From a virus: a stretch of 64,000 bases of DNA. The DNA lies in the IMG/VR virus record IMGVR_UViG_3300046648_000213, positions 19,210-83,209 of that record; one strand, written 5' to 3'. Below, in pieces: positions 1 through 64,000 of this stretch. The position numbers and the translations under genes are program-made. A model generated the notes under the pieces. That model searched no databases and was not told the DNA's origin. It worked only from the letters and a program-made list of their open reading frames with translations. Within the stretch, counting starts at the first letter, position 1. Every line of letters begins with the position of its first letter.

Positions 1-1503
1 GCCCCAATACACCATGCCGCGGAAGACAGCGGCGAGGTCGGCCAGCACCTTCCACGCATCCTCCTCCTGCTGCAGGTAGCAGTTGCAGGTGAAGCGCGGC
101 TCGTACGTCTTGTTTCCGGCCTCGTCGAGGAAGCCGGTCGGGACCAGCTGATCGCAGTAAGCGGCGATCGAGTACAGCTGCCACTTATCGATGTGCGTTT
201 CGTCGATGTAGTTGCCGAGCCCGTAGCGCTTGTTCGTCGCGAGGTCGTAGAAAATCCACGCCGGGTTGTCCGTCCACGCGACCTTGAAGGTGCCGTCCCA
301 CGTGCCGTTGTAGCCACGACTGGCCGGGTCATAGTTCGACGGCACCTTAACCTTGATGCCGTAGATATGGTACGAGCGCCGGGGAATTGAACTGAACTGA
401 GTTGCATCGACTCGAAGTCCGACGATCGCCGACAGCGGGTAGCGCAGCTTGGCTTCAATGACCTCGGTGTACGAGTCCCAATACAGGTCGTTCGTGACGT
501 TCGACTTCACGTTGTCCGGCGTGTCGCGCACGAGGCGGATCGACCACGGGGCCTGCCCGGTGAGCGGCATGTAGAAGCTGCGCTCGTACTTAGCTGTCGT
601 CTTGCCGGAGATCGTGTCGGTGTTCGACGTGCCAGGCACGCGCCCGCCGTAGATGTAGATGTCTCCGTTGCCGCCGGTCTTCGTGAGCCGCACCTCGTAC
701 TGGCCGTTCACGAGCGGAATGTCGATCACGCGGGCCGACTTCTTCATCTGCAGAAGGGCCGACTGCGAGCCGGAGCTCGACATGCCGGCCGAGGCGTTCC
801 CCGAGTTGGCCTCATAGGTCAACTGGATGTCGAGGTCGCTCTTGTTGATCGTCTCGGTGGTGTAGGTCACCCACTCCGTCGTTCCCACAAGCCTGTAGTC
901 AAGCTGGTACGAGACGTTTCCGTTGCCGTCCCAACCGAGCGCCACGCCGATGCCGTAGGCGGCAGACGGTGCTTGCCACTGGTATTGGTGCATGCCGGTG
1001 ACCGCGTTCGACCATGATGAGCCGACCGGCATCGGGACGAAGGGGCCTCCGCCGTTCGAGAGCTCGACGTGGTACGAGACGGACGAGCCGTGAATGTCGC
1101 CTGTGCCGGTGTCCGTTGAAGTCAGCGCCGGTACGCTCACCGTGAGCCGCACCGCGTTGGTTTCCGGATTCGTGATCGTGCGCACGAGCGGCGTCTGCGC
1201 GGACACCTTTTGTCCGACAGTGACTTCGTTCTCCGCTTCCGGAAAGCCAGCGATGTACGCCTGATCCGCCGTGCCGGTACGCACGTCGACGCGCACATTG
1301 GAGAAGTTCCACGAGCCGTCCGTCGCCTGGAGCGGCGTGTCGTCGAGATAAATGGACTGGAGGCCGTTGACCAGACCGCCGATCTCACCCTCGCTCAACA
1401 GGTCGAGCACGCGCGCGTACTCGGAGGATCGCAGCGTATTGGGGTCTTCGTTTCCGCCGCCGCCCCCGCCGCCCTTGTAGCCGATGATTCCTTTACGTGC
1501 CAA
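1..1503 (-). CDS. J: Tail tip / host-specificity protein (lambda gpJ-like), partial
   Basis: Central tail-tip protein that closes the tail tube and contacts the host receptor. Only the N-terminal 501 codons are in the window; the gene runs off the left edge. The start is a TTG at 1503, overlapping the end of gene I by 11 bases, with an AGGAG about nine bases upstream. The N-terminus begins ARKGIIGYKGG, followed by a glycine run, then SSEYARVLDLLSEGEIGGLV, which matches the start of lambda J-type proteins. The last codons read in the window (AWKVLADLAAVFRGMVYWG) also fit this family. Family assignment is secure; receptor specificity cannot be judged because the C-terminus is missing. Confidence 0.9.
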   Translation of the reverse strand, partial: MARKGIIGYKGGGGGGGNEDPNTLRSSEYARVLDLLSEGEIGGLVNGLQSIYLDDTPLQATDGSWNFSNVRVDVRTGTADQAYIAGFPEAENEVTVGQKVSAQTPLVRTITNPETNAVRLTVSVPALTSTDTGTGDIHGSSVSYHVELSNGGGPFVPMPVGSSWSNAVTGMHQYQWQAPSAAYGIGVALGWDGNGNVSYQLDYRLVGTTEWVTYTTETINKSDLDIQLTYEANSGNASAGMSSSGSQSALLQMKKSARVIDIPLVNGQYEVRLTKTGGNGDIYIYGGRVPGTSNTDTISGKTTAKYERSFYMPLTGQAPWSIRLVRDTPDNVKSNVTNDLYWDSYTEVIEAKLRYPLSAIVGLRVDATQFSSIPRRSYHIYGIKVKVPSNYDPASRGYNGTWDGTFKVAWTDNPAWIFYDLATNKRYGLGNYIDETHIDKWQLYSIAAYCDQLVPTGFLDEAGNKTYEPRFTCNCYLQQEEDAWKVLADLAAVFRGMVYWG

Positions 1504-2104
1504 GGGGAATGTCTCCTGCTTCGAGGCCGGCGGAGATCACTTGCGAGCCGACAACCATCTTTCCGTAGCAGAGCGGTACGGGAGAGCCTTGCGCCGTCGT
1601 ATTGACCGCGCCGGAGAACGAATAGGACGGTTGCTGATTGGCTGCGTTGCGCAACGTCGGCGCGCGGTTGCCGAGCAGCAGGGCCGAGATGCCACCCATG
1701 ACAAGTCCGACCGTGACTGCCGATACCGTCGAGGCGGACATGACCGTCGCGCCGGCGATGACCAGCGCCCCGCCCGCGCCCATCGTGCAGACGGTCAGCG
1801 CGACCGCTGCGGCGATCATCAGAATGCCGGCGACTGCGCCGCTCTTCTGACCGCGCACGACAGGCGAGATGCGGATCGTCTCCGCTCCGGTCGGGCTGAG
1901 GAACGTGTCCTCGCCGATCGGGCGGTTGTCGACGAACACGCGGTAGGAAAGCCCTTTTTGGGCGGCTTGTGCGAGGTGGGCGACGAAGCCCTTATTGTTC
2001 GCGGCGAGCGCTCGAAACGCTTCGGCCGGCGTGCGAATGTCGAATCGCCACTCCCGGCCGAACTTCTTCCCGAGCGCGCCCGACAGTTTGACTGTTCGGA
2101 GCAC
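1493..2104 (-). CDS. I: Tail assembly protein I
   Basis: Small tail-tip assembly protein of the lambda gpI family, 203 residues. The N-terminal half is a ubiquitin-like fold segment (FDIRTPAEAFRALAANNKGF); a hydrophobic, glycine-rich stretch follows (about residues 90-150, GAVAGILMIAAAVALTV), then a short C-terminal domain. The start is GTG at 2104, preceded by an AAGGAG. It sits between K and J as in lambda and overlaps J. In lambda, I acts during tip assembly but is not abundant in the virion; the same role is inferred here. Confidence 0.85.
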   Translation of the reverse strand: MLRTVKLSGALGKKFGREWRFDIRTPAEAFRALAANNKGFVAHLAQAAQKGLSYRVFVDNRPIGEDTFLSPTGAETIRISPVVRGQKSGAVAGILMIAAAVALTVCTMGAGGALVIAGATVMSASTVSAVTVGLVMGGISALLLGNRAPTLRNAANQQPSYSFSGAVNTTAQGSPVPLCYGKMVVGSQVISAGLEAGDIPLGT

Positions 2105-2125
2105 GGCCTCTCCTTATTCTTGTTT

Positions 2126-2848
2126 TTATAGAAGGCTCTTGTGGCGGTACACCCCGCGCGTCAGCCTGCGCCACGAGTCGGTGTACACCTCTCTGACCGA
2201 CATTCTATTGTAGAGGTGGTGAATGATCCAGTTGCGAGAAGCGTCGGCGTAGACCGCGCCGTGGTTCGGCGTGCGCGCACCGATCTGCATCAGAATGCCG
2301 TCGTGCTCGCGCAGATCGCTGATCGGCACCTGCACGAAGCCGGCCTCGTCCATGTACTTCAGGTACGGGTTCTCGTCTCCGGGACGCATCCACCAGTGGT
2401 CTTTGCGCGGGAAGTCCGGGAGCTTGATGCCGAGCACCTCGTCGTAGTAGTCGCGCACCAGCGCCCAACAGTCGAGCACGCCGTGATAGAAGTTGCGGCC
2501 GATCAGTGGTGCTTTCCATCCGGACGGCTGAAGGTCGAAAACCGCACCGCCAGGCCACGCCATGATGTGCCACGGCACCGCCATCTCCTCGCACGCGACG
2601 CGATCCGCGTCGGACGGCAGCGGGCTCGCGTTCGGATGCGTGTGGCAAACGGCGATGATCTCGCCTTCACTCTCCGCGCGCGCGAGCTCCTCGCCCGATA
2701 TTTCGAAGCCCTTCGTCGGATCGTACGCAACGTTCTGGCAAGCGCGGAACACCTCCGCGCCGTTGACGAGCATGACAAGTCCGCACGCCTCCTTCGGAAA
2801 CTCAGCTTCTGCGAGCCGCTTGAATTCGTTCAGGGTCTGTTCGTTCAT
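2126..2848 (-). CDS. K: Tail tip protein K: JAB/MPN metallopeptidase plus NlpC/P60 domain
   Basis: Two-domain tail-tip protein, 240 residues. The N-terminal Mov34/JAB domain shows FPKEACGLV and the metal-binding pattern HTHP...S...SDAD (about residues 73-86). The C-terminal NlpC/P60 peptidase shows a catalytic-type cysteine in YHGVLDCWALVRDYY and a histidine in NHGAVY. The start chosen is ATG at 2848, which overlaps the TGA of L by one base; a longer upstream reading would run into L. K-type proteins act in tip assembly and possibly in local peptidoglycan cleavage during injection. Catalytic activity is inferred from intact motifs. Confidence 0.9.
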   Translation of the reverse strand: MNEQTLNEFKRLAEAEFPKEACGLVMLVNGAEVFRACQNVAYDPTKGFEISGEELARAESEGEIIAVCHTHPNASPLPSDADRVACEEMAVPWHIMAWPGGAVFDLQPSGWKAPLIGRNFYHGVLDCWALVRDYYDEVLGIKLPDFPRKDHWWMRPGDENPYLKYMDEAGFVQVPISDLREHDGILMQIGARTPNHGAVYADASRNWIIHHLYNRMSVREVYTDSWRRLTRGVYRHKSLL

Positions 2849-3549
2849 CACGCTTGGTTCATGAATTGAGAGGCGGGGAATCCGCCGTACGGCAGGATCG
2901 CCGTGGCGCCCCATCGGCACTTGCACCCTGTCGGCGTCTTCGGGCACTGGTCCTTCGCCGCGTCGGTCGTCGGCTGATTGTTGATGTCATACATGCTGCC
3001 CGCGTACCCGCAACCTTCCTTACGGTAGGTGAAGGTGCAGACATTCGCGATGACCTTGCGCCCCGGCACCTTGACGCCAGTCACCTCGCTCGCCGGCCCG
3101 AGCTCAAGCTGCACGATCAGGTTGTTGTCCTTCGCCTTGCGGGTCACGAAGTAGATGTCGACCGGGTACTCAGCCGTGGGGTCCGCGTACGGATTCACTC
3201 CGCCTTCGAAGTTCACCGCGTCGAGGTACTTGTACGGAACCCGGTGCCGCGTCACCCGCGCGTTGATGTAATCGTTCAGGCTTTTGATAAGCTGGCCGAT
3301 CACGCCATCGATATTGAACAAGGTGAGCGTCGGCTGCGGCAGCCGGTTCTGGCCATCGAACTCGAAGCCTTCCGCCTGGACAGGGAAGGGCGTGTACGTC
3401 ACGTTCTGCCAAACGACCGGCTGCTTCATCTCGTTCGAGCCGGCGTAAAAGTGGAACACGTCTCCGCCGAACGACGTGCCGTCGAGCTCGAAGAGGACGA
3501 TCTCGGCCGTCGTCTCGAGCTTGCTGTAATAGTCGAGGCTCAGGCTCAT
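2848..3549 (-). CDS. L: Minor tail protein L
   Basis: Lambda gpL-like tail-tip protein, 233 residues. The C-terminal third contains four conserved-looking cysteines (CTFTYRKEGCGY, DQCPKTPTGCKCRWG); in lambda the equivalent cysteines hold an iron-sulphur cluster. The N-terminal domain carries FELDGTSFGGDVFHFYAG, typical of the family. The ATG overlaps the stop of M by four bases, so the two are translationally coupled. Order M-L-K-I-J is exactly that of lambda. Confidence 0.9.
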   Translation of the reverse strand: MSLSLDYYSKLETTAEIVLFELDGTSFGGDVFHFYAGSNEMKQPVVWQNVTYTPFPVQAEGFEFDGQNRLPQPTLTLFNIDGVIGQLIKSLNDYINARVTRHRVPYKYLDAVNFEGGVNPYADPTAEYPVDIYFVTRKAKDNNLIVQLELGPASEVTGVKVPGRKVIANVCTFTYRKEGCGYAGSMYDINNQPTTDAAKDQCPKTPTGCKCRWGATAILPYGGFPASQFMNQA

Positions 3550-3887
3550 GGGTTCAAGTCCTCCACGAAGGTGCCGGTGAAGGTGTTGCCGTTGAACTCA
3601 TCGAACGACACCTGCCACTGCTTGCAGGTCCACTTCCGCTGCGTTTTGCGCGGCGGTGTCCAGAGAAAGGAGACTGCCCCCTTTCTCGCTGCGAGCCATT
3701 CGTCGATCGCGTCCGCGTCCGCGTCGCTCAGCACGTTGATGGTGATGGCGTAGGTGAGCGGTGCGTTGTTGATGCCATCGGGCGCGCGCCCGATGTATCC
3801 GTCCCCGAACTTGACTTCCCTGACCGTAGGCTGCCGGGTCAGGTTCGTCGAGTAGGACGGCTTCCACGTGAAGTCGTCAGCTGCCAT
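3546..3887 (-). CDS. M: Minor tail protein M
   Basis: Lambda gpM-like tail-tip protein of 113 residues. The sequence FTWKPSYSTNLTRQPTVREVKFGDGYIGR followed by TYAITINVLSDADADAIDEWL is the characteristic family pattern (shown here in pieces). It starts seven bases downstream of the tape-measure stop and overlaps L. No good ribosome site precedes it, so translation may depend on ribosomes leaving the tape-measure gene. Confidence 0.85.
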   Translation of the reverse strand: MAADDFTWKPSYSTNLTRQPTVREVKFGDGYIGRAPDGINNAPLTYAITINVLSDADADAIDEWLAARKGAVSFLWTPPRKTQRKWTCKQWQVSFDEFNGNTFTGTFVEDLNP

Positions 3888-3893
3888 TTTTTA

Positions 3894-6800
3894 TTATCGT
3901 TTGTTGAGCAAGCCGCCCGGTTTCATCTCAGTGTTCAGTTGCTGCTGCACCAACTGCTTCACACTGTTCGCGAGCTTCGTCCACTGCGAGTTGTTCACGT
4001 CACCGAGTCCGCTGCCGCCGGAGGAGTCGCTGCTGCTCGACGCTCCGTTGCTGCCGCCGACGTTGATCGTGATCTGCACGTTATTCTGGTTCGCACCGCC
4101 CGAGCCGTCAACCGGGGCAAGGCTCCTCATCTGCTCCTTCGTGAATACGCCTTCACCCTGCTTCGCGATGATCGGCACCTCGTCACCGACGATGCCGCCG
4201 GTGTGGAAGCGCGGCGCACCGGAGAACAGACTGCTGCTCACCGACTTCGACGGATTGTCGGAGACGCCAACGATACCGCCGCTGTGCTTGGTGCCGACCG
4301 CCGCAGTGAACAGCGAGCTCGCCCCCATCGTGATTCCGCCGGCGATACCAGCGATCGCCTTCTCGATCGCGATCTTTGCGAGCATCTCGAGAATCGACGC
4401 GCCGAGCTCCTTCCACTGCGCCTTCTGGCCCATCACCATCCTCGTGAGGCTGTTGGTGAGGCCGTCCATTGCCGACGTCCAGACACCAGCCACCGCCTTC
4501 GCCGCGTTCTCGTGCTGGTCCTGATACTGCTGCGTCGCGCGCTGCATCTGCTCCATGACGCTGTGCTCTTGATCGTACGATGCGGCCACCTCGTCTACGG
4601 CCTGCTTCTCAGCGGTTGCACGGTTTACCTTCAGCGCATCGAGCGCGTCTTGCGCCTTCGATAGCGACAACCCCTTGGCCTTGAGATCGTTAAGGTGCTG
4701 CTCGGCCGCAGCGATCGCCGGGTTGTACTGCTGATCGACCTTGAACGTCGCGTTGGACTTGTCGGCGTCGAGCTTCGACATCCCGAAAGTGGCGCGCTTC
4801 TGCGCGGATTTTTCAGCCGCAGTGTCTCCTTTGGCGCGCAACTCGGCCGCCTGCACGCGCGAGAGGTTCAGGTAAAGTTCGTCGAGTTCCCTGTTGGCGC
4901 TCTCCGTCTGTTCGGTGAGCAGTTGAACTGGTGACTTACCGACAGCCCCGGCGCGGCGCCAGGAGTCCATCGCAGCGGTAGCTGCCTTCAGGCGCTCCGC
5001 CACACCTTCCTCGCTCAACTCAAGCTGGAGGTTGTCGATTGCCGCGTTCTTCGTCGACTTGCGCGTGAGTTCAAGTGCTTCAGTTTTTTCCTTCAGCGCG
5101 CGAATTTCCTTCTCGCCGGACTCTACCGCCGAGCCGATCTTCTTGTCCGCGCCAATGAAGTTGTCTATGGCTCGCTGGTCCTTCAACCTCTGCGCGTTGC
5201 TTTGCTCGACCTCAACCCGCGTCCGGGCATCCTTCTCCACCCGGTTGATTTCGTCCTGCGCTTCCTTATCTCGCGCAGTTGCGCGCAGCGCCTCGAGTGC
5301 TGAAATGAGCTTGCGCTCCGCTGCAATGTCGGCGGCGATGCGGCGGCTCTGGATAGCATCAGTCTGTGCGAGATACTCCCCATCCTCGAGCAGCTTCGCC
5401 TTATTCAGTTCGTCAGCGATCTTCTGCTGGTCGCGCGCGGCGGACTCGGCAAGTGTCGTCTCGTTCTTGTACGCGTCGCGCGCATTCGACACGCGGTCGA
5501 CCCAAAGGCGCTGCGCGGCGGCTGCGGCTTCCTTGTCCGCCGGCTGATGCGTTTCGGTGCCGTACTGTTGCGTACCTACCGCCGTGGCCTTCGCGTCGCC
5601 GTCTGCGGCGGCCTGCAGCTTTTCGGCCTCGTGCACTGCCGTGACGAACTTTTCACGGTCGGACTGCAGCGTCGAGAGCAGCTTCTTCGAGATTTCGTCG
5701 CTGTAGCCCTTCAACTGGCTGATGCGGTAGTCAAGGTCGCCGGCAACGTTCGCCTGCGCCATCTTTCCGTTCAGGCTCATGTCGAGCGGCTGCTTGAGCA
5801 ACTCCTCCGACTTCGCCGCCGCCGCGCGCGCGTCATTCTGCTCGCGCTCGCGTCGCTCCTTCATGCGCTGGTCGTTGATGACCCCGCCGAGCCAGGACGA
5901 ATCGCCGACCTCTGACTTTCCGTGGCCGGGGCCGACGCCGTTGGCCGGATCGAACACCTTGTTCCAAGCGTTCGCGATCGCGCTCGTCACGCCCGCCGTG
6001 TGCAGGGCAATACGGTCGAGCACGCCCTTCACGCCGAGCTCGAACGTCTTCCACCCGGACTCCTGCTTGCGCAGGCTATCCTCGGTGACGCGCTCCGCCT
6101 GCGCGTACGACGTCGCCGCCTTGATGACCATCTGGTCGAACTGCTCGTTCTCGACTCGGCCCCACTCGGCGTAGATTTTCTTGACGTTATCGATGAAAGC
6201 GGCGAGCGCGGTTTCCTTGTCGCCGCTGCTCTGCTGATAAGCGCGCAACGCGTCGTTTAGGTGCGTGCGCAGCGCAGTGAACTCCATGCTGTTCAACTGC
6301 TGCTGATGCTCGTAGTCCTTATTGCGCGAATCCACGCGCCGCGCGTCGAAGTCCTGCTGCAGATGACCGAGCGAGTCGTAGTGCGGCTTGGCCTTCTCCA
6401 TCGTGGTCGCCAGCTTGGCCTGCACATTGTCGGCGGCCAGATACACCGTGTCCTCGAGGCCCTTGAACGCCGCTGCCGTACCGGAGACGGACTGCTTGCC
6501 GTCGTCGGCGAACGCCCACCACGCGACGCCTGCCGCGACGAGCGCGCCGACGAGCAGCGACAGCCCGCCGGTCGCCGCCGCGAGAGTCGCAGCCTCGACT
6601 TCTTCGGCAGTCGCCAGCGACACGAAGCCGATCCGCACGAAGTCCAGCGCCTTGCGCAGGTTCATGAAACCCGTGACGGCGGCGCCAGCAACGTCGCCAG
6701 CAAGCATGCCGGCCTTCAGCGCGATGTACGCCTTCGCCACGGCTTCGACCGCCGGACCGGCCTTGATGAGCTCCTCGACAAGGTGTGCGACGCTCGATGC

Positions 6801-9371
6801 GGTGGAGTTGACGCCGTTGCGGAACTCAGCCGATGCAAACGTCTGCTTCAGGTAGACGGCGAGATCGTGCATGCCGCCCGAGTTGCTCTGGAACGCGGAG
6901 ATCAAGTCGGCCTGGAGCGTGTTCATCGCCTCGGACAACTGACCCTTCGTCGTGTCCTTCAATTCGGACGCGGCGCGCTGCATGAAGCCAAGGTTGTCGG
7001 AGGCGTGCAGCAGCTGCTCGTTGATGCCCTGCAGTTCCCCCTTCGCGCCCTCGAGCAGCGTCAGCAGCACCTTGCCGCCGCGCTGGCCTGCGATCTCGTT
7101 GATGAAGTTGTTCTGGCCTTGCTGCGTCTGCGTGCTCAGCTTGGCCTTCATCTCCTCGATGATTGAGACGATGCTGCGGAAGCGGCCTTCCGAGTCGTAC
7201 ATCTCGACGCCGAGCGCTTGGATCGCCTTGCGCGCCGCAGACGTGCGGCCCATCAGGTCCTCCATCATCGCGCGGATCGCCGTACCCGCCGCGGAGCCGC
7301 CGATGTTCTTCCGGCCGAGCTCCACGAGCACCGCGCCGGTTTCTTCCATCGAGATGTTGAAGCGCGACGCGATGCTCGAGGCTTGCTTCATCGACTCGCC
7401 GATCGCTTCGGGCGTTTGCCGCGCGAGCTTACCGGCCTTCGCGAACACGTCGCCGATATGCGGCAGGTCAGCGGCTGTCTCCTTGAACGCTGTCATCGAA
7501 CCGAGCAACAGATTCGTGCCAGTCTTCGCGTCCGTCTCGCCGACCTGCGCGAAGTTCATCGCCGCCGGCAGCGCGCGCAGCGAGTCCTGCGCCGACAGAC
7601 CGGCCTGCGCGAGCGTGCGCATCGCCGTCGCAAGGTCAAGGCTGCTCGCCATCATGCTGCTGGACATCTCGAGCACGCGGCGGCCGGCGGACTCCATCGT
7701 CTCGCCAGTCGCTTCCGAGATGACCTGCACGAACTTCATCTGGTATTCGAATTCGCTGCCGGCCTTCACCGCCTGCACAAGCGCGGAGGCAAGTCCGAAG
7801 CCCGCTGCCATGCCCGCCGTCTGCGTAAGCATGCCGACGCCGCCGCCGAAGCCGGAAGACAGCCCCTTGTTGAGGCCGGCCATCTGCGTGCTAACCTCAG
7901 CCGCCTGGACGCGCTGCAGGCGCAGAGCCTCAGTGTGCTCGACGGTGGCCGCAGTCCCCTTGGCCTGTGCCGCTGCCTCCTGCTCGAGCTCGATGCGCAG
8001 CTGGTGGACGTTCGCGGCTGCCGCTACGGCTGCCGATCCGTAGCGCGCGATCGCCGCTTCTTCGGAGACGCCGCCCGCCATCGCGAGGCCGGCCGACTCC
8101 GCCGTGCGCAGGCGCGAGCGCGGGGAGGAGGTCGCGAAGGACGCATTCCTGAACGCGTCCGCGTCCGCCATCTTCTCCGCGGCCCACCGCTCGTTCTGCA
8201 ACATCAGATCGAGCGCCTGCTTCTGCGCCGCGAGGCGCTTCTCGTCCGACCAGCGCTCGCGCTGCGCGAGCATATCGAGCGCCTGCGCTTGCGCCTCGAG
8301 GCGCTTCTCCGCGCCCCAACGTTCCTGCTGCGCCATCAGGTCGACAGCTTCGACCTGCGCTTTGATGCGCTTCTCTTCGGACCAGCGATCCCGCTGCGCG
8401 AGCAGGTCCAGCGCCTCAGTCTGAGCCTGAAGGCGCTTCTCCGCGCCCCAACGCTCCTGCTGCGCAATAAGGTCAATGGCTTGATTCTGTGCCGAGACGC
8501 GCTTCTCAGCGGACCAGCGCTCGTTCTGCGCGATCACGTCGAGCGCTTCGAGTTGCGCCTGAAGGCGCTTCTCTGCGCCCCAACGCTCCTGCTGCGCCAT
8601 AACGTCGATGGCTTCGTTCTGCGCGGCGATGCGCTTCTCAACGCTCCATCGCTCGTTCTGCGCAATGACGTCCAGCGCCTCGAGTTGCGCCTGCAGGCGC
8701 TTCTCCGCGCCCCAACGCTCCTGCTGTGCGAGCAGGTCGAGGGCTTGTACCTGTGCCTGAATGCGCTTGTCTTCCGACCAGCGCTCCTGCTGCGCCAGCA
8801 CGTCAAGTGCCTCTACCTGCGCCTGAAGGCGCTTCTCCGCGCCCCAACGCTCCTGCTGCGCCATGACGTCTAGCGCCTGCATCTGGACGCGAATCTTCGC
8901 CTGCTCGCCGGCCTCAAGCGCGGCAAGTTCCACCTGCTGCCGCTGGTCCGCACCCTCGAGCGAGTTATAGACGTTCGCGCCGGTGCGCCCGAGCACGCTG
9001 TTGCGCGCGTTCAGGATGTCCGCGCGCTGCTTGGCGATCGCTTCGAGCTTCGCGTTGAGGTTGGCCTGCGTGCGAAGCTGCTCATCGGCAGCCTCCGTCG
9101 CCGCCTTCGCTTCGGCCTTCGCCGACGCCGCGACGCCCGACGCCCGCCGCTCGGCAGACGCGAGCACCGATTGCGTCATCGCATCGGTCGCTTGCGTGAC
9201 TTCCACCTGCGCGGTGCGCGCGGCGGTCGCCGCTTCATTGCCGCTCACGCGAACGGCGTTCGCGAGGAGGGCAGAGGCGGAGGTGATCTGATCGGTGAGG
9301 CCCTTGACCGACTCCTGAAGCTGCTTCAGGGCCGATACGTCTGCCTCGATTTTGAGGGTGAGTTGCGACAA
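3894..9371 (-). CDS. H: Tape measure protein with 22-residue repeat array
   Basis: Tail length determinant, 1825 residues, far longer than lambda H, implying a long tail. Regions in order: N-terminal helical segment; about residues 163-405, eleven near-identical 22-residue repeats each carrying ERW or DRW; about 500-850, the TP901-type tape-measure core (EFEYQMKFVQVISEATGETMESAGRRV); hydrophobic segments near 890-960; long coiled-coil stretches; glycine/serine-rich C-terminus. The start is TTG at 9371 behind an AAGAAGGGGG. A terminator-like hairpin lies between this gene and G/T. Function is secure; the repeat is discussed separately. Confidence 0.95.
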   Translation of the reverse strand: MSQLTLKIEADVSALKQLQESVKGLTDQITSASALLANAVRVSGNEAATAARTAQVEVTQATDAMTQSVLASAERRASGVAASAKAEAKAATEAADEQLRTQANLNAKLEAIAKQRADILNARNSVLGRTGANVYNSLEGADQRQQVELAALEAGEQAKIRVQMQALDVMAQQERWGAEKRLQAQVEALDVLAQQERWSEDKRIQAQVQALDLLAQQERWGAEKRLQAQLEALDVIAQNERWSVEKRIAAQNEAIDVMAQQERWGAEKRLQAQLEALDVIAQNERWSAEKRVSAQNQAIDLIAQQERWGAEKRLQAQTEALDLLAQRDRWSEEKRIKAQVEAVDLMAQQERWGAEKRLEAQAQALDMLAQRERWSDEKRLAAQKQALDLMLQNERWAAEKMADADAFRNASFATSSPRSRLRTAESAGLAMAGGVSEEAAIARYGSAAVAAAANVHQLRIELEQEAAAQAKGTAATVEHTEALRLQRVQAAEVSTQMAGLNKGLSSGFGGGVGMLTQTAGMAAGFGLASALVQAVKAGSEFEYQMKFVQVISEATGETMESAGRRVLEMSSSMMASSLDLATAMRTLAQAGLSAQDSLRALPAAMNFAQVGETDAKTGTNLLLGSMTAFKETAADLPHIGDVFAKAGKLARQTPEAIGESMKQASSIASRFNISMEETGAVLVELGRKNIGGSAAGTAIRAMMEDLMGRTSAARKAIQALGVEMYDSEGRFRSIVSIIEEMKAKLSTQTQQGQNNFINEIAGQRGGKVLLTLLEGAKGELQGINEQLLHASDNLGFMQRAASELKDTTKGQLSEAMNTLQADLISAFQSNSGGMHDLAVYLKQTFASAEFRNGVNSTASSVAHLVEELIKAGPAVEAVAKAYIALKAGMLAGDVAGAAVTGFMNLRKALDFVRIGFVSLATAEEVEAATLAAATGGLSLLVGALVAAGVAWWAFADDGKQSVSGTAAAFKGLEDTVYLAADNVQAKLATTMEKAKPHYDSLGHLQQDFDARRVDSRNKDYEHQQQLNSMEFTALRTHLNDALRAYQQSSGDKETALAAFIDNVKKIYAEWGRVENEQFDQMVIKAATSYAQAERVTEDSLRKQESGWKTFELGVKGVLDRIALHTAGVTSAIANAWNKVFDPANGVGPGHGKSEVGDSSWLGGVINDQRMKERREREQNDARAAAAKSEELLKQPLDMSLNGKMAQANVAGDLDYRISQLKGYSDEISKKLLSTLQSDREKFVTAVHEAEKLQAAADGDAKATAVGTQQYGTETHQPADKEAAAAAQRLWVDRVSNARDAYKNETTLAESAARDQQKIADELNKAKLLEDGEYLAQTDAIQSRRIAADIAAERKLISALEALRATARDKEAQDEINRVEKDARTRVEVEQSNAQRLKDQRAIDNFIGADKKIGSAVESGEKEIRALKEKTEALELTRKSTKNAAIDNLQLELSEEGVAERLKAATAAMDSWRRAGAVGKSPVQLLTEQTESANRELDELYLNLSRVQAAELRAKGDTAAEKSAQKRATFGMSKLDADKSNATFKVDQQYNPAIAAAEQHLNDLKAKGLSLSKAQDALDALKVNRATAEKQAVDEVAASYDQEHSVMEQMQRATQQYQDQHENAAKAVAGVWTSAMDGLTNSLTRMVMGQKAQWKELGASILEMLAKIAIEKAIAGIAGGITMGASSLFTAAVGTKHSGGIVGVSDNPSKSVSSSLFSGAPRFHTGGIVGDEVPIIAKQGEGVFTKEQMRSLAPVDGSGGANQNNVQITINVGGSNGASSSSDSSGGSGLGDVNNSQWTKLANSVKQLVQQQLNTEMKPGGLLNKR
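8158..8884 (-). repeat. Tandem 66-bp coding repeat in the tape measure gene
   Basis: Eleven tandem 66-bp units encode 22-residue repeats of the form ALDxxAQxERWxxEKRxxAQ. Units mostly alternate between a GAEKRLQAQ version and an S-x-EKRI/V-x-AQ version, giving a 44-residue higher-order period. Reading frame is kept throughout. This looks like growth by in-frame duplication and would lengthen the tail in fixed steps. Confidence 0.9.
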
Positions 9372-9436
9372 ACGGCCCCCTTCTTATTGTTTTTTTAGGC
9401 GTTTTATGTTCCGCATTATCCTTTCCGGAGCATAAA

Positions 9437-9465
9437 AAAACCAGCCCGATTAGGGGCTGGTTTTC
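9437..9465 (-). terminator. Intrinsic terminator or attenuator between GT and the tape measure gene
   Basis: Stem CCAGCCC / GGGCTGG (9441-9447 with 9454-9460), six-base loop, extended by A:T pairs. On the minus strand it is followed by a run of seven T. It overlaps the last codons of T and precedes the tape measure start by about 65 bases. It would lower expression of the large, low-copy tape measure relative to the upstream tail genes. Confidence 0.75.
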
Positions 9466-10174
9466 TTCGAAGCGGTGAACTCCATGTACGCCGCGTCGAG
9501 CCTTCGCACCACGCGGAGCAGACGGAGCCGTTCATCGGCCGTGTAGTCCCCGAGCAACTGAACGTAGGCAAGCACTTCTGAGCAGGGTATCGGCCCGATC
9601 GTCATGCCTATTTGTCGGCTTGGATTCAGGTCGTAAAACGCCTCCAGAAAGTGCCTGTTCTGCTGCTGCAGGGTCGGCCGATCAACGAGCGCCTTCGGCT
9701 TGATACCGCTCACCTCGTAGACCTCGAGCAGGGTCGGGTACTGGTCCCCCCACTCGAGCTCCCAAAGCAAGCAGTCGATCAGTTTTTTTCGGCTTCGGCC
9801 TCAGCTTGCGCGCGGAAGTTTTCGAAGTTGTCGGAGTGCTGCGCGACCACGCGGCGGAAGTCCTTGTGATTCAGGACCAGGCGCGCGTTCTCGAGGCTAT
9901 ACGGCAGGGTCTTGCCCTTGTACTTCAGGCCGTCCCAACCCTTCAGCAGCGTCTGCGCCATCACCTCGACCATGATCTCGTCCGACTTCGCGTCAGCGGT
10001 GTCGTCGCCCTTGTCGAGCACGGCCTTGTTCTGCTCGACCAGCTTCGCCAGCAGCTTCGAGTACGCGCGGCTATTCGAGCGCGCGACGCGGATCGACGCG
10101 CCTTGGCCGAGATCGACGCGCGCGCCGTTCTTCTCGAGGTCTTCGTTGGTGGCGAAAGATGCAAAGATGTCCAC
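9450..10174 (-). CDS. GT: Tail assembly chaperone GT made by -1 frameshifting
   Basis: Frameshift product joining G (9779-10174) to T (9450-9782). G ends with GAA AAA AAC TGA, so the classical slippery heptamer A AAA AAC lies at 9788-9782 directly before the stop. A -1 slip there continues as CTG ATC GAC TGC TTG into an open frame that codes for the T part (LLWELEWGDQY...) and ends at 9450. In lambda the GT protein recruits major tail protein to tape measure-bound chaperone and only a few percent of ribosomes shift. Position between major tail protein and tape measure is canonical. The T part has no convincing start of its own. Confidence 0.9.
9779..10174 (-). CDS. G: Tail assembly chaperone G
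   Basis: Unshifted chaperone, 131 residues, starting ATG at 10174. The protein is helical, with a DLEKNGARVDLGQGASIRVARSN segment near the start that is typical of siphophage tail chaperones, and an acidic alanine-rich end (AQAEAEAEKN). It binds the tape measure during tail assembly in the known systems. Its ratio to GT is set by the slippery site at its end. Confidence 0.88.
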   Translation of the reverse strand: MDIFASFATNEDLEKNGARVDLGQGASIRVARSNSRAYSKLLAKLVEQNKAVLDKGDDTADAKSDEIMVEVMAQTLLKGWDGLKYKGKTLPYSLENARLVLNHKDFRRVVAQHSDNFENFRAQAEAEAEKN

Positions 10175-10215
10175 GGTGTTCCTTTGTCGTTGTGGTTATG
10201 AGAACGGGCGGAGTA

Positions 10216-10239
10216 TGTCCCGTACAGCTAAATATGTCA
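10216..10239 (-). promoter_or_regulatory. Promoter carrying the 24-bp motif TGACAT-N12-GGGACA
   Basis: On the minus strand TTGACA (10240-10235) is followed after 17 bases by CATACT (10217-10212), a good sigma70-type promoter directed at G/GT. It contains an exact copy of the bipartite 24-bp motif found at eight other places. It would give the tail chaperone and tape measure genes a start independent of the major tail protein transcript. Confidence 0.65.
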
Positions 10240-10254
10240 ATCAGGGATACAGAA

Positions 10255-10276
10255 AATGCCGGGTTTCCCCGGCATT
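10255..10276 (-). terminator. Hairpin after the major tail protein gene
   Basis: Nine-base-pair stem AATGCCGGG / CCCGGCATT with a four-base loop; the minus-strand continuation is TTTTCTG. It lies 14 bases after the stop of V and before the promoter for G. Likely reduces read-through from the abundant V transcript. Confidence 0.7.
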
Positions 10277-10289
10277 CTCAGTTTGCTGC

Positions 10290-11252
10290 TTAGGACACTG
10301 CGCCGATGCGATCGATGATGATCGTGTGGCCGCTGGTCGGATCGAGCAGCGCCTGGTAGGGCAGGGACACCATCACGTCCTGATCCAGCGCGCCGGCGTT
10401 GATCTTGCCGTCCGAGTACTTCATCTTCGGCAAGGTGAACGTGTAGCCGTTGCCTGCGCCGTCGAGGGCCTTGAACGACAGGCTCGTCGAGGTGTTGTTC
10501 AGGAACTTGTCGTACAGCGCGCCGTCAGCGAAGTACACCTCGAGCGTGCCGGTCACCTTCAGCGTGCCCGACGCGACGCCGGCCGTGCCGAACACGCCGA
10601 CCGCATCCTGCGCGCGCACCGCGTTGTCGAGGTCCAGCTTGAGCGACTTCACGAACGTGTTCGCGAGCGCAACGCCGCCTTCGAGGATCGTGCCGACACC
10701 CTTCACGCAGTTCATCGTGTCGTTGGTGTGCGAAGCCGTCAACGTGCCCGGAAGCGTCGTCGCGGTTGTGCGCACCGAATCCTTGCCGGTGAACTCGAAA
10801 GAGCCAGTCAGGATCGACCCGGACTTCAGGTCGAGCGACATCTTCGAGGCGACCATGCCGCGGTACGCGAATACCTGGTTGACGTCGGAGAACGCCTTCT
10901 CGAGCGTGAACGAGCGCTGCGTCGTGCCATTCACGAGGCGGCCGGACGTCTGCACAGGATTGTTCGTCGTATCCCACGTGCCTTGGAGCGCCGCCTGCAT
11001 GAGCGCGTCGTACTCGAGGAACGAGAGCTCGAAGTTGAAGCCGCCGGATGCGTCGGCGCCAACCTGAATCAGATCGGTGATCTGGCGGTCGGGGCGGATT
11101 TCCTTGCTGCTTTCGGTCTTGAGCTTGAATGCGAGAGACTCGCCCGTGAAGCGCAGCGCGCTGCCGTTGCCGGCGATCGGGGTCTGACCGAAGACCGTTT
11201 CCTGAATGTAGCTCAGCTGTGCGCGTGAGCTCGTGGAAAGCAGATTACTCAT
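10290..11252 (-). CDS. V: Major tail tube protein
   Basis: Building block of the tail tube, 320 residues, starting ATG at 11252 after a GAGGGAG. Position between the tail terminator and G/GT is that of lambda V. The sequence is rich in beta-strand-like alternation and contains phrases common in this family: YIQETVFGQTP near the start, ALRFTGESLAF, LTGSFEFTGKDS, and SLKLDLDNAVRAQDAVG. Sequence family was judged from these and from context, without a database search. Confidence 0.82.
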   Translation of the reverse strand: MSNLLSTSSRAQLSYIQETVFGQTPIAGNGSALRFTGESLAFKLKTESSKEIRPDRQITDLIQVGADASGGFNFELSFLEYDALMQAALQGTWDTTNNPVQTSGRLVNGTTQRSFTLEKAFSDVNQVFAYRGMVASKMSLDLKSGSILTGSFEFTGKDSVRTTATTLPGTLTASHTNDTMNCVKGVGTILEGGVALANTFVKSLKLDLDNAVRAQDAVGVFGTAGVASGTLKVTGTLEVYFADGALYDKFLNNTSTSLSFKALDGAGNGYTFTLPKMKYSDGKINAGALDQDVMVSLPYQALLDPTSGHTIIIDRIGAVS

Positions 11253-11313
11253 GGGGGCTGTCTCCCTCTTATTGTTATCGATGTGCTTCTATTTTGCGCC
11301 GAATCTACTACAT

Positions 11314-11724
11314 TCAGCCTCTGTCGTCAAAGTAAAACCTGAGCATCAGAGGCTGCTTGTACCAACCCGGTCCCGGCACGGGAGACAAGGGTTGTCCCTG
11401 CTGGAACGTGATGCCGCCGAGCATCGCGCCGCGCAGCAGGCGGTCGACGAAAGTCAGCATCTCGTTCCCTTGTTTAGTTCCCGCGCCGACCTTCGTGAAC
11501 GCCTCGCAGTGCAGGTATCCGTGATACCGCCACGTCGGGCTCGCGTTCATGTCGACCTGATGCGAGTCGTGGTACTTGATGAATACGTTCATGAACGGAT
11601 TCGGCTCGGTCGCGAGATCGACGTTGCCGACGTTCTCGAACTGGAGCTTGAACTCCGGGAATTGCGCAGTCCAGGCGGTCTGCAGTGCCGCGGCGATCGC
11701 GCGGCGCGCGTCATCGAATGTCAT
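11314..11724 (-). CDS. U: Tail terminator protein
   Basis: 136-residue protein in the position of lambda U, matching the general look of the tail terminator-like family: N-terminal helix (FDDARRAIAAALQTAW), then beta strands ending LMLRFYFDDRG. Tail terminators form a hexamer that stops tail-tube growth and joins head to tail. Its start is two bases from the stop of the tail completion gene. Confidence 0.75.
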   Translation of the reverse strand: MTFDDARRAIAAALQTAWTAQFPEFKLQFENVGNVDLATEPNPFMNVFIKYHDSHQVDMNASPTWRYHGYLHCEAFTKVGAGTKQGNEMLTFVDRLLRGAMLGGITFQQGQPLSPVPGPGWYKQPLMLRFYFDDRG

Positions 11725-11725
11725 C

Positions 11726-12280
11726 TCACACCCCTGCCGGCAACTCGAAGTCGCCGAACGTCATGCGTGCCCGCTGCAGCCGGCTCGCGTAGTTGCTGTC
11801 GATCTGCACGTCGCCGTACAGGTTCGCAGCGCGCTCGAGCATATGCCCCGGAAGGTTAACTGGACGCAGGAATCCGTCCGGACTGCTCTCGATGCGCGCA
11901 ACATAATCGTCGGTGAGCGCGTTGACGATGTACACCGCCGGCAGGCTCAGCCCATCATCGAACTTCACTTCGTCCGGCTTGCTGCTGTTCTGCCCTGCCG
12001 CGTAGTCAATCGCCTCTGCCTCACCCTTGTGCAGCGGATCGACGCCCTTGTCTCGCGCGCGTGTGACAAGTGTCGGGTCACCGCCGCCTACCTCCGGCGA
12101 GCCGACGCTGTACTTCCAGTTCATGACGACCGTGCCCTGATACTGCGGCGTCTCGAGCGCGACGAAACCGAACACCTTGATCGTGTAGCCGCGGAAAACG
12201 GCTTCGACCTCATGCAGGGTTTCTTCAAACCATGCGTTGAGGCCGTTGGAAAACTCGATCGGGTTCGTGATCCGGATCAT
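11726..12280 (-). CDS. Z: Tail completion protein (lambda Z / HK97 gp10 position)
   Basis: 184 residues. I chose ATG at 12280 (MIRITNPIEFSNGL), which overlaps the TGA of the preceding gene as ATGA, rather than the longer reading from 12340 that would run 64 bases into it. The central segment FGFVALETPQYQGTVVMNWKYSVG fits HK97 gp10-like tail completion proteins, which commonly carry TPVdTGnlr-type segments. Role in finishing the tail before head joining is inferred from order and this segment. Confidence 0.72.
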   Translation of the reverse strand: MIRITNPIEFSNGLNAWFEETLHEVEAVFRGYTIKVFGFVALETPQYQGTVVMNWKYSVGSPEVGGGDPTLVTRARDKGVDPLHKGEAEAIDYAAGQNSSKPDEVKFDDGLSLPAVYIVNALTDDYVARIESSPDGFLRPVNLPGHMLERAANLYGDVQIDSNYASRLQRARMTFGDFELPAGV

Positions 12281-13122
12281 GCACGCCGCGCATGCAGCAG
12301 CCAGCACTCGTCGGCGCTTGTGAAGTCGAGCACGCGCCACGCCGCGCCGTCGATGGTGACGTTCTCGTTCTGGACAGGCTGAGCCATATCGAGCTTTCGA
12401 ACCATCACGGCAAGGTCCCCGCGCGAGTAGCTGTCGGAGTCCGCGTTGCGGTACTGGTAATTGTTCTGGAAGCGCATGACGACGGCCGGCATCTGCACGC
12501 TCGACCCCGGCGACATGACGTCGTTCACGGCATCGTACGCGCCCTTCGTCGCGTAGCCGATCGTCTTCACGCCGTAGCCGGCGTCCATCTCGATCCCTTC
12601 GACAGCGAGGAAGCCGGCGGCGGACCAGTAGCGGTTGTTCGTGTAGTAGAGGATGCCGTTGAGCGTGACGAACATACCGGCCACGACAGTCTCATGCTCC
12701 GGGAAGTAGAGCGTTGCCTGACTCCATTGATTCGAGTCGGTCGTCGCGTCCTTCAGGTCCTTCACCCACACGAGGCCGCTGTAGGCCGACGTGCCGCCGC
12801 TTCCGGACAGCAGCTGCGCGGTGGTTTGCGCCAACGCGAGGCCGTCCGCCCGCTGCACCGGATACTTGTGTCGGATCGGCACGTTGCGGAAGTCATCCAC
12901 ATTGCACCGCCCGAGTATCCAGTGCTCCCCATTTGCCGTGAGCACGCCGCGCGCCGGCATGACGACCTCCGGGGAAAACGAGAACACGCGCCGCGTGTTC
13001 ATCAGACCATCGCGCTTCGAGTCGTCGTAAACGTCCATCTGGCCGTAGATCGGCTTTCCGGGCGTGTACGCGTCGAGGAAGACGGTCGAGTCGAAGTGCG
13101 AAGCGGCGCGTGAGAGTTTCAT
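12277..13122 (-). CDS. Putative head-tail joining protein
   Basis: 281-residue protein without a family I recognise. It lies between the connector-like gene and the tail completion gene, where head-tail stoppers such as lambda FII are found, but it is more than twice the length of FII. Composition is mixed alpha/beta with many aromatic residues and a C-terminal GAAWRVLDFTSADECWLLHARRA. It overlaps both neighbours by one to four bases, so it belongs to the same translational chain. Confidence 0.6.
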   Translation of the reverse strand: MKLSRAASHFDSTVFLDAYTPGKPIYGQMDVYDDSKRDGLMNTRRVFSFSPEVVMPARGVLTANGEHWILGRCNVDDFRNVPIRHKYPVQRADGLALAQTTAQLLSGSGGTSAYSGLVWVKDLKDATTDSNQWSQATLYFPEHETVVAGMFVTLNGILYYTNNRYWSAAGFLAVEGIEMDAGYGVKTIGYATKGAYDAVNDVMSPGSSVQMPAVVMRFQNNYQYRNADSDSYSRGDLAVMVRKLDMAQPVQNENVTIDGAAWRVLDFTSADECWLLHARRA

Positions 13123-13610
13123 CAGCCGGTCACCGGGTCATAGGTGGGAACACCGCCGGCAACGTACGTCTGGATCGCGTGGCGGGTCACGGTCTTACCG
13201 TTGAACTCGGTCACTGCGTCCTGAACGAGCACCTTCAGGCGGTTGTATTCGTCCATCAGCACCTGCATCGTCAGCGTGAACGGAGCAGCGGCGTCGCGAG
13301 CGACGGAGGCTTTGCCGTCCGCGATCTGCTTCGGAGCGCCGAGCGGCAGCGTGCTGCGCAGCTGCATGCCGACCACAAACGGCACCCACAACCGGACCGC
13401 TTCGAACAGGTTCTGCTCCGCATCGATGCGCTCCTCTTCGGCTTTCTCGGCAATGTACATGTACGCGACCAGCGCACTCTGCGCGCGGAGCTCTGCCTTC
13501 ACGGAGAACAGCAGGTACTCCGCGCCGAGCGCGTTGTCCTCGAGCTCGTCGTCATCCATGCCAAGGGCAAGTCGGATCGAGTCGTAGCTCGTCAGGTCCG
13601 AGAGTTGCAT
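13122..13610 (-). CDS. Putative head-tail connector (adaptor) protein
   Basis: 162 residues, largely helical, beginning MQLSDLTSYDSIRLALGMDDDEL, which is the usual opening of gp6/gp15-type adaptors that sit under the portal. A good AGGAG lies five bases before the ATG at 13610. Family was inferred from this opening, length and position after the capsid genes. Confidence 0.65.
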   Translation of the reverse strand: MQLSDLTSYDSIRLALGMDDDELEDNALGAEYLLFSVKAELRAQSALVAYMYIAEKAEEERIDAEQNLFEAVRLWVPFVVGMQLRSTLPLGAPKQIADGKASVARDAAAPFTLTMQVLMDEYNRLKVLVQDAVTEFNGKTVTRHAIQTYVAGGVPTYDPVTG

Positions 13611-13619
13611 GCCGGCTCC

Positions 13620-13964
13620 TTACGCGAGGGCCAGAATGCGATGGTCAAGCTGGTGCACGAGCCACTCGTCGGCGACGACGGTTTCGGGCGTGCCGGCGCG
13701 GAACCAGTGGCCTTGTCCATTGTTCGCGAACGGGTTGCGCAGGTCGCCGTAGTTCGACTTGACCGTCACCTCGTCGCCGACCGACACGCCGTGCTTCGAG
13801 CGCGCGGCCACGAGCGACGCAGCGTTTGCTGCGCGCGCGGCGTCGACGCTTTTCTCGATCGCGTCCGGCGCCGGTGCGCCCGGTGCGCCAGCGCCCGGTG
13901 CGCTCGCAGCTTCGACTTCGCCGATGTTCTCGGGCGCTTCTTGCGCCGCAGTGGTCTTTGCCAT
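13620..13964 (-). CDS. Small head-region protein, Ala/Pro-rich N-terminus
   Basis: 114 residues. I start at ATG 13964 (MAKTTAAQEAP) with AAGGA about ten bases upstream, not the TTG six bases earlier. The first 40 residues are an APGAGAPGAPAP-type linker, the rest a compact domain with HGVSVGDEVTVKSNYGDLRNP. Lies between the tiny proline-rich genes and the adaptor. Function unknown; such proteins in this slot are often FI-like packaging accessories. Confidence 0.6.
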   Translation of the reverse strand: MAKTTAAQEAPENIGEVEAASAPGAGAPGAPAPDAIEKSVDAARAANAASLVAARSKHGVSVGDEVTVKSNYGDLRNPFANNGQGHWFRAGTPETVVADEWLVHQLDHRILALA

Positions 13965-14023
13965 CTTCAATCCTTGTCTGGTAGTTCAACGAACAGAGAG
14001 CAGGACGCGCCTGCTCTCGGGGC

Positions 14024-14116
14024 TCAGCGCACGGGCGGCTTGAGCGGGGGCTTCGGTGCCGGGGACTGCTGCACTGGATGACGCCAGGGCGAGTTCGGCA
14101 AGGGCTTCTCGGTCAT
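14024..14116 (-). CDS. Tiny proline-rich protein (30 aa)
   Basis: Reads MTEKPLPNSPWRHPVQQSPA then PKPPLKPPVR. Nine of 30 residues are proline. A strong GGAGG stands five bases upstream of the ATG, which is the main reason to call it. It sits in the 330-base stretch between the capsid gene and the Ala/Pro-rich gene. Unknown function; compare the neighbouring 35-residue gene. Confidence 0.6.
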   Translation of the reverse strand: MTEKPLPNSPWRHPVQQSPAPKPPLKPPVR

Positions 14117-14129
14117 CGCGACCTCCGGT

Positions 14130-14237
14130 TTAGATTCCGGGTGTCGGACTCGTATTCGGGCCGAGCGGCTTCGCCGGCTTAGCCGGCGGCATCTGCTTGA
14201 CCGGGATACGGTTCGGCGCGGCGGGGTTGCTTGCCAT
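14130..14237 (-). CDS. Tiny proline-rich protein (35 aa)
   Basis: Reads MASNPAAPNRIPVKQMPPAK then PAKPLGPNTSPTPGI, nine prolines. AGGAG lies about eight bases upstream of the ATG. It follows the hairpin that ends the capsid transcript and is followed 13 bases later by another proline-rich mini-gene, suggesting a duplicated or paired function. No family recognised. Confidence 0.6.
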   Translation of the reverse strand: MASNPAAPNRIPVKQMPPAKPAKPLGPNTSPTPGI

Positions 14238-14265
14238 GTCGTTCTCCTCGGGAGTTTCAGCGAAA

Positions 14266-14286
14266 GAAGGGGCCATCGGCCCCTTC
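14266..14286 (-). terminator. Hairpin after the major capsid gene
   Basis: Perfect nine-base-pair stem GAAGGGGCC / GGCCCCTTC with a three-base loop; the minus strand continues TTTCGC. Located ten bases beyond the capsid stop. May end or stabilise the capsid mRNA. Confidence 0.65.
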
Positions 14287-14296
14287 ACTCAGGTGC

Positions 14297-15484
14297 TTAC
14301 TGGAGCACCAGCACGTCGAACGCGTCGTCGAACATGCGGTAGGCGACTTCGCCGAAGTCCCAGCGCAGCGCTTCCGACTTGCTCATCACGTACTGCTCGA
14401 CCGCGCTGTACGAAGCCTGCGCGTTGCGCACGCGGCGGATCGCGTAGCGGCTGTCGATGCCCATGATCGTGCCCGTGGGGATCACGCCGTCTTCCAGCAG
14501 GAAGATGTTGACGTTCTGCCACTGCGGGTTCTGAACGTGCGGCAGCGGGTTGATACGCGGCGAGTTCGGATCGTCCTGAACGATCACCGGGCGGCCGGTG
14601 CGGTTCTCGATCGCGAGCGCGGTCTTCAGGTCGCAGAAGACCCAATCGATGTGGCGCTTGCGGAAGTTGCGGCGCAGCCAGCTGACCCACGCGAGTTGCG
14701 TGAGGTTGCCTGCCGTCGTGATCGACGAGTCGAAGTCCGAAGCCTTCGAGGTGGACAGAGCAGCGGAGCCCATGTCGATGTCGCCGTTCAGGAACGACTG
14801 GATGTAGCCGTCGACGAGGTATGCCTGCTGGAATTCAGCCTGGCGGCTCATCGCCATCGCCACGAGGTCGAGCGTCGTCGCCTTCATGGCTTCGAACGAC
14901 ACCTGCAGACCGAGCGAGAACGTCGGAATCTTGCGCGCGACGTCGCTGATCTTGATGCCGATCATCGATGCCGGCTCGGACAGCTGAGCGATCGGCTGCG
15001 CGACCGTGCCGTTCACGTTCGAGTAGTCGAGCAGCGGCTGTTCGAAGCGGTTGCTGTTGATCGAGTCGTCGACCGCGACAAGCTGGTTGAACAGGCCGAC
15101 GTACGACGAGTAGTCGTTGTGCAGCGCGCTGTCGATCGCTTCGAGGAACACGGCCGGGAAGATGATCCGCGAGGCCGGTTGCGCTTCTTGCACGATCACG
15201 CCAGCTTGCTTGCCTTCGAGGGCGTTGAAGTTGAGCTCGGCACCGCCGTTCACGATGTCGTGCATCGTCGGCGGCTTGATGCCGGCCGAGCGATTGGCCT
15301 TGAAGAACAGGCCGCACGATGCCATGAACTGTTCGAAGGCCGTACCATCGCGATCCGCGTTGGTCTGGTACTTCGCGTTCAGGTACTGAGGCACGGTCAT
15401 GTTGCGTGCTTCAGCTTCCTTGTAAATCGTCACGTCCAGCTTGACGTCCTGACGTGCGCCTTGTGCATCGATAAAGACCGGCAT
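14297..15484 (-). CDS. Major capsid protein
   Basis: 395 residues from ATG 15484, with AAGGAG six bases upstream; an in-frame longer reading to 15517 lacks a ribosome site and covers the leader. It is placed after protease/scaffold and decoration genes. Features fitting an HK97-fold shell protein of this group include FEQPLLDYSNVNGTVAQP, an internal SLGLQVSFEAMKATTLDLVAM segment and a C-terminal WDFGEVAYRMFDDAFDVLVLQ. It is flanked by hairpins, consistent with separate high-level expression. Confidence 0.85.
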   Translation of the reverse strand: MPVFIDAQGARQDVKLDVTIYKEAEARNMTVPQYLNAKYQTNADRDGTAFEQFMASCGLFFKANRSAGIKPPTMHDIVNGGAELNFNALEGKQAGVIVQEAQPASRIIFPAVFLEAIDSALHNDYSSYVGLFNQLVAVDDSINSNRFEQPLLDYSNVNGTVAQPIAQLSEPASMIGIKISDVARKIPTFSLGLQVSFEAMKATTLDLVAMAMSRQAEFQQAYLVDGYIQSFLNGDIDMGSAALSTSKASDFDSSITTAGNLTQLAWVSWLRRNFRKRHIDWVFCDLKTALAIENRTGRPVIVQDDPNSPRINPLPHVQNPQWQNVNIFLLEDGVIPTGTIMGIDSRYAIRRVRNAQASYSAVEQYVMSKSEALRWDFGEVAYRMFDDAFDVLVLQ

Positions 15485-15515
15485 ATCCGCTCCTTGGTTT
15501 TTGTTGTTGTGCTTC

Positions 15516-15535
15516 ACGGTCCCTTTCGGGACCGT
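15516..15535 (-). terminator. GAAA-loop hairpin between decoration and capsid genes
   Basis: Eight-base-pair stem ACGGTCCC / GGGACCGT closed by a GAAA tetraloop on the minus strand, with no T run after it. Without a T run it is more likely an mRNA-stabilising or processing hairpin at the 5' side of the capsid message than a true terminator. Confidence 0.5.
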
Positions 15536-15557
15536 TGTCAGAGCTCGGTGCTGCTGC

Positions 15558-16007
15558 TTACCAGATGAATTCGATCAGCGCCTGCGCGCCGTCGATCGAA
15601 CCACCGGAGATCGTGCGCCACGGACGGATGCCGGGCGCGGTCGGCGTGGCCGACGCCTTGACCTTCGGAGTTCCGGTGAGCTTCGTGCCGCGCGCGACCG
15701 GCGTGCCGGCCACGACGAAGTTGCCGAAAGCAACCGGGCCTTCCAGCGTCACTTTGACGCGAATGTCTTCCTTCGCCACGGTGCCGAAGCTGTAGCCGTC
15801 GATCGTCGCCGGCTCGACTGCGGTCAGCACGCCTTCGATCGGGTCGCCTTCGGCGCACAGGCCGTAGGTGTCCGGAGCGACAAGTTTGACGAACTTGCCG
15901 ACGTCAGCGTCCGTCAGGCCGCCGCCGTTCGCCACGGTGTCCGTGCCGAGCTTGGCCGAGAAGGTGCTGTCGACCGGAACGGTCGGTTGGAACGTGAACT
16001 TTGCCAT
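15558..16007 (-). CDS. D: Putative head decoration protein
   Basis: 149 residues of mainly beta-type sequence, beginning AKFTFQPTVPVDSTFSAKLG and with the phrase VGKFVKLVAPDTYGLCAEGDPIEGV. Its slot between scaffold and major capsid is that of lambda D. Decoration proteins trimerise on the expanded shell and resist internal pressure. Assignment depends on position and size more than on motifs. Confidence 0.68.
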   Translation of the reverse strand: MAKFTFQPTVPVDSTFSAKLGTDTVANGGGLTDADVGKFVKLVAPDTYGLCAEGDPIEGVLTAVEPATIDGYSFGTVAKEDIRVKVTLEGPVAFGNFVVAGTPVARGTKLTGTPKVKASATPTAPGIRPWRTISGGSIDGAQALIEFIW

Positions 16008-16013
16008 GCTGGA

Positions 16014-16595
16014 TTACCCCTTTTTCTGGTTGAAACGAGTGGCCGCGACTGCTGCACGACGCACGTCCGAGGCAACAGCAGGAGCTTCCGCTTCGGCAGG
16101 CTTCGTGACTTCTGCTGCGACGCCGCCGACCTTGAACTTCTCGACGAACTCGCCGCTCAGGCGCTTGTGCTCGCCGACCAGTGCGACGCCGCTCATGGCC
16201 GACAGGTCACGCTTCGAGCCGCCGAGCGCGACGTGCATGTTGTGCACGGCGCCGCGCGCGATCTCTTCGAGAGCGGCATGCGTATCAGCTTGAGCGGTCA
16301 GTTGCGCGCGGGCTGCGGCCAGTTCGACGGCGCCTTCGGCGACCTTCGCGTTCGCAGCCTGGAGTTCGCCGCGCAGGAACGCGACGATTTCCGAGTCGCC
16401 TTGCGTGGCGACTGCGGGAGCAGCGGCGGCGGCGGCAGCGGCGGGCGCGGCGGCGGCAGCGGCTGCTGCGACGGCTGCGGGATCGGGGGTTTCGGTGGTT
16501 GCGGCAGGGGTTTCAGCGACCGCGCCAGCAGCTGCTGCTGCGGCACCGCCCGCGGCGAGCGCCGCGATTTCCTGTTCCGTCAGGGTCTTTTTCAC
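16014..16595 (-). CDS. Nested scaffold protein (lambda Nu3-like)
   Basis: In-frame internal gene within the protease gene, 193 residues, from GTG at 16595. AAGGAGG lies at the right distance upstream of this codon, in a stretch coding for NNKEGH where codon choice is odd for the protein (AAT AAT AAG GAG). The product begins KKTLTEQEIAALAAGG and contains the alanine-rich linker and coiled coil. Separate scaffold from an internal start is well known in lambda-like phages; here it is an inference from the ribosome site. Confidence 0.7.
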   Translation of the reverse strand: MKKTLTEQEIAALAAGGAAAAAAGAVAETPAATTETPDPAAVAAAAAAAAPAAAAAAAAPAVATQGDSEIVAFLRGELQAANAKVAEGAVELAAARAQLTAQADTHAALEEIARGAVHNMHVALGGSKRDLSAMSGVALVGEHKRLSGEFVEKFKVGGVAAEVTKPAEAEAPAVASDVRRAAVAATRFNQKKG

Positions 16596-17486
16596 ATGCC
16601 CCTCCTTATTATTATGGGCCGAATTGTTGAACTGAAAGGGAGAATTGTCAACGCCTTTTTGCTGCATTTGCGCAAGAACTTCGTCGAAAGTAGCGACTCC
16701 ATCGACAAGTCCTACTCCAACTGCGGCCTCGCCGACAAATTCTCGCCCCTGAGCCATCGTGCTGTCCGCTTTCGCGTACGTCACGCCGCGCGCGTCGGCG
16801 ACGTGCTGCACGAAGACGCTGTACACCGCGTCGAGGCCGGCCTGCCACTGCGTGCGCGCCTCGTCGGTGAATGCTTCCATCGGATGCCCGAGCGCCTTGT
16901 ACTTGCCGGCGCGCATCACCGTCGCCTTGACGCCCATCTGCTCCATCATGCCGGTGCGCTCGGTGTGCACGTTGATGACGCCGACCGAGCCGACGTCCGC
17001 CGTGTCGCTCGCGTAGATTTTGCTGGCCGAGCTTCCGAGCCAGTACGCCGCCGACGCCATCACGCCGTCCGCGTACGCGATGATCGGCTTGTGCTTGCCG
17101 ACCATCTGGATGAGCTTCGCCGTATCGCTCACGCCCGACACTGCGCCGCCGCCCGAGCTCACGTCGAGCAGGATCGACTTGATGCTCGAGTCCTTCGCGG
17201 CTTCCACCAGCGCGGAGCGAATCTCCGGATAGCCCGTCGTGCCCATGTACGAGTTCATCCAGCTACGGTCGCTGTTCGTGAGCGGGCCGCGGATCGAGAT
17301 CACGCCGACGCTGCCTTGCTTCGAGAGCAGGCGGCTGCTCGGGTCTTCGTCGTCGTAGCTGTAGCCGAGCTTCTCGGCAAGTTGCACCTGCTCGGCCGCG
17401 CTCATGCGCGCGACGCGCTCGTATGCTTCCTGCACGGCGATCAGCGCCGCCTCGCGGCCTGCCCAATGCTGTTCGTCAAAAATCAT
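16014..17486 (-). CDS. C: S49-family head maturation protease with C-terminal scaffold
   Basis: 490-residue ClpP-like protease fused to scaffold. The S49 domain has the serine in GVMASAAYW and a downstream lysine in RAGKYKALG, the serine-lysine dyad expected of the family. About residues 285-360 are a low-complexity alanine/proline/threonine linker, followed by a helical coiled-coil scaffold region ending FNQKKG. As in lambda C/Nu3, the second half has its own start (next entry). It processes portal and scaffold during prohead maturation in known relatives. Confidence 0.9.
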   Translation of the reverse strand: MIFDEQHWAGREAALIAVQEAYERVARMSAAEQVQLAEKLGYSYDDEDPSSRLLSKQGSVGVISIRGPLTNSDRSWMNSYMGTTGYPEIRSALVEAAKDSSIKSILLDVSSGGGAVSGVSDTAKLIQMVGKHKPIIAYADGVMASAAYWLGSSASKIYASDTADVGSVGVINVHTERTGMMEQMGVKATVMRAGKYKALGHPMEAFTDEARTQWQAGLDAVYSVFVQHVADARGVTYAKADSTMAQGREFVGEAAVGVGLVDGVATFDEVLAQMQQKGVDNSPFQFNNSAHNNKEGHVKKTLTEQEIAALAAGGAAAAAAGAVAETPAATTETPDPAAVAAAAAAAAPAAAAAAAAPAVATQGDSEIVAFLRGELQAANAKVAEGAVELAAARAQLTAQADTHAALEEIARGAVHNMHVALGGSKRDLSAMSGVALVGEHKRLSGEFVEKFKVGGVAAEVTKPAEAEAPAVASDVRRAAVAATRFNQKKG

Positions 17487-17495
17487 GGTGTCTCC

Positions 17496-19193
17496 TCACT
17501 TATTTTTCGGGTCGTTCTTCGGCGATCCCTTCGGCGCCTGCGGAGCCTTCGATTTGCCGCTCGAGTTGTTCGTCTGCTCCTGAACACCGCCATTGGCAGC
17601 CGACCCGTTGTACGGGTTGCCGCCGCCCGGTGCGTCCATGCCGCCCTGCGCCATCGTCTGCGAGCGGAATCCGGTGCCCGACAGCGGCTTCATGCCTGAC
17701 GGCGGCAGCGCGCCGGTGAGCTCGATCGACGCTTCCTCGTCGGTCAGCATGCCGAGACTCAGGAGCTCGAGCACGCGCGACTGCTTCATCGAGCGGAAGG
17801 ACTCGAGCTCGAGCTTCGGCCGCAGGTCGATCGACGCGAACTTGAACTCGACATAGACGTCCTGGCCGAACAGGCGCACGGCCAGCGTCAGGATGCGCGA
17901 CAGGATCGCGTTGACCTTGTTCTGCACGGCCATCGCGTTCTTCATGAACATCATCGTCTCGGACGATGCGATGTTCTGCGAGCCCTGTCCGTGTCCAAGA
18001 ATCGAGGGCAAGGTCTTCGCGCCGGTCGCCATCTTCGCGTCGAAGATGTCGTTGAGCACCTTCCACTCGGCGTCGAGGTTGGTGTTGCCGCCGGTGAGGT
18101 AGTCGATCTCGACCGTATCGAAGCCGACGATCGCGTCCTCGGGGTTCAGGCCGTTCACCATGTCCTCGATCTGCGACACAGTGTCGGAGACGTACTGCTT
18201 GAACTTGTCCTGATCGTGGAGGATGTCCGGCGGCACCGACAGCTTGAACTTCTCCTGATCGATCGACGCGTGCAGGCGCGGGTGAATCGCGCGCTTGATG
18301 ACGCGCCACAAGTCGTTCTGGAATTCGCTCGAGGCAAGCACCGACTGGACAGCGGATTCGATGGGGCTCGAGGGGTAGGGCTGCGTCAGGTCCTGATCCA
18401 GCGACTCGTAGAAGAACGTCGGGATGTTCAGGTCGATCCGCTGGCCGACGATGTACTGCTGCGGCTGCAGCGATACGTTGTCCGGCTCCTGAATGAACTT
18501 CAACTCGGGCACGTTCAGCGGCACGATGTTCGCCGGCAGGCGCGTCTTGTCGAGCACGAGCTCGGCGGAGCACGCGCCATACAGCACGACTTCCTTAGCA
18601 AGCTGCTCGGAAATCGCCATGATCGAATTCGTGTTCGAGAATCCGGCGCTGTAGTCGGGAACGTAGTTGAAGCGCGCGAGAATCTGCGCGAGAAGGCCCA
18701 TCGCTTCGGTGTTGACCGTCCCATCGGCGCGGTTGCGCACGACGGCCGTCCATTCGTCGGTGATCGCCGTGTGGATCATCGCGAAGACAGCAGCAGACAA
18801 GTCCGGCGATGCCGCCGCGAGGTCGCGAATGACCTGCCAAGTGGCGACGCCGCCCCGGAACGTGGTGATGTCGGTCTGATAGAGCCGACGATCGGTCTGA
18901 GGGAGCCAGTTTCCAGTCGGTTTGGCCGTGCGGACATAGGACGGCAGCGACGTTTGACCGGGCTTCGCCTTCAGCGGCTTCTGCTGAGTGAATCCCGCCT
19001 CATTCGTAACGCTCCCGCCCGTGCTCCCGCCCGGTTTAGCTGCCGCCTTCCGTTCGGCCCGCCCTTCGCGTGTGGAAGCACCGCTTCCAATGAGGGCTTT
19101 AACTGGCACCGGCGCGCGTTCTGCGTCTACTTCGGTGCCTCGGCCGAACAGGGACGACAACCTGGCCTTTATTTTTGTTGTTATTTCGGCCAT
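17496..19193 (-). CDS. B: Portal protein
   Basis: 565-residue portal, the dodecameric channel at one head vertex through which DNA is packaged. ATG at 19193 with GGGGAG five bases upstream. After a basic low-complexity N-terminus (about 1-85) the core carries AVFAMIHTAITDEWTAVVRN, GACSAELVLDKTRLP and the helical wing/stem region LDAEWKVLNDIFDAKMATGAK; the C-terminus from about 500 is Gly/Asn/Lys-rich. Position between large terminase and protease supports the call. Confidence 0.88.
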   Translation of the reverse strand: MAEITTKIKARLSSLFGRGTEVDAERAPVPVKALIGSGASTREGRAERKAAAKPGGSTGGSVTNEAGFTQQKPLKAKPGQTSLPSYVRTAKPTGNWLPQTDRRLYQTDITTFRGGVATWQVIRDLAAASPDLSAAVFAMIHTAITDEWTAVVRNRADGTVNTEAMGLLAQILARFNYVPDYSAGFSNTNSIMAISEQLAKEVVLYGACSAELVLDKTRLPANIVPLNVPELKFIQEPDNVSLQPQQYIVGQRIDLNIPTFFYESLDQDLTQPYPSSPIESAVQSVLASSEFQNDLWRVIKRAIHPRLHASIDQEKFKLSVPPDILHDQDKFKQYVSDTVSQIEDMVNGLNPEDAIVGFDTVEIDYLTGGNTNLDAEWKVLNDIFDAKMATGAKTLPSILGHGQGSQNIASSETMMFMKNAMAVQNKVNAILSRILTLAVRLFGQDVYVEFKFASIDLRPKLELESFRSMKQSRVLELLSLGMLTDEEASIELTGALPPSGMKPLSGTGFRSQTMAQGGMDAPGGGNPYNGSAANGGVQEQTNNSSGKSKAPQAPKGSPKNDPKNK

Positions 19194-19251
19194 GCAACTC
19201 CCCTTTGCGTGTGCAAGAGTACAGAAAACTCGGCACGTTTACAAGTAACTT

Positions 19252-20949
19252 CTAGGTATTTTTGCCTTCAAACGGCGATTTATGGGCGGATTTTACTCGG
19301 AACTTGTGCAAACTGACCGGAATTATTGCGCCGTTCTGTGATACACCCCGCAGACGCGCTGCGGCGTAGCAATACTGGAGGGCATGGTGGAAGTGGTCGA
19401 TGCCCTTGGCCGACTTCTTCCAGACGAACGCCATCTCGTTGTCGGACGTGAATTCCTTGATGCGCTTCATGTCCATGCAGTGCTTCATGAGCTCTTCTTT
19501 GTTCTCGTCCTCGAAGAACGTGATGCTGCCGCCCCGGATGAAGTCCATCAGGCTGTCGAACGCCTTGTTCCGGTTGATGTTGACCTGCCGGACCGCCTCT
19601 TTACCCGCGTCTTCGTCCTTCTCCTGCGCGCGCAGCTTGAAGATTTCGATGTCTTTCGTGTTCGTGTAGATGCCGCCGTACAGGTTGACGAACCAACCCT
19701 GCAGGCGCATGAGCAGGTCGGTGTACGGGTACGAGTCCATCACCGCCATCGCGACGCGATACTCGGCGCAGAACTGCTTGAACTTCTCCTCGAACTGGCC
19801 GAGCGGCACGCGCGCGGTCTTCACGACGGTCATGCGCCCGGTGTAGTCGACGCCGGCGATCACGAAGTGGCAGGTCATGCCCATGTCGACGCCCATCACG
19901 GTCGTTCCGAATGCCGGCGGCTCGCCGCGCACATAGCAGCGCTCGAAGTCATCGAGCGTGAGGCTCGTCTCCTTGTCCTCAGCGGGCAGCCCGAGGTTGA
20001 AGTTGATGAAGTCGACGTAGCGGTCGTAGCTGGTGCTCGCCTGGATCAGGAAGGGCAAGCTGATGATGTTCGGCGCGTCGAACGGCGTGATCTGGAAGCC
20101 GGCAGCGATGTGCTTGCTCTCGCTGTTCATGATGACCCACTCGCGGTGCGCGGGCAGCAGCGACGGTTCCTTGCCGCACTTCGGGCACTCGAGCCACGCC
20201 TCGCTGAAGCGCAGGCGGCCGATCGTCTCCTTCGTGATCGCGCGCATGTCGTCGAAGAAGTCGGGGATGCGCACGTGCTGGAAGTAGTCCGGCACGAAGT
20301 AGTGGTTGCAGTGGCAGCACTTCACCATGTTCCACTTCTGGCGGCTCGACTCAAAGTGTTCGGAGATGCCCCAACCCTCGACGGTCGGCGTCGACCACTT
20401 GAACTTGAACTTGTACTTCGAGTGCGTCAGGCGCGACTGGTAGTTGGACATCACCTCGCTGTCGGAGAAGTCCACCTCATCGTTGAAGATCGCGTCGGCC
20501 GGCACCGAGATCGCGGCGCTGGCGCCCTTCGTGCCCTTCACGTAGAGGAAGCTGTTGTTGAAGCGCTTGACCTCGCTGTTGTCGGTCGACGTGTGCAGGT
20601 TCGCCTTCATGATGGGCGACTCGTCGATCACCGTGTCGACCCGCGTCTTCGTGAACGTGCGCGCGAAGCCGGCGGTGGGCAGCGTGTAGATCGTCGTGAA
20701 GCCGGGGATCATGTTGCACAGGGCAAGTGCGTAGCGCGCGGCGAGCTCGGAGATTCCGATCTGCGAGCACTTGCGCACGACCTTCTCCGGCGATGGGTCG
20801 CGCAGCACCGCTTCCTGATACTCGTGGTCGAGGAAGCTGTAGTTGCCGCCGCGGATCATCGTGTTGACGGTGAGCCATTCCGGGATTTTCTCGAGGCCCC
20901 ACGAGTTCAGTAGAACTGTGCGCAGCCGCTCCATGTGAAGGTCGAACAT
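19252..20949 (-). CDS. A: Terminase large subunit (GpA type)
   Basis: DNA packaging motor, 565 residues. ATPase features: a degenerate Walker A at 60-68 (KCSQIGISE, as in GpA-type terminases) and Walker B FNDEVD at 155-160. A four-cysteine zinc-ribbon-like insert lies at about 211-259 (CCHC ... CPKC). The nuclease half has GVDMGMT and a later VMDSYPYTD acidic pair. Start ATG 20949 with AAGGA eight bases upstream. It cuts and threads concatemers into proheads with the small subunit. Confidence 0.92.
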   Translation of the reverse strand: MFDLHMERLRTVLLNSWGLEKIPEWLTVNTMIRGGNYSFLDHEYQEAVLRDPSPEKVVRKCSQIGISELAARYALALCNMIPGFTTIYTLPTAGFARTFTKTRVDTVIDESPIMKANLHTSTDNSEVKRFNNSFLYVKGTKGASAAISVPADAIFNDEVDFSDSEVMSNYQSRLTHSKYKFKFKWSTPTVEGWGISEHFESSRQKWNMVKCCHCNHYFVPDYFQHVRIPDFFDDMRAITKETIGRLRFSEAWLECPKCGKEPSLLPAHREWVIMNSESKHIAAGFQITPFDAPNIISLPFLIQASTSYDRYVDFINFNLGLPAEDKETSLTLDDFERCYVRGEPPAFGTTVMGVDMGMTCHFVIAGVDYTGRMTVVKTARVPLGQFEEKFKQFCAEYRVAMAVMDSYPYTDLLMRLQGWFVNLYGGIYTNTKDIEIFKLRAQEKDEDAGKEAVRQVNINRNKAFDSLMDFIRGGSITFFEDENKEELMKHCMDMKRIKEFTSDNEMAFVWKKSAKGIDHFHHALQYCYAAARLRGVSQNGAIIPVSLHKFRVKSAHKSPFEGKNT

Positions 20950-21043
20950 CTCCGTGTCCTTTTTGTCGTGTGGTAAAGTCCGCTCTCCACTGCCGCATCT
21001 CCCTTTACGGATGCAATCGTTGGCAAAACGAGTGGCTTTTCAG

Positions 21044-21073
21044 GCCGGACGCTCAATACGTCCGGCTTTTTTT
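21044..21073 (+). terminator. Intrinsic terminator facing against the late operon
   Basis: Eight-base-pair stem GCCGGACG / CGTCCGGC, seven-base loop, then seven T on the plus strand. On the minus strand no T run follows. All neighbouring genes are minus strand, so it stops either leftover plus-strand transcription or an unrecognised plus-strand RNA ending here. Confidence 0.7.
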
Positions 21074-21338
21074 ATTCCCCGAGCGCTCGGCTCAGGGAGT
21101 CCGCGGAAGCGGTCTTTGCGGCTTTCAGGGTCCTGGAAACGCTCACCTCATGAAGCCCGGTCGTCATCTCTGCTGTGACGACGTGCAGCCTCTCGTTCTC
21201 CCCGGCGTACCGTAGGGCAAGGTCGTGCAACGTGGCGATCAGGTGGTCCTCAGTGTTCGCGGCGTTGTCGCGCACGCGGTATAGCGCGAGTTGCAGCCGC
21301 TCGGACTGCGCGGCCGAGAGCTTGAAGTCGTTGAGCAT
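21072..21338 (-). CDS. Small helical protein upstream of large terminase
   Basis: 88 residues from ATG 21338, with GGAG six bases upstream. Entirely helical-looking (LNDFKLSAAQSERLQLALYR ... RYAGENERLHVVTAEMTTGL). Its stop overlaps the T run of the opposing terminator. Unknown role; the terminase-proximal position would fit a packaging accessory. Confidence 0.6.
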   Translation of the reverse strand: MLNDFKLSAAQSERLQLALYRVRDNAANTEDHLIATLHDLALRYAGENERLHVVTAEMTTGLHEVSVSRTLKAAKTASADSLSRALGE

Positions 21339-21489
21339 GTCGTCTCCATATTCTTGTTGTTCTGAGCGCGAGGAAGACGGCGAATGTGAAGCAGGCCCCG
21401 CCAATGCACAGCGCGAATATCAGCAGCGCGACGGCGACCAGCAGCACCAGTCGGACCATGAGCACGAGGAGGGCGATCTCGAACGGCAT
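21250..21489 (-). CDS. Possible small membrane protein
   Basis: 79 residues; the ATG overlaps the stop of the preceding gene (TGATG). Residues 1-42 are strongly hydrophobic (PFEIALLVLMVRLVLLVAVA ...), one or two membrane segments, followed by an arginine-rich tail. Its last 89 bases overlap the next gene in another frame, so only the N-terminal part is surely under protein selection. A holin-type role is possible but not supported by anything else here. Confidence 0.45.
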   Translation of the reverse strand: MPFEIALLVLMVRLVLLVAVALLIFALCIGGACFTFAVFLALRTTRIWRRHAQRLQALGRAVRAAATRAIPRARQRREH

Positions 21490-21704
21490 CAGAAGGCCGG
21501 CACCTTGTGCGGTGAGACGCTGCCGTCGTTGTGCAGGATCGCGGTGCGCAGCACGACGTTCAGCTGATTGACGAGCTCCTGCTGCAGGCGCTCGTCCATC
21601 GGGATTTCGTTGATCGCGGTGGTCACTTGCGCGATGCCGCGCGCGATCTCGAAGCGCCGGCCGCGCCGCGCGTCGTTGGTCTGAATCTGCTCGAGGGTCA
21701 TCAT
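21489..21704 (-). CDS. Small hypothetical late protein
   Basis: 71 residues, MMTLEQIQTNDARRGRRFEI onward, helical and charged. Overlaps both neighbours by one to four bases, which supports it being translated as part of the late chain. No family recognised. Confidence 0.6.
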   Translation of the reverse strand: MMTLEQIQTNDARRGRRFEIARGIAQVTTAINEIPMDERLQQELVNQLNVVLRTAILHNDGSVSPHKVPAF

Positions 21705-22156
21705 TTGCGGTCCGCTGCTGCTTTGATGAGCGCGTAGTGGCGCTCGTACGTGGCGAGGAACTTCTCCTTGAGCTCGGGCGTCTCGGACTCGAGCGTTTTG
21801 ATGAGGGCGGCTTCCATTGCCTTCACGCGCTCGGCGTCGTACATCTCGGTCTGAATCTTGGACAGCTGCCCGAGGATCGTCGTGATCGAGTTCGCGACCT
21901 GCGCCTTCTGATTGGCCGGCGTGCCGCCGTCATTGATGACGTCATCGAGCATGCCCTTCACCTGATGCAGCTGGAGGACGAGCTCCGCCTCCATGTCGAT
22001 GTCGGCCAGCTTCGTCGGGGGCAAGTAGGAGTCGATCTGCGCGCGCAGCTTGAGGAGCTCGGAGAGCGTCATGTGCTCGAACATGAGCGTCGGCGTGCCG
22101 CGCGCCGGCGGCAGCGGGTCGCGCTGCATCTCCTCGACCTTTTTCTTGTTCAGCAT
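21701..22156 (-). CDS. Putative terminase small subunit
   Basis: 151 residues from ATG 22156, whose start overlaps the TGA of the preceding gene. All-helical, with a C-terminal coiled coil (KFLATYERHYALIKAAADRK). No clear winged-helix motif was recognised, so the call depends on its place a few genes before large terminase and on size. Two small genes separate it from large terminase, which is unusual. Confidence 0.45.
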   Translation of the reverse strand: MLNKKKVEEMQRDPLPPARGTPTLMFEHMTLSELLKLRAQIDSYLPPTKLADIDMEAELVLQLHQVKGMLDDVINDGGTPANQKAQVANSITTILGQLSKIQTEMYDAERVKAMEAALIKTLESETPELKEKFLATYERHYALIKAAADRK

Positions 22157-22500
22157 TGCCGTCCGCTCCCATCGCACACGCGGCAGGCGCTGTTTGCGTA
22201 AAGCGGAAGGCCGTCGACGAGGGCTTGGCGCTCGAAACGTGTGCCGCCGCACGCAGCGCAGGCCACAAATGGCTTGCCAGCTTCGTCTGCTGCTTGATCG
22301 ATGACATGTTTGGCGCTGATTGCGGCCAATACACCTTTCAGAGAGCGCTCAGCGGCATGGCGAGAGACTCTTTTGGCGTGAATTTGGTGCGGAGAAGCCT
22401 GGACACTGCCAATGTCGCCCACGATTGGGGCAACACTGTCCATTGAAGGGTCGAAGTCAGGCTCGAGGAGCGCCTCGTGACCGTGGAAGTTGTCTTCCAT
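22150..22500 (-). CDS. Four-cysteine zinc protein, possible Q-like late regulator
   Basis: 116 residues. The C-terminal half contains CAACGGTRF (about 82-90) and, 21 residues later, CRVCDGSG (about 106-113), a DnaJ-like zinc-binding pattern also found in lambdoid Q antiterminators. It is the second gene at the head of the late operon, exactly where a late-transcription activator would sit. I infer a Q-like role but see no qut-like site. Overlaps the upstream HTH gene by 44 bases. Confidence 0.5.
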   Translation of the reverse strand: MEDNFHGHEALLEPDFDPSMDSVAPIVGDIGSVQASPHQIHAKRVSRHAAERSLKGVLAAISAKHVIDQAADEAGKPFVACAACGGTRFERQALVDGLPLYANSACRVCDGSGRQC

Positions 22501-22876
22501 CTTGTTCTTGTCCCAATGTCTTGACCATCCGATAGACCTGTCGAGTGGAAACCTCCAACTCTTCGGCAGCTTTCTCTATGGTCATGGTGCCTTTCAGCAC
22601 TCTAATTATTGTTTGGCGCTGAACTTGACGCTTTTGGGCGACCCTCTCTCGGTCTAGGACCTTCTGAGATGGAGCTCTCGTCAAATTTCTAGCCTTCATC
22701 AACCTGCTCAAATGCCGCTCAGTGACACCAAGCATTCTAGCCGCTTCTGTGCGGCTTATCTGCTTGGTCGAATAGGCTTCCAGTACCGAGTCCCGTTGTT
22801 TTTCTTCTTCTGCCGAGAGTGCCCCGATTGCTGAGCCTTGCGGCTTTTTAGTCATGGCCCGGATTGTGGACGACAT
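22457..22876 (-). CDS. Double helix-turn-helix regulator
   Basis: 139 residues from ATG 22876; a start at 22855 is equally possible because neither has a clear ribosome site. Two HTH units are visible: ISRTEAARMLGVTERHLSRL (about 47-66) and IEKAAEELEVSTRQVYRMV (about 107-125). The linker is very basic. It faces the 680-bp regulatory region and the five-site TGTCCATTG array, and a copy of the 24-bp motif lies 15 bases upstream. It is the best local candidate for a protein binding these sites, but that is inference. Confidence 0.65.
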   Translation of the reverse strand: MSSTIRAMTKKPQGSAIGALSAEEEKQRDSVLEAYSTKQISRTEAARMLGVTERHLSRLMKARNLTRAPSQKVLDRERVAQKRQVQRQTIIRVLKGTMTIEKAAEELEVSTRQVYRMVKTLGQEQDGRQLPRSRGAPRA

Positions 22877-22890
22877 GGCAGGAATGGGCA

Positions 22891-22914
22891 AGTCCCTTTT
22901 TTCCGAGAATGTCA
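22891..22914 (-). promoter_or_regulatory. 24-bp motif copy upstream of the HTH gene
   Basis: Minus-strand TTGACAT, 12 bases, GGGACT (one mismatch to the consensus). TTGACA serves as a plausible -35 for the HTH gene at 22876; no matching -10 follows at 17 bases, so it may be an operator rather than a complete promoter. Confidence 0.5.
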
Positions 22915-23046
22915 AAAAGTTCTGGAAAATGTCGGAAATTTCGTAGGGGAGAGGGACCCGGCGCGTCGGCGCAATGGACAGGGAAAGCCACCCCGTCAAA
23001 GCCCCTAAACGGTCTTTGGCGCGCGCCGTGCGATGGAAAGCGTCAT

Positions 23047-23268
23047 TGTCCATTGTCCCAATGATTCTAACGACTCAGACGGCGCACACGGCGCACACAA
23101 TGGACACTGACAGCACATAGGACAGTGGATAGGACATAGGCACTGGCAGTGTCCATTGTCTAGGCACTGGCACTGGCACTGGCACTGGCACTGGCAGCTG
23201 TCACTGCAATGGACACTGGCACTGGCACCGATCGTTAGCACTGGCATAGGCACTGGCACTGTCCATTG
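23047..23268. repeat. Five TGTCCATTG sites in alternating orientation
   Basis: TGTCCATTG occurs at 23047, 23150 and 23260 on the plus strand and at 23098-23106 and 23207-23215 on the minus strand, with centres 51, 52, 57 and 53 bp apart, close to five helical turns. Between them are tandem GGCACT hexamers (23163-23195 and others). The 9-mer contains the half-site of the TGTCCA-NN-TGGACA palindrome. Confidence 0.8.
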
Positions 23269-23500
23269 TCATTAAGGGTGAAAGTTGCGATGTCCGGGAA
23301 AAATTCAGGTGAAACGGGGTAGTGTCTTTATAAAATAATTTGAATATACCTATTGCTAATGGGATTATCAGTCTTTAAAATAGAGCCTGTAGTTGGTAGT
23401 TAGCTGTAGGCGGGATTAGGCAAAGCGCCTAGTCCATGCGGGCGAAAGCGCCGCGCGCCGTGTTCTCTAACAATTTAGCCGATTTACTTACCTTGCATTA

Positions 23501-23527
23501 GGCATGCCCTAATGTAAAGGGCATGCC
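23501..23527. promoter_or_regulatory. Paired GGCATGCC palindromes, probable operator
   Basis: Two perfect 8-bp palindromes separated by 11 bases, also readable as an inverted repeat GGCATGCCC / GGGCATGCC. They lie 30 bases before the first early gene, within the likely promoter region. Confidence 0.5.
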
Positions 23528-23557
23528 ATAACTCAACTTTTATAGGAAGTTTCAGAT

Positions 23558-24412
23558 ATGGCACGCAAAGCTCAAAACGCAGCAGCAGCAGCAGAAACGA
23601 ACGCAGCAGCAGCGGATAACGCGGCAGCAGCAGAAACGAACGCAGCAGCAGCAGCAGCAGCAGCAGCGACGGATTATGACAGCGCACAGTATGTCAGTGC
23701 TACTGTCATTGATATGCTTGTGGCAGTGTCCGAAAATAAGGTAGCAATGGATGCTAACGAAAAGACCCTTAAAGGGTTGATTCCGAAGATTCCGAAATTG
23801 TCTACTGCCCTTTCTCTTATCAATAGCGCAATTGACCGCGCATATGGTTTGCAGGAAGAAACGGCATACTTGGACGAAAAGGGTAATACCTGCTACAAAA
23901 CGCGGCACGTTAAATTCTGCACTTTGCGCGCGTGCACGATGCTTGTGCAGTGGCATAAGGAAGTGGAGAAAAAGGACGTTAAGGTAAAGGCCAAGTTTGT
24001 AGGCAACAAGGCTTACAAGTTTGAAATTACCGAAAAGGAAAAGGAAGAAACGCAAAGCGCACCGTCCGAAGTGTCAGAGGAAGAAAAGGCACGACGCGCG
24101 GAATTTGCAGCAGCAGAAACGCAAAGCGCAAAAATCCTTGCTCTGTTCAATGTGGCGCGTTCTATCGGTATCCCTGCTGATATGGTGGATACGTGGGCAG
24201 CAGACATTGACCAATGGCAAGCGGTAGAAAACCAGCGCAAGGCAGCAGAAGCGCAAGCGGCAGCAGTGGCAGCAGCAGCAGAAGCAGCGCGCGCAGCAGA
24301 GAACGCGGCAGCAGAAGCAAAGCTTGCAGCAGAAAAGGCAGCAGCTACGCGTAACCGCAAAACGCGCGACGCGGCAGCAGCAGCAGATAAGCAAGGTGAG
24401 TTGATCGGCTAA
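23558..24412 (+). CDS. Alanine-rich early protein
   Basis: 284 residues, first early gene, with AGGAAG nine bases before the ATG. The N-terminal 40 and C-terminal 60 residues are alanine tracts with A-A-A-E-A repeats written mostly with GCA codons, unlike the GCG/GCC preference of neighbouring genes. The middle (about 41-175) is a folded-looking domain: DYDSAQYVSATVIDMLVAVS, a helical segment, and WHKEVEKKDVKVKAKFVGNK. It is a single-gene unit with its own terminator, suggesting strong independent expression. No family recognised. Confidence 0.75.
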   Translation: MARKAQNAAAAAETNAAAADNAAAAETNAAAAAAAAATDYDSAQYVSATVIDMLVAVSENKVAMDANEKTLKGLIPKIPKLSTALSLINSAIDRAYGLQEETAYLDEKGNTCYKTRHVKFCTLRACTMLVQWHKEVEKKDVKVKAKFVGNKAYKFEITEKEKEETQSAPSEVSEEEKARRAEFAAAETQSAKILALFNVARSIGIPADMVDTWAADIDQWQAVENQRKAAEAQAAAVAAAAEAARAAENAAAEAKLAAEKAAATRNRKTRDAAAAADKQGELIG

Positions 24413-24420
24413 ACCCTAAA

Positions 24421-24458
24421 CCCCTAAACCCTTAAACGGTTTAGGGGTTTTGCCTTTT
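24421..24458 (+). terminator. Intrinsic terminator after the alanine-rich gene
   Basis: Ten-base-pair stem CCCCTAAACC / GGTTTAGGGG with a seven-base loop, followed by TTTTGCCTTTTT. Begins nine bases after the stop codon. Confidence 0.8.
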
Positions 24459-24547
24459 TCATTGTCCAATTTATCGATTGGACAGCGAAAAACGCATAAC
24501 CTGATTTTTCAGTGTCTTTTACACTGGCTTAGAGCCCCGCGCGGGGC

Positions 24548-24561
24548 TGTCCAATTGGACA
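24548..24561. promoter_or_regulatory. Palindrome site 1 (TGTCCA-AT-TGGACA)
   Basis: Flanks extend the symmetry to 18 bp (GC...GC), and the site sits in the loop of a larger inverted repeat AGAGCCCCGCGC (24530-24541) / GCGCGGGGCTCT (24569-24580). Confidence 0.8.
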
Positions 24562-24608
24562 GCCTATAGCGCGGGGCTCTATCGTTTTGTGTTTCGTTTT
24601 TTGCTGGC

Positions 24609-24622
24609 TGTCCAATTGGACA
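24609..24622. promoter_or_regulatory. Palindrome site 2
   Basis: Symmetry extends to 20 bp (GGC...GCC). First half of a direct repeat with site 3, 42 bases apart. Confidence 0.8.
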
Positions 24623-24650
24623 GCCGCGCGCGCTGCTGTCTTTTGCTGGC

Positions 24651-24664
24651 TGTCCAATTGGACA
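24651..24664. promoter_or_regulatory. Palindrome site 3
   Basis: Same 20-bp symmetric form as site 2 and same left flank TTTTGCT, showing that the block was duplicated. Confidence 0.8.
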
Positions 24665-24680
24665 GCCGCACGGCGCGCGC

Positions 24681-24737
24681 TGCTGATGCGCTGATGCGCT
24701 GCTGATGCGCTGATGCGCTGCTGATGCGTTGATGCGC
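24681..24737. repeat. Three tandem 19-bp repeats
   Basis: TGCTGATGCGCTGATGCGC twice, then once with one change (C to T). Located between palindrome sites 3 and 4. Confidence 0.8.
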
Positions 24738-24742
24738 GGCAC

Positions 24743-24756
24743 TGTCCAATTGGACA
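24743..24756. promoter_or_regulatory. Palindrome site 4
   Basis: Lies 34 bases before the ATG of the small membrane protein; right flank GCCGCGCC partly pairs with GCGCGGC on the left. Confidence 0.8.
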
Positions 24757-24790
24757 GCCGCGCCTTTTAACTTTGATAGGGAGTTTTGCT

Positions 24791-25003
24791 ATGCGCCGTT
24801 TCTTTAGCTGGCTGGAATTTTGGGTTTTTGTTCTGGCGTCCGCCGGTGCCTTTTGGGTGTTCCTTTTCGCCACGTTGGTATTTCCAGACGTGCTGACCCG
24901 TTATCAGGTCTGCTGCACTTTGGCACTGGTCCCGACCTGTGCATGTGCCGCTTTCATCCAATTTCTGATTATCAAGGATGAGGAGCGCCGCTATGGTTGG
25001 TAA
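24791..25003 (+). CDS. Small two-helix membrane protein
   Basis: 70 residues, MRRFFSWLEFWVFVLASAGA onward, with hydrophobic segments at about 9-32 and 37-62 and a charged end (KDEERRYGW). AGGGAG stands eight bases before the ATG, so I reject the upstream in-frame start. Inner-membrane localisation is likely. Overlaps the next gene by 11 bases. Function unknown; early membrane proteins of this size can act in superinfection exclusion, but nothing here shows that. Confidence 0.7.
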   Translation: MRRFFSWLEFWVFVLASAGAFWVFLFATLVFPDVLTRYQVCCTLALVPTCACAAFIQFLIIKDEERRYGW

Positions 25004-25259
25004 GAATCCGGCGCTTCTCGAATTGGACATTCAGACACTGAATGTTGAGGCTATTCATTTGCGCGCTGACTTTGAGGCTCTGCGTGCCAAAACGATGAAT
25101 GAGCTATCCAGCGTTATGCCGACGCTGCGAGATGTGACGCGCGCGCTCGAACGCCCGACGCTCACTGACGAGAAACGCCTGATGTTGGCTGAAGTGCTGG
25201 CGCAACGTCTGGACGTTGTTCAGGACGTGATCGACAAGTTGGCAGCAGCGAAGAGATGA
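24993..25259 (+). CDS. Small helical early protein
   Basis: 88 residues from ATG 24993 with GGAG eight bases upstream. Helical throughout, with heptad-like spacing (LNVEAIHLRADFEALRAKTM; EVLAQRLDVVQDVIDKLAAA). Probably a coiled-coil oligomer. Coupled by overlap to the membrane protein gene. Confidence 0.68.
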   Translation: MVGKNPALLELDIQTLNVEAIHLRADFEALRAKTMNELSSVMPTLRDVTRALERPTLTDEKRLMLAEVLAQRLDVVQDVIDKLAAAKR

Positions 25260-25331
25260 GAGCGAAACGCGCTTCGGCGCGTCTGCATGTGAGGCATGCA
25301 CTGACGAGCTCAGACAACTTTGATTGGGGAG

Positions 25332-25345
25332 TGTCCAAATGGACA
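25332..25345. promoter_or_regulatory. Palindrome site 5, overlapping a start codon
   Basis: TGTCCAAATGGACA; the ATG inside the right half is the start of the next gene. A bound protein, or an mRNA hairpin, would cover the ribosome site directly. Confidence 0.8.
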
Positions 25346-25689
25346 TTGGAAACGCACAGCGCCGCGCGCTCGGTATCACGGGCGATTCTATGTGGATGCA
25401 GCTTGGCATGACCGAAGCGCAGTTCCTTACCGCGCAGAAGCAGCACGCGCGAGATCGTGCGGATCGCTCGGCAGGCGAGCGGGCCTACAAGCTGGATCGT
25501 TACGAGGTGTCCGCGCCGATCGGCCGCATGCGCACGATGCTGCCTATCCTCAGCACGAGCGACAAAGCGACGGCGGTCGAGTTCTACGAGTCCGGCAAGC
25601 ACCTGGGCTACGAGAAGAACTGGCCGGACGATCCGAAGCCACGGCAGCTGTCGAAAGGGCAGCTGCGCAAGCTGCGTAAGCGCCACTGA
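25339..25689 (+). CDS. Hypothetical early protein
   Basis: 116 residues, MDIGNAQRRALGITGDSMWM onward. GGGGAG stands ten bases before the ATG. C-terminal end is basic (LSKGQLRKLRKRH), and the middle has RYEVSAPIGRMRTMLPILST. No family recognised. Its start codon lies inside palindrome site 5, so the site and the gene start evolved together. Confidence 0.65.
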   Translation: MDIGNAQRRALGITGDSMWMQLGMTEAQFLTAQKQHARDRADRSAGERAYKLDRYEVSAPIGRMRTMLPILSTSDKATAVEFYESGKHLGYEKNWPDDPKPRQLSKGQLRKLRKRH

Positions 25690-25699
25690 CTGAGTTCGC

Positions 25700-25803
25700 A
25701 TCAACTCAACTGAGTTGATTCGATCTCACCTCATATGTATTGGGCTCGACCCGATTCATATGACGTGAGATCATCTCGCGCCTGCTCAACTCAACTGAGT
25801 TGA
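25700..25803. repeat. Nested inverted repeats, possible cruciform
   Basis: Two copies of TCAACTCA-AC-TGAGTTGA (25700-25719 with one extra pair, and 25786-25803) flank a larger inverted repeat with 16-base arms (25722-25737 and 25757-25772, one mismatch) and a 19-base loop that itself can pair GGG with CCC. The outer sites share the arm-NN-arm layout of the TGTCCA family but a different sequence. Confidence 0.75.
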
Positions 25804-25835
25804 TACCAACTTAACTGAAACCGAATGGAGTTTGT

Positions 25836-26051
25836 ATGAACACGAAAAATCTGAACGGCCTGACCGACGTCCGCCACATCTTGACCGACGCTCGCGGGAA
25901 GTTGGAAGAGGCGCGCGCACGGCGCCGCCACGCTGTCGCATACACGATCGTGTGCCTGGGCATCGTCGGCGCGCTGTGCGCCACCATGTTCACGCCGCAG
26001 AATGCGCACGCCGCGCGCTCGCATCATTCGAGCGTGCGGTCGCATCACTGA
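25836..26051 (+). CDS. Small single-helix membrane protein
   Basis: 71 residues. A basic coiled N-terminus (DVRHILTDARGKLEEARARRR) precedes one membrane segment at about 33-53 (AVAYTIVCLGIVGALCATMF), and a short His/Ser-rich tail ends SVRSHH. TGGAG lies before the ATG. Likely N-in, C-out. Followed by palindrome site 6 and a terminator. Confidence 0.65.
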   Translation: MNTKNLNGLTDVRHILTDARGKLEEARARRRHAVAYTIVCLGIVGALCATMFTPQNAHAARSHHSSVRSHH

Positions 26052-26052
26052 C

Positions 26053-26066
26053 TGTCCAATTGGACA
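26053..26066. promoter_or_regulatory. Palindrome site 6
   Basis: Directly after the stop codon of the small membrane protein and seven bases before the terminator stem, so here the site follows a gene rather than preceding one. Confidence 0.75.
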
Positions 26067-26072
26067 CTGACA

Positions 26073-26097
26073 AAGCCGGCGCAATGCCGGCTTTTTT
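26073..26097 (+). terminator. Intrinsic terminator
   Basis: Stem AAGCCGGC / GCCGGCTT with a five-base loop and six T. Ends the first block of early genes. Confidence 0.85.
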
Positions 26098-26164
26098 GCT
26101 TTTCTGCTCTCTGTCAATACCCTGAAAAATATTTTTCCGGGTCTTTTTGACACACCCCTCTGAC

Positions 26165-26188
26165 TGACATTTCTTGCCGTTCGGGACC
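26165..26188 (+). promoter_or_regulatory. 24-bp motif copy in the AT-rich region
   Basis: TGACAT, 12 bases, GGGACC (one mismatch). No convincing gene follows within 800 bases on the plus strand. Confidence 0.45.
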
Positions 26189-26443
26189 GAAACCGAATCG
26201 AGTCCGCAAAATTTGACAAAATCCTCCGCATGTGCATCAACCCCGAAAAACACAAGCCCTTGTGTTTGTAACTGTATGCCGACCTTAATTACTCTTTTCG
26301 AGTTTGGCAGCCGCTCTCCCTTACCAGACAAGAGTTTGAACCCTTCTATATTCAAATTATTAGTTAAAAAAGTAGGGTATGAGGGGGGTAAGCTCAAGTG
26401 CCTTAAAGACCGAGGACTTTCTCGTATGTGCTTGATCTAACAG

Positions 26444-26459
26444 GGAAAAATATTTTTCC
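26444..26459. repeat. Perfect palindrome GGAAAAATATTTTTCC
   Basis: 16-bp perfect palindrome; a near-copy with the same core lies at 26120-26141 within CCCTGAAAAATATTTTTCCGGG-like symmetry. AT-rich enough to melt easily. Confidence 0.7.
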
Positions 26460-26670
26460 TCACTCAGATTTTTGCTCTCTCGACCTTGGCGAACCCCCAA
26501 GGGGGTACTTTTCGGCAAGTCATTAAACAGTTGCTGTAAGTCCTTGATTTACAATGGACATTTCAACCGTGTGGCGTAACTCACACAGTCAAGTCGAAAA
26601 CCATTGACTTTTGAAAACCACCTCAAAATCGTCGCTTTCCTCAATACAATCAACCACTTACGTCGAAAAA

Positions 26671-26857
26671 TCGATGCATGGGTGTTGTAAATCGATGCAT
26701 GGGTGTTGTAGCTCGATGCATGGGTGTTGTGGGGTCGATGCATGGGTGTTGTGACCTCGATGCATGGGTGTTGTGGGTCGATGCATGGGTGTTAGGCCCC
26801 TCGATGCATGGGTGTTTGCCTATTTTTTGTGCAAAAACGGCTCGATGCGTGGGTGTT
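26671..26857 (+). repeat. Second iteron array, TCGATGCATGGGTGTT
   Basis: Eight direct repeats starting at 26671, 26692, 26713, 26735, 26757, 26778, 26801 and 26842 (the last with one change). Starts are 21-23 bp apart, the last at 41 (about two units). The first five copies also share the following GT. Period of two helical turns and direct orientation are typical of initiator-binding iterons. The sequence differs from the array at trfA. Confidence 0.85.
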
Positions 26858-26899
26858 GCGCGTGTTCTTTTGCACACGACGTTTTCTGTCTGAAATAGA

Positions 26900-26923
26900 C
26901 GTCCCTTTTGGCGGAAAATGTCG
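26900..26923 (-). promoter_or_regulatory. Diverged 24-bp motif copy
   Basis: Two mismatches to the consensus (CGACAT and GGGACG on the minus strand). In the plus direction TACAAT follows at 26924-26929 and could be the -10 for the YdaS-like gene. Confidence 0.4.
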
Positions 26924-26994
26924 TACAATCTCAGCCTGAATCGCAAAACGTCTTCAACTAGAATTGAAACCGAAAGGTGTATGGAGAAATTTCA

Positions 26995-27240
26995 ATGACT
27001 GACAATGCTTCGATGAGCCCGATCGAGCGCGCCGTGAACATCATCGGCGGCCCGAGCGAAACGGCACGCAAGATGACCCTCGCCACCGGCAAGCTGTTCT
27101 CGCCGAGCGTGGTTTGGCATTGGGTAGCGAAAGATCACGTGCGCGTGGAATTCCTGACGGCGCTGTCCAGGCTGAGCGGCATTCCGGTGCTCGAGTTCGT
27201 TGACCACCTCGCCTACACGAGCGAGAAGGCGACCGTATGA
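26995..27240 (+). CDS. YdaS/Cro-like DNA-binding regulator
   Basis: 81 residues from ATG 26995 with GGAG eight bases upstream. The opening SPIERAVNIIGGPSETARKM, then SPSVVWHWVAKDHVRVEFLT, gives an HTH of the YdaS antitoxin / Cro family, in which the first helix block reads A-x-x-IIGG-x-x-x-x-A. Such proteins repress phage lytic or toxin promoters. Located between the second iteron array and the next gene, whose ATG overlaps its TGA. It could regulate either. Family is fairly sure, target is not. Confidence 0.75.
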   Translation: MTDNASMSPIERAVNIIGGPSETARKMTLATGKLFSPSVVWHWVAKDHVRVEFLTALSRLSGIPVLEFVDHLAYTSEKATV

Positions 27241-28106
27241 TCGTTGCGCCAATCGAGAAGGTGATCCCGTTCCGGTACGCGCCGGACACAATGGACGGCC
27301 TCTTCGAATGTCTCACTGTCCAATTGGACAACGAGATCATCGTCCCGGCGCGTGCGCTGTTCGAGGTGCTCGGCACGGACTGGCCGACCTCGCGCAAGAT
27401 GCTGCTCGGGCGTGGCGTTGAATTCCGCAAGCATCCGGTGAAGGCGGGCAGGCGCGTGGGCCTGGTCGATTGCATGACGCTGCCCGACGTGACAGCCGCG
27501 CTCGACAAGATGAACCCGAACAAGGCACCGTCCGACGAGCTCAAGATGCGCCGGCATCTGTTCAAGGTCGGTCTGGTGCGCGAGATCGAGAACGGTTGGG
27601 GATTGAATATCGCTGCAAAATCCGCGGACCCGGACACGATCATAGTGACGGACACGTTGGACGGCGCGGACCTGTTCCGGCGCGACGCATCGCGGCTCGG
27701 CATGCATCCGAACCACATCGGCGCCGTGGTGCGCACGGGCGGCTTTATCGAAGTCGTGAAGCCGCAGGTGGCGACGCGCGTGAAGCGCCTGATGCAGCCG
27801 AAGGGCGCACCGGACTCGTTCGTCGAGATCATCGAGCAGCGCGCGTCGCGCGAGACGATCCAGCTTCCGCTGGACGCTTACGCACCGGGCGAGCTCGAGC
27901 GGCGCATGCGGGACGCCAAACCCATCGTGCCGGCGGACATATTCGAGCGTAAGGCGTCGGACGACCCACTTGCCCAACGCCGTGTGTTGCCGCGCCGGCC
28001 GGACGTGATCGACCTGAACCCGACGCTGGACGATATGAATCCGGACCGGTGGAAGTTCGTGATGCTGCCGGAAACCGTTGAGAAGAAGGTGTGGGACTGT
28101 GAGTGA
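27237..28106 (+). CDS. Hypothetical protein, weak antirepressor-like N-terminus
   Basis: 289 residues, translationally coupled (ATGA) to the YdaS-like gene. The segment LTVQLDNEIIVPARALFEVL followed by GTDWPTSRKMLLGRGVEF recalls N-terminal domains of phage antirepressors that read VP...LG...SRK, but the match is loose. The remainder is basic with no recognised domain. Being next to the second iterons, an initiator role is also possible. Palindrome site 7 lies inside its early codons, coding for TVQLDN. Confidence 0.55.
   Translation: MIVAPIEKVIPFRYAPDTMDGLFECLTVQLDNEIIVPARALFEVLGTDWPTSRKMLLGRGVEFRKHPVKAGRRVGLVDCMTLPDVTAALDKMNPNKAPSDELKMRRHLFKVGLVREIENGWGLNIAAKSADPDTIIVTDTLDGADLFRRDASRLGMHPNHIGAVVRTGGFIEVVKPQVATRVKRLMQPKGAPDSFVEIIEQRASRETIQLPLDAYAPGELERRMRDAKPIVPADIFERKASDDPLAQRRVLPRRPDVIDLNPTLDDMNPDRWKFVMLPETVEKKVWDCE
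27317..27330. promoter_or_regulatory. Palindrome site 7 (inside a gene)
   Basis: TGTCCAATTGGACA within codons 27-31 of the gene starting at 27237. Symmetry does not extend beyond the core. Confidence 0.7.
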
Positions 28107-28134
28107 ACACTGACCAGCTTGCGAGGCTGGTCAG
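28107..28134 (+). other. Hairpin directly before palindrome site 8
   Basis: ACTGACCAGC / GCTGGTCAGT (about 28108-28134) with a seven-base loop and no T run; its right arm abuts site 8. Hairpin plus palindrome recurs at 32965-33001. Confidence 0.6.
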
Positions 28135-28148
28135 TGTCCATTTGGACA
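28135..28148. promoter_or_regulatory. Palindrome site 8 (TT centre)
   Basis: Symmetry extends to 20 bp (CAG...CTG). 38 bases before the next start codon. Confidence 0.8.
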
Positions 28149-28185
28149 CTGCAACCTACGTTGGAAGTCACATATGGAGGTAACT

Positions 28186-28557
28186 ATGCTCGAAGCGCTG
28201 CGCACTGTGCGCCGCCTCACGGACGAAGGGATGAAGCGCGAGATCGCTGAAGCGCTCGTCGAAGAGATCAATGCGGGGATGAAAGACAACCTCGTAACGA
28301 AGTCGGACCTGAAGACTGAACTTGCCCTGCTGCGTGCCGATATTAAGGCGGACCTCTCGGAGCTCAAGTCGGAACTCGTCGGCACGCGCTCCGACCTGCG
28401 TGCTGAGATCAGGGAAGGGAAGAGCGATTCGCGCTCGTACATCGACGGCGTGCTGTCTGACTTCAAGACGGCGATCACGGTGCGCGTCGCGTTCCTGATG
28501 GTCGCGCAGCTTTTCGCGATGGCCGGGATCGGCATGTATCTGAAGCACGGCGGCTGA
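28186..28557 (+). CDS. DUF1640-like coiled-coil membrane-anchored protein
   Basis: 123 residues from ATG 28186, preceded by GGAGG at five bases; an ATG 12 bases earlier lacks this. N-terminal helices, then a coiled coil with TKSDLKTELALLRADIKADL and further TRSDLRAEIREGK, and one membrane helix near the C-terminus (AFLMVAQLFAMAGIGMYL). This helix-coil-anchor plan is that of DUF1640 / CCDC90-like phage proteins. Function unknown. Confidence 0.7.
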   Translation: MLEALRTVRRLTDEGMKREIAEALVEEINAGMKDNLVTKSDLKTELALLRADIKADLSELKSELVGTRSDLRAEIREGKSDSRSYIDGVLSDFKTAITVRVAFLMVAQLFAMAGIGMYLKHGG

Positions 28558-28558
28558 C

Positions 28559-28693
28559 ATGCTTGCGTGGATTCTCCGCCGCCGCTACTACGCGTTGCGG
28601 TATAGCGCACATGTGACAGGCGATCCGATCGTGGCTAACGCCGCCGATATTCTGGAGGCGCGGCTCGACCGCCTGCTAGTCGCTCACGACTAG
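28559..28693 (+). CDS. Possible 44-residue basic protein
   Basis: Reads MLAWILRRRYYALRYSAHVT onward to LDRLLVAHD. Begins one base after the preceding stop and ends before a terminator, with no room wasted, but lacks a clear ribosome site. Arginine/tyrosine-rich amphipathic helix. Confidence 0.45.
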   Translation: MLAWILRRRYYALRYSAHVTGDPIVANAADILEARLDRLLVAHD

Positions 28694-28722
28694 CCTCAAC
28701 ACAATCTGTAGTGCAATTTCAC

Positions 28723-28745
28723 AGCCCGCTTCGGCGGGCTTTTTC
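28723..28745 (+). terminator. TTCG-loop intrinsic terminator
   Basis: AGCCCGC / GCGGGCT closed by TTCG, then TTTT. Palindrome site 9 begins two bases after the T run. Confidence 0.85.
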
Positions 28746-28746
28746 G

Positions 28747-28760
28747 TGTCCAAATGGACA
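28747..28760. promoter_or_regulatory. Palindrome site 9 (AA centre) with promoter-like flanks
   Basis: TTCGTG overlaps the left end as a possible -35 and TTTAAT lies five bases after the right end as a possible -10, with a 17-base spacer. The same geometry occurs at site 17. A promoter is needed here because a terminator stands just upstream. Confidence 0.65.
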
Positions 28761-28786
28761 ACAACTTTAATCGGAGTAGAACAAAA

Positions 28787-29503
28787 ATGAACAAGCACTT
28801 TCGCGTCTTCCACGCTCCCGAAACCTTCGACCCGAACAACATGGGTCCGGCGCAGCAGTACGATTGCATGGCGATCGACGAGACGGCTGCGCGTCAGCAG
28901 GTGAACGCCAAGTTCCCGAAGCACGAGATTCGCATCGTGTTCGAACGCAACCGGTTCAAGGATGCGCTGTTCATCCAGTCGGCGTGCAACCCGGTGGCGA
29001 TCACGACCGCGCTGGCCGACGCGATGCGCATGTGCCGCGCCGAGAACATGGACACGTCGGCGATCTGCAACGACCCGGCCGTGCGCCTCATCGTGCACCA
29101 GCTTGCCCACCTGACGAACCAGTACGAACTCACGAACTCCATGAGCGCGTACAGCCATGCGACGCAGATGTGCGAGCTCGGGCAAGACGGCAAGCAGTTC
29201 CGTCTCCCGAAGAAGCTCCCGATGCTCGACCTTAGAAAGGAAGAGGCGGGCGGCGGCCAATACATCTATGCCTGCGCCTGGGCGACGGCCAGCGGCGGAT
29301 CGTGCGACTGGTGGTATCGCCAGCAAGACGCGTGGGACCACGCGCAGTCGCTGGCACTGAATGAGAACTTCTCCGACACCGAAGTCTGCTTCTTCGAGGT
29401 GATGGTCGACACGTCGACGGTCATGCGCGGCAACGTGGTCGACGTGCTCGACGGTGCGTATGCAGACCACCTCGCGAAGCACACGGTGGCAGCTGATGCC
29501 TAA
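28787..29503 (+). CDS. Hypothetical early protein
   Basis: 238 residues from ATG 28787 with GGAG upstream. First gene of a new transcription unit. N-terminal region HFRVFHAPETFDPNNMGPAQ, then a cysteine-containing middle (MRMCRAENMDTSAICNDPAV) and a tryptophan-rich stretch (YIYACAWATASGGSCDWWYR). No family recognised. Ends overlapping the next gene. Confidence 0.68.
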   Translation: MNKHFRVFHAPETFDPNNMGPAQQYDCMAIDETAARQQVNAKFPKHEIRIVFERNRFKDALFIQSACNPVAITTALADAMRMCRAENMDTSAICNDPAVRLIVHQLAHLTNQYELTNSMSAYSHATQMCELGQDGKQFRLPKKLPMLDLRKEEAGGGQYIYACAWATASGGSCDWWYRQQDAWDHAQSLALNENFSDTEVCFFEVMVDTSTVMRGNVVDVLDGAYADHLAKHTVAADA

Positions 29504-29657
29504 GTTCAAGGTCGGGCAGACCGTGCGCTACATCAGCTACGGCGTCGAGAAGACGGAAGTGATCGTCCGCATCGGCGAGCGTAGCGGAATCCTTTTCTTC
29601 TCCGGCGGCAGGTTCCTGTATCCGGAGAGCGTTATCGAAATCGTGGAGAAGTCATGA
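29496..29657 (+). CDS. Small beta-barrel-like protein
   Basis: 53 residues, MPKFKVGQTVRYISYGVEKT onward. The KFKVGQTVRY opening and alternating strand pattern suggest a KOW/SH3-like small barrel. Overlaps its upstream neighbour by eight bases and the next gene by four. Confidence 0.6.
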   Translation: MPKFKVGQTVRYISYGVEKTEVIVRIGERSGILFFSGGRFLYPESVIEIVEKS

Positions 29658-29908
29658 ACGAACAACAAATGCTGGAACTGCTGCGCGCCACGGTGCGCGC
29701 CAAGCTCGCTTATTGGGACGAACTGCGCAAGCTCGAGCTCGCGCTGACGAACGGCGGCGAGTTCAGCGACAAGGCGAACGACCAAGTGATCGCGGACATC
29801 GACACACTTGCCGCCGGCCTGCCGCTCGACAACAACACCGACGCGATCACGAGTGTCCATTTGGACAACCTGAAGCACGCCGTCGCCGAACATCCGATCG
29901 AGGACTGA
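29654..29908 (+). CDS. Small acidic helical protein
   Basis: 84 residues, MNEQQMLELLRATVRAKLAY onward. Helical hairpin-like with an acidic C-terminus (AVAEHPIED). Coupled by ATGA to the gene before. Palindrome site 10 is inside its last third, encoding SVHLDN. Confidence 0.6.
   Translation: MNEQQMLELLRATVRAKLAYWDELRKLELALTNGGEFSDKANDQVIADIDTLAAGLPLDNNTDAITSVHLDNLKHAVAEHPIED
29854..29867. promoter_or_regulatory. Palindrome site 10 (inside a gene, TT centre)
   Basis: 56 bases before the next start codon, so it is positioned like the intergenic sites despite being coding. Confidence 0.7.
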
Positions 29909-29909
29909 C

Positions 29910-30506
29910 ATGAGCACGAACATCACCGTCATGCCGACAATGGACATGACCAGCGACGAGCGCCACGTCTTCTACGCGGTCGAATGGCTCACGGACGATG
30001 GACACCATGCCGTCGACGTCTATCACTACGAGGAAAGCCGCGACAGCCACGCCAAGGGGCTGAGCAAAGCGAAGGTCGTGGTCTACGACATCGTGTGCCC
30101 GTTCAGCGCCGGCCAGGAGGAAGCGGAAGACTTCGCCCGCGACAACGCATACCTGAAGCAGCCGGCCGCCGTGCATCAGGCCGACCGCCGCGAGATGGAG
30201 ATCGCGATCGTCACGAAGCTCGTCAACACGGCGATCCACCTCGGCTACGAGGTCAGCGTGTACGACGGCGAAGCGTGGCCGATCAAGCACAGCACCTTCG
30301 CGCTGAACGTGCTGGCCGAGATGTTCGCAACCTCTGAAGAGTCGCTGCACTTTCACAGCGGCAAGCGCTACATCGGCGTCGTCGATCTCGTGTACGGCAA
30401 CGAGGGCTGGACTGTGATCGCCGACAACACGGAAAGCGCAGAGATGACCGCCATCCTCGCGCCGGCCGAAGAACTTGCCCGCCAACTGGAGTTTGAAAAC
30501 GCATGA
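29910..30506 (+). CDS. Hypothetical early protein
   Basis: 198 residues. Alpha/beta sequence with VFYAVEWLTDDGHHAVDVYH near the start and LVNTAIHLGYEVSVYDGEAW in the middle. The latter phrase is common in small phage proteins of unknown role encoded in replication-flanking clusters. Coupled to the next gene by four-base overlap. Confidence 0.62.
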   Translation: MSTNITVMPTMDMTSDERHVFYAVEWLTDDGHHAVDVYHYEESRDSHAKGLSKAKVVVYDIVCPFSAGQEEAEDFARDNAYLKQPAAVHQADRREMEIAIVTKLVNTAIHLGYEVSVYDGEAWPIKHSTFALNVLAEMFATSEESLHFHSGKRYIGVVDLVYGNEGWTVIADNTESAEMTAILAPAEELARQLEFENA

Positions 30507-30895
30507 ACCCGATCAAGATCACGCTCGAGACGGAACTGGACGACAGCTGGATGCAGGAGATGTTCGCGATGATCGATATAGGAGTCGCGTATTGGGCGAC
30601 GCCCAACGTCGAGCGCTTCGTCGACTATCGCGAGACGAACGGCGACCGCACGGTCGCGCTGCACATCATCGAGGATGAGGTCGTGCGCGGCCAGGATCAC
30701 CCGCGCGAGCTCGCTATCGACGCAGCGGTAATCAACCGCGGCATCGAGCGCATCCTGCAGGGCGATGTGCACGCATACCCGGACGAGATCGGCGAGATCG
30801 TCAAGTCGCTGAACACCGGCGAGAACCTGATCGGCGCCGAACTTGCCGACACGATCGTGCAGGCCGGCCTGTACGGCGAACTCATTTGGGGGTGA
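30503..30895 (+). CDS. Hypothetical early protein
   Basis: 130 residues with DSWMQEMFAMIDIGVAYWAT near the start and a helical acidic second half. The phrase IGVAYWA resembles that in the protein starting at 32059 (GIAYWFNAM), so these may be distant relatives. No function assignable. Confidence 0.62.
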   Translation: MNPIKITLETELDDSWMQEMFAMIDIGVAYWATPNVERFVDYRETNGDRTVALHIIEDEVVRGQDHPRELAIDAAVINRGIERILQGDVHAYPDEIGEIVKSLNTGENLIGAELADTIVQAGLYGELIWG

Positions 30896-30896
30896 C

Positions 30897-31316
30897 ATGA
30901 AGCTGTTCATGATGTGTGGCCGCATCAGCGGTTGGGATGACGATCTCGCGATGCTTGTGGCAGCTGAGGACGACGCCGAAGCGTGCGCCAAGTTCCGGCG
31001 CGAGCTTCTCGACATTGACGGAAGCCAGTGCCCGCCGGACTGCGAGGAGCCGGAGCTCTACATCCACCAGACCGATCTCGTCGGCGCGATCATGCCGGAC
31101 GGCAAGGTGCAGACGTCGTTCGGCGGGGGCGCGGCGCCGGAGCCGGAACCGAAGCACTTCACGGTGCAGATCACCGAGTCGAGCCAGTATCAGGTCGATA
31201 TCCTGTGGCCGACGCGCGAGGGTGTGGAGGACGAAGCGCGCCGGCTGCTGGTCGAAGGCGGAAAGGACGCGTTCCTGACCGATTGCAACGAACTCTCGAT
31301 CAAGGTGCACGAATGA
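30897..31316 (+). CDS. Hypothetical early protein
   Basis: 139 residues. N-terminal half MKLFMMCGRISGWDDDLAML with a later cysteine pair (CPPDCEEPELY), and a C-terminal half after a PEPEPK linker that reads HFTVQITESSQYQVDILWPT, similar to the small gene at 31732. It may be a fusion of two small domains. Confidence 0.62.
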   Translation: MKLFMMCGRISGWDDDLAMLVAAEDDAEACAKFRRELLDIDGSQCPPDCEEPELYIHQTDLVGAIMPDGKVQTSFGGGAAPEPEPKHFTVQITESSQYQVDILWPTREGVEDEARRLLVEGGKDAFLTDCNELSIKVHE

Positions 31317-31735
31317 AGGTCAAGACGAAGGACCTGAGCGGCGCTGCGCTCGACTACGCCGTCGCGACGTGCGAAGGACTTCCGCTGCGTCTCGATCCTA
31401 TGGGTTTTCGCAGGGACGCGCCAAAGTCGTCGCAAGCCGGATGGTGGGTGTGGGACGAGAAACCCGGCGTGTTGAAGATGGTCACGCAGTTAGTCGGGAA
31501 GGACTATTCGCCTTCGACAAATTGGGCGCAGGGCGGGCCGATCATCGAGATCAAGCGCATCGACGTTATCTCGGACCCGAACGGATCGGCCGGCTGGATG
31601 GGGCGCAACTATGTCGACTGGCGAGAGGTCCAGCGTTTCGGCGCGACGCCGCTTGAAGCAGCGATGCGCTGCTACGTGAGCGCCACGTATGGCGAGGAGC
31701 TCGACATCCCCGACGAACTCATGGAGAAAGCATGA
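31313..31735 (+). CDS. NinX-like protein (DUF2591)
   Basis: 140 residues. Matches the NinX/DUF2591 pattern: KVKTKDLSGAALDYAVATCE at the start, then YSPSTNWAQGGPIIEIKRID, and a C-terminal GATPLEAAMRCYVSATYGEE. In lambdoid phages ninX is a small early gene of unknown biochemical role. Overlaps both neighbours by four bases. Confidence 0.82.
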   Translation: MKVKTKDLSGAALDYAVATCEGLPLRLDPMGFRRDAPKSSQAGWWVWDEKPGVLKMVTQLVGKDYSPSTNWAQGGPIIEIKRIDVISDPNGSAGWMGRNYVDWREVQRFGATPLEAAMRCYVSATYGEELDIPDELMEKA

Positions 31736-31899
31736 AGAAGTTCACCGTGACGATCGAGGAGGTGATCCGCCACACGCTCACCGTCGAGGCTGACAGCGAA
31801 GAAAAGGCGAGCGAGATCGCAATGGACACTCTCCTCCAGCAGGGCGAGGACGCATTCAACTCGTCCATCGAAGACCGCAGCGTCTACATGGTGCTCTGA
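31732..31899 (+). CDS. DpnD/PcfM-like small protein
   Basis: 55 residues: MKKFTVTIEEVIRHTLTVEA, DSEEKASEIAMDTLLQQGED, then a short end. The F-V-I-E...VEADSEEKA pattern is that of the DpnD-PcfM family, function unknown. Start overlaps the stop of the NinX-like gene. Confidence 0.7.
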   Translation: MKKFTVTIEEVIRHTLTVEADSEEKASEIAMDTLLQQGEDAFNSSIEDRSVYMVL

Positions 31900-32093
31900 T
31901 GTGGCAGATACGACACGCACACACGATGGAGGACCTCGGGACATACGTGACGACCAATGCGGCGCTCGCCGCATTGAAAGCCGATGGGTTTCGGGTCTAC
32001 GCAACAATCCGCACGAAGGGAGTTATCTACGTCGTGCCTGACGAAAGGAAGAAGAAAGATGGCAACGAAGACGGAAGTGAAGCTGCACAGTGA
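31899..32093 (+). CDS. Small hypothetical protein
   Basis: 64 residues, MWQIRHAHTMEDLGTYVTTN onward, alpha/beta with a lysine-rich end. Its ATG uses the last base of the previous stop. Overlaps the next gene by 35 bases in another frame. Confidence 0.55.
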   Translation: MWQIRHAHTMEDLGTYVTTNAALAALKADGFRVYATIRTKGVIYVVPDERKKKDGNEDGSEAAQ

Positions 32094-32298
32094 CGGCGCG
32101 CTCTCAATCATGGAAGCGCACGACAAGGCAGGGATCGCGTACTGGTTCAACGCGATGGGGCACGAGCGTCGCTCGGGGACGGTGCTGGCGATGTTCGTCG
32201 ACGGCGACCAGGCGGACATGGAAATCACCCTGTGGCCGAACGGGACGTGGGACGCTAAGACGCGAATCGTCGTGGGTGATGAGGTGACCGGGGAGTAA
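32059..32298 (+). CDS. Small hypothetical protein
   Basis: 79 residues from ATG 32059 with AGGAAGAAGAAAG upstream. Contains IMEAHDKAGIAYWFNAMGHE and a strand-rich second half (MEITLWPNGTWDAKTRIVVG). Followed by palindrome site 11. Confidence 0.6.
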   Translation: MATKTEVKLHSDGALSIMEAHDKAGIAYWFNAMGHERRSGTVLAMFVDGDQADMEITLWPNGTWDAKTRIVVGDEVTGE

Positions 32299-32307
32299 GA
32301 AAGCCGC

Positions 32308-32321
32308 TGTCCAATTGGACA
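32308..32321. promoter_or_regulatory. Palindrome site 11
   Basis: Symmetry to 18 bp (GC...GC). Followed by ACTTACGGAGGAAGTG and then ATG, the recurring leader. Confidence 0.8.
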
Positions 32322-32342
32322 GCACGACTTACGGAGGAAGTG

Positions 32343-32609
32343 ATGCTTCACGAATACAACGGCTATTACGACTGCAAGGTTGTGAAGGTGTACGCGGAGA
32401 ATCAAACTGAGGCGTTGCGACTTGCCATTGCGGCAATCAACCCGCCGAAGCGCAAGGCATACATGGTCGGCGTTGCGCTGACCCGGTGGAACGTGGAGCT
32501 CCCTTCTGACGAGGAGAAAGAGAGTGAGAATGAAATTCAGCGAGATTCTCGACGAGTATCTCGACCTGCGCGAAAAGGGTCCGGACGAGAGTTCGGGCTA
32601 CAGCGATAA
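32343..32609 (+). CDS. Small hypothetical protein
   Basis: 88 residues from ATG 32343 with GGAGGAAG upstream. N-terminal 60 residues look folded (YNGYYDCKVVKVYAENQTEA ...). The last 26 codons overlap the next small gene in another frame and give an arginine-rich tail, so the C-terminus may not be under selection. Confidence 0.58.
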   Translation: MLHEYNGYYDCKVVKVYAENQTEALRLAIAAINPPKRKAYMVGVALTRWNVELPSDEEKESENEIQRDSRRVSRPARKGSGREFGLQR

Positions 32610-32685
32610 GGCGTACTACACGCGAATGAACGAACTTAGCGAGGCGATGGACATGCTCGCGCCGGGGGAGATCACCTTCGAATGA
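32530..32685 (+). CDS. Small acidic protein
   Basis: 51 residues: MKFSEILDEYLDLREKGPDE, SSGYSDKAYYTRMNELSEAM, DMLAPGEITFE. GAGGAG lies at 32512-32517, further upstream than usual, with GAGTGAGA between. Its stop overlaps the next ATG (ATGA), which argues that it is real. Helical, acidic. Confidence 0.58.
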   Translation: MKFSEILDEYLDLREKGPDESSGYSDKAYYTRMNELSEAMDMLAPGEITFE

Positions 32686-32957
32686 AGTGGATTGAACTCA
32701 TCACGAAGCTGCGCGCCGAGCCGCGCGCAGCGCACGTGTTCGTGGTCAGCCCGCACAACCAAGCTGACCTGCATCCGGTCGGCACCGTGCGCAGCGTGAT
32801 CGAACGGCTCGGCATTCTCGAAGAGACGCCGCTCGAGCGCGTGCAGATCGTCACCGACGAGCGGCGCGGCGAGTATCGCTGGATCAAGTCGGTGCTCAGC
32901 TGGCGCACCGGTGTCACCGAAATCCCATGTAACTCGGTGTACCTCACCGTCGAGTGA
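32682..32957 (+). CDS. Small hypothetical protein
   Basis: 91 residues, MKWIELITKLRAEPRAAHVF onward, alpha/beta, with SVIERLGILEETPLERVQIV in the middle. Ends before a hairpin and palindrome site 12. Confidence 0.6.
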   Translation: MKWIELITKLRAEPRAAHVFVVSPHNQADLHPVGTVRSVIERLGILEETPLERVQIVTDERRGEYRWIKSVLSWRTGVTEIPCNSVYLTVE

Positions 32958-32987
32958 ACACCAGCTTGCCCTGCGGGGCAAGCTAGT

Positions 32988-33001
32988 GTCCATTTGGACA
33001 C
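32988..33001. promoter_or_regulatory. Palindrome site 12 (TT centre)
   Basis: Preceded directly by a hairpin (AGCTTGCC / GGGCAAGCT, about 32963-32985). Symmetry to 18 bp. Then the leader ACCTACGGAGGAAGTG and ATG 26 bases on, almost identical to the unit at site 8 and site 11. Confidence 0.8.
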
Positions 33002-33027
33002 TGCATCATCAACCTACGGAGGAAGTG

Positions 33028-33429
33028 ATGAGCAAAGTATTGAGCGAGCGCCGGAAGGCGGACCGCGAAGAGATGGCGAAGCGCGTCGAGGCGCTGCTGA
33101 ACGAGCTCGGCGTGGCGTATGAGCGCAGCGAGCACGACCGCGAGATCAACATCGACGTGCACGGCCCGCGCGGCCTGTGCGTGCTGGTCGACTTCGACGG
33201 CGCGTCGTGGCAGCCGGACGTCCATGTGCTGTCGTGGCATATCCGCGAGCGCGGCGCGCAGCTGAGCGACGCGCGCTTCGGCGGCAACGTGAACCCGCAT
33301 CACAAGGCCAAGGCGACCTACGTCGCGTATGGATTCGACAACCTGATGTACAGCCTGCGCCGCGGCCTCGAGCTCGCGATCAGCGGCAAAGCATTCCTCG
33401 ACTACGAAGAACAACAAAAGGCGGCCTGA
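33028..33429 (+). CDS. Hypothetical early protein
   Basis: 133 residues from ATG 33028 with GGAGGAAG upstream. Long N-terminal helix (SERRKADREEMAKRVEALLN), then strands (HDREINIDVHGPRGLCVLVD) and a C-terminal helix. The overall pattern is of a small alpha/beta domain. No family recognised. Confidence 0.62.
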   Translation: MSKVLSERRKADREEMAKRVEALLNELGVAYERSEHDREINIDVHGPRGLCVLVDFDGASWQPDVHVLSWHIRERGAQLSDARFGGNVNPHHKAKATYVAYGFDNLMYSLRRGLELAISGKAFLDYEEQQKAA

Positions 33430-33431
33430 CA

Positions 33432-33926
33432 ATGGAAACCCCCTTCAAGAAGAAGCTCTTCCTCTCCGAGTCCGAACACGTTGGCGTCGGCCTGCTGCTG
33501 AAAGCGCCAGGCGAGCAGGTGATCTGCGAGTTCGATCAGACGCCCGACATGGCGTTCCATGCCGAGTACGTGAAGGACGCGGTGAACGCGTACCCGGACC
33601 TGCTTGCCGAGCGTGAGCAGTTGAAGGCCGTGCTGATGCACGCGATCGAGCAGCAGAAGCAGGCGCAGCGCGTGCACGAGATCATCGCCGATCTCGCGTT
33701 CGATCTCGGTCACAGGTGGCGCGACATGCCGGTCGCAAGCTGCCAAGGGATCATGGATCACGTCGGCGGCTCGCGCGGCTTGATGGACTGGCTCGTCGGC
33801 TGCGCGCACGAGTTCGACACGCTGTGGGAAGCGAAGCCGGAGGACGAGCAGGAAGACTACATCGGCGAGGTCGATGCGTTCGCGAACAGGAAGTTCGCCG
33901 AGCTCAAGCTGGAGGCGCTCGCGTGA
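33432..33926 (+). CDS. Hypothetical early protein
   Basis: 164 residues. METPFKKKLFLSESEHVGVG at the start; central coiled segment LLAEREQLKAVLMHAIEQQK; acidic end. Starts two bases after the previous stop without a strong ribosome site. Coupled to the next gene through a GTG inside its stop (GTGA). Confidence 0.6.
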   Translation: METPFKKKLFLSESEHVGVGLLLKAPGEQVICEFDQTPDMAFHAEYVKDAVNAYPDLLAEREQLKAVLMHAIEQQKQAQRVHEIIADLAFDLGHRWRDMPVASCQGIMDHVGGSRGLMDWLVGCAHEFDTLWEAKPEDEQEDYIGEVDAFANRKFAELKLEALA

Positions 33927-34555
33927 AGACCCACTTCAAGATTGTCGTGATCGACGAGACGGATCACTGGATCGATGACATCCAGAAGCGCGCCGGCGCC
34001 GTGTGGGTTGCGTACATGTTCGACTCGCTGCGCCACGTGCACGCCTGCGAGATCACGCCGTCGTACGAACTGTGGCCACTCTACGCGACGGCGTGGAACC
34101 GCACCGGAAACGATGAGGTCGACGAGGAGCTCGAGTCGGAGATCATCCAGTGGGTCGGCAGCGACGTCGAGTATCACCACGTCAGCAGCATCGAGCGGCT
34201 GCCGGCCGCGCGCTTCTACGACTGCGGCGAGGAAGAGCACGATGACGACGAGACGTGGGAAGAGATTCGAGAGCGAGTCGAGGACCACTATCGCGGCAAC
34301 GTGGCGATCCAGTTCCCGGCAGGCTATGACGGCCCACCGCCGCCGCCCGTGCTGCACGAGTACGCATTCGACGTGAAGCTGTTCGCGTCGCTGCGCGTGA
34401 AGGCCGCCACGGAGGAAGAGGCGCGCGAGAAACTGCGCTCCGCGCTCGATTGTGCCGATACACACTTCGGGCAGTTGGACGGCGAGCCGCTGACGGCGGA
34501 AGCGTCGATCGACGGTGAGCCCGAGCTATATGAAATCGATGGAGAACCAACGTAA
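33923..34555 (+). CDS. Hypothetical early protein
   Basis: 210 residues from GTG 33923. N-terminal domain KTHFKIVVIDETDHWIDDIQ; an acidic middle (EEEHDDDETWEEI); a run of five prolines near residue 136; and a C-terminal domain AFDVKLFASLRVKAATEEEA that resembles the DpnD/PcfM-like gene at 31732. The C-terminal unit may be a shared module. Confidence 0.6.
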   Translation: MKTHFKIVVIDETDHWIDDIQKRAGAVWVAYMFDSLRHVHACEITPSYELWPLYATAWNRTGNDEVDEELESEIIQWVGSDVEYHHVSSIERLPAARFYDCGEEEHDDDETWEEIRERVEDHYRGNVAIQFPAGYDGPPPPPVLHEYAFDVKLFASLRVKAATEEEAREKLRSALDCADTHFGQLDGEPLTAEASIDGEPELYEIDGEPT

Positions 34556-34914
34556 TGCAGAAAATCGAAGCGGTAAAGACCAGCGACGGCCGGCTGTTCG
34601 AGACGAACGAAGAAGCCGCCAAGCACGAGATCGAGGTCGCTGTGCCGGCGCGCATCGACGAACTCTGGAACGAGTACATCGCGCAGCGTGATCGCCCGCA
34701 CCTGCACAACGTGAAGGAGTTCGTCCTCACGGCGGCAGAGGACCTGAACCGGGTCACGGCTACGGTGAAGCGCGCGAAGCAGGTGCTCGAGCCGAGCCGC
34801 CAGCAGTTCGAGGCAAAGCGCCAGGGACACACGTACTGCAAGCACTGCGACAGCGCGATAGCCTCGCATGAAAAGATTGAAGGCAAGTGGTATTGCCGAA
34901 AGGAGAACCTGTGA
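34555..34914 (+). CDS. Hypothetical protein with C-terminal zinc-binding motif
   Basis: 119 residues. The start ATG shares its A with the previous stop. N-terminal part EAVKTSDGRLFETNEEAAKH is a pattern seen in many small phage proteins; the C-terminus has CKHCDS and later WYCRKENL, three cysteines plus a histidine that could bind zinc. Confidence 0.62.
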   Translation: MQKIEAVKTSDGRLFETNEEAAKHEIEVAVPARIDELWNEYIAQRDRPHLHNVKEFVLTAAEDLNRVTATVKRAKQVLEPSRQQFEAKRQGHTYCKHCDSAIASHEKIEGKWYCRKENL

Positions 34915-35177
34915 GCAGGGAAATTCAGCTGTATTCCCCGAGCGGCAAGCGCATCGTGGGCACCGCCGAGACGATCCCCGGCGTGGCCTCGGTCGCGTAC
35001 TTCGAGCGCGACGAAAGCGGTGAACTCGTGCCGGTGCACGGCGGCGGCACCGACGTGAATTGGGACGGCCAGGAGACGATGCTCGGCGCCGACGATCAGA
35101 TCATCGTCGTCGACGAGGACGACGTGGAGTGGTCGCTCTCGGACTGCAACGAGGCAGAGGAAGAGGTCGAGGAGTGA
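34911..35177 (+). CDS. Small acidic protein
   Basis: 88 residues from GTG 34911 (GTGA overlap). Strand-rich (REIQLYSPSGKRIVGTAETI) with a very acidic C-terminus (VVDEDDVEWSLSDCNEAEEE). Acidic DNA-mimic behaviour is conceivable but not shown. Confidence 0.6.
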   Translation: MSREIQLYSPSGKRIVGTAETIPGVASVAYFERDESGELVPVHGGGTDVNWDGQETMLGADDQIIVVDEDDVEWSLSDCNEAEEEVEE

Positions 35178-35323
35178 AGCACCTTGCCTGTGTGCTGTTG
35201 GGCGCGGCGCTGGTGGTCGCGCTCGACTACGTGACGGAGCGCGCCGCGGATCACCCGGTCTGCGAGCGCGTATCGGTTCAATCTACCGAGTGTCCAACTG
35301 GACACTCAAGCAAGCGCGTGTGA
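35174..35323 (+). CDS. Small protein with signal or membrane segment
   Basis: 49 residues from GTG 35174. MKHLACVLLGAALVVALDYV is a short hydrophobic N-terminus, either an anchor or signal peptide. Palindrome site 13 is inside its end, encoding ECPTGH. Confidence 0.5.
   Translation: MKHLACVLLGAALVVALDYVTERAADHPVCERVSVQSTECPTGHSSKRV
35291..35304. promoter_or_regulatory. Palindrome site 13 (AC centre)
   Basis: Symmetry to 18 bp or more (GAG...CTC). 29 bases before the zinc-ribbon gene start. Confidence 0.8.
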
Positions 35324-35332
35324 GGTCAACGA

Positions 35333-35488
35333 ATGATGCTGTGCGGACGTTGTGGGCAAGCTGGAATCGAATGGAAAGGTCCCCTGAGCGCCCTAACCCA
35401 TACAGAATGCCCACACTGTGGCGGTAATAATTGCCAGCAGGAAACAGAACCTGACGATGATCGAAAGGCAACGGACACAATTCCGTAA
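35333..35488 (+). CDS. Com-like zinc ribbon protein
   Basis: 51 residues, beginning MMLCGRCGQAGIEWKGPLSA, then LTHTECPHCGGNNCQQ and an acidic end. Two CxxC pairs (CGRC and CPHC) form a zinc ribbon as in Mu Com-type proteins. Lower GC than its neighbours. Com in Mu activates translation of mom; no mom-like gene is next to it, so the role is open. Confidence 0.6.
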   Translation: MMLCGRCGQAGIEWKGPLSALTHTECPHCGGNNCQQETEPDDDRKATDTIP

Positions 35489-35545
35489 TGTGCTGGTAAG
35501 TATCTGACGCGAAAACGGAAATTCTTTCGAGACCGTCGTCTGATC

Positions 35546-35569
35546 TGACGTAAATTTCCGATTGGGACA
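35546..35569 (+). promoter_or_regulatory. 24-bp motif copy (TGACGT variant)
   Basis: TGACGT, 12 bases, GGGACA. Sits in the 180-base gap before the gene at 35671; TACAAT at 35592-35597 could be a -10 but the spacing to a -35 is not standard. Confidence 0.45.
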
Positions 35570-35670
35570 CCTTTTGTCCATTACGCCCAGTTACAATGGC
35601 TCCCACTTTTACCTAATAGAGGCAGTAGAAACTGCCGCATTTGCCGGGTGTCCGTAAAGGGATTGTAATA

Positions 35671-35919
35671 ATGTTCAGCTACACGTATGCGAAGGGTTTC
35701 GTCAAGTGTCTGGAAGAAGTCGGCAAGCTCGGCCACAACATCGGGGCCTGCAAGGAGATCGCCAACCTGACCTTTGGCGAGGATGTATTGGAGACGCGGG
35801 CTGTGAAGGACAAGGTGTATATCCGGTTCACCGATCGCTCCGCCGTGGAGTGCTCACCGACCGAAGCAGGTGAGCGCTTCGTCGCGATGGACCCGCCGGC
35901 ACCGCCGACGTATCACTGA
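35671..35919 (+). CDS. Small hypothetical protein
   Basis: 82 residues from ATG 35671, after an AAAGGG. MFSYTYAKGFVKCLEEVGKL, then VYIRFTDRSAVECSPTEAGE. Single-gene unit between a likely promoter and a strong bidirectional terminator, implying independent expression. Confidence 0.62.
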   Translation: MFSYTYAKGFVKCLEEVGKLGHNIGACKEIANLTFGEDVLETRAVKDKVYIRFTDRSAVECSPTEAGERFVAMDPPAPPTYH

Positions 35920-35934
35920 GTAGCAGCACCGTTC

Positions 35935-35962
35935 AAAAAGGCCCGCTTTTGCGGGCCTTTTT
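35935..35962. terminator. Bidirectional intrinsic terminator
   Basis: AAAAAGGCCCGC / GCGGGCCTTTTT with a TTTT loop; T runs follow the stem on both strands. Confidence 0.85.
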
Positions 35963-35964
35963 CA

Positions 35965-35988
35965 TGTCCCAACAGGACGAAAATGTCA
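35965..35988 (-). promoter_or_regulatory. Exact 24-bp motif copy after a terminator
   Basis: Minus-strand TGACAT-N12-GGGACA. In the plus direction TAGAAT follows directly (35989-35994) and is a candidate -10 for the secreted-protein gene. Confidence 0.6.
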
Positions 35989-36027
35989 TAGAATCCTTCA
36001 CCACAAAAACAATAAAGGTGAAGAGCC

Positions 36028-36252
36028 ATGAGAAGTGCACTGAGCATGCTTGCCGCAACCGCACTGGTGATGTCCGGCGCGTCCGCGACAGCGTTCAACG
36101 ACCCGAGCAGCGCGTTGTTCGGCCAGTGGGGCACAGCACAGGCTCCATTTAGCCGCAGCGCGCGTCGGCCAATTCGAAACAAACGCGTGGAGTTGCGCCG
36201 CCAGCGCGAGAAGATGGCAGCAGCATCCCGCAAACGAAACCGACTCAAATGA
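36028..36252 (+). CDS. Small exported basic protein
   Basis: 74 residues. A signal peptide MRSALSMLAATALVMSGASA with a likely cut before TAFNDP, then a very basic mature part (RSARRPIRNKRVELRRQREK). AAAGGTGA precedes the ATG. A secreted or periplasmic basic peptide made early is unusual. It could act on the envelope or on incoming phage DNA, but nothing in the sequence decides this. Confidence 0.6.
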   Translation: MRSALSMLAATALVMSGASATAFNDPSSALFGQWGTAQAPFSRSARRPIRNKRVELRRQREKMAAASRKRNRLK

Positions 36253-36644
36253 GAATTCTGTTCAATGACCGTGTGGGCAAAGAGTGCCGCACCTGCTGCA
36301 CCCGCCCGCGCGTCATCGACACCAGGCCGACCGATACCGGCTACGTCTATCGCCGCATGAAGTGCGAGTGTGGGCAGGAGCGGACGCTGGAGATTCCGAT
36401 GTCCCTGTACGAGGGCATGGAGAAGCAGATCGCCGACCTGAAGGCACAGAGCGCCAACATGCAGCGCGAGATCGCTCGCATGGAAGCGGAGGCGGCAGCA
36501 ATGAGCGACATTCACGCCACGCTCAAGCGCGTGGAGGCTGCGGTCACGCAGGTGCCGGAGAAGCCAACCTTGCTGATCGACGAGCCGGTGCCGCGCATGC
36601 CGCCGCCGCGCCACGTCATCGACCGCCGCTCTATGAGCATCTGA
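36249..36644 (+). CDS. Ogr/NrdR-like zinc-finger protein with coiled coil
   Basis: 131 residues, ATGA-coupled. N-terminal CRTCCTRPRVIDTR ... YRRMKCECGQERTLEI is a four-cysteine finger with the R-x-x-x-TR spacing seen in Ogr/Delta and NrdR-type fingers. It is followed by a coiled coil (MEKQIADLKAQSANMQREIA) and a proline-rich end. Ogr-type proteins activate late phage promoters; here it is in the early block, so a transcriptional role is an inference. Confidence 0.6.
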   Translation: MRILFNDRVGKECRTCCTRPRVIDTRPTDTGYVYRRMKCECGQERTLEIPMSLYEGMEKQIADLKAQSANMQREIARMEAEAAAMSDIHATLKRVEAAVTQVPEKPTLLIDEPVPRMPPPRHVIDRRSMSI

Positions 36645-36671
36645 ACGAGACATTTAATGTCCCAACCGGGC

Positions 36672-36685
36672 TGTCCAATTGGACA
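36672..36685. promoter_or_regulatory. Palindrome site 14
   Basis: The most symmetric copy, 22 bp (GGGC...GCCC). TTTACT lies five bases after its right end, and AAGAGGAAG leads into the next ATG. Confidence 0.85.
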
Positions 36686-36709
36686 GCCCTTTTACTTTAA
36701 GAGGAAGTT

Positions 36710-37240
36710 ATGGCAGCACATGTGACCCTGCACGACGACATCATCGACTCGCGCGACATCGAATCGCGCATCGACGAGCTCGAGGCCCTGAAGGAAGCAG
36801 TCGACGACGCGAAGGAAGCCGTCGACGAGCGGCGCGCGGAGCTCGTAGAGGAGTTCGGCGGCGAAGAGGAAACCGACCTCCGGCCGCGCGAGTGGGCGGA
36901 CTTCTGCGATGCGGACGAGGAACTCAAGGGCCTCGTCGAAGCGCATGCCCGAGCGGATCAGGAACTCATCGACGAGATGGACAGCGACGAGGAGCTCGAC
37001 CAGCTGCTCGAAGTGCGCACGGAAGTCGACGGCTACAGCCGCGAGTGGCGGCACGGCGTGACGCTCATCAACGACGACTACTTTGAGCGGTACGCCGAGC
37101 AACTTGCCGATGACCTCGGGCTCATCAGCAACACAGCGCAGTGGCCGGCGACCTGCATCGACTGGAAACAGGCTGCGAAGGAACTGCAGAGCGACTACAC
37201 GTCAGTAGAGATCGGATCGGAGACGTACTGGTATCGGTAG
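36710..37240 (+). CDS. Acidic early protein
   Basis: 176 residues from ATG 36710 with GAGGAAG upstream. N-terminal coiled coil (SRIDELEALKEAVDDAKEAV), acidic centre, and a C-terminal domain DDYFERYAEQLADDLGLISN followed by WPATCIDWKQAAKELQSDYT and YWYR. This C-terminal domain is widespread in phage early regions, in my recollection without an agreed function. Confidence 0.68.
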   Translation: MAAHVTLHDDIIDSRDIESRIDELEALKEAVDDAKEAVDERRAELVEEFGGEEETDLRPREWADFCDADEELKGLVEAHARADQELIDEMDSDEELDQLLEVRTEVDGYSREWRHGVTLINDDYFERYAEQLADDLGLISNTAQWPATCIDWKQAAKELQSDYTSVEIGSETYWYR

Positions 37241-37292
37241 CAATTTCATGCTCGTTGAAAACACATGAACAAAACCTAACCAGAGGGTCAAC

Positions 37293-37799
37293 ATGCAAGC
37301 TGTACATGCGTTAAATTCTGTGGCCGATTTCACATCGAAAGCTGTGATCTCGGCCAGCGTGATGCAAGTAGATCGTAATCCTGACGAGCCGTGGCAGGGG
37401 AGCGACAAGAACCATTGGCGCATCGAATTGCAGCACCGCGATCGCTCGATGGTTCTCTGGATGTCAATGGACCGCTCGATGGTAGAGCGCAACGTGAATG
37501 GCAAGTGGGTCCGCCAGTTCACGCGCGACGAACCTCAGACGGACCTTCAGCGCATGCTCTGGCGCAACCGATACCGCGAGGCCCGACCAACGGCCGAAGA
37601 GGTATTGAAGCTGGTGCGGCGCAACGCGGCACGCGCAACGAAAGCGATCAACTTCGGCGGCTGGCTTGCCGGATGCGGGTACGAAAACGACCCGCGCGCG
37701 AACCGTGAGGTGTATCGAGCCTGCTTGAGACAGGCCGATGAGTTGTATTTGATGCTCGGCTCGAACCTCTACAGAGAGTTGCTCGAGCTCGATGCGTAA
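37293..37799 (+). CDS. Hypothetical early protein
   Basis: 168 residues, GAGGG before the ATG. MQAVHALNSVADFTSKAVIS at the start, then a strand pair DRSMVLWMSMDRSMVERNVN and a helical C-terminus (EVLKLVRRNAARATKAINFG). No family recognised. Confidence 0.6.
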   Translation: MQAVHALNSVADFTSKAVISASVMQVDRNPDEPWQGSDKNHWRIELQHRDRSMVLWMSMDRSMVERNVNGKWVRQFTRDEPQTDLQRMLWRNRYREARPTAEEVLKLVRRNAARATKAINFGGWLAGCGYENDPRANREVYRACLRQADELYLMLGSNLYRELLELDA

Positions 37800-37817
37800 C
37801 TGAAAAGGAAAGTGAAA

Positions 37818-38162
37818 GTGTCCCGCTATACCGAACTGAAAGAACAGCACGAAAAGCTCACCCTCGAACTGCAGGCCGCATTCGAGGAAGAGAAGAAGCA
37901 GGCGATCGACGAGATCAAGGCCATGATCGACACGTACAGCATCACGGCTTATGACCTCGAGATCGAGGTGAAGGCGAAGAAGCTGCCGCCTGGAAAGAAG
38001 ACGCACAGCACGTTCGCCGTGAAGAAGCCGCGCATCACTGTGCCGCCGCTGTACCGCGATCCGGAAAGCGGCAAGACGTGGAGCGGGCGCGGTCGAGAGC
38101 CGCTCTGGTTGGAAGGTAAGCGGGACGAGTTCCTCATCAAGCAGCAAGAGCAGCCAGCGTAA
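37818..38162 (+). CDS. H-NS-like nucleoid protein
   Basis: 114 residues from GTG 37818 (AAGGAA at seven bases; the GTG six bases earlier is too close). N-terminal coiled coil (ELKEQHEKLTLELQAAFEEE), then an H-NS family C-terminal DNA-binding domain: YRDPESGKTWSGRGREPLWL. H-NS proteins bind AT-rich minor groove and silence transcription. A phage copy may silence its own AT-rich regions in the plasmid state or counter host H-NS. Confidence 0.9.
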   Translation: MSRYTELKEQHEKLTLELQAAFEEEKKQAIDEIKAMIDTYSITAYDLEIEVKAKKLPPGKKTHSTFAVKKPRITVPPLYRDPESGKTWSGRGREPLWLEGKRDEFLIKQQEQPA

Positions 38163-38173
38163 GAATCGAGGGT

Positions 38174-38187
38174 GTCCAATTGGACAC
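38174..38187. promoter_or_regulatory. Palindrome site 15
   Basis: 20-bp symmetry (GGG...CCC), immediately after the H-NS-like gene and 28 bases before the next ATG. Confidence 0.85.
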
Positions 38188-38214
38188 CCTCTCAACTTTA
38201 AGTGGAGTATAAAA

Positions 38215-38922
38215 ATGACATTCGAAATTAGGGGTCCTATTTACGGCGGCGAGATCATCGAGGTCGAAGGCTTCCGCTTCCGCATCGAGGTCGAGCAGGA
38301 CGAGTTCATGGGTCCGCCGTGGGAAGAGCACGACGGCCACGGGATCGTGAGCGAGTGGACGTCGCGCGACAAGCGTCCGGGCGAGTGGATTATCAACTCG
38401 GACCGCTTCAGCAAGCGCTTCTACGACTTCGCCGGCACGATGAAGAAGGCGAAGAAGGAAGGTTGGGGGCTCACTGAAAAGGCGAAGGCCGAGCTCATCG
38501 AACGGCTGAGCCGCAAGCGCATCATCCGTCTGCGCAAGCCGATCGAGAAGTTCGTCGGCCCGCTGGTGAACCCGATCCGATACGTCAGCGTGCTGGAGCG
38601 CCCCGGCCGCGACCCGAACAAGCCGCTGACGCGAGGCGAGATCACTGAGGAGGCCGTGCGCCGGGACTACGAGCACCTGCGAGGTTGGTGCAACGATCAC
38701 TGGCAATGGCAGATCGTGTCAGTGATCCGCCTCGAGGACGAGGAGGGCAGCGAGGAGGAGCACGAGGACGGCACCAGCTTCAGCCTCGGCGGCGTAGAGA
38801 ACTCGGACGACGCCTATGTGAAGGAGATCGTCTATGAGCTCCTGGACGAAGCTCTCCACGTGCTGAAGAAGGAGCGCAACGAGCGGCAGTATTGGGCCGA
38901 GCGCGACGTCGAAACGGTGTGA
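38215..38922 (+). CDS. Conserved-type phage protein of unknown function
   Basis: 235 residues. Contains GEWIINSDRFSKRFYDFAGT and MKKAKKEGWGLTEKAKAELI, a pattern I associate with a phage protein group of unknown role, then LRGWCNDHWQWQIVSVIRLE and an acidic segment. GGAG before the ATG. Followed by a GC-rich hairpin CCCCGC-GT-GCGGGG without a T run (about 38938-38951). Confidence 0.65.
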   Translation: MTFEIRGPIYGGEIIEVEGFRFRIEVEQDEFMGPPWEEHDGHGIVSEWTSRDKRPGEWIINSDRFSKRFYDFAGTMKKAKKEGWGLTEKAKAELIERLSRKRIIRLRKPIEKFVGPLVNPIRYVSVLERPGRDPNKPLTRGEITEEAVRRDYEHLRGWCNDHWQWQIVSVIRLEDEEGSEEEHEDGTSFSLGGVENSDDAYVKEIVYELLDEALHVLKKERNERQYWAERDVETV

Positions 38923-39000
38923 GTCTCTAGCCTGCAGCCCCGCGTGCGGGGTTGTGGGGTAGCGGCATTCCGCCGCACCTAACTTTCAACGGGAGTCACA

Positions 39001-39483
39001 ATGGACATCACTATCAACTCTTGGCGCGACCTCGAGCAGTTCGGAATCAACGCCCTGACCGGCGAGTCGGACAAGCTCGGCCAGCGCATCCTGTGCGACT
39101 TGTCTGCCCGCGGCGTGGCCGCGATCGGCGAGTATCTCGGCATGGAGCCCTCGGGCCTCTCGCCCAACTGGAATTCGAAAGTCGGCGAGGAGCCGGCCGT
39201 GGCCTCGATTCTGTTGCCGCGCGACTACACGCCGCTCGCTATGTTCCTGCTGCTCGGCGTGGCGCGCGTCCCGTATATCGTGACCATGAACGGGTCGATG
39301 ATCGGCACCGACCGTAGGCAGTATGCGGACGAGAATGACAAGGCGATTGAGGAGCTCGTCAGGCGCAGCCCTGACGAGCCGTCGATCGGCTGGCGCCTGC
39401 CCTACAGCGTCATCCGGAACCCGCTGCCGGCCGACGCATTAAGTATTCGCAACATTCACGGGTTTACCGGACGGACCAGCTAA
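39001..39483 (+). CDS. Hypothetical early protein
   Basis: 160 residues, GGGAG before the ATG. MDITINSWRDLEQFGINALT; central hydrophobic helix YTPLAMFLLLGVARVPYIVT; basic C-terminus. The hydrophobic stretch is probably buried rather than membrane-spanning. No family recognised. Confidence 0.6.
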   Translation: MDITINSWRDLEQFGINALTGESDKLGQRILCDLSARGVAAIGEYLGMEPSGLSPNWNSKVGEEPAVASILLPRDYTPLAMFLLLGVARVPYIVTMNGSMIGTDRRQYADENDKAIEELVRRSPDEPSIGWRLPYSVIRNPLPADALSIRNIHGFTGRTS

Positions 39484-39546
39484 GCCGGTCGGAAGGTAAG
39501 TTTCGGGCTAAGGTCGGCTTAGGCGCCAAACTCCGTGCGGTAGCAC

Positions 39547-39577
39547 TTGTCAAAGTTTTATATGGCTGAGCTACAAT
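39547..39577 (+). promoter_or_regulatory. Candidate promoter
   Basis: TTGTCA (39547-39552) and TACAAT (39572-39577) with a 19-base spacer, in the 138-base gap before the gene at 39622. The DNA here is AT-rich. Confidence 0.45.
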
Positions 39578-39621
39578 CTGGGTCGGCAAAATAAAAGCCA
39601 AACTTACTTTGGAGGTTGGAA

Positions 39622-39942
39622 ATGTTCTGCAACTACGGTCAGTTGCCGCCCGAGAAGCAAGAGTTGGCACAGGAAAAAGTCTTCGAAGACCTGGTGGAAG
39701 CGGTAGTGACACGGGGTTTGCGTTTCAATGACTGTGCTAACGGCAGCAATCTGCAATTCAAGATAGACCGCGCATGGGAACGAGTTTCGAACCTAGACGT
39801 TGATGCCGAAGATCAACCGGAATGGGTACGACATTTGGTCGCATCAGAGTGTGAGGTCGAACTTAAAGCGATCGCCGTTCAGACAGCCAAGGATGCAACG
39901 TATATCTCAAACGAGACTGTCATCAATTTAGATCAGCTTTGA
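39622..39942 (+). CDS. Hypothetical protein of lower GC
   Basis: 106 residues from ATG 39622, GGAGG six bases upstream. MFCNYGQLPPEKQELAQEKV at the start; codon use is less GC-biased than neighbours, suggesting recent acquisition. Forms its own unit between a candidate promoter and site 16 plus terminator. Confidence 0.62.
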   Translation: MFCNYGQLPPEKQELAQEKVFEDLVEAVVTRGLRFNDCANGSNLQFKIDRAWERVSNLDVDAEDQPEWVRHLVASECEVELKAIAVQTAKDATYISNETVINLDQL

Positions 39943-39943
39943 T

Positions 39944-39957
39944 TGTCCAATTGGACA
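39944..39957. promoter_or_regulatory. Palindrome site 16
   Basis: Begins two bases after the stop of the preceding gene and is followed eight bases later by a terminator stem. Confidence 0.75.
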
Positions 39958-39965
39958 GCAACTTG

Positions 39966-39990
39966 AACCCCGCCATGTGCGGGGTTTTTT
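39966..39990 (+). terminator. Intrinsic terminator just before a gene start
   Basis: AACCCCGC / GCGGGGTT with a five-base loop and six T. Only 18 bases separate it from the next ATG, which leaves no room for a promoter; the next gene therefore needs read-through. Confidence 0.8.
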
Positions 39991-40008
39991 ACTTTAGAGG
40001 AAGTGAAA

Positions 40009-40854
40009 ATGCAAAACGCCAAACGCGCAAAGATCGACGAAACCGCAAAGCGCATCGTCGAGCAGGACGTCTACTACTGCGTCTCGTATCTGGTCAGGGG
40101 ACTTGCCAAGCTCGAGGGCATGCTCAAGTACGCGCAGATGACGGAGATCGGCCTCGACCCCGATGAACTGCGCGGCGTGCTCATTCAGGACGACTGGCAG
40201 TCGGCTGCTGAAGAGCAGGGCTGGGCGATGGGCGAAGACGAGGTGATCTCGAAGGCCGGTGAGGAGAACACCTACACCGACTGGCAGGACCTCTGCAGCA
40301 ACGAGAACATCGACCCGCACACGACGGAGGCTTACGAGCACTGGATCGTGAGCGACTGGCTCGCCAAGAAGCTCGAAGACAAGGGCGAGATGATCGTGCG
40401 CGACATGATGGGCCTGACGATTTGGGGGCGGCCGACGACCGGCCAGGCGATCTACATGGACTACGTGATGCAGCGCATCGCGGAAGACCTCAACGGCCCG
40501 CCGGGACTGACGCTGATCCTGATCGATCCGTTCAACCGCAAGGTAACGAAGATCGAGAGCGAGACGCCCGAGCTCGACCTGCACGAGACGTACAAGCTGC
40601 TGGACGTCAACCTCATCACGTCGGTCGGGCTGCCGAACGGCGACGTGATCTACGTCGATGACGAAGGGCTGCTGATGAACGACTTGTCGAAGCAGGGCTT
40701 CTTCCAGTACGAGGGTCATCCGGAGCCGCTGGCCGGCAAGGGTCTGATCGTCGGCAGCGACGGCAAGGGCGGCAACGCTTCGGCGAAGACGACGCTCGAC
40801 GAGGCGGTCGCGAAGACGAAGTGGATGCTGTACGTTTCCGGCAACGAGCAGTAA
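40009..40854 (+). CDS. Hypothetical early protein, possible DUF3846-like C-terminus
   Basis: 281 residues, GAGGAAG before the ATG. The N-terminal two thirds are helical (YAQMTEIGLDPDELRGVLIQ ...); the C-terminal part LTLILIDPFNRKVTKIESET and LPNGDVIYVDDEGLLMN resembles the DUF3846 pattern. Located behind a terminator, so expression may be attenuated or depend on antitermination. Followed by a GAGAGGG / CCCTCTC hairpin (about 40861-40880). Confidence 0.62.
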   Translation: MQNAKRAKIDETAKRIVEQDVYYCVSYLVRGLAKLEGMLKYAQMTEIGLDPDELRGVLIQDDWQSAAEEQGWAMGEDEVISKAGEENTYTDWQDLCSNENIDPHTTEAYEHWIVSDWLAKKLEDKGEMIVRDMMGLTIWGRPTTGQAIYMDYVMQRIAEDLNGPPGLTLILIDPFNRKVTKIESETPELDLHETYKLLDVNLITSVGLPNGDVIYVDDEGLLMNDLSKQGFFQYEGHPEPLAGKGLIVGSDGKGGNASAKTTLDEAVAKTKWMLYVSGNEQ

Positions 40855-40918
40855 AAAGGTGAGAGGGAAGTCCCCCTCTCTATCTGTAAAATATAGGACA
40901 ACTTAATAGGAAGTGAAC

Positions 40919-41653
40919 ATGCAAGAAAAATTGTTGGTCGAAGGCGTCGAGTACGTGAGCGATTCCTGCTTCGTCTACGGGGACTACGGCGGTGCCGGTT
41001 CGCTCGGTGTAGCGAACGTGCGGCACCTGAAAGAGAACTTCGACTGGATGGGGATCGGCATGAGCCAGATCGAGCCGGAGAAGTTGGCCGGCGAGTTCAA
41101 GTACCGCCTGCGCTACTACGGCGTCGACGAGGTGCAGGCGCACCTCGAGACTGGCGACCCGCTGCCTGATGTGCTGCTTGCGGAGGGACAGTTCGGCTCG
41201 GTGCAGGCGTGGCTGCGCGCCGACGCGGAAGGTGCTGACGAGATCATGGCAGCGATGGCAGACTATCCGGTGCTCGACGATCAGGAGCTCAGCAAGGTCG
41301 AGATGGAGTGGGAGCAGGAGGCGTGGGACGGTTGGCTGCGCTCCGATCTCATGAAGACGCTCCGATACGACTACTTCGACGAGGCGGACGAGGACGAGGA
41401 CAAGTCGCTCGAGGAGCGCGCCGACGAGCAGCTAACCGACGCGCAACTGTTCGAGGCGTACCGCGCCGCGATGGACGAGTGCAACGTCTATCCGACGCCG
41501 GAGCTCAACGGAGTGCACATCCCGGTCGAGCGCATCGCCGGGTCGTTCGGCGTGCACGTCGTCGAGGCGCTCAAACTCGACAATCACCTGCGGGCGCGCG
41601 AGATCGCCCGCGAGGCCGGCCAACTGGAACTCAACTTAGAGGAGGTAAATTGA
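40919..41653 (+). CDS. Hypothetical acidic early protein
   Basis: 244 residues, AGGAAG before the ATG. QEKLLVEGVEYVSDSCFVYG at the start, strong acidic stretch DEADEDEDKSLEERADEQLT near residue 155, and a C-terminal domain VPIERIAGS-like (HIPVERIAGSFGVHVVEALK). Ends overlapping the next gene. Confidence 0.6.
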   Translation: MQEKLLVEGVEYVSDSCFVYGDYGGAGSLGVANVRHLKENFDWMGIGMSQIEPEKLAGEFKYRLRYYGVDEVQAHLETGDPLPDVLLAEGQFGSVQAWLRADAEGADEIMAAMADYPVLDDQELSKVEMEWEQEAWDGWLRSDLMKTLRYDYFDEADEDEDKSLEERADEQLTDAQLFEAYRAAMDECNVYPTPELNGVHIPVERIAGSFGVHVVEALKLDNHLRAREIAREAGQLELNLEEVN

Positions 41654-42111
41654 CATTTTTTCCAAACGGGACAACAATCGAGCCTTCGATGTATTCCCCG
41701 CGCGAGCCGAGCGCCTACAGCGTTATGTGGGACGGCGCACGTTGGGGGTACGGAGCGCACGAATGGTTCCGGGACGACGTTCCGTACTGGAACCTCTTCT
41801 GGCTTAGCTGCGCGGGGCTCGAGGCCCTGCTCGACTGGCCGGAAGATCGCGGCGGCGAAGTGCCGACGTTCTCGCCTCTCATGAACTGGACGAGGCAGAC
41901 CGTCGAGCAGCGGGTCAATGGGCAGAAGCTGCGGCGACTGCTTGTCGACCTGACGCCGCCGCAGTTCGTCAGCTTCGTGGGGATGCACAAGCACTCGCAC
42001 CTGACTGTCGTCCGGGAGATGGGCGCGGCGTGGATTCAGACGATCACCGACCGCAGCCGGCTCTACGCGCCGCGGCAGGGGTTGGACTGGAAGTCCTTGG
42101 GCATCGGATAA
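41650..42111 (+). CDS. Hypothetical protein
   Basis: 153 residues from TTG 41650, with GGAGG four bases upstream; ATG 41689 is an alternative. Tryptophan-rich: SVMWDGARWGYGAHEWFRDD, PYWNLFWLSCAGLEALLDWP. A hairpin follows. The first codons coincide with a 24-bp motif variant that also reads as a promoter (TTGACA, 17 bases, AACAAT). Confidence 0.55.
   Translation: MTFFPNGTTIEPSMYSPREPSAYSVMWDGARWGYGAHEWFRDDVPYWNLFWLSCAGLEALLDWPEDRGGEVPTFSPLMNWTRQTVEQRVNGQKLRRLLVDLTPPQFVSFVGMHKHSHLTVVREMGAAWIQTITDRSRLYAPRQGLDWKSLGIG
41651..41673 (+). promoter_or_regulatory. 24-bp motif variant, one base short
   Basis: TGACAT-N11-GGGACA. With TTGACA at 41650 and AACAAT at 41673-41678 it has promoter geometry, which would favour the ATG start at 41689. 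Confidence 0.4.
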
Positions 42112-42119
42112 GAGAACGG

Positions 42120-42141
42120 ACAGCGCCTTCGGGCGCTGTTT
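42120..42141 (+). terminator. TTCG-loop hairpin
   Basis: CAGCGCC / GGCGCTG closed by TTCG and followed by TTTCC. A weak terminator before the helicase gene. Confidence 0.55.
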
Positions 42142-42159
42142 CCACATAAAGGCCGACCG

Positions 42160-43587
42160 ATGACACCCTATGAATTGGTGACGTACCGCTACAAGCTGCC
42201 CTTCCCCCTTTACCCCTATCAGGTCGATGCCGTAAACGACCTGTCGCCTCGACCGCGCGTCGGCTTCTACGCGGAGGTCGGCACCGGCAAGACGGCGATG
42301 TCGACGGTGTGGGCGCTGTACAAGACGCTGACCGAGAGCGCCGTGCACATCGTGCTGATGCCGCCGATCCTGATGATGGGTTGGAAGCGGTGGCTCGACA
42401 AGATTCCCGGCGTGAAGAGCGTGCTGTACCGCGGCACGCCGAAGCAGCGAAAGCTGATCGAGCTCGACGCGGACTTCGTGCTGATGTCGATGGACATCTT
42501 CAAGATCGACTTCGAATACCTGTCGCACATGTTTCAGCACCGCAACGTCAGCCTGATCGTCGACGAAGCGACCAGCGTGAAGAACTCGAAGTCGCAGAAC
42601 CACAAGCGCGTGAACGAGTTCTCGGCCGGCGGCAACCTTGCCCTGCTGACCGGGACTCCGCTCTCGACGCCGTGGGACGCCTACGGCTACTGCAAGTTCA
42701 TCGCCCCCGGCACGTACAGGAACCTGCGGCAGTTCGAGCGCGTGCACGTAGCCGAGACGGACTTCTTCGGCAAGGTCACGAAGTGGGGCAATCTCGAGCT
42801 CATGGCCGACAACATGAAGATCAATGCGGTCCGGATTCTGAAGCGCGAGGTGCTGCAAAACTTGCCGGAAGTGCAGTATCTGCCGATCCCGTATGAGCTC
42901 ACCGGTGAGCACATCAAGCTGTACCGGCAGCTGTGCGACGAGCAGCTTCTGATTCTGGAGGACGGCGGGAAGATCGACGCGACCGGCGAGTCGAAGATGT
43001 ACCATCTTTCGCAGCAGATCATCTGGAACCCGGACCACTTCAGCGGCAAGCCGGAGACGCGCGCGTCGGGCTTCGACGTGCTCGATCAGGTGCTCGAGCA
43101 ACTGGACACTGCGTCGGAGAGCGGCGAGAAGCTGCTCATCTACGCGAACTACAAGATGACGATCCGCGGCCTGCTGAAGTACCTGGCGCCGCTCGGCGCC
43201 GTCGCCGCGTACGGCGAGGTGCCGCGCGCGCAGCAGGACCGGAACGTCGACCGGTTCATGTCAGACCCGACGTGCCGCGTGCTGATCGCTCAGCCGCTGT
43301 CCGCCGGCGCGGGCCTGAACCTGCAGGAATGCTGCGGCAACGTGTTCTTCCCTGAGATGCCGGTCGTGCCGAAGGACTTCGCGCAGGCTGTCGGCCGCGT
43401 CGACCGGGACGGACAGATTAGAAAGGACGTTCGAATTTTCCTGCCGCAGGCGATGCGCACGATCCAGATGGAACTGGTGGATCGCCTGATGGATAAGGAC
43501 TGGCTGGTCGGGAAGGTGCAGCGGCAGGCGGTCGATCTGCGCACGGCGATCTTCGGCGGCTCTGTCTCAGAACTGCAACCGGCTTAG
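42160..43587 (+). CDS. SNF2-family DNA helicase/translocase
   Basis: 475-residue superfamily 2 ATPase. Walker A EVGTGKTA at 39-46, Walker B DEAT at 135-138, motif III LLTGTP at 162-167, and motif VI QAVGRVDRDGQ near 423. The YPYQVDAV at about 18-25 is the Q-like motif. Short for SNF2 and lacking extra domains, as in phage replication-associated members. It heads the replication module and probably remodels forks or recombination intermediates. Confidence 0.9.
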   Translation: MTPYELVTYRYKLPFPLYPYQVDAVNDLSPRPRVGFYAEVGTGKTAMSTVWALYKTLTESAVHIVLMPPILMMGWKRWLDKIPGVKSVLYRGTPKQRKLIELDADFVLMSMDIFKIDFEYLSHMFQHRNVSLIVDEATSVKNSKSQNHKRVNEFSAGGNLALLTGTPLSTPWDAYGYCKFIAPGTYRNLRQFERVHVAETDFFGKVTKWGNLELMADNMKINAVRILKREVLQNLPEVQYLPIPYELTGEHIKLYRQLCDEQLLILEDGGKIDATGESKMYHLSQQIIWNPDHFSGKPETRASGFDVLDQVLEQLDTASESGEKLLIYANYKMTIRGLLKYLAPLGAVAAYGEVPRAQQDRNVDRFMSDPTCRVLIAQPLSAGAGLNLQECCGNVFFPEMPVVPKDFAQAVGRVDRDGQIRKDVRIFLPQAMRTIQMELVDRLMDKDWLVGKVQRQAVDLRTAIFGGSVSELQPA

Positions 43588-43612
43588 TGTCCAACTGGAC
43601 ACTGCGTATAAT
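43584..43612 (+). promoter_or_regulatory. Promoter with palindrome site 17 in its spacer
   Basis: TTAGTG (43584-43589) and a perfect TATAAT (43607-43612), 17 bases apart. TGTCCAACTGGACA (43588-43601) occupies the spacer, so a protein bound there would block polymerase. This is the clearest operator-type placement in the family and faces the primase-helicase operon. Confidence 0.75.
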
Positions 43613-43654
43613 CCGACGCCAGCAAGGCATCGTAACTTACAACGGGAGTTTCAA

Positions 43655-44149
43655 ATGTATCTCACAGAAGAAGAGATCAAGGCCGACTTGATCCGCCAGA
43701 TGCCAGAACGAGAAAGAAAGTCCTTCGGGTCCTTCGGCCACCTGCGGGTCGAGGCGATCTTTAAGGACCGCGTGTTCGTGGTCTATCGCAGCAACGGCAA
43801 GTCCTCCGCGCCGGACATCCTGACCACGATCCGCGTGCAGGAAGTCCACGCCGACAACGAAGGCGCGAGCACGGTGCTGATCGACCAAGGCACCGGCGAC
43901 ACGATGCGCGTCGCGTATCAGCCGGAGCGTCTGTTCCATTACCCGATCTTCGTCTCGCTTCCGCTGCACATGCGCATCCAGTTTCAGGCGCGCACGACAG
44001 GCGAGAGCGCATGGATCGGCACACTTGCCTTCGCGCTGCTGGTCAAGACGAAGAACAAGTCGGATTTCCACTCGGCGGGCAACGTGTACGTCGAGACGCC
44101 GAACGACTTCAAGACGAAGTTTCCGAATATCACCGGCCTCACCTTCTGA
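43655..44149 (+). CDS. Hypothetical protein upstream of primase
   Basis: 164 residues. MYLTEEEIKADLIRQMPERE; strand-rich middle FKDRVFVVYRSNGKSSAPDI; C-terminal SAGNVYVETPNDFKTKFPNI. Constant position before the primase-helicase suggests a replication accessory role. No family recognised. Confidence 0.6.
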   Translation: MYLTEEEIKADLIRQMPERERKSFGSFGHLRVEAIFKDRVFVVYRSNGKSSAPDILTTIRVQEVHADNEGASTVLIDQGTGDTMRVAYQPERLFHYPIFVSLPLHMRIQFQARTTGESAWIGTLAFALLVKTKNKSDFHSAGNVYVETPNDFKTKFPNITGLTF

Positions 44150-44161
44150 TAGGGGAATCGC

Positions 44162-46999
44162 ATGTTCTTCTACTATCAGAACGAGGGCGGCGAAGAGGCG
44201 TGGCACGAGGCCCTGCTCGCGAAAAAGGAAGACCTGATCGCGACGAAGAAGCCGCGCTACGCGACCGTGCTCGGGCTCGTTCCCCTCGTCTCGAACGACA
44301 TGACGCGCGAGGAGCTCGACGCGATCAAGTACAAGGGTCCCTTCTACGTTGATTGGGACGCCGAGTCACTGGACACCGCCATCGAGCAGTTCCAGAAGTT
44401 CCTGCGCAACCTCGAGAAAGAGGACATCAACCTCAACTCGCTGTACCTGTATGCGTCCGGCGGGCGCGGCTTCCACCTTGAGATGCCGCAGGAGGTCTTC
44501 CTCGAGAAGAAGAAGATACCGGCCACGGGCATGACGCACCTGCCGGCCATCTACAAGGAGATGGTCTACGGCTGCTACGTGGACACGATCGACTTGCGCG
44601 TGTACACGGCGCGGCGCGGGCGCATGTGGCGCGTGATGAACGTGCAGCGGGAGAACGGCAAGTTCAAGGTGCCGATCACCGTCGAGGAAGCGTTCGACAT
44701 GACGCCCGAGCTCTACGCAGAGCTCGTGGCCGCGCCGCGCACGATCCCGCCGCGCGCCACGCCGGAGATGAACAACGCGTGGGGCGTGCGCTTCGCCAAG
44801 GCTGAGACGGCTGTGCGCGAAGGGCTGAAGAAGCGGGCGAAGAGCAGCAAGGATGCCGAGCTCCTCGCGCGCTTCAACGGCGAGGTGCCGGCGTCGATCC
44901 AGACGCTGATGAACGGCGATCACGTCAAAGACGGCGCGGGCTTCCACTCGATCGCGATGCAGATTGCGATCGTGTGCACGTCGCTCGGCAAGACGGCCGA
45001 CGAGATGCTTGCCATGTGCGAGGGGCTCATCAAGAAACACGAGTCCGATTCGTTCCGCTACAACTCGCCGGCCAAGCGCCGCAACGAGCTCGTGCGCATG
45101 TTTCAGTACGTGGAAGGCAACCCGTGCTACTCGTACAACAAAGGCGCGATCAAGGTCCTGCTCACCAAGGAAGTGAACACGCTCGACCTCGACGGCGGTA
45201 ATGAGTCGACCGGCGAGGTGATCGAAGAGGGCGATCCGGAAGACGATCAGGGCATGCTCGGCGGCGTCTTCATGACCGATCGCGGCGTGTTCCGCCGCAG
45301 CACGGAGCACGGTGTGCTGCGCCTGTCGGACGTGGGCTTTCGTGATGTCGTCGTGCTGCAGTCGGCCGCCTCGAAGAACGTCGTCGGCTACGAAGCTGAA
45401 GTGCTGGCGCTCGGTTCGTCGCGCGGCCGGCAGTTTCTGGACATGCAGGACCTCACGAGCCGCGCCAAGTATCAGCCGTTCTGCATGAAGAACATGGGCG
45501 TGACGCAGACGAACGACGCGCAGGTAACGTCGGTTGCCGCGCTACTCCGGGATAACGCAGTGAAAAATAAAAAGGTTACCTATCTCGTGAGCCGCGAAGG
45601 GCTGGACTTCGTGCAGCGTCCGGACACGACGGAAGACATTCTCGACGCGATTTGGGTCGGGAGTGATGGGGTGTTTTCGTACGACCCGCAGGTGGACTAT
45701 CGGCATCGCGGCTCGCCGTCGCCGGAAGGCACGTACAAGTCGGACCTGATGCTTGCCCCGGCGTTCGAGAACACGGAGCACATGCGCAAGGTCGTGCACT
45801 GCTTGCTGAACATGAACACCGACTACACGGTCGGCTGCATGCTCGGTTGGGCTGTGTCAGCGTTCCTGCGTCAGATGTTCCAGCGCGTGTTCGGCCAGTT
45901 TCCGCTGCTGCATCCGTTCGGGCAGGCGGGCTCGGGCAAGTCCACGATCACGGAGCTCGTCGCGCACCTGTTCTATTACCGCTCGGCGCCGTTGATCTTG
46001 CAGGTGTCGAGCGTCGCGACGACGCAGTTCGCGATCACGACGGCAACGTCTGCGTCGGCGAGCATGCCGCTCATCATGGAGGAGTATCAGCCGCGCTCGA
46101 TGCCGCCGAAGCGTCACCCGTTCCTGCTCGACCTGTTCAAGAACGCCTGGAACATGGGCACGTACTCGAAGGGCGGCATGAACACGGAGATCGGCGGCAG
46201 CTTCCGCGACATCCGGACGTTCTCGCTGAGCGCGCCGATCATCTACATCGGCGAGGCGAAGGAAACGCACACGGCGGTGTCGGAGCGCACGATCGCCGTG
46301 CCGCTGCAGAAGTCGAATCTGAATGGCCGCCGCGAGTACGCCGATTTTCTGGCCGAATACGACACGGACATCGGTGTGTTGGGCAAGCTGATCGCGCACA
46401 GCGCGATGGCGGTATCGCTCGACGGCTTCAAGGAGTTCGCGAAGGAGCGACTTGCCGAAGCGCGGCAAGCGTTTCCGAAGGCGAGCAACCGACCGCAGTA
46501 CAGCATGAGCGTCGTGCTAACCGGCCTCGACTTCCTTGCCGATGTTCTCCGGCAAGCAGTCGGCACCGAGTTCGACGAGCGCCTCGCGCAGATTCGCAAC
46601 GCGGTGATCGAAGAGAACCGGGACTTCTCTCAGTCGCACGTGATGGCAGAAGCAGCGAAGGTGCTGAACATTCTGTCGCTGATGTCACGTACGGAGGAGC
46701 CGGACAGCGAGTACGGCCTGCGCTTCGGGCGCGAGTTCGTCTTGCATCCGAACGGCGATCTCGAGCTCAAGATGCGCGAGTGCTTCTTCAAGTATGTGGC
46801 ATGGGCACGCCGCAAGGGACAGCAGCCGCTGTATGACGACGAGCAGTCGTTCATCATCGGCCTGTCGCACTACGGTCCTGTCAAGGATCGCGTGTGCGTC
46901 ACGAGTCCGCTGAAAGATAGCGGGCTCACGAAGGTCTTCCGCTTCTCCGGAAGCGAGTTGACCGAAGAGGGCGTCGAGGAGTTCGCCGCCGTCGAGTAG
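44162..46999 (+). CDS. Primase-helicase (AEP primase domain plus P-loop helicase)
   Basis: 945 residues. The N-terminal archaeo-eukaryotic primase domain shows the expected metal and nucleotide residues: D64 and D66 in YVDWDAES, H105 in SGGRGFH, and D144 in DTIDLRVY. The C-terminal helicase has Walker A GQAGSGKST at about 588-596 and Walker B PLIMEEYQ near 637. It would prime and unwind at the replication fork with the downstream DNA polymerase I. AEP-type priming is typical of phage and plasmid replicons. Followed by a terminator. Confidence 0.88.
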   Translation: MFFYYQNEGGEEAWHEALLAKKEDLIATKKPRYATVLGLVPLVSNDMTREELDAIKYKGPFYVDWDAESLDTAIEQFQKFLRNLEKEDINLNSLYLYASGGRGFHLEMPQEVFLEKKKIPATGMTHLPAIYKEMVYGCYVDTIDLRVYTARRGRMWRVMNVQRENGKFKVPITVEEAFDMTPELYAELVAAPRTIPPRATPEMNNAWGVRFAKAETAVREGLKKRAKSSKDAELLARFNGEVPASIQTLMNGDHVKDGAGFHSIAMQIAIVCTSLGKTADEMLAMCEGLIKKHESDSFRYNSPAKRRNELVRMFQYVEGNPCYSYNKGAIKVLLTKEVNTLDLDGGNESTGEVIEEGDPEDDQGMLGGVFMTDRGVFRRSTEHGVLRLSDVGFRDVVVLQSAASKNVVGYEAEVLALGSSRGRQFLDMQDLTSRAKYQPFCMKNMGVTQTNDAQVTSVAALLRDNAVKNKKVTYLVSREGLDFVQRPDTTEDILDAIWVGSDGVFSYDPQVDYRHRGSPSPEGTYKSDLMLAPAFENTEHMRKVVHCLLNMNTDYTVGCMLGWAVSAFLRQMFQRVFGQFPLLHPFGQAGSGKSTITELVAHLFYYRSAPLILQVSSVATTQFAITTATSASASMPLIMEEYQPRSMPPKRHPFLLDLFKNAWNMGTYSKGGMNTEIGGSFRDIRTFSLSAPIIYIGEAKETHTAVSERTIAVPLQKSNLNGRREYADFLAEYDTDIGVLGKLIAHSAMAVSLDGFKEFAKERLAEARQAFPKASNRPQYSMSVVLTGLDFLADVLRQAVGTEFDERLAQIRNAVIEENRDFSQSHVMAEAAKVLNILSLMSRTEEPDSEYGLRFGREFVLHPNGDLELKMRECFFKYVAWARRKGQQPLYDDEQSFIIGLSHYGPVKDRVCVTSPLKDSGLTKVFRFSGSELTEEGVEEFAAVE

Positions 47000-47026
47000 C
47001 AGTAATTTGTGCTGTACCCCGCAGAC

Positions 47027-47053
47027 AACGGCAGGTAACCCCTGCCGTTTTTT
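47027..47053 (+). terminator. Intrinsic terminator after primase-helicase
   Basis: AACGGCAGG / CCTGCCGTT with a five-base loop and a run of six T (47048-47053). Confidence 0.85.
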
Positions 47054-47064
47054 GTGGATAAACG

Positions 47065-47093
47065 TTGACATTTCCGGCCATTCGGGACATACT
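47065..47093 (+). promoter_or_regulatory. Promoter built on an exact 24-bp motif
   Basis: TTGACA (47065-47070), 17 bases, CATACT (47088-47093); the motif TGACAT-N12-GGGACA fills 47066-47089. Same -35, spacer and -10 as the minus-strand copy at 10216. It starts the transcript for the gene at 47167. Confidence 0.75.
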
Positions 47094-47166
47094 GCCCTCC
47101 GCTGGAAACAACACAAGAAGAAGTAGTAACGCCAACGATACTGACCAACCGTAAAGGAAAAAGAAA

Positions 47167-47952
47167 ATGGCACTCCGTAAGAACGCAACCACCGAAGCCG
47201 CAGCAAAGCCCGCATTCGAAGACATCGACGGCGACACGGCAGTCGTCGAGCAGGTCCACGCGCCGGAAGCCGGCGAGTCGACCGCAAAGCCGGAAGCAGA
47301 AGCTGCACCGGCCGCTAAAGCTGCCACGGAAGCGAAGACCACGGCTGTTGTTCCTGCCGCCGGCCGTGCACTCGCGAAGGCTCAAAAGCTGGAAACCGTG
47401 CTCGTCGATCTCGAGAACGCGATCCCCAAGCTGGACTTCGGTGTGATCCCGCGTCTGGTCGCGACCCAAGGGTCGTTCCAAGACGCAGACGGCAAGTCGC
47501 TCGGCGACGAGTTGAACTTCACCCTCGTGTCCTTCAACAATCAGTTCATCGTCAGCCCCGGTGATGATTCGGATGCTGCGAAGGAATTCGTGGCGTACTC
47601 GACTGACGGCAAAGTCATCGACGAAACCGGCGAACTGGTCACCGACTACGTTCGCAAGCTGAAGGATGACGAGGGCTACGAAGACGCAGCGTGCAAGCAC
47701 TACGTCGAGCTCGTCGGCATCCTCAACGGCTCGGCGAAGGACAGCGAGTACGAAGGGCAGCTGGTGATGATCTCGCTGTCGCCGCAATCGCGGAAGCAGT
47801 TCGAGGGTTACCGCCTGCAGCGCTCGGTGCAAATCCGTATGGGTCGGATCGACGCCGAATCCCACGGCTCCGAGAACCTCAAGCTCAACGCTGAGAGCAA
47901 GAAGATGGGCAACAACACCTTCACGCTCGTGAAGTTCAAAGCAGCCGAATAA
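47167..47952 (+). CDS. Putative replication accessory (ssDNA-binding-like position)
   Basis: 261 residues. Ala/Glu-rich flexible N-terminus (about 1-70), then a strand-rich domain: KLDFGVIPRLVATQGSFQDA, DELNFTLVSFNNQFIVSPGD, and a C-terminal SVQIRMGRIDAESHGSENLK. It is a single gene with its own promoter and terminator in the middle of the replication module, as expected for an abundant DNA-binding protein. I see no OB-fold signature, so the role is inferred from context only. Confidence 0.55.
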   Translation: MALRKNATTEAAAKPAFEDIDGDTAVVEQVHAPEAGESTAKPEAEAAPAAKAATEAKTTAVVPAAGRALAKAQKLETVLVDLENAIPKLDFGVIPRLVATQGSFQDADGKSLGDELNFTLVSFNNQFIVSPGDDSDAAKEFVAYSTDGKVIDETGELVTDYVRKLKDDEGYEDAACKHYVELVGILNGSAKDSEYEGQLVMISLSPQSRKQFEGYRLQRSVQIRMGRIDAESHGSENLKLNAESKKMGNNTFTLVKFKAAE

Positions 47953-47971
47953 GCGACAGCTGCCGCCAGAT

Positions 47972-47995
47972 GAAGGGGACCGAAAGGTCCCCTTC
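47972..47995 (+). terminator. GAAA-loop hairpin
   Basis: Ten-base-pair stem GAAGGGGACC / GGTCCCCTTC with a GAAA loop; followed by TGC, no T run. Probably partial termination or mRNA protection. Confidence 0.65.
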
Positions 47996-48018
47996 TGCAT
48001 AAGTAGAGGAAGACCATC

Positions 48019-48216
48019 ATGAACTCGAAGAAAGCGAAGAAGCTGCGCAAGGTCCTGAAGGCGAGCGCACTCCCTGAAGTGCAACTTGTCCAGAACCCGG
48101 CGACCGGCCAAATCCGCACGGGGCGCTGCAAGCGCACGCTGTACAAATTCCTGAAGGCACGCATGGACGTGCCGTTCGACCAAGCCCTCACACAAGCGGC
48201 ACGGAGATACGCATGA
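48019..48216 (+). CDS. Small basic protein
   Basis: 65 residues, MNSKKAKKLRKVLKASALPE onward to ALTQAARRYA. Strongly basic, likely nucleic acid-binding. AGAGGAAG precedes the ATG. ATGA-coupled to the exonuclease gene. Confidence 0.65.
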   Translation: MNSKKAKKLRKVLKASALPEVQLVQNPATGQIRTGRCKRTLYKFLKARMDVPFDQALTQAARRYA

Positions 48217-48890
48217 GGTTTTTCGTACTGGACACCGAAACAACCGGCGTCGGCAAGGATGACCGTCCCTGCCAAGTAGCGTGGATCGAAGTCGACGAGC
48301 AGTTGAATGAACTGCGCCGCGTCGAATCGCTGATCGATCCGCAGAAGAAGATTCCGCCCGGTGCGTCCGGCGTGCACGGCATCACGGACAAGGACGTGAT
48401 GGATGCGCCGACGATGGAGGAGTTCCTCAGTGATGTGCTGTACGACCCGTTCCACCCGCGCCAGGACCCGATCGTGATGATCGCCTACAACGCGCAGTTC
48501 GACCGCCGCATGATGGACGGCACGATGAACTTCGTGGACCCGGTGTGCTGCGTCATGCGCCTAGCGAAGAAGTTCATCGAGAGCGACGACTACAAGTTGC
48601 AGACGATCAGCTACGTTTGCGACGTTGAGCGTGGCCCCGCGCACGCGGCGCTCGGCGACGTCATCACGACGCTGAACGTGCTGCGCTGGATCATGAATGC
48701 AACGGGCCACACGCTGCACGAACTGATCGAGATTTCCCCGCAGCCGTTAAACGTCGCCACGATGCCCTTCGGCAAGCATCGAGGCACGCCAATGGCCGAG
48801 CTCCCGCGTAGCTACATCTCGTGGGCGCTGAACAACATGACGGAACTGGACCCCGACCTCGAGGCGTCCCTCCGCGCACAACTTGCCTGA
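48213..48890 (+). CDS. DnaQ-like 3'-5' exonuclease with DUF3820 domain
   Basis: 225 residues. DEDDh exonuclease motifs: DTETTG at 7-12, HGITDKDV at 55-62, AYNAQFDRRMM near 91 and HAALGDV near 144. A C-terminal DUF3820 segment follows (MPFGKHRGTPMAELPRSYIS), a pattern found in other phage exonucleases. Possible roles are proofreading support or end processing. The polymerase encoded at 52479 has its own exonuclease domain, so this one may act on other substrates. Confidence 0.88.
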   Translation: MRFFVLDTETTGVGKDDRPCQVAWIEVDEQLNELRRVESLIDPQKKIPPGASGVHGITDKDVMDAPTMEEFLSDVLYDPFHPRQDPIVMIAYNAQFDRRMMDGTMNFVDPVCCVMRLAKKFIESDDYKLQTISYVCDVERGPAHAALGDVITTLNVLRWIMNATGHTLHELIEISPQPLNVATMPFGKHRGTPMAELPRSYISWALNNMTELDPDLEASLRAQLA

Positions 48891-48905
48891 CACTGGACAC
48901 TGACA

Positions 48906-49556
48906 ATGGAAAACACACTGAACCACGCGGACTACCGCGACGAAGTTTTGAAGACTGAGAGCAAGCCGGCCGAGCTCAACTTCGGCCCCGCAGTGCTACT
49001 GACGGCGCTGCACCTCGCCGCTGATGTGGCCGATGTCATGGATCAGGTCAAGCGCGCGATTTACTACGGTCGCGACATCGACACGGAAAAGATGCTCGCC
49101 GCGCTGAAGAGCGCGCGCGATGCGGCGCATGCGCTGATCTCTCCTATTGCGTTGGGCACCTACCGTGGCGCCAATGATGCGGCCGATCTGCCGACCCACT
49201 TCCTGCCGGAAGATGCAGCGCACCTTACGCCGGAGAACGTCAACCTGCGGCTGTTGCACGCAGGCATTGGCCGCTTCACGGAGTCCGGCGAGTTCCTCGA
49301 AGCGCTCATTCCGATGCTGATCGGCGGCTCGCTGGACAAGCTGAACCTCCTCGAGGAGATCGGCGACGGCGCGTGGTACGACGAGATCGGCCTTGACGAA
49401 CTTGGCTACAGCCGCGAGCAGTGCAACTTCGTCAACATCAAGAAGCTGAACGACAAGAAGACCGGCCGCTACAGCAAGGGCACTTTCGACCCGAACGCTG
49501 CGCTCAATCGCGACGTCGACGCAGAGCGCGCGCTGATGGCGGCGGCTGCGGAGTAA
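48906..49556 (+). CDS. MazG-like nucleotide pyrophosphohydrolase
   Basis: 216-residue all-helical protein. Metal-binding pattern ESGEFLEAL ... EEIGDGAWY followed by NIKKLNDKKTGRYSKGTFDP, the helix and tail arrangement of phage MazG-type pyrophosphatases. These hydrolyse nucleoside triphosphates and may alter dNTP pools or alarmone signalling. Placed with ThyX and dNMP kinase, it fits nucleotide metabolism. Confidence 0.8.
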   Translation: MENTLNHADYRDEVLKTESKPAELNFGPAVLLTALHLAADVADVMDQVKRAIYYGRDIDTEKMLAALKSARDAAHALISPIALGTYRGANDAADLPTHFLPEDAAHLTPENVNLRLLHAGIGRFTESGEFLEALIPMLIGGSLDKLNLLEEIGDGAWYDEIGLDELGYSREQCNFVNIKKLNDKKTGRYSKGTFDPNAALNRDVDAERALMAAAAE

Positions 49557-49560
49557 GCGC

Positions 49561-50523
49561 ATGAAGCCCCTCTTTCAAGCGGTGCTGCACGCGGTCGACG
49601 CAGCCGGCGGGGATTGGGGAACGTTGCGGAACGAGAGGGTGAGGGGCGTCGAATGGGAACGCCCTTCTTTCTGGTCGCGCCGCACGGTGCAGGGCGTTGC
49701 GATTCAAGACTATGCCCGTGTCCAACTGGACACTGGCATCGACACGGTGGCGGACGTCTACGAGTCGTTCGTCGCAGGCTACATCGATAGCGACAAGCTG
49801 CACGGCACGGACCCGAGTCTGTGGGTTTCGAACCAGCTTGGACTCACGCAGTACGACCGGCGCTGGCTCTTCCCGTGGAATCACCGGCGCAGCGCGCTCA
49901 GCCGCATCGCGCTGTACCAGCACCTGCTGGTGATCGCAGGGCTGATCGCGCAGAACTTCGCGGCGCGCGTCGAGCACATCAGCGAGGCGTCTTTCGTTGT
50001 GCACGCGGCAGACCTTGGCATGCGCTTTGGGCTGTCGCACGGGCAGTACGTGTCAAACCTCAGCACCGACGCGCGCAGGCCGCTGGCGAGCCTGTCCGCG
50101 GTTCCTGACGTGACATACGTGCGGCGCGGCCGGCTGTCGAAGTCGCGCGATGGCACGGCGTACGACGCGCTGAAGCAGTTCGTGACGACGCGGCGCTCGG
50201 TGTTCAGGGAGCCCGACGCGGTGATCGAGGCGCTGACGCTGATGCGCTGGCGTGATCGCCAGAACATGATCCCGCGCTTCTTCATGAACGACGGCGATCC
50301 ACGCGGGCCGCTGCTGGAAGCACTTGCCAAGGCGTCCGAGTTCATGCAGCACGAAGACCCTGTGCAGTACCTGTATCACCTGCTGGTCCCCCGTTTCATG
50401 CAGATGCCCGAGTTCCGGCAACGGTTCTCGACCCCGTACAAACCCATGCAGCAGCCGATCTCTGATCGCATGCAGCAAAAGTTCCGTGACGCGCTCCGCG
50501 CGATTGCGAGCGAAAGAAAGTGA
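49561..50523 (+). CDS. Hypothetical protein in the nucleotide module
   Basis: 320 residues. Helical, with HRRSALSRIALYQHLLVIAG and ASFVVHAADLGMRFGLSHGQ; basic overall. No family recognised. GTG of the next gene overlaps its stop. Palindrome site 18 lies within codons 53-58. Confidence 0.6.
   Translation: MKPLFQAVLHAVDAAGGDWGTLRNERVRGVEWERPSFWSRRTVQGVAIQDYARVQLDTGIDTVADVYESFVAGYIDSDKLHGTDPSLWVSNQLGLTQYDRRWLFPWNHRRSALSRIALYQHLLVIAGLIAQNFAARVEHISEASFVVHAADLGMRFGLSHGQYVSNLSTDARRPLASLSAVPDVTYVRRGRLSKSRDGTAYDALKQFVTTRRSVFREPDAVIEALTLMRWRDRQNMIPRFFMNDGDPRGPLLEALAKASEFMQHEDPVQYLYHLLVPRFMQMPEFRQRFSTPYKPMQQPISDRMQQKFRDALRAIASERK
49719..49732. promoter_or_regulatory. Palindrome site 18 (inside a gene, AC centre)
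   Basis: Rightmost full copy; none was found between here and the right end. Encodes VQLDT. Confidence 0.7.
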
Positions 50524-50711
50524 CGCAAGACGATCAAGACGAGCTCAAGCGCCGCCTGGCTATCGAGGCGCTCCGTAAGGAACATCGCGGAGTGATGAAC
50601 AGAATAGCCAGCGGGAAGACGACAGCCGACGACGCAGCATTCGTGAAGATGCTCTTCAACATGATGCTGCTACAACAACAGATGCTGGAAAGTAGAAAGG
50701 CCAACGATTGA
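50520..50711 (+). CDS. Small helical protein
   Basis: 63 residues from GTG 50520 (GTGA overlap). Two helices: DQDELKRRLAIEALRKEHRG and DAAFVKMLFNMMLLQQQMLE. Likely a small oligomer or adaptor. Directly before thyX. Confidence 0.6.
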   Translation: MTQDDQDELKRRLAIEALRKEHRGVMNRIASGKTTADDAAFVKMLFNMMLLQQQMLESRKAND

Positions 50712-50713
50712 AC

Positions 50714-51583
50714 ATGACGAACAACATCAAGGGACGAATCCTTTCGTTCTTCGCGCCGGACAAGCGCGAGAGCAAGCCCGTGCACGATCGGTTCATTGAG
50801 CCGAAGGTGTTCCTGATCGCGGAGACGCGCGTCGTGCCGGACGGCATGGACGAGTTCTTCCTCGAGCAGGGCGTGCCCGAGTGGGATACCGATGCGGCGA
50901 GCGACGCCGAGTACTTGACGGAAGTGGCGGGCAAGCTCTGCTACCAGTCGTTCTCGACCGAGCTCAACAAGAATCTGACGCGCGTCGGCGCGCGCAACAA
51001 CCACGACTACATTCAGGACGGCCTGATCTCGACGAAGCACGGTTCCGTGCTCGAGCACGCCAACGTGACGTTCGTGCTCTACAACGTGAGCCGCGTGCTC
51101 ACGCACGAACTCATCCGTCACCGCCCCGGCGCAGCGTACAGCCAAGTCTCCGGCCGCTACGTGCGCAGCGATCGCATCAGCGCGTTCCTGCCGAGCGTGC
51201 TGAAGTCGAAGCCCGAAGGCGTGCAAGTGTTCGCTGACACGTTCTCGATCATGGAGCAGCAGGTGCGCAAGCTCGAGGACATCTACGGCATCAACGAGAT
51301 GACCGGGCGCGATCAGTTCGCGCTGAAGAAGGTGCTGACCTCCGCGTTCCGCCGCATCGTCGGCAACGGCCAGTCGAATCACATCATGGCGACGTTCAAC
51401 CTGCGCGCGCTGCGGCACGTGATCGAGAACCGCACGAGCCGCCACGCGGAGGAGGAGATTCGACTTGTCTTCGGCAAGGTGTACGACCTGATCGAGCGTC
51501 GCTACCCGGCGGTGTTCGCCGACGCGAAGATCGAGCTCGTCGAAGGGCTGCGCGAGATCACGTTCACACACAGCAAGGTATAA
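50714..51583 (+). CDS. thyX: Flavin-dependent thymidylate synthase
   Basis: 289 residues; converts dUMP to dTMP with FAD and methylene-tetrahydrofolate. The ThyX signature RHR-x5-S appears as RHRPGAAYS within HELIRHRPGAAYSQVSGRYV. A start six bases upstream (TTG 50708) is possible. Length is a little above the family norm because of an N-terminal extension of about 30 residues. Works with dCMP deaminase and dNMP kinase encoded nearby to supply dTTP during replication. Confidence 0.95.
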   Translation: MTNNIKGRILSFFAPDKRESKPVHDRFIEPKVFLIAETRVVPDGMDEFFLEQGVPEWDTDAASDAEYLTEVAGKLCYQSFSTELNKNLTRVGARNNHDYIQDGLISTKHGSVLEHANVTFVLYNVSRVLTHELIRHRPGAAYSQVSGRYVRSDRISAFLPSVLKSKPEGVQVFADTFSIMEQQVRKLEDIYGINEMTGRDQFALKKVLTSAFRRIVGNGQSNHIMATFNLRALRHVIENRTSRHAEEEIRLVFGKVYDLIERRYPAVFADAKIELVEGLREITFTHSKV

Positions 51584-51593
51584 GGAGAAAAAC

Positions 51594-52169
51594 ATGAGCC
51601 TTCTGATTGGAATTCACGGCAAGGCGCGCGCCGGCAAGGACACGGCAGCCGCGCATCTGGTGCGCAACTATGGCTTCGTGCGCACGGCATTCGCTGATCC
51701 GCTCAAGCGCGCCGCGCGCGAGATGTTCGGCCTGACGCACGAGCAGACGTACAGCGACGAGCTCAAGGAAGTGATGATCCCCCATTGGGGGTACTCGCCG
51801 CGCCAGCTGTTCCAGCTGCTAGGCACGGAGTCGGGCCGCGAGGTGTTCGGTGAAGACATGTGGCTGCGCCGGTGGGCGATCGACGCCGACCGCATCGCGG
51901 ACGAGGGCAACCACATCGTCGTGACGGACGTGCGCTTCGCGAACGAGGCGGAGATGATCCGCAAGCGTGGCGGCGTCATCGTCCACCTGCTCCGGCCAAT
52001 GGACAACGGCCTCGGCCGGCAGGCATTCCACGCGTCCGAGCGCGGCCTCGAAATCGAAGCTGAGGACGTCATCATCCAGAACAACGGTTCCCTCGAACTG
52101 CTGTACTCGCGCGTCGACATGCTCGTCGCGGAAACCCTGCACCGCAGCGCGGAGGTGGCCTATGTCTGA
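51594..52169 (+). CDS. Deoxynucleoside monophosphate kinase
   Basis: 191 residues. P-loop GIHGKARAGKDTAA at 6-19, then FADPLKRAAREMFGL and LLGTESGREVFGEDMWLRRW, the pattern of phage dNMP kinases (T4 gp1-like group). It phosphorylates dNMPs to dNDPs, feeding on the ThyX product. AAGGAG before the ATG. Confidence 0.85.
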   Translation: MSLLIGIHGKARAGKDTAAAHLVRNYGFVRTAFADPLKRAAREMFGLTHEQTYSDELKEVMIPHWGYSPRQLFQLLGTESGREVFGEDMWLRRWAIDADRIADEGNHIVVTDVRFANEAEMIRKRGGVIVHLLRPMDNGLGRQAFHASERGLEIEAEDVIIQNNGSLELLYSRVDMLVAETLHRSAEVAYV

Positions 52170-52464
52170 ATTCGAACGTAACGCCGACCCGCTGGACATC
52201 GCGGCCGACAACGCTGAGCGCATCCTGCAGTCGGACCTGCACCGTCAGCGCCAGGAAGCGGCGCGCTCACTTCACCCTGCATGGCGCCGGGAACTTGCCG
52301 TTAACCCGGAAGCCGACATTACGGTGGACGTCGCCAGCGCCGCGTGGAACATCTGCGTGGACTGCGACGAGGACATTGAATCGGGGCGCGTGAAAATGCG
52401 CTTCGCCCGCTGCATCTCGTGCCAAGGCGTGCATGAGCGCCGCGGCAAACTGCTTGCCCGCTAA
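52162..52464 (+). CDS. DksA/TraR-like zinc-finger protein
   Basis: 100 residues from ATG 52162, GGAGG six bases upstream. The C-terminus has the C4 finger CVDCDEDIESGRVKMRFARC followed by ISCQGVHERR, matching DksA/TraR. TraR-type proteins enter the RNA polymerase secondary channel and mimic DksA with ppGpp. The N-terminal helix region here is longer than in TraR (about 70 residues). Likely reprograms host promoters early. Confidence 0.82.
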   Translation: MSEFERNADPLDIAADNAERILQSDLHRQRQEAARSLHPAWRRELAVNPEADITVDVASAAWNICVDCDEDIESGRVKMRFARCISCQGVHERRGKLLAR

Positions 52465-52478
52465 CTTACGGAGGAAGT

Positions 52479-55400
52479 GTGAAACAGAATTTCCATTGGG
52501 TCCTGTTGGACGTACGCAACATCGTCTGGACCGGCCTGCTGGTCGGCAAGGATGAAGAGAACGGTCAGATCGTCTCGCATCCGAACCCGGAGAAGGCGGC
52601 CGAAGGCAAGACGGTGCTGGTCAATTCGTGGCAGCACGGATTCGACAACGCGATCGACTATCTCGTCAGCGTGATGGATCAACTCGGCGTCACGCCGATG
52701 AACCTGATCGCGGTCGAAGACGGCGAGGGCGGCAAGAAATTCCGCGAGGAACTGTACCCCGAGTACAAGGCCGGCCGCGACGACAACCGTCCGCAGGAAG
52801 CCTACGAGCAGTTCAACATCTGCATGGACAAGCTCCGCGAGGTGTTCTACGAGCTCGGCATGATTCAGGTCAAGCAGAAGGGCATGGAAGCGGACGACGT
52901 GATCGCCTACCTTGCCCGCAACCTGCAAGGCCACAAGACGATCGTCTCGACGGACGGCGACATGCTGCGCCTGATCGACGCGACGACCGACGTCATGAAC
53001 GGCTTCAACATCAACGAGCCGAAGTATGGTGTCTGCCCGTTCGAGTTCACGACCCTGTACAAGGCGCTCGTGGGCGACAACGGCGACAACATCAAGGGCG
53101 CGAAGGGCTTCGGCCCGAAGGCGTTCATCGAGCTCTTCGTGACGTTCGAGGAAGAGGGCCTGCGCGCGCTCGAGCATCTGATCGTCGACCGGCAGCTGGA
53201 GCGCCTGGCTGAGGACGTCGCCGAGCTCAAGGTCCTGCAGAAAATCATCGACTCGAAGGATTCGGTCTACGTCAGCTACGACGTCGCGCGCCTCTACCCC
53301 GAGCGCGTGAACCGCCCGCGCGTGCCGTGGCAGGTGAAGGCCGGCATGGTGCAGACGTTCGATCCGAAGCGCCACGACGACCGGCTGAAATCGTTCTACG
53401 GTCAGTCTCGCCTCGTGCACGCCGGCAACTATGACGCGGCGCTGCGCTGGTTCAAGTCGGTCGTCGCCGCCTCGCCGGCGGTCGCACTGGACATCGAAAC
53501 CTCGACCGACGATGAGTCGGATGAGTGGCTCGAAGCGAAGTCGCGCGCCAAGGATAAGGACAGCGACGACAAAGGCGTCGACGTGTTCGGCTCCGAGCTC
53601 TGCGGTTTGGGCGTGACGTTCGGCAGCAACATGCAGTACTCGTTCTACCTGACGCACAACCACCTTGAAACGCCGTCGACGAAGAACCTTTCGCTCGAGC
53701 AGGTGCGTCAACTTGTCGAAGCGATCCCCGACGACAAGAACATCACCGTGCACAACGCACAGTTCGAACTGCCGGTGCTGTTCAATGCGTGGGGCAAGGA
53801 GTGGCTGGCCGCAGGCAAGGGTTGGCGTGGCTTCCTGCCGCGCGTCGAGGACACGCGCATCAAGGCGTCGTATGTCGACGAGAACCGCAAGCACAACCTC
53901 AAGGGTCTGTCGCTCGACATCCTCGGGTATCAGCAGACGACCTACGCGGAAGTGACGCAGGGCCGGAAGATGCACGAGATGACCGCGGCCGAGACGTTCG
54001 GCTACGGCACCGACGACACGATCTGCACGGCGGCGCTCAACAATTACTTCAACTTCATCATGTGCCTCGAGCACACGATCGACGTCTATTACGACGTCGA
54101 GGTGAAGTCGCAGTATCTGAGCGCGAAGGGTTTCCTCGACGGCTTCAACCTGTCGATGGAGAAGCTGCTCGAGCTCGAGCGCGCTGACGATGCGATCTAC
54201 GACAAGTCTTGGGAAGACCTGCGCTCTTTCCTGATCGCGAAGGGTTGGGAGGGCACCGTGTGCCCAAAATTCACGCCGGAGATCAGCCCTGCCGAAATCA
54301 AGACGGCGCACCTGCTGGTCACCGGCCGCCCGCTGGAAACTCAGGTGCGCACGCCGAGCAAACTTGTCACGCTGATTGAGCACAACGGCGAGGAGCTCCT
54401 CGCCCGCCTCGTCGACCAGTGCATCAAGGGCGACCCTTCGGGGTTGAATGATCTCGTCGCCTCGCGCTTCTCCGGCGAGCCCGAGATCAACCTCGGCAGC
54501 CCGAAGCAGATCGGCGACCTGCTGTACACGACGGTCGGCCTGCCGGTGCGCCTGCGCAACCCGCCGACCGAAGCGATGCGAGCGAAGGGTATCCGTGAGG
54601 GCTCGCCCCGCACGGACGACCTGACGATGCTCTACGCGCTGAAGATGGACGCGGAGTCGCTGTCGGAAGACGCGACTGCAGCGCTGAAGGCGATCCAGTC
54701 GATGAAGACGATCGAGACGAAGCGCAAGATGTTCTACAAGCCGTACAAGTATGTGCGGCACTGGAAGGACAACCGAGTGCATCCGGGTATCCAGCAGTCG
54801 GCGACGAACACGCGCCGGCACGTTGGCTATGACCCGAACGTGCAGCAGATGCCGAAGCACAAGAAGTACGAGACGATGGAGAAGCCTCGCTTCCGCGAGG
54901 TGATGATGCCGCACCATGCGAACGCCGTCGTCGTCTCGCTGGACTTCTCGGCTCAGGAACTGCGCATCATCGCGAAGGGCTCCGGCGACGCGAACATGAT
55001 CTCGTGCTATGTCGGCGAGAACAAGCGTGACATCCACTCGATGACCGGAACAGGTATGGCGAACAAGCGGGGATTCCCCGACTGGTCGTATGAGGACTTC
55101 GTAGCAGCTGTGAAGGACGAAGCTCACCCGAACCACTACGACGCGAAGGACCTGCGCGCGAAGGCCAAGCCGGTGAACTTCTCGACCGAGTACGGCGCAA
55201 TGGCCGGTACGGTCGCGGAGAAGCTACTTGTCTCGGAAGAGGAAGCGCAGACGTACATAGACGCGAAGGAGGCGATGTTCCCTGTTTCGTACGACTGGAA
55301 GAAGGGGCTCATCAAGGAAGCGCGCAACACCGGGCGGTCGTACACGATGCTCGGCGCGGTGCGCCACCTCGAGGAAGCGATGTTCCGCTCGGACAAGTGG

Positions 55401-55787
55401 ACGGCGCGCAAGGCCGAGCGCCAGGCGGTCAACGTGCACATTCAGGGCTCCGCCGCCGAGCAGACGAAGCTGTCTATGGGCCGCGTGTGGGATAGCGGCG
55501 TACTGTTCGATTACGACTGCCGCTTCATCGCACCGATCCACGACGAAATGGTGTTCTCGATCAACGTCGACCATCTGGTGCCGGCGCTTCGCCTGATCCA
55601 CGCCGCGATGACCGCCGATTACGCGGGCATGTCGGCAACGCTGCCCATTGTGTCGGAGATCAGCTTCGGGCCGAACTTCGGCGAGCAGCATGAGGTTGGG
55701 GATCACGTCGACGAAGCGCGCATCTACGCTACGCTGGCGAAGTTGGGATTCAAACAATTCGAAAAACAAGAGGAGATGGCAGCGTGA
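52479..55787 (+). CDS. polA: DNA polymerase I with 5' nuclease, proofreading and polymerase domains
   Basis: 1102 residues from GTG 52479 behind GGAGGAAG. Three domains: a FEN-type 5' nuclease (about 1-300; YKAGRDDNRP, MEADDVIAYLA, STDGDMLRL, GDNGDNIKGAKGFG); a 3'-5' exonuclease (DIET at about 338, VHNAQFELP, GTDDTICTA); and the family A polymerase (SLDFSAQELR near 822, RAKAKPVNFSTEYG near 894, HDEMVF near 1021). All catalytic motifs look intact. Phage family A polymerases usually lack the 5' nuclease or encode it separately, so the full three-domain form is notable. Confidence 0.92.
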   Translation: MKQNFHWVLLDVRNIVWTGLLVGKDEENGQIVSHPNPEKAAEGKTVLVNSWQHGFDNAIDYLVSVMDQLGVTPMNLIAVEDGEGGKKFREELYPEYKAGRDDNRPQEAYEQFNICMDKLREVFYELGMIQVKQKGMEADDVIAYLARNLQGHKTIVSTDGDMLRLIDATTDVMNGFNINEPKYGVCPFEFTTLYKALVGDNGDNIKGAKGFGPKAFIELFVTFEEEGLRALEHLIVDRQLERLAEDVAELKVLQKIIDSKDSVYVSYDVARLYPERVNRPRVPWQVKAGMVQTFDPKRHDDRLKSFYGQSRLVHAGNYDAALRWFKSVVAASPAVALDIETSTDDESDEWLEAKSRAKDKDSDDKGVDVFGSELCGLGVTFGSNMQYSFYLTHNHLETPSTKNLSLEQVRQLVEAIPDDKNITVHNAQFELPVLFNAWGKEWLAAGKGWRGFLPRVEDTRIKASYVDENRKHNLKGLSLDILGYQQTTYAEVTQGRKMHEMTAAETFGYGTDDTICTAALNNYFNFIMCLEHTIDVYYDVEVKSQYLSAKGFLDGFNLSMEKLLELERADDAIYDKSWEDLRSFLIAKGWEGTVCPKFTPEISPAEIKTAHLLVTGRPLETQVRTPSKLVTLIEHNGEELLARLVDQCIKGDPSGLNDLVASRFSGEPEINLGSPKQIGDLLYTTVGLPVRLRNPPTEAMRAKGIREGSPRTDDLTMLYALKMDAESLSEDATAALKAIQSMKTIETKRKMFYKPYKYVRHWKDNRVHPGIQQSATNTRRHVGYDPNVQQMPKHKKYETMEKPRFREVMMPHHANAVVVSLDFSAQELRIIAKGSGDANMISCYVGENKRDIHSMTGTGMANKRGFPDWSYEDFVAAVKDEAHPNHYDAKDLRAKAKPVNFSTEYGAMAGTVAEKLLVSEEEAQTYIDAKEAMFPVSYDWKKGLIKEARNTGRSYTMLGAVRHLEEAMFRSDKWTARKAERQAVNVHIQGSAAEQTKLSMGRVWDSGVLFDYDCRFIAPIHDEMVFSINVDHLVPALRLIHAAMTADYAGMSATLPIVSEISFGPNFGEQHEVGDHVDEARIYATLAKLGFKQFEKQEEMAA

Positions 55788-56278
55788 TTAACTTCCTGAA
55801 GAAACTGTTCCGTGGCAAAAAGAGCGACCCCATTGTTGTCGGTTATCAACCTCTTCCGCGTACGAAGATGGCTCCACCACCTATGCCGCGCGTTGCGCCG
55901 GCGCGCAGCAACTCGAGGCCGAGCGCCTTCGCCGCACCGTACGGCCGCGCAGCGGCTCCTCGGTCGGGCGCAACTTCGAGCAGCACGCCGCGCCGGACTG
56001 AATCCAGTTCGGACGACTTGTCCAATCCGCTGAACCCGATGAGCCCGTTGAGCCCGCTCAGCCCGATGAACCAGCTGAGCGCGAGCAGCGCAGTGTCCGA
56101 GCCGTCGCACCGCTCGAGCCACTGTTCGTCGCACAGCAGCCACGACACGTCGAGCAGCACGACTCACAGTAGCCACGACCATTCGCCGTCGCACAGCAGC
56201 CATGACTACAGTTGCTCGAGCAGCAGCGATAGCGGTAGTAGTTACGACTCGAGCAGCGCCTCGGTGAGCTCTGACTAG
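55784..56278 (+). CDS. Protein with Ser/His-rich low-complexity tail
   Basis: 164 residues from GTG 55784, overlapping polA. A short basic N-terminus (INFLKKLFRGKKSDPIVVGY), a proline/alanine-rich part, a NPLNPMSPLSPLSPM repeat near residue 80, then about 60 residues of Ser, His and Asp with SSH-x repeats. Probably disordered and possibly metal-binding. Seen in some phages as small Ser-rich proteins of unknown role. Followed by a terminator. Confidence 0.65.
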   Translation: MINFLKKLFRGKKSDPIVVGYQPLPRTKMAPPPMPRVAPARSNSRPSAFAAPYGRAAAPRSGATSSSTPRRTESSSDDLSNPLNPMSPLSPLSPMNQLSASSAVSEPSHRSSHCSSHSSHDTSSSTTHSSHDHSPSHSSHDYSCSSSSDSGSSYDSSSASVSSD

Positions 56279-56320
56279 TAAGAAAGTCCGCACAGTGCTA
56301 CAGTGCTGACACTCAAGAAA

Positions 56321-56355
56321 GACCGGAAGGGCCTCCAAGCCCTCCGGTCTTTTTT
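56321..56355 (+). terminator. Intrinsic terminator
   Basis: GACCGGAAGGGC / GCCCTCCGGTC (one mismatch) with a six-base loop, then six T. Confidence 0.85.
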
Positions 56356-56366
56356 CGAGTCCTACA

Positions 56367-56390
56367 TGTCCCAAAACTACAAAAATGTCA
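56367..56390 (-). promoter_or_regulatory. Exact 24-bp motif copy after a terminator
   Basis: Minus-strand TTGACAT-N12-GGGACA, with CATGTA at the -10 distance on that strand. It also overlaps the proposed start codons of the next plus-strand gene, as at 35965 and 26900 where the motif precedes plus-strand genes. Confidence 0.55.
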
Positions 56391-56879
56391 ATCATGACGT
56401 TCATCACCGACAACATCAAAAAGAGCATCGCGTCACGGGGTAAGGACGCAGAGGCCGACGTAAAGGCAGTCTTCAGTGCGATCTCAGCCAAGGTCGCGGA
56501 GTTCGACTTCGAGCGCATCGCCGACGCGCGCGCGGCAGGCGGGCGCATGAAGGCCACGACTGCGGACTTCCAGTACTTCCGCCCCGGCGCGCATGGCGTG
56601 TGCGAGGTGAAGGAAGTCAAGCATGACTACCGGCTTCCGCTAACTGAAGAGCGCCGCAAACAGATCAATCGCATTCGCCGCCGTGCGCTCGCCGGCGGCG
56701 AAGTCATTTTTCTGGTCAAGCACACGACGTCGGGCCTCTGGCGCCGCGTGCCACTTGATGTGTTGGTGACGGAAAAGCAGAAGCCGTCCATTGATCTGAG
56801 CGACCTTCCGACGCACAAGACCTGCAAGGAAGCGCTCTCGGAGGTGCCGGGCATGAAGCTGCTCGCCACCTTCGCTTAA
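56385..56879 (+). CDS. Putative PD-(D/E)XK nuclease
   Basis: 164 residues; start at 56385 or 56394, neither with a ribosome site. The segment TADFQYFRPGAHGVCEVKEV carries a D...E-x-K arrangement typical of PD-(D/E)XK nucleases, preceded by RIADARAAGGRM and followed by KQINRIRRRALAGGEVIFLV. Could be a junction resolvase-type enzyme acting with the Mre11/Rad50 pair downstream. Fold call is moderate. Confidence 0.6.
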   Translation: MSIMTFITDNIKKSIASRGKDAEADVKAVFSAISAKVAEFDFERIADARAAGGRMKATTADFQYFRPGAHGVCEVKEVKHDYRLPLTEERRKQINRIRRRALAGGEVIFLVKHTTSGLWRRVPLDVLVTEKQKPSIDLSDLPTHKTCKEALSEVPGMKLLATFA

Positions 56880-56893
56880 CTTAGGGAGTTCTC

Positions 56894-57979
56894 ATGACCC
56901 GTTTGATTCTGAACGACACGCACTTTGGAGTTCGACGCATGGCCGGCACGACGCCGGTCACCGCGCACACGCTGAAAAAGAACCTTGTCTCTCGCTGCAC
57001 CGATTTCCTCGCCGACCACACCGGCCTCGATCTCATCTTCAACGGCGACCTGTTCGATCAATACAACGTCGCGATGTCCGACGTGCTCGACGTCTATCGG
57101 ATGCTTGCCGATTGGCTTGTGGATTCGCCCGACCAGACCCTCGTGCTCGGCAAGGGTAACCACGATCACTCGAAGGACTCGTCGCAGGTGTCGAGCCTCG
57201 AGTTCCTCGCGACTGTCCTGATGGGCCAGTTCCCTGACCGCGTGCAGTACGTGACCGAGCCGAAGCTGATCTTCCCCGGCATGTGGATGATCCCGCACAT
57301 GGTCAACCAGGAGGCATTCGACGTGACGCTGCGCCAAGCCGCGCAACTGTCGAACCACACGATCCTCGTGCACGCGAACTACGACAACGGCTTCGCGGTC
57401 GAGTCGGACCACTCGCTGAACGTGTCGGCCGAGCAGGCCGAAGCGATCCGCGCGAACGGCAACAAGCTGATCTTCGGCCACGAGCACCAGCAGCGCTGGC
57501 TGAAGAAACAGGGCATTTTCATCACCGGCAACCAGTGGCCGTCGAGCGTGGCCGACTGCCAGAACAACCCGAAGGGCGTGAAGTACGCGCTGATCGTCGA
57601 CGAAGCTGAGAGCGAGCCGATCCGCGTGCAGACGTGGGAAGAGCTCGGCAGCTACGTCGACGTCGACTGGCGCGAGCTCGGCATCACGGACCTGACCGGC
57701 GTCGACTTCATCCGTGTGTCCGGCGAAACGCATCCGGAAGAGGCAGGCGAGGCGCTCAACGCTATCGCCAAGCTGCGCCGCGATCATCCGGCGTTCGTCA
57801 TCACGAACGCGACGAAGGTCGCCGGCCAGCAGGCAATGGAAGACGCCGTGCTCAGCGTCGATGCGATCCGCGAGTTCAATGTCCTCGAGTACCTGTTCGA
57901 ACAGCTGAGCGTGGAGCAGGTGCAGGTCGTGAAGGCGCTGCTCGAAAAGTCGCAGGTCCGTGACGAGGTGCCGGCCTGA
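56894..57979 (+). CDS. Mre11/SbcD-like nuclease subunit
   Basis: 361-residue metallophosphoesterase. Motifs in order: NDTHFG (7-12), FNGDLFDQY (about 49-57), GKGNHDHS (about 86-93), a histidine in ILVHANYDNG, and GHEHQQ (about 196). This matches SbcD/T4 gp47. The protein pairs with the Rad50-like ATPase encoded at 58238 for double-strand-end processing and recombination-dependent replication. GGGAG before the ATG. Confidence 0.9.
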   Translation: MTRLILNDTHFGVRRMAGTTPVTAHTLKKNLVSRCTDFLADHTGLDLIFNGDLFDQYNVAMSDVLDVYRMLADWLVDSPDQTLVLGKGNHDHSKDSSQVSSLEFLATVLMGQFPDRVQYVTEPKLIFPGMWMIPHMVNQEAFDVTLRQAAQLSNHTILVHANYDNGFAVESDHSLNVSAEQAEAIRANGNKLIFGHEHQQRWLKKQGIFITGNQWPSSVADCQNNPKGVKYALIVDEAESEPIRVQTWEELGSYVDVDWRELGITDLTGVDFIRVSGETHPEEAGEALNAIAKLRRDHPAFVITNATKVAGQQAMEDAVLSVDAIREFNVLEYLFEQLSVEQVQVVKALLEKSQVRDEVPA

Positions 57980-58332
57980 TGCCGATGCCAGAAACATTCG
58001 ATCCGATCCCGGAGAACGCCGCCGACTTCCGAACGGCGTTCATCACGCGGCACGGGTATGAGCCGAACCTGCAGGACAGCTTCGAGGCCGGAATGCTTGT
58101 CGGCATCCTCCGGTCCGAATGGACCTTCGAGACAAGAATCAGCGGCGAGCGCGGGCTGCGCCAGATATGGGAAGAGCGGGCTCACGAATGGTGCGACAAG
58201 TACTTCGCGCTGCTGCGAAAAATGACAGAGGAACGAAATGCTAAAAGAACTGAACACGACGAACTTCCGCAAGCTGACGAACAACACGATCACGTACACG
58301 CCGGGGCTGAACGCGATCCGCGCGCCGAATGA
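57979..58332 (+). CDS. Hypothetical protein overlapping the Rad50-like gene
   Basis: 117 residues. MPMPETFDPIPENAADFRTA, RHGYEPNLQDSFEAGMLVGI. Starts on the last base of the SbcD-like stop. The last 95 bases overlap the next gene in another frame and encode a charged tail, so probably only the first 86 residues are functional. No family recognised. Confidence 0.6.
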   Translation: MPMPETFDPIPENAADFRTAFITRHGYEPNLQDSFEAGMLVGILRSEWTFETRISGERGLRQIWEERAHEWCDKYFALLRKMTEERNAKRTEHDELPQADEQHDHVHAGAERDPRAE

Positions 58333-60379
58333 AGGCGGCAAGACGACGAGCCTCGAGGCGTGGGCGTACCTCTTCTTCGGCGTGAAGGCATGCCGCAACT
58401 CGCTCGAGGAGGTCGTCACGTGGGGCCAGAAGGTCGGCACGCTGAAGGTCGAAGGGCGCTTTGAAGTCGCGGGCGTCGAGTACTACGCGAAGCGTTCGAA
58501 GTCGGGCGCTGAGATCAACTACGTGGACGCCGCTGGCGCCGAGCAGAACGTCACCGGCCAGAGCGAGTGCACGGCGTTCATCGAGCGCCTTATCGGCGTC
58601 ACGAGCAAGAATGTCTCGCGCCTGCTGTTCGCAAGCCAGAACGAAATCCGCGGCGCGCTCGAGGAGGGCGCACCGGCGACGATGGCGCTGATCGAAAAGC
58701 TGGCTGACTTCGAGCAGATCGACAACGTGCTCACGCTGATCCAGTCGAACCTCGTCACCGGCAACACGGCGACCGCCGAGTCGAACGTGGCGCGCGCGAC
58801 CGAGCAGATCGAGGCGCTCGGCCCGGTCGTCGCGCCGGATTTGAAGGCGGACCTTGCCCACCTCCAGACGTTGACCGACGCGGCGACCGCCGCTGGCGAC
58901 GCGATCGCAAAGCACGAGGAAGCGCTCGAGATCGCGCGCGCCGGATTCACGATGGTGAAGACGGCGGCCGACACTGCGACGCGCCTGAGCCAGCAGCAGA
59001 ACAAGCTGATGAAGAAGATCGAGGACGATCGCGAAGCGGCAGCTGCCGCGCGCGCCGTCGCTGGCACCGCGCCGCTGCAGGAAGAGATCGACGGCGTGCG
59101 CGAGCAGATCGCGTTCGCGGCCGATGTCGAGCGCAAGCTGAAGGTGTGGAATCGCTTCGTCGCGCTCTCCGAGAGCTACCCGGAAGCGTATTGGGACGAG
59201 GGGCGCGAGGCGCTCGCTGCGGAGATCACGAAGACCCGCAACGAGATCACCGCGCTCGACGGACAGAGCAACGAGGCGCATTCGAACATCCGAGTCGCGC
59301 AGGCGACGCTCATCAAGGAAACGGCGTGCGGGCTGTGCGGCAAGGACTTGTCGGCCGTGCCGGAAGTCGTCGAGAAGAACGCCAAGCAGGAAAAGATCAT
59401 CGCCGACGCGCGCGCCGTCATCGCAGCGAACGGAGCGAAGATCGCCGACCTGCGCCAAGACCTGAAGGACCTGCTCGATGTGCAGGAGGCGGGCACCGTC
59501 TACACGAACTTCGCCGACTCGAACGAGGAACTGGTCGCTGCCGACCACCAGTTCGTGCCGGCGAAGCTGTCGTGGAAGGCAGAGCAGATTCCGACCGTCG
59601 TCGACGCGGCCGAGCTCCGCGCGAAGCTGACGAAGCTGGAGACGGCGACGCGCATGGCGGCGGCGTCCGCCGGCCGCGTGCAGGAGCTCGAGCGCAGCAT
59701 CGCGGCGGCGACCGCCGAGCTCGATAGCGTCAGCGCCGCGATGCTCACCGCGAACGCGCAGGCTGCCGGACTTGAGGACGCGCAGCGCGCGCTGCAGACG
59801 GCGCTCGATGCGGTGAACGATGCGCGCGGCGCGCACCAGCGCGCGCAGCAGGCGTTCTTCGCGGCAAAGGGCGACATCGACGTCAAGCGCCTCTCGTACG
59901 AGACAGCGAAGGCCACGCGCGCCCGCCTGGACACCGACCTGAAGGAGGCCAAGGAGCAGCTTGCCCAACTCGCCTTCAACAACGCGCTGCTCAAGCGCGT
60001 GCGTCAGGCCCGCCCGATCATCGCCGACAAGTTGTGGGGCATCGTGTTGACCGCCGTGTCGCTCTACTTCTCGACGATGCGCGGCGCGCAGTCGAGCGTG
60101 ACGAAGGACGCGGACGGCTTCAAGGTCGACGGCCACGCGGTCGAGTCGCTCTCCGGCTCGACACTGGACATCCTCGGCCTCGCGATCCGGCTTGCGCTCA
60201 CCCGCACGTTCCTGCCCAACGCGCCGTTCATGATCCTCGACGAGCCGTCCAGCGGCTGCGATGACGATCGCACGGCGGCGATGACCGGCTTCCTCGTGAG
60301 CGCCGGCTTCCCGCAGATTCTGCTCGTGACGCACAAGAGCATGGACGAGGCGGCTGCTGCGAACCTCGTGCTGATCTGA
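58238..60379 (+). CDS. Rad50/SbcC-like ATPase
   Basis: 713 residues. Walker A RAPNEGGKTT near 28-37, long coiled coils, a zinc-hook CGLCG near 365, and the C-terminal signature ESLSGSTLDILGLAIRLALT with Walker B FMILDEPSSG near 675. Coiled-coil arms are short compared with cellular SbcC, as in T4 gp46. With the SbcD-like subunit it processes DNA ends. Confidence 0.92.
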   Translation: MLKELNTTNFRKLTNNTITYTPGLNAIRAPNEGGKTTSLEAWAYLFFGVKACRNSLEEVVTWGQKVGTLKVEGRFEVAGVEYYAKRSKSGAEINYVDAAGAEQNVTGQSECTAFIERLIGVTSKNVSRLLFASQNEIRGALEEGAPATMALIEKLADFEQIDNVLTLIQSNLVTGNTATAESNVARATEQIEALGPVVAPDLKADLAHLQTLTDAATAAGDAIAKHEEALEIARAGFTMVKTAADTATRLSQQQNKLMKKIEDDREAAAAARAVAGTAPLQEEIDGVREQIAFAADVERKLKVWNRFVALSESYPEAYWDEGREALAAEITKTRNEITALDGQSNEAHSNIRVAQATLIKETACGLCGKDLSAVPEVVEKNAKQEKIIADARAVIAANGAKIADLRQDLKDLLDVQEAGTVYTNFADSNEELVAADHQFVPAKLSWKAEQIPTVVDAAELRAKLTKLETATRMAAASAGRVQELERSIAAATAELDSVSAAMLTANAQAAGLEDAQRALQTALDAVNDARGAHQRAQQAFFAAKGDIDVKRLSYETAKATRARLDTDLKEAKEQLAQLAFNNALLKRVRQARPIIADKLWGIVLTAVSLYFSTMRGAQSSVTKDADGFKVDGHAVESLSGSTLDILGLAIRLALTRTFLPNAPFMILDEPSSGCDDDRTAAMTGFLVSAGFPQILLVTHKSMDEAAAANLVLI

Positions 60380-60395
60380 TCTCGGGAGCGCCGCA

Positions 60396-60548
60396 ATGAC
60401 ACGCGACGAGATTGAGCAGGCAGTGAAGGAAGCGTATATGGAACTCAAGCGCATTCGCGCGAGCGGAAGCAGCCAGAAGGCGGTACTCATGGCCCGCTCT
60501 AAGCTGCGAGCCGCCTATGCAAAGCGTCGGCGTGCGCAGATGAACTGA
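60396..60548 (+). CDS. Small basic helical protein
   Basis: 50 residues: MTRDEIEQAVKEAYMELKRI, RASGSSQKAVLMARSKLRAA, YAKRRRAQMN. GGGAG lies seven bases before the ATG. The pattern of one helix, a short turn and a basic helix suggests a nucleic acid-binding protein. Follows the Rad50-like gene by 16 bases. Confidence 0.62.
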   Translation: MTRDEIEQAVKEAYMELKRIRASGSSQKAVLMARSKLRAAYAKRRRAQMN

Positions 60549-60614
60549 GACGAGTTGGACCGGACTTGATCCGGTTCTGCTCACATCAACTGAACTGAAT
60601 CGGAGTGGACTGAA

Positions 60615-60998
60615 ATGAAACAGGCTCAACTCGACAAACTTCAACCGAACGTGGGCGACGAGGTGATGCTCGTCGAGCAAGCAGGCTCGAGCACGTTCTA
60701 CACGAAGGTCGTCGTCACGCGGGTGACGGCCACCGGCGTCTTCGATGCGAAGGGTTTCCGCTTCAACGAGGACGGCAGCGAGCGCTCGCCACACCCCGGC
60801 ACAGGCATCAAGAGGCACTGCGAGTGGGTGACGACGGCGAACGAGCAACTTGCCTTGCAGACGGCGATCTTCAAGGTGTCGCGCGAGCTCCCGTTCCTGA
60901 AGCTGCGCTCGGCGTCGAAGGAAGGGGTAAGGGAATTTTTGGACGAGGTGCAGAAGCGCACCGATAGACTGAAGGAGTTGGTAGATGCGACCCGATAA
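60615..60998 (+). CDS. Hypothetical protein
   Basis: 127 residues. N-terminal barrel-like part MKQAQLDKLQPNVGDEVMLV ... KVVVTRVTATGVFDAKGFRF and a helical C-terminus. The 66-base gap upstream holds an ACCGGA / TCCGGT hairpin and CAACTGAACTGAA sequences that recall the repeats near 25.7 kb. Overlaps the deaminase gene by 14 bases. Confidence 0.6.
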   Translation: MKQAQLDKLQPNVGDEVMLVEQAGSSTFYTKVVVTRVTATGVFDAKGFRFNEDGSERSPHPGTGIKRHCEWVTTANEQLALQTAIFKVSRELPFLKLRSASKEGVREFLDEVQKRTDRLKELVDATR

Positions 60999-61545
60999 AG
61001 CGAAGCTGTTCATGGACAACGCGATGTCCATTGCGGCGCACAGCAAGGACAAGTCGACGAAGGTCGGCGCGCTGATCCTTGACGAGAAGCGGGGATTCGG
61101 CCCAGGCGGCTACAACGGCATCCCGCGTGGGCTGAACGACAACCTGCCGCACCGGCACGACCGCAGCGGCCCGAAGTACCGATACTTCGAGCACGCCGAG
61201 CGCAACGCGATCTTCGCCGCCGCGCGCGCCGGGTATCCCACGGACGGCTGCACGATGTTCGTGACGATGTTCCCGTGCTGCGATTGCGCCCGCGCGATCA
61301 TTCAGGCCGGCATTGTCCAACTGTACACGCGCAAAGCGGACCCGGCCGCGACGAACTGGACGGAGAGTTTCACCGCGTCGCGCGAGATGCTGATCGAGGC
61401 CGGCGTGAAAATCACGTACCTCGACGAGGCGGGCAACCTCTGGTTCGATCCGCCGTACAGCATCAAAGTGCGGCTGCCGCAGCGCTCGTGGAGCGACCCG
61501 GCCTTCACCGGCGTGGAGTTCCCGGCCGGCAACGAACTGATCTGA
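60985..61545 (+). CDS. dCMP deaminase
   Basis: 186 residues. Zinc motif HAERNAIF near 69-76 and PCCDCARAI near 97-105 identify the deoxycytidylate deaminase family, which turns dCMP into dUMP for ThyX. The N-terminus AMSIAAHSKDKSTKVGALIL is also typical. A perfect 17-base inverted repeat GTTCAATT-T-AATTGAAC begins directly after the stop. Confidence 0.92.
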   Translation: MRPDKAKLFMDNAMSIAAHSKDKSTKVGALILDEKRGFGPGGYNGIPRGLNDNLPHRHDRSGPKYRYFEHAERNAIFAAARAGYPTDGCTMFVTMFPCCDCARAIIQAGIVQLYTRKADPAATNWTESFTASREMLIEAGVKITYLDEAGNLWFDPPYSIKVRLPQRSWSDPAFTGVEFPAGNELI

Positions 61546-61593
61546 GTTCAATTTAATTGAACTGAATTTACATAATAATTGTTAACAAACAAA

Positions 61594-61815
61594 ATGAGCA
61601 AAGTACAACACGCCAAGGATTCACAGGGGTTTCAGGAGAAACCCGTACACCCGCGGTGCGGGGACTGCCAGCACTTCAGCAGCGAGGTTGAGCGCTGGAC
61701 GCCTTCCTGGTCGAAGACTGAGTACGTTCGCGAGCACACGCTGCGCTGCACACTTGGCGGTTTCAAGGTCGGCAAGTCCTCAGTCTGCAGCAAATTCGCG
61801 CGCAAGGAGGCATGA
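61594..61815 (+). CDS. Small cysteine-rich protein
   Basis: 73 residues from ATG 61594. RCGDCQHFSS, later RCTLGG and VCSKFARKEA: four cysteines in a pattern like small phage zinc proteins. No ribosome site; the upstream DNA is AT-rich and could support leaderless or poorly structured initiation. ATGA-type overlap with the next gene. Confidence 0.6.
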   Translation: MSKVQHAKDSQGFQEKPVHPRCGDCQHFSSEVERWTPSWSKTEYVREHTLRCTLGGFKVGKSSVCSKFARKEA

Positions 61816-62204
61816 CAATGGACACGATCACAAACGAGCAGCGTGAATTCGAAGCGCTTTTCCCGATGCCCAAACAATGCGAGCGGTGCGGAGACGGTTA
61901 CGTTGCCACCGGCTACAGCGCATGGGACGCCCATAACTACGTCCACATGTGGAATGGCTGGAAGGCCCGCGCGAAGACCAAGCGCCTTGCCGAGGCCCCT
62001 ATCACCAATCCGAACGACGTAACCGACGAATTCGAAGCCGAACTGCGTCAGCTGAAGGACGACGCTAAGGCGCTCGTTGCGCGCGCCGAGCGCGCCGGAC
62101 TGAACATCGAGATCGTCCGCGTGGCGTCCTGGCCGTGGGAAGTTGGCAGCCACAAGCCGGAGATCACGTTCTGGCCGCTGCGGAAGTTCACGCGGCCTCA
62201 GTGA
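61812..62204 (+). CDS. Hypothetical protein, last gene of the plus-strand block
   Basis: 130 residues. FEALFPMPKQCERCGDGYVA has one CxxC pair, then YSAWDAHNYVHMWNGWKARA, a phrase common in phage hypothetical proteins; C-terminal half helical then strand-rich. Its 3' end overlaps the convergent gene at 62188. Confidence 0.62.
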   Translation: MTMDTITNEQREFEALFPMPKQCERCGDGYVATGYSAWDAHNYVHMWNGWKARAKTKRLAEAPITNPNDVTDEFEAELRQLKDDAKALVARAERAGLNIEIVRVASWPWEVGSHKPEITFWPLRKFTRPQ

Positions 62205-62457
62205 GCGTCGGGCTGCTCATCAGCTTGGCTAACCCCGGAAAGTAGACGTCGCAGCGCTCGCTCCAGGCTGGCGACGTGCGCCTCGGGCAGTCTGCGAGCT
62301 CGCCGGCAAGGTCGGTCATTGCGAAGTCTGCACCGAGCCGCGCTACGAGCTTTGCCAGCTGATAGCGGCCCCGCCTCTCGCACCGCGTGCAGGCGAGATC
62401 GATGTGGCTGGCGCGTGTGGCGACTTCACCGAGTGGGACCGCCCCTTCCCGTTTCAT
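62188..62457 (-). CDS. Small zinc-finger-like protein
   Basis: 89 residues. Contains HIDLACTRCERRGRYQLAKL and later LADCPRR and ERCDVYFPGL, so two CxxC/C pairs that could bind one zinc. Similar small proteins occur on Burkholderiales plasmids and prophages as I recall. Downstream of trfA on the same strand. Confidence 0.65.
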   Translation of the reverse strand: MKREGAVPLGEVATRASHIDLACTRCERRGRYQLAKLVARLGADFAMTDLAGELADCPRRTSPAWSERCDVYFPGLAKLMSSPTLTEAA

Positions 62458-62466
62458 GGTCGCGCC

Positions 62467-62715
62467 TTAGTAGTTGCTGTCGAGCCAAGCCTTCGCCCAC
62501 GTGATCGCGCGGTCGTTGGCCGCCGTCTCCGTGTCGAAATAGCCGATATCGAAGAAGTGGAAAATCTCGCCCTCGTCTTCGTCTTCCCACGGGCCGCGCT
62601 CGACTTCAACCCAAGCGTGCCAGAGGAAATTTTTGCACTCGGGAAACGACCTGATCGTCCATTCGCGATGCTCTACTTTTGCTGACGGCTGCTTCAAGGT
62701 GCCCTCCGGAGTCAC
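62467..62715 (-). CDS. Small hypothetical protein downstream of trfA
   Basis: 82 residues from GTG 62715, overlapping the stop of trfA (GTGA). MTPEGTLKQPSAKVEHREWT, aromatic and acidic (GPWEDEDEGEIFHFFDIGYF). Coupling suggests co-expression with the initiator; a copy-control role is possible but not shown. Confidence 0.6.
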   Translation of the reverse strand: MTPEGTLKQPSAKVEHREWTIRSFPECKNFLWHAWVEVERGPWEDEDEGEIFHFFDIGYFDTETAANDRAITWAKAWLDSNY

Positions 62716-63548
62716 GCGGCCTCAATGACCTTGGCGTCGCGCTTCTTCTTTACGGTGACGAGGTAGGAAGGGCGCGGCCCGATGGTGTAGCTGTCCAGGA
62801 ATTCAGGCACGAGCTCATCGAGCGCGTCCTTCAGCTTGGCACGGAAAAGGCGGGGGTTCTTCTGCTTGCTCCCGCAGAGCCCGAGCAACGTCTCTGCCTT
62901 GTACGGCAGAGGAACCTTGTGGGTCGAGTAGAAAGCGTGCAGCCACTTGGCGAGGCCGGACAGCTTGAAGTGTCGTGCCCAATCGAGCAGCGTCATCTCG
63001 TCGCCGGTGAGAATGTTGGCAAGGCTAGGGTCGAGGACGATCGTGAACTCTCCTCTTACGTCGTCGTCGTGGTGGCCCTCCTCCAGCAACTTGCTGATGA
63101 GGTGGGAACCATACACCTTTCGGCGCTTCTGTCCGGTGATCTCGACGTACACGGTGCCCTCCAGCAGCCGGCGGTATGACGCTCGCAGTCGTTCGTAGGA
63201 GAGGCACGATCGGTCCCATCCAAGCCCGTTGATAGCGTTCAGCCCCGTGACCTTGACGACCTCTCCGAACGGCGACGTGCGCGCATGGTGGCACAGCTGC
63301 ATGAAGACGAGGTGGTCGTCCTGATCCAACTGCTTGCCGGTATAGCGAATCTCGACATCCTGCAGAGACTGGACGACCTCGTTCTCCAAGTTTCTGCGGG
63401 GCTTTCGCTTGTCGAGCACCGCGAACAGCGCGCTGTTCACGAGGCTCTTCGACATACCGCGAACCCTGTCATCCCACAGAGAAAGCTGCTTCGGGCGATT
63501 AGTGAACTCCGCTTCAAGCTGGCGCGCGCGATCGAGGGCGGTCTTCAT
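62712..63548 (-). CDS. trfA: Plasmid replication initiator, TrfA family
   Basis: 278 residues. Strong resemblance to TrfA of IncP plasmids: VNSALFAVLDKRKPRRNLEN, EIRYTGKQLDQDDHLVFMQL, LGWDRSCLSYERLRASYRRL and WLHAFYSTHKVPLPYKAETL fall in the order of the TrfA winged-helix domains. It would bind the iterons just upstream (63594-63740) and open an origin, giving autonomous plasmid replication. ATG 63548 has no strong ribosome site, which is common for limiting initiators. QLSLWDD near the N-terminus fits the beta-clamp-binding motif of initiators (Q-L-S-L-W). Confidence 0.9.
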   Translation of the reverse strand: MKTALDRARQLEAEFTNRPKQLSLWDDRVRGMSKSLVNSALFAVLDKRKPRRNLENEVVQSLQDVEIRYTGKQLDQDDHLVFMQLCHHARTSPFGEVVKVTGLNAINGLGWDRSCLSYERLRASYRRLLEGTVYVEITGQKRRKVYGSHLISKLLEEGHHDDDVRGEFTIVLDPSLANILTGDEMTLLDWARHFKLSGLAKWLHAFYSTHKVPLPYKAETLLGLCGSKQKNPRLFRAKLKDALDELVPEFLDSYTIGPRPSYLVTVKKKRDAKVIEAA

Positions 63549-63593
63549 GATGTGGGCAAGGTGTCGAGTAACGTCAATCGTAGCAAAAAGGGA

Positions 63594-63740
63594 TTCGTGG
63601 ATTGAGGAACATTATTCGTGGATCGAGGAACACTTTTCGTGGATTGAGGAACGGTCCGTTCGTGGATTGAGGAACACTTTTCGTGGATCGAGGAACGCTT
63701 TTTCGTGGATCGAGGAACGCTTTTTCGTGGATCGAGGAAC
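63594..63740 (+). repeat. oriV: Iteron array upstream of trfA
   Basis: Seven direct 17-bp repeats TTCGTGGAT(T/C)GAGGAAC at 63594, 63615, 63636, 63659, 63680, 63702 and 63724, that is 21-23 bp apart. Spacing and length match RK2-type iterons, and TTGAGG recalls the core of the RK2 iteron. Followed by about 90 bases of AT-rich DNA (63741-63830) that could be the melting region. Probable plasmid origin and copy-control locus. Confidence 0.9.
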
Positions 63741-63846
63741 ATCTGATGATTTGAATATCGCTGAAAATCAGCCGCTTAACGCTGAAATTCACAGGAAATA
63801 AGCAGTTTATAAGCATTCTCTTTATTAAAACCGTCCCCTGCCCCAC

Positions 63847-64000
63847 ATGAACCTCTACGGCTACGAAGTCCCGCCCGCTGTCGAAGCCGGCGCCCTCGCC
63901 CTCATGCGCGAACATCAGACGTTTCCAACCGCCCTGCTCTGCGGGTACTTCCGCGGGACCCTGCCCTCGCACGGCTACCGCGGCATCTACATGAACCGCA
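63847..64000 (+). CDS. Start of a gene cut by the right edge
   Basis: ATG 63847 opens a frame that stays open to the edge: MNLYGYEVPPAVEAGALALM, then REHQTFPTALLCGYFRGTLP. Codon use is typical of the GC-rich genes. No ribosome site. Unknown function; the HQTFPTALLCGYFRG phrase could be a small DNA-binding or packaging domain, but I do not recognise it. Confidence 0.5.
   Translation, partial: MNLYGYEVPPAVEAGALALMREHQTFPTALLCGYFRGTLPSHGYRGIYMNR

Follow-up and report, generated by a model that had tools for sequence, protein, structure and literature searches.

The element analyzed here is very probably a phage-plasmid, namely a Lana/SHOU24-like siphophage that has gained a TrfA iteron replicon together with a ParA-type partition pair and that would be carried as a low-copy plasmid prophage. 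This identity had been proposed in an earlier note on the same DNA and is now well supported, because the genome encodes a TrfA initiator accompanied by its own iterons, with ParA and its small partner close by, and has no recognizable tyrosine integrase, and because it is otherwise syntenic with Lana. The window that we analyzed comprises bases 19210-83209, the final 64 kb, of an 83,209-bp IMG/VR record. Coordinates refer to this window unless stated otherwise, and the first 19 kb of the contig, which lie outside it, make up locus L004. Our analysis directly established the identity of the gene and its iterons, the predicted fold of the initiator, the kinship of the iterons with those of Burkholderia plasmids, the location of the replicon in a phage genome and the lack of a tyrosine integrase. 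Phage-plasmids and TrfA replicons are each already known separately; what is new is the phage lineage in which they meet, where in its genome the cassette sits and how many viral contigs were counted as carrying TrfA.

A siphophage genome related to Lana and SHOU24

PHROGs and Pfam recognized the full complement of head, tail and replication genes that had been described for this DNA. On the minus strand, PHROGs assigned the terminase large subunit (phrog_675, 19252-20949), the portal (17496-19193), the head maturation protease (16014-17486), the major head protein (14297-15484) and the tape measure (3894-9371), a set that identifies the element as a phage. A tail-tip J protein was assigned by PHROGs as well, and a DNA polymerase, a primase and a helicase are all encoded by the phage itself. 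Identity of the terminase to its counterparts in Lana, PMBT3, SHOU24 and Vibrio phages of 77-88 kb is 28-32%. Synteny analysis matched 19 genes in Lana and 15 in SHOU24 with their order kept, and the succession of terminase, portal, protease, capsid, primase, helicase, DNA polymerase and SbcC is shared with Lana, PMBT3 and SHOU24 at 20-37% identity. Genome size is also similar among these phages, the 83.2-kb length of the contig being in line with relatives of 78-88 kb. Judged by these comparisons, in which the packaging, head, tail and replication genes are homologous and lie in the same order, the phage is a Lana/SHOU24-like siphophage. Its earlier description as lambda-like holds for the tail-tip proteins only, whereas the head and replication genes follow Lana.

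The host can be approached indirectly. Because the TrfA is nearest to a Burkholderia protein, a small gene beside trfA has homologues in Caballeronia plasmids and a relative of the terminase occurs in Variovorax, the evidence points to Burkholderiales. The Variovorax contig was the only terminase relative among isolate genomes, and TrfA was not found in the genome of that relative.

Searches with TrfA and ParA gave no match in Lana or SHOU24. Likewise, TrfA was found in none of 41 terminase-related records, twelve of which are at least 74 kb long, and a repeat search of a subset of these records again found none while detecting two positive controls. A ParA-type match over the cut-off was present in 0 of 19 terminase-related records. 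Because none of the 41 records carries it, TrfA looks new to the Lana/SHOU24-like lineage.

The TrfA initiator and its iterons

TrfA is a textbook initiator of broad-host-range plasmids. The trfA-like gene of the phage (62712-63548, minus strand) encodes a replication initiator of 278 aa, and its proposed membership in the TrfA family was confirmed by a match to PF07042 with an E-value of 1.1e-25 and 90.7 bits, against a cut-off of 22, over positions 38-263 of the 282-position profile. The clamp-binding-like QLSLW motif, also noticed earlier, occupies residues 21-25 of the ORF, and a Q-L-x-L/I/F-W motif is found at the same place in most TrfA relatives. Clamp binding by the phage protein is predicted; in TrfA of RK2, the clamp-binding motif is required for binding to the beta clamp (PMC4980987). 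IncP-1 RK2/RP4 shares the TrfA family with the phage, but its motif reads QLSLF rather than QLSLW and its TrfA is 26-28% identical to the phage protein. Plasmid records matching TrfA numbered 614 in all; the nearest plasmid TrfA is that of Burkholderia glumae, at 50% identity, and no known plasmid TrfA exceeds this value. The nearest TrfA proteins from viral contigs are 57-58% identical, with L028 at 58%.

Since a PDB sequence search with TrfA gave no significant match, we ran a fold search. AlphaFold2, used with 21 TrfA relatives from viral contigs, modeled the phage protein at a mean pLDDT of 91.8. In the PDB, Foldseek matched it to RctB domains 2-3 (E = 3.5e-9), to the RepE54-iteron complex (1rep, E = 3.4e-6) and to an entry named TrfA with double-stranded DNA (9a0w, E = 1.7e-3). 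The predicted fold is the WH1-WH2 winged-helix pair of iteron initiators.

Directly downstream of trfA, and overlapping it by 4 bp, lies an 82-aa ORF (62467-62715, minus strand) that appears to be a conserved companion of the initiator. Its homologues in the viral contigs L032, L033 and L034 are 73-92% identical and also lie just downstream of trfA, whereas the TrfA proteins of the same contigs are merely 34-40% identical; homologues in Caballeronia plasmids are 56-73% identical. This contrast suggests either recent exchange of the 82-aa gene or strong constraint on its product. Elsewhere in the window, a protein with an H-NS C-terminal domain is encoded at 37818-38162 (E = 1e-9), and homologues of it occur near trfA in L005, L028, L029 and L032.

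The seven 17-bp iterons that had been reported could be verified as exact copies of TTCGTGGATYGAGGAAC, which form an oriV array (63594-63740, plus strand) directly upstream of trfA and 46 bp from its start. The copies begin at 63594, 63615, 63636, 63659, 63680, 63702 and 63724, with spacings of 21, 21, 23, 21, 22 and 22 bp (period 21-23 bp). TTCGTGGATYGAGGAAC is absent elsewhere in the window; shuffled sequences are expected to contain 0.25 copies, and none of 100 shuffles reached seven. Read in the sense of trfA, the iteron is GTTCCTCRATCCACGAA, and we compared it with the iterons that precede trfA in two plasmids of B. glumae, GTATCTCAAACCCCGAA and GTCGCTCAAACCACGAA. The phage iteron is identical to these at 13/17 and 14/17 positions, a level that was reached in 0 of 5000 shuffles. 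Because of this match to iterons of trfA plasmids, the phage initiator and its iterons look like one working set. The B. glumae plasmids (NZ_CP100190.1, NZ_CP100267.1 and NZ_CP033671.1) encode TrfA proteins 39.5-50% identical to that of the phage and, like the phage, carry iterons of the same family upstream of trfA, there with 21-24-bp spacing, and ParA-type genes next door. They differ from it in having more iterons in another arrangement and a par partner that is ParG-like or ParB, and no phage gene was present in the stretches read.

The relationship to IncP plasmids is far more distant. The RK2 iteron has been given as TGACA(G/C)(A/T)TGAGGGGC, with guanines 2, 13 and 14 possibly critical (PMC9499019). 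The phage iteron agrees with it at 7/15 bases, which is chance level (P = 0.48), and carries A and A at positions 13 and 14, so that the two iterons are not recognizably alike. Since the phage iterons match those of B. glumae, match RK2 at chance level and lack G13 and G14, the replicon belongs, on sequence comparison, to a Burkholderia-type branch of TrfA replicons, and incompatibility with IncP plasmids would not be expected. We therefore rejected this consequence, which the earlier note had drawn, on the basis of TrfA identity and the iteron comparison.

An AT-rich stretch adjoining the iterons (63740-63840), with 33-42% GC compared with 62% for the genome, is a candidate DNA unwinding element. 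DnaA boxes with fewer than two mismatches were not found in the stretch checked beside the iterons. By analogy with the family, TrfA monomers would bind the seven iterons and melt the adjoining AT-rich stretch, and QLSLW would then recruit the beta clamp and replisome of the host for theta replication in the dormant state. Copy number would be limited by excess TrfA and by pairing of iterons, and ParA with its small partner would segregate the plasmid copies. During lytic growth, the genome would instead be replicated by the DNA polymerase, primase and helicase of the phage itself.

A second iteron-like array is located at 26670-26858 and consists of eight copies of (C)TCGATGCATGGGTGTTG with spacings of 21, 21, 22, 22, 21, 23 and 41. 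It lies beside AT-rich DNA, a short distance upstream of a small ORF (26995-27240) that weakly matches YdaS, and is unrelated to the TrfA iterons. Searches of relatives and of other viral contigs found no array of this repeat, and the array is a candidate lytic origin or regulatory array.

Lifestyle and position of the replicon

P1 is a phage that is kept through an iteron replicon, with RepA iterons, and ParAB partition. Unlike the present phage, it has an initiator of another Rep family, a contractile tail, a known repressor and an addiction module. In the contig studied here, the first genes of L004 encode an ATP-dependent DNA ligase, a protein resembling ParA (phrog_164, E = 2e-33) and its 107-aa partner, and the endolysin and tail genes come next; the ligase, ParA, its partner and the endolysin all lie outside the window, in the opening 4.7 kb of the contig. 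The 107-aa partner had no Pfam match. Its homologues neighbor ParA and trfA in other contigs and, by eye, look like ribbon-helix-helix proteins. A possible remnant of a LAGLIDADG endonuclease (L004 2676-3071) is situated between the par partner and the lysis region.

No match to the tyrosine integrase profile PF00589 was found in the contig. A search for a lysogeny repressor returned nothing convincing, the candidates being a weak YdaS-like match (E = 0.044) and a double helix-turn-helix protein. Upstream of the terminase, a 198-aa protein with two helix-turn-helix segments (22457-23053) may be a regulator or the small terminase.

The main rival to a plasmid prophage is a strictly virulent phage in which TrfA and the iterons would serve only to initiate lytic theta replication and ParA would aid the lytic cycle. 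Its close relative PMBT3 has been described as virulent (PMC8421299), and Lana has been grown only lytically, with lysogeny unmentioned in its paper (PMC7368026). Together with the lack of both a clear repressor and an integrase, and with a polymerase, primase and helicase of the phage's own, this gives the virulent reading some weight. However, ParA has no obvious lytic use, the relatives replicate without TrfA, and the array at 26670-26858, near the divergence of late and early genes, is a better candidate for a lytic origin. Moreover, the pairing of TrfA with ParA also occurs on circular plasmids, including a 74-kb phage-like plasmid of an isolate that is described below. We consider strict virulence improbable on this balance.

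The genome also contains 23 copies (with at most two mismatches) of a palindrome, TGTCCAATTGGACA, compared with a mean of 0.1 in shuffles. The copies span 24548-49719 of the window, for example at 24548, 28135, 36672, 38173 and 43588, and many of them sit 25-55 bp upstream of early-gene starts. In 18 aligned copies, TGTCC/GGACA is invariant and three outer pairs covary, with 19 double changes that were reached in 0 of 500 shuffles. The palindrome may form an RNA hairpin in 5' leaders, or it may be a symmetric operator. We dropped it as a set of repressor operators, and as evidence for lysogeny, because the covariation of the outer pairs fits an RNA hairpin equally.

Comparison with Lana shows where the cassette lies. 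In Lana, the tail genes lead to the endolysin and spanin and then to SbcC within about 1 kb, and this lysis/SbcC point is the site that is occupied here by the contig ends together with trfA, the iterons, the ligase, parA and its partner. On one side, trfA is continuous with a dCMP deaminase gene and with the SbcC-like gene (58238-60379, plus strand), a phage landmark by synteny with Lana; on the other, par is continuous with the endolysin and tail genes. If the contig ends join, some 2 kb would separate the iterons from parA. A small ORF cut off by the contig end (63847-63999, plus strand) stays open to 79 aa if read into the contig start, which is consistent with a circular join but is no proof of it; homologues of this ORF were found neither in plasmids nor in phages or the loci.

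The same position raises a second alternative, that of a plasmid with a resident prophage or of a chimeric assembly in which a plasmid replicon and a phage were joined near the contig end, since trfA is less than 1.5 kb and par less than 2.7 kb from opposite ends of the contig and the 83.2-kb sequence has neither end repeats nor an end overlap. We judge this very improbable because the module has phage genes on either side of it. In addition, no conjugation gene was seen, the total size equals that of the relatives, and the small ORF is open across the proposed join. Hardly credible is a third possibility, in which the TrfA-iteron unit would mainly counter resident Burkholderiales TrfA plasmids by iteron titration or displacement rather than replicate: the iterons do resemble those of Burkholderia plasmids, but a full initiator with a conserved motif and a partition pair exceeds the needs of titration, and no known plasmid TrfA is more than 50% identical. 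Returning to the phage-plasmid, we infer that the element replicates autonomously, is partitioned, is circular and forms lysogens.

TrfA in other viral contigs and plasmids

A profile scan of IMG/VR detected TrfA in 25 contigs, 24 of them new. A ParA or partner homologue was encoded in the trfA locus of 17 of the 24 new contigs, and iteron-like arrays of at least four units flanked trfA in 11 of the 18 contigs scanned, compared with at most two units in shuffles. Four records with a terminase are plainly phage. Other TrfA contigs encode tail fibers, portal or tail assembly genes, and one has an endolysin together with a tail protein that has lysin activity. On the 31-kb contig from which L005 was taken, TrfA is accompanied by DNA polymerase A and by a virion-like protein of very large size. 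Several TrfA contigs are therefore clearly phage, and the rest are of uncertain phage status. Three queries of the INPHARED phages gave no real match to TrfA, and the phage iteron motif had three single matches, and no array, in other viral contigs.

Among 31 TrfA proteins placed in a tree, those from viruses and those from plasmids were interleaved, and well supported branches force at least five changes of label. Because of this interleaving, the tree suggests that TrfA has been exchanged repeatedly between phages and plasmids; some of the viral contigs may themselves be plasmids. We hold it about evenly balanced whether a broader account applies, in which a lineage known from isolates such as Lana, PMBT3 and SHOU24, all free of plasmid genes, was turned temperate when a single rep-par cassette inserted between the lysis and SbcC genes, and in which TrfA-par cassettes move repeatedly among plasmids and unrelated phage types as an unrecognized broad class in Burkholderiales and their neighbors. 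The presence of TrfA, iterons and ParA in this phage and in unrelated phage contigs points to a path along which entire maintenance kits pass between phages and plasmids, and in this way phages of a lineage that has been described as virulent may acquire dormancy. This bears on whether such phages should be called virulent or temperate and supplies a defined case for tests of incompatibility between phages and plasmids.

The open-access papers that we searched yielded no report of a phage-plasmid with TrfA, and an earlier listing elsewhere is possible. The Bcep22-like phage JC1 was considered as a precedent and rejected, as it is not a TrfA case; it has been reported as likely not a phagemid (PMC9144972). 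A counterpart in a cultured strain, found in PLSDB, is a complete circular 74-kb plasmid of Chromobacterium phragmitis (NZ_CP029555.1), which encodes a ParA-like ATPase, TrfA, an N4-gp56 major capsid protein and a terminase and which, by annotation, is a TrfA phage-plasmid. It shares with the present phage the kit of ParA-like ATPase, small partner, TrfA and phage genes, with circularity seen in the Chromobacterium plasmid only. It differs in belonging to another phage type, with the N4-gp56 capsid and a PLxRFG giant protein, in a TrfA that is 33-35% identical, and in additionally having a tyrosine recombinase and a toxin-antitoxin pair. The capsid-region genes of this plasmid are duplicated (2880-11670 and 62142-70939), several of them with identical protein accessions.
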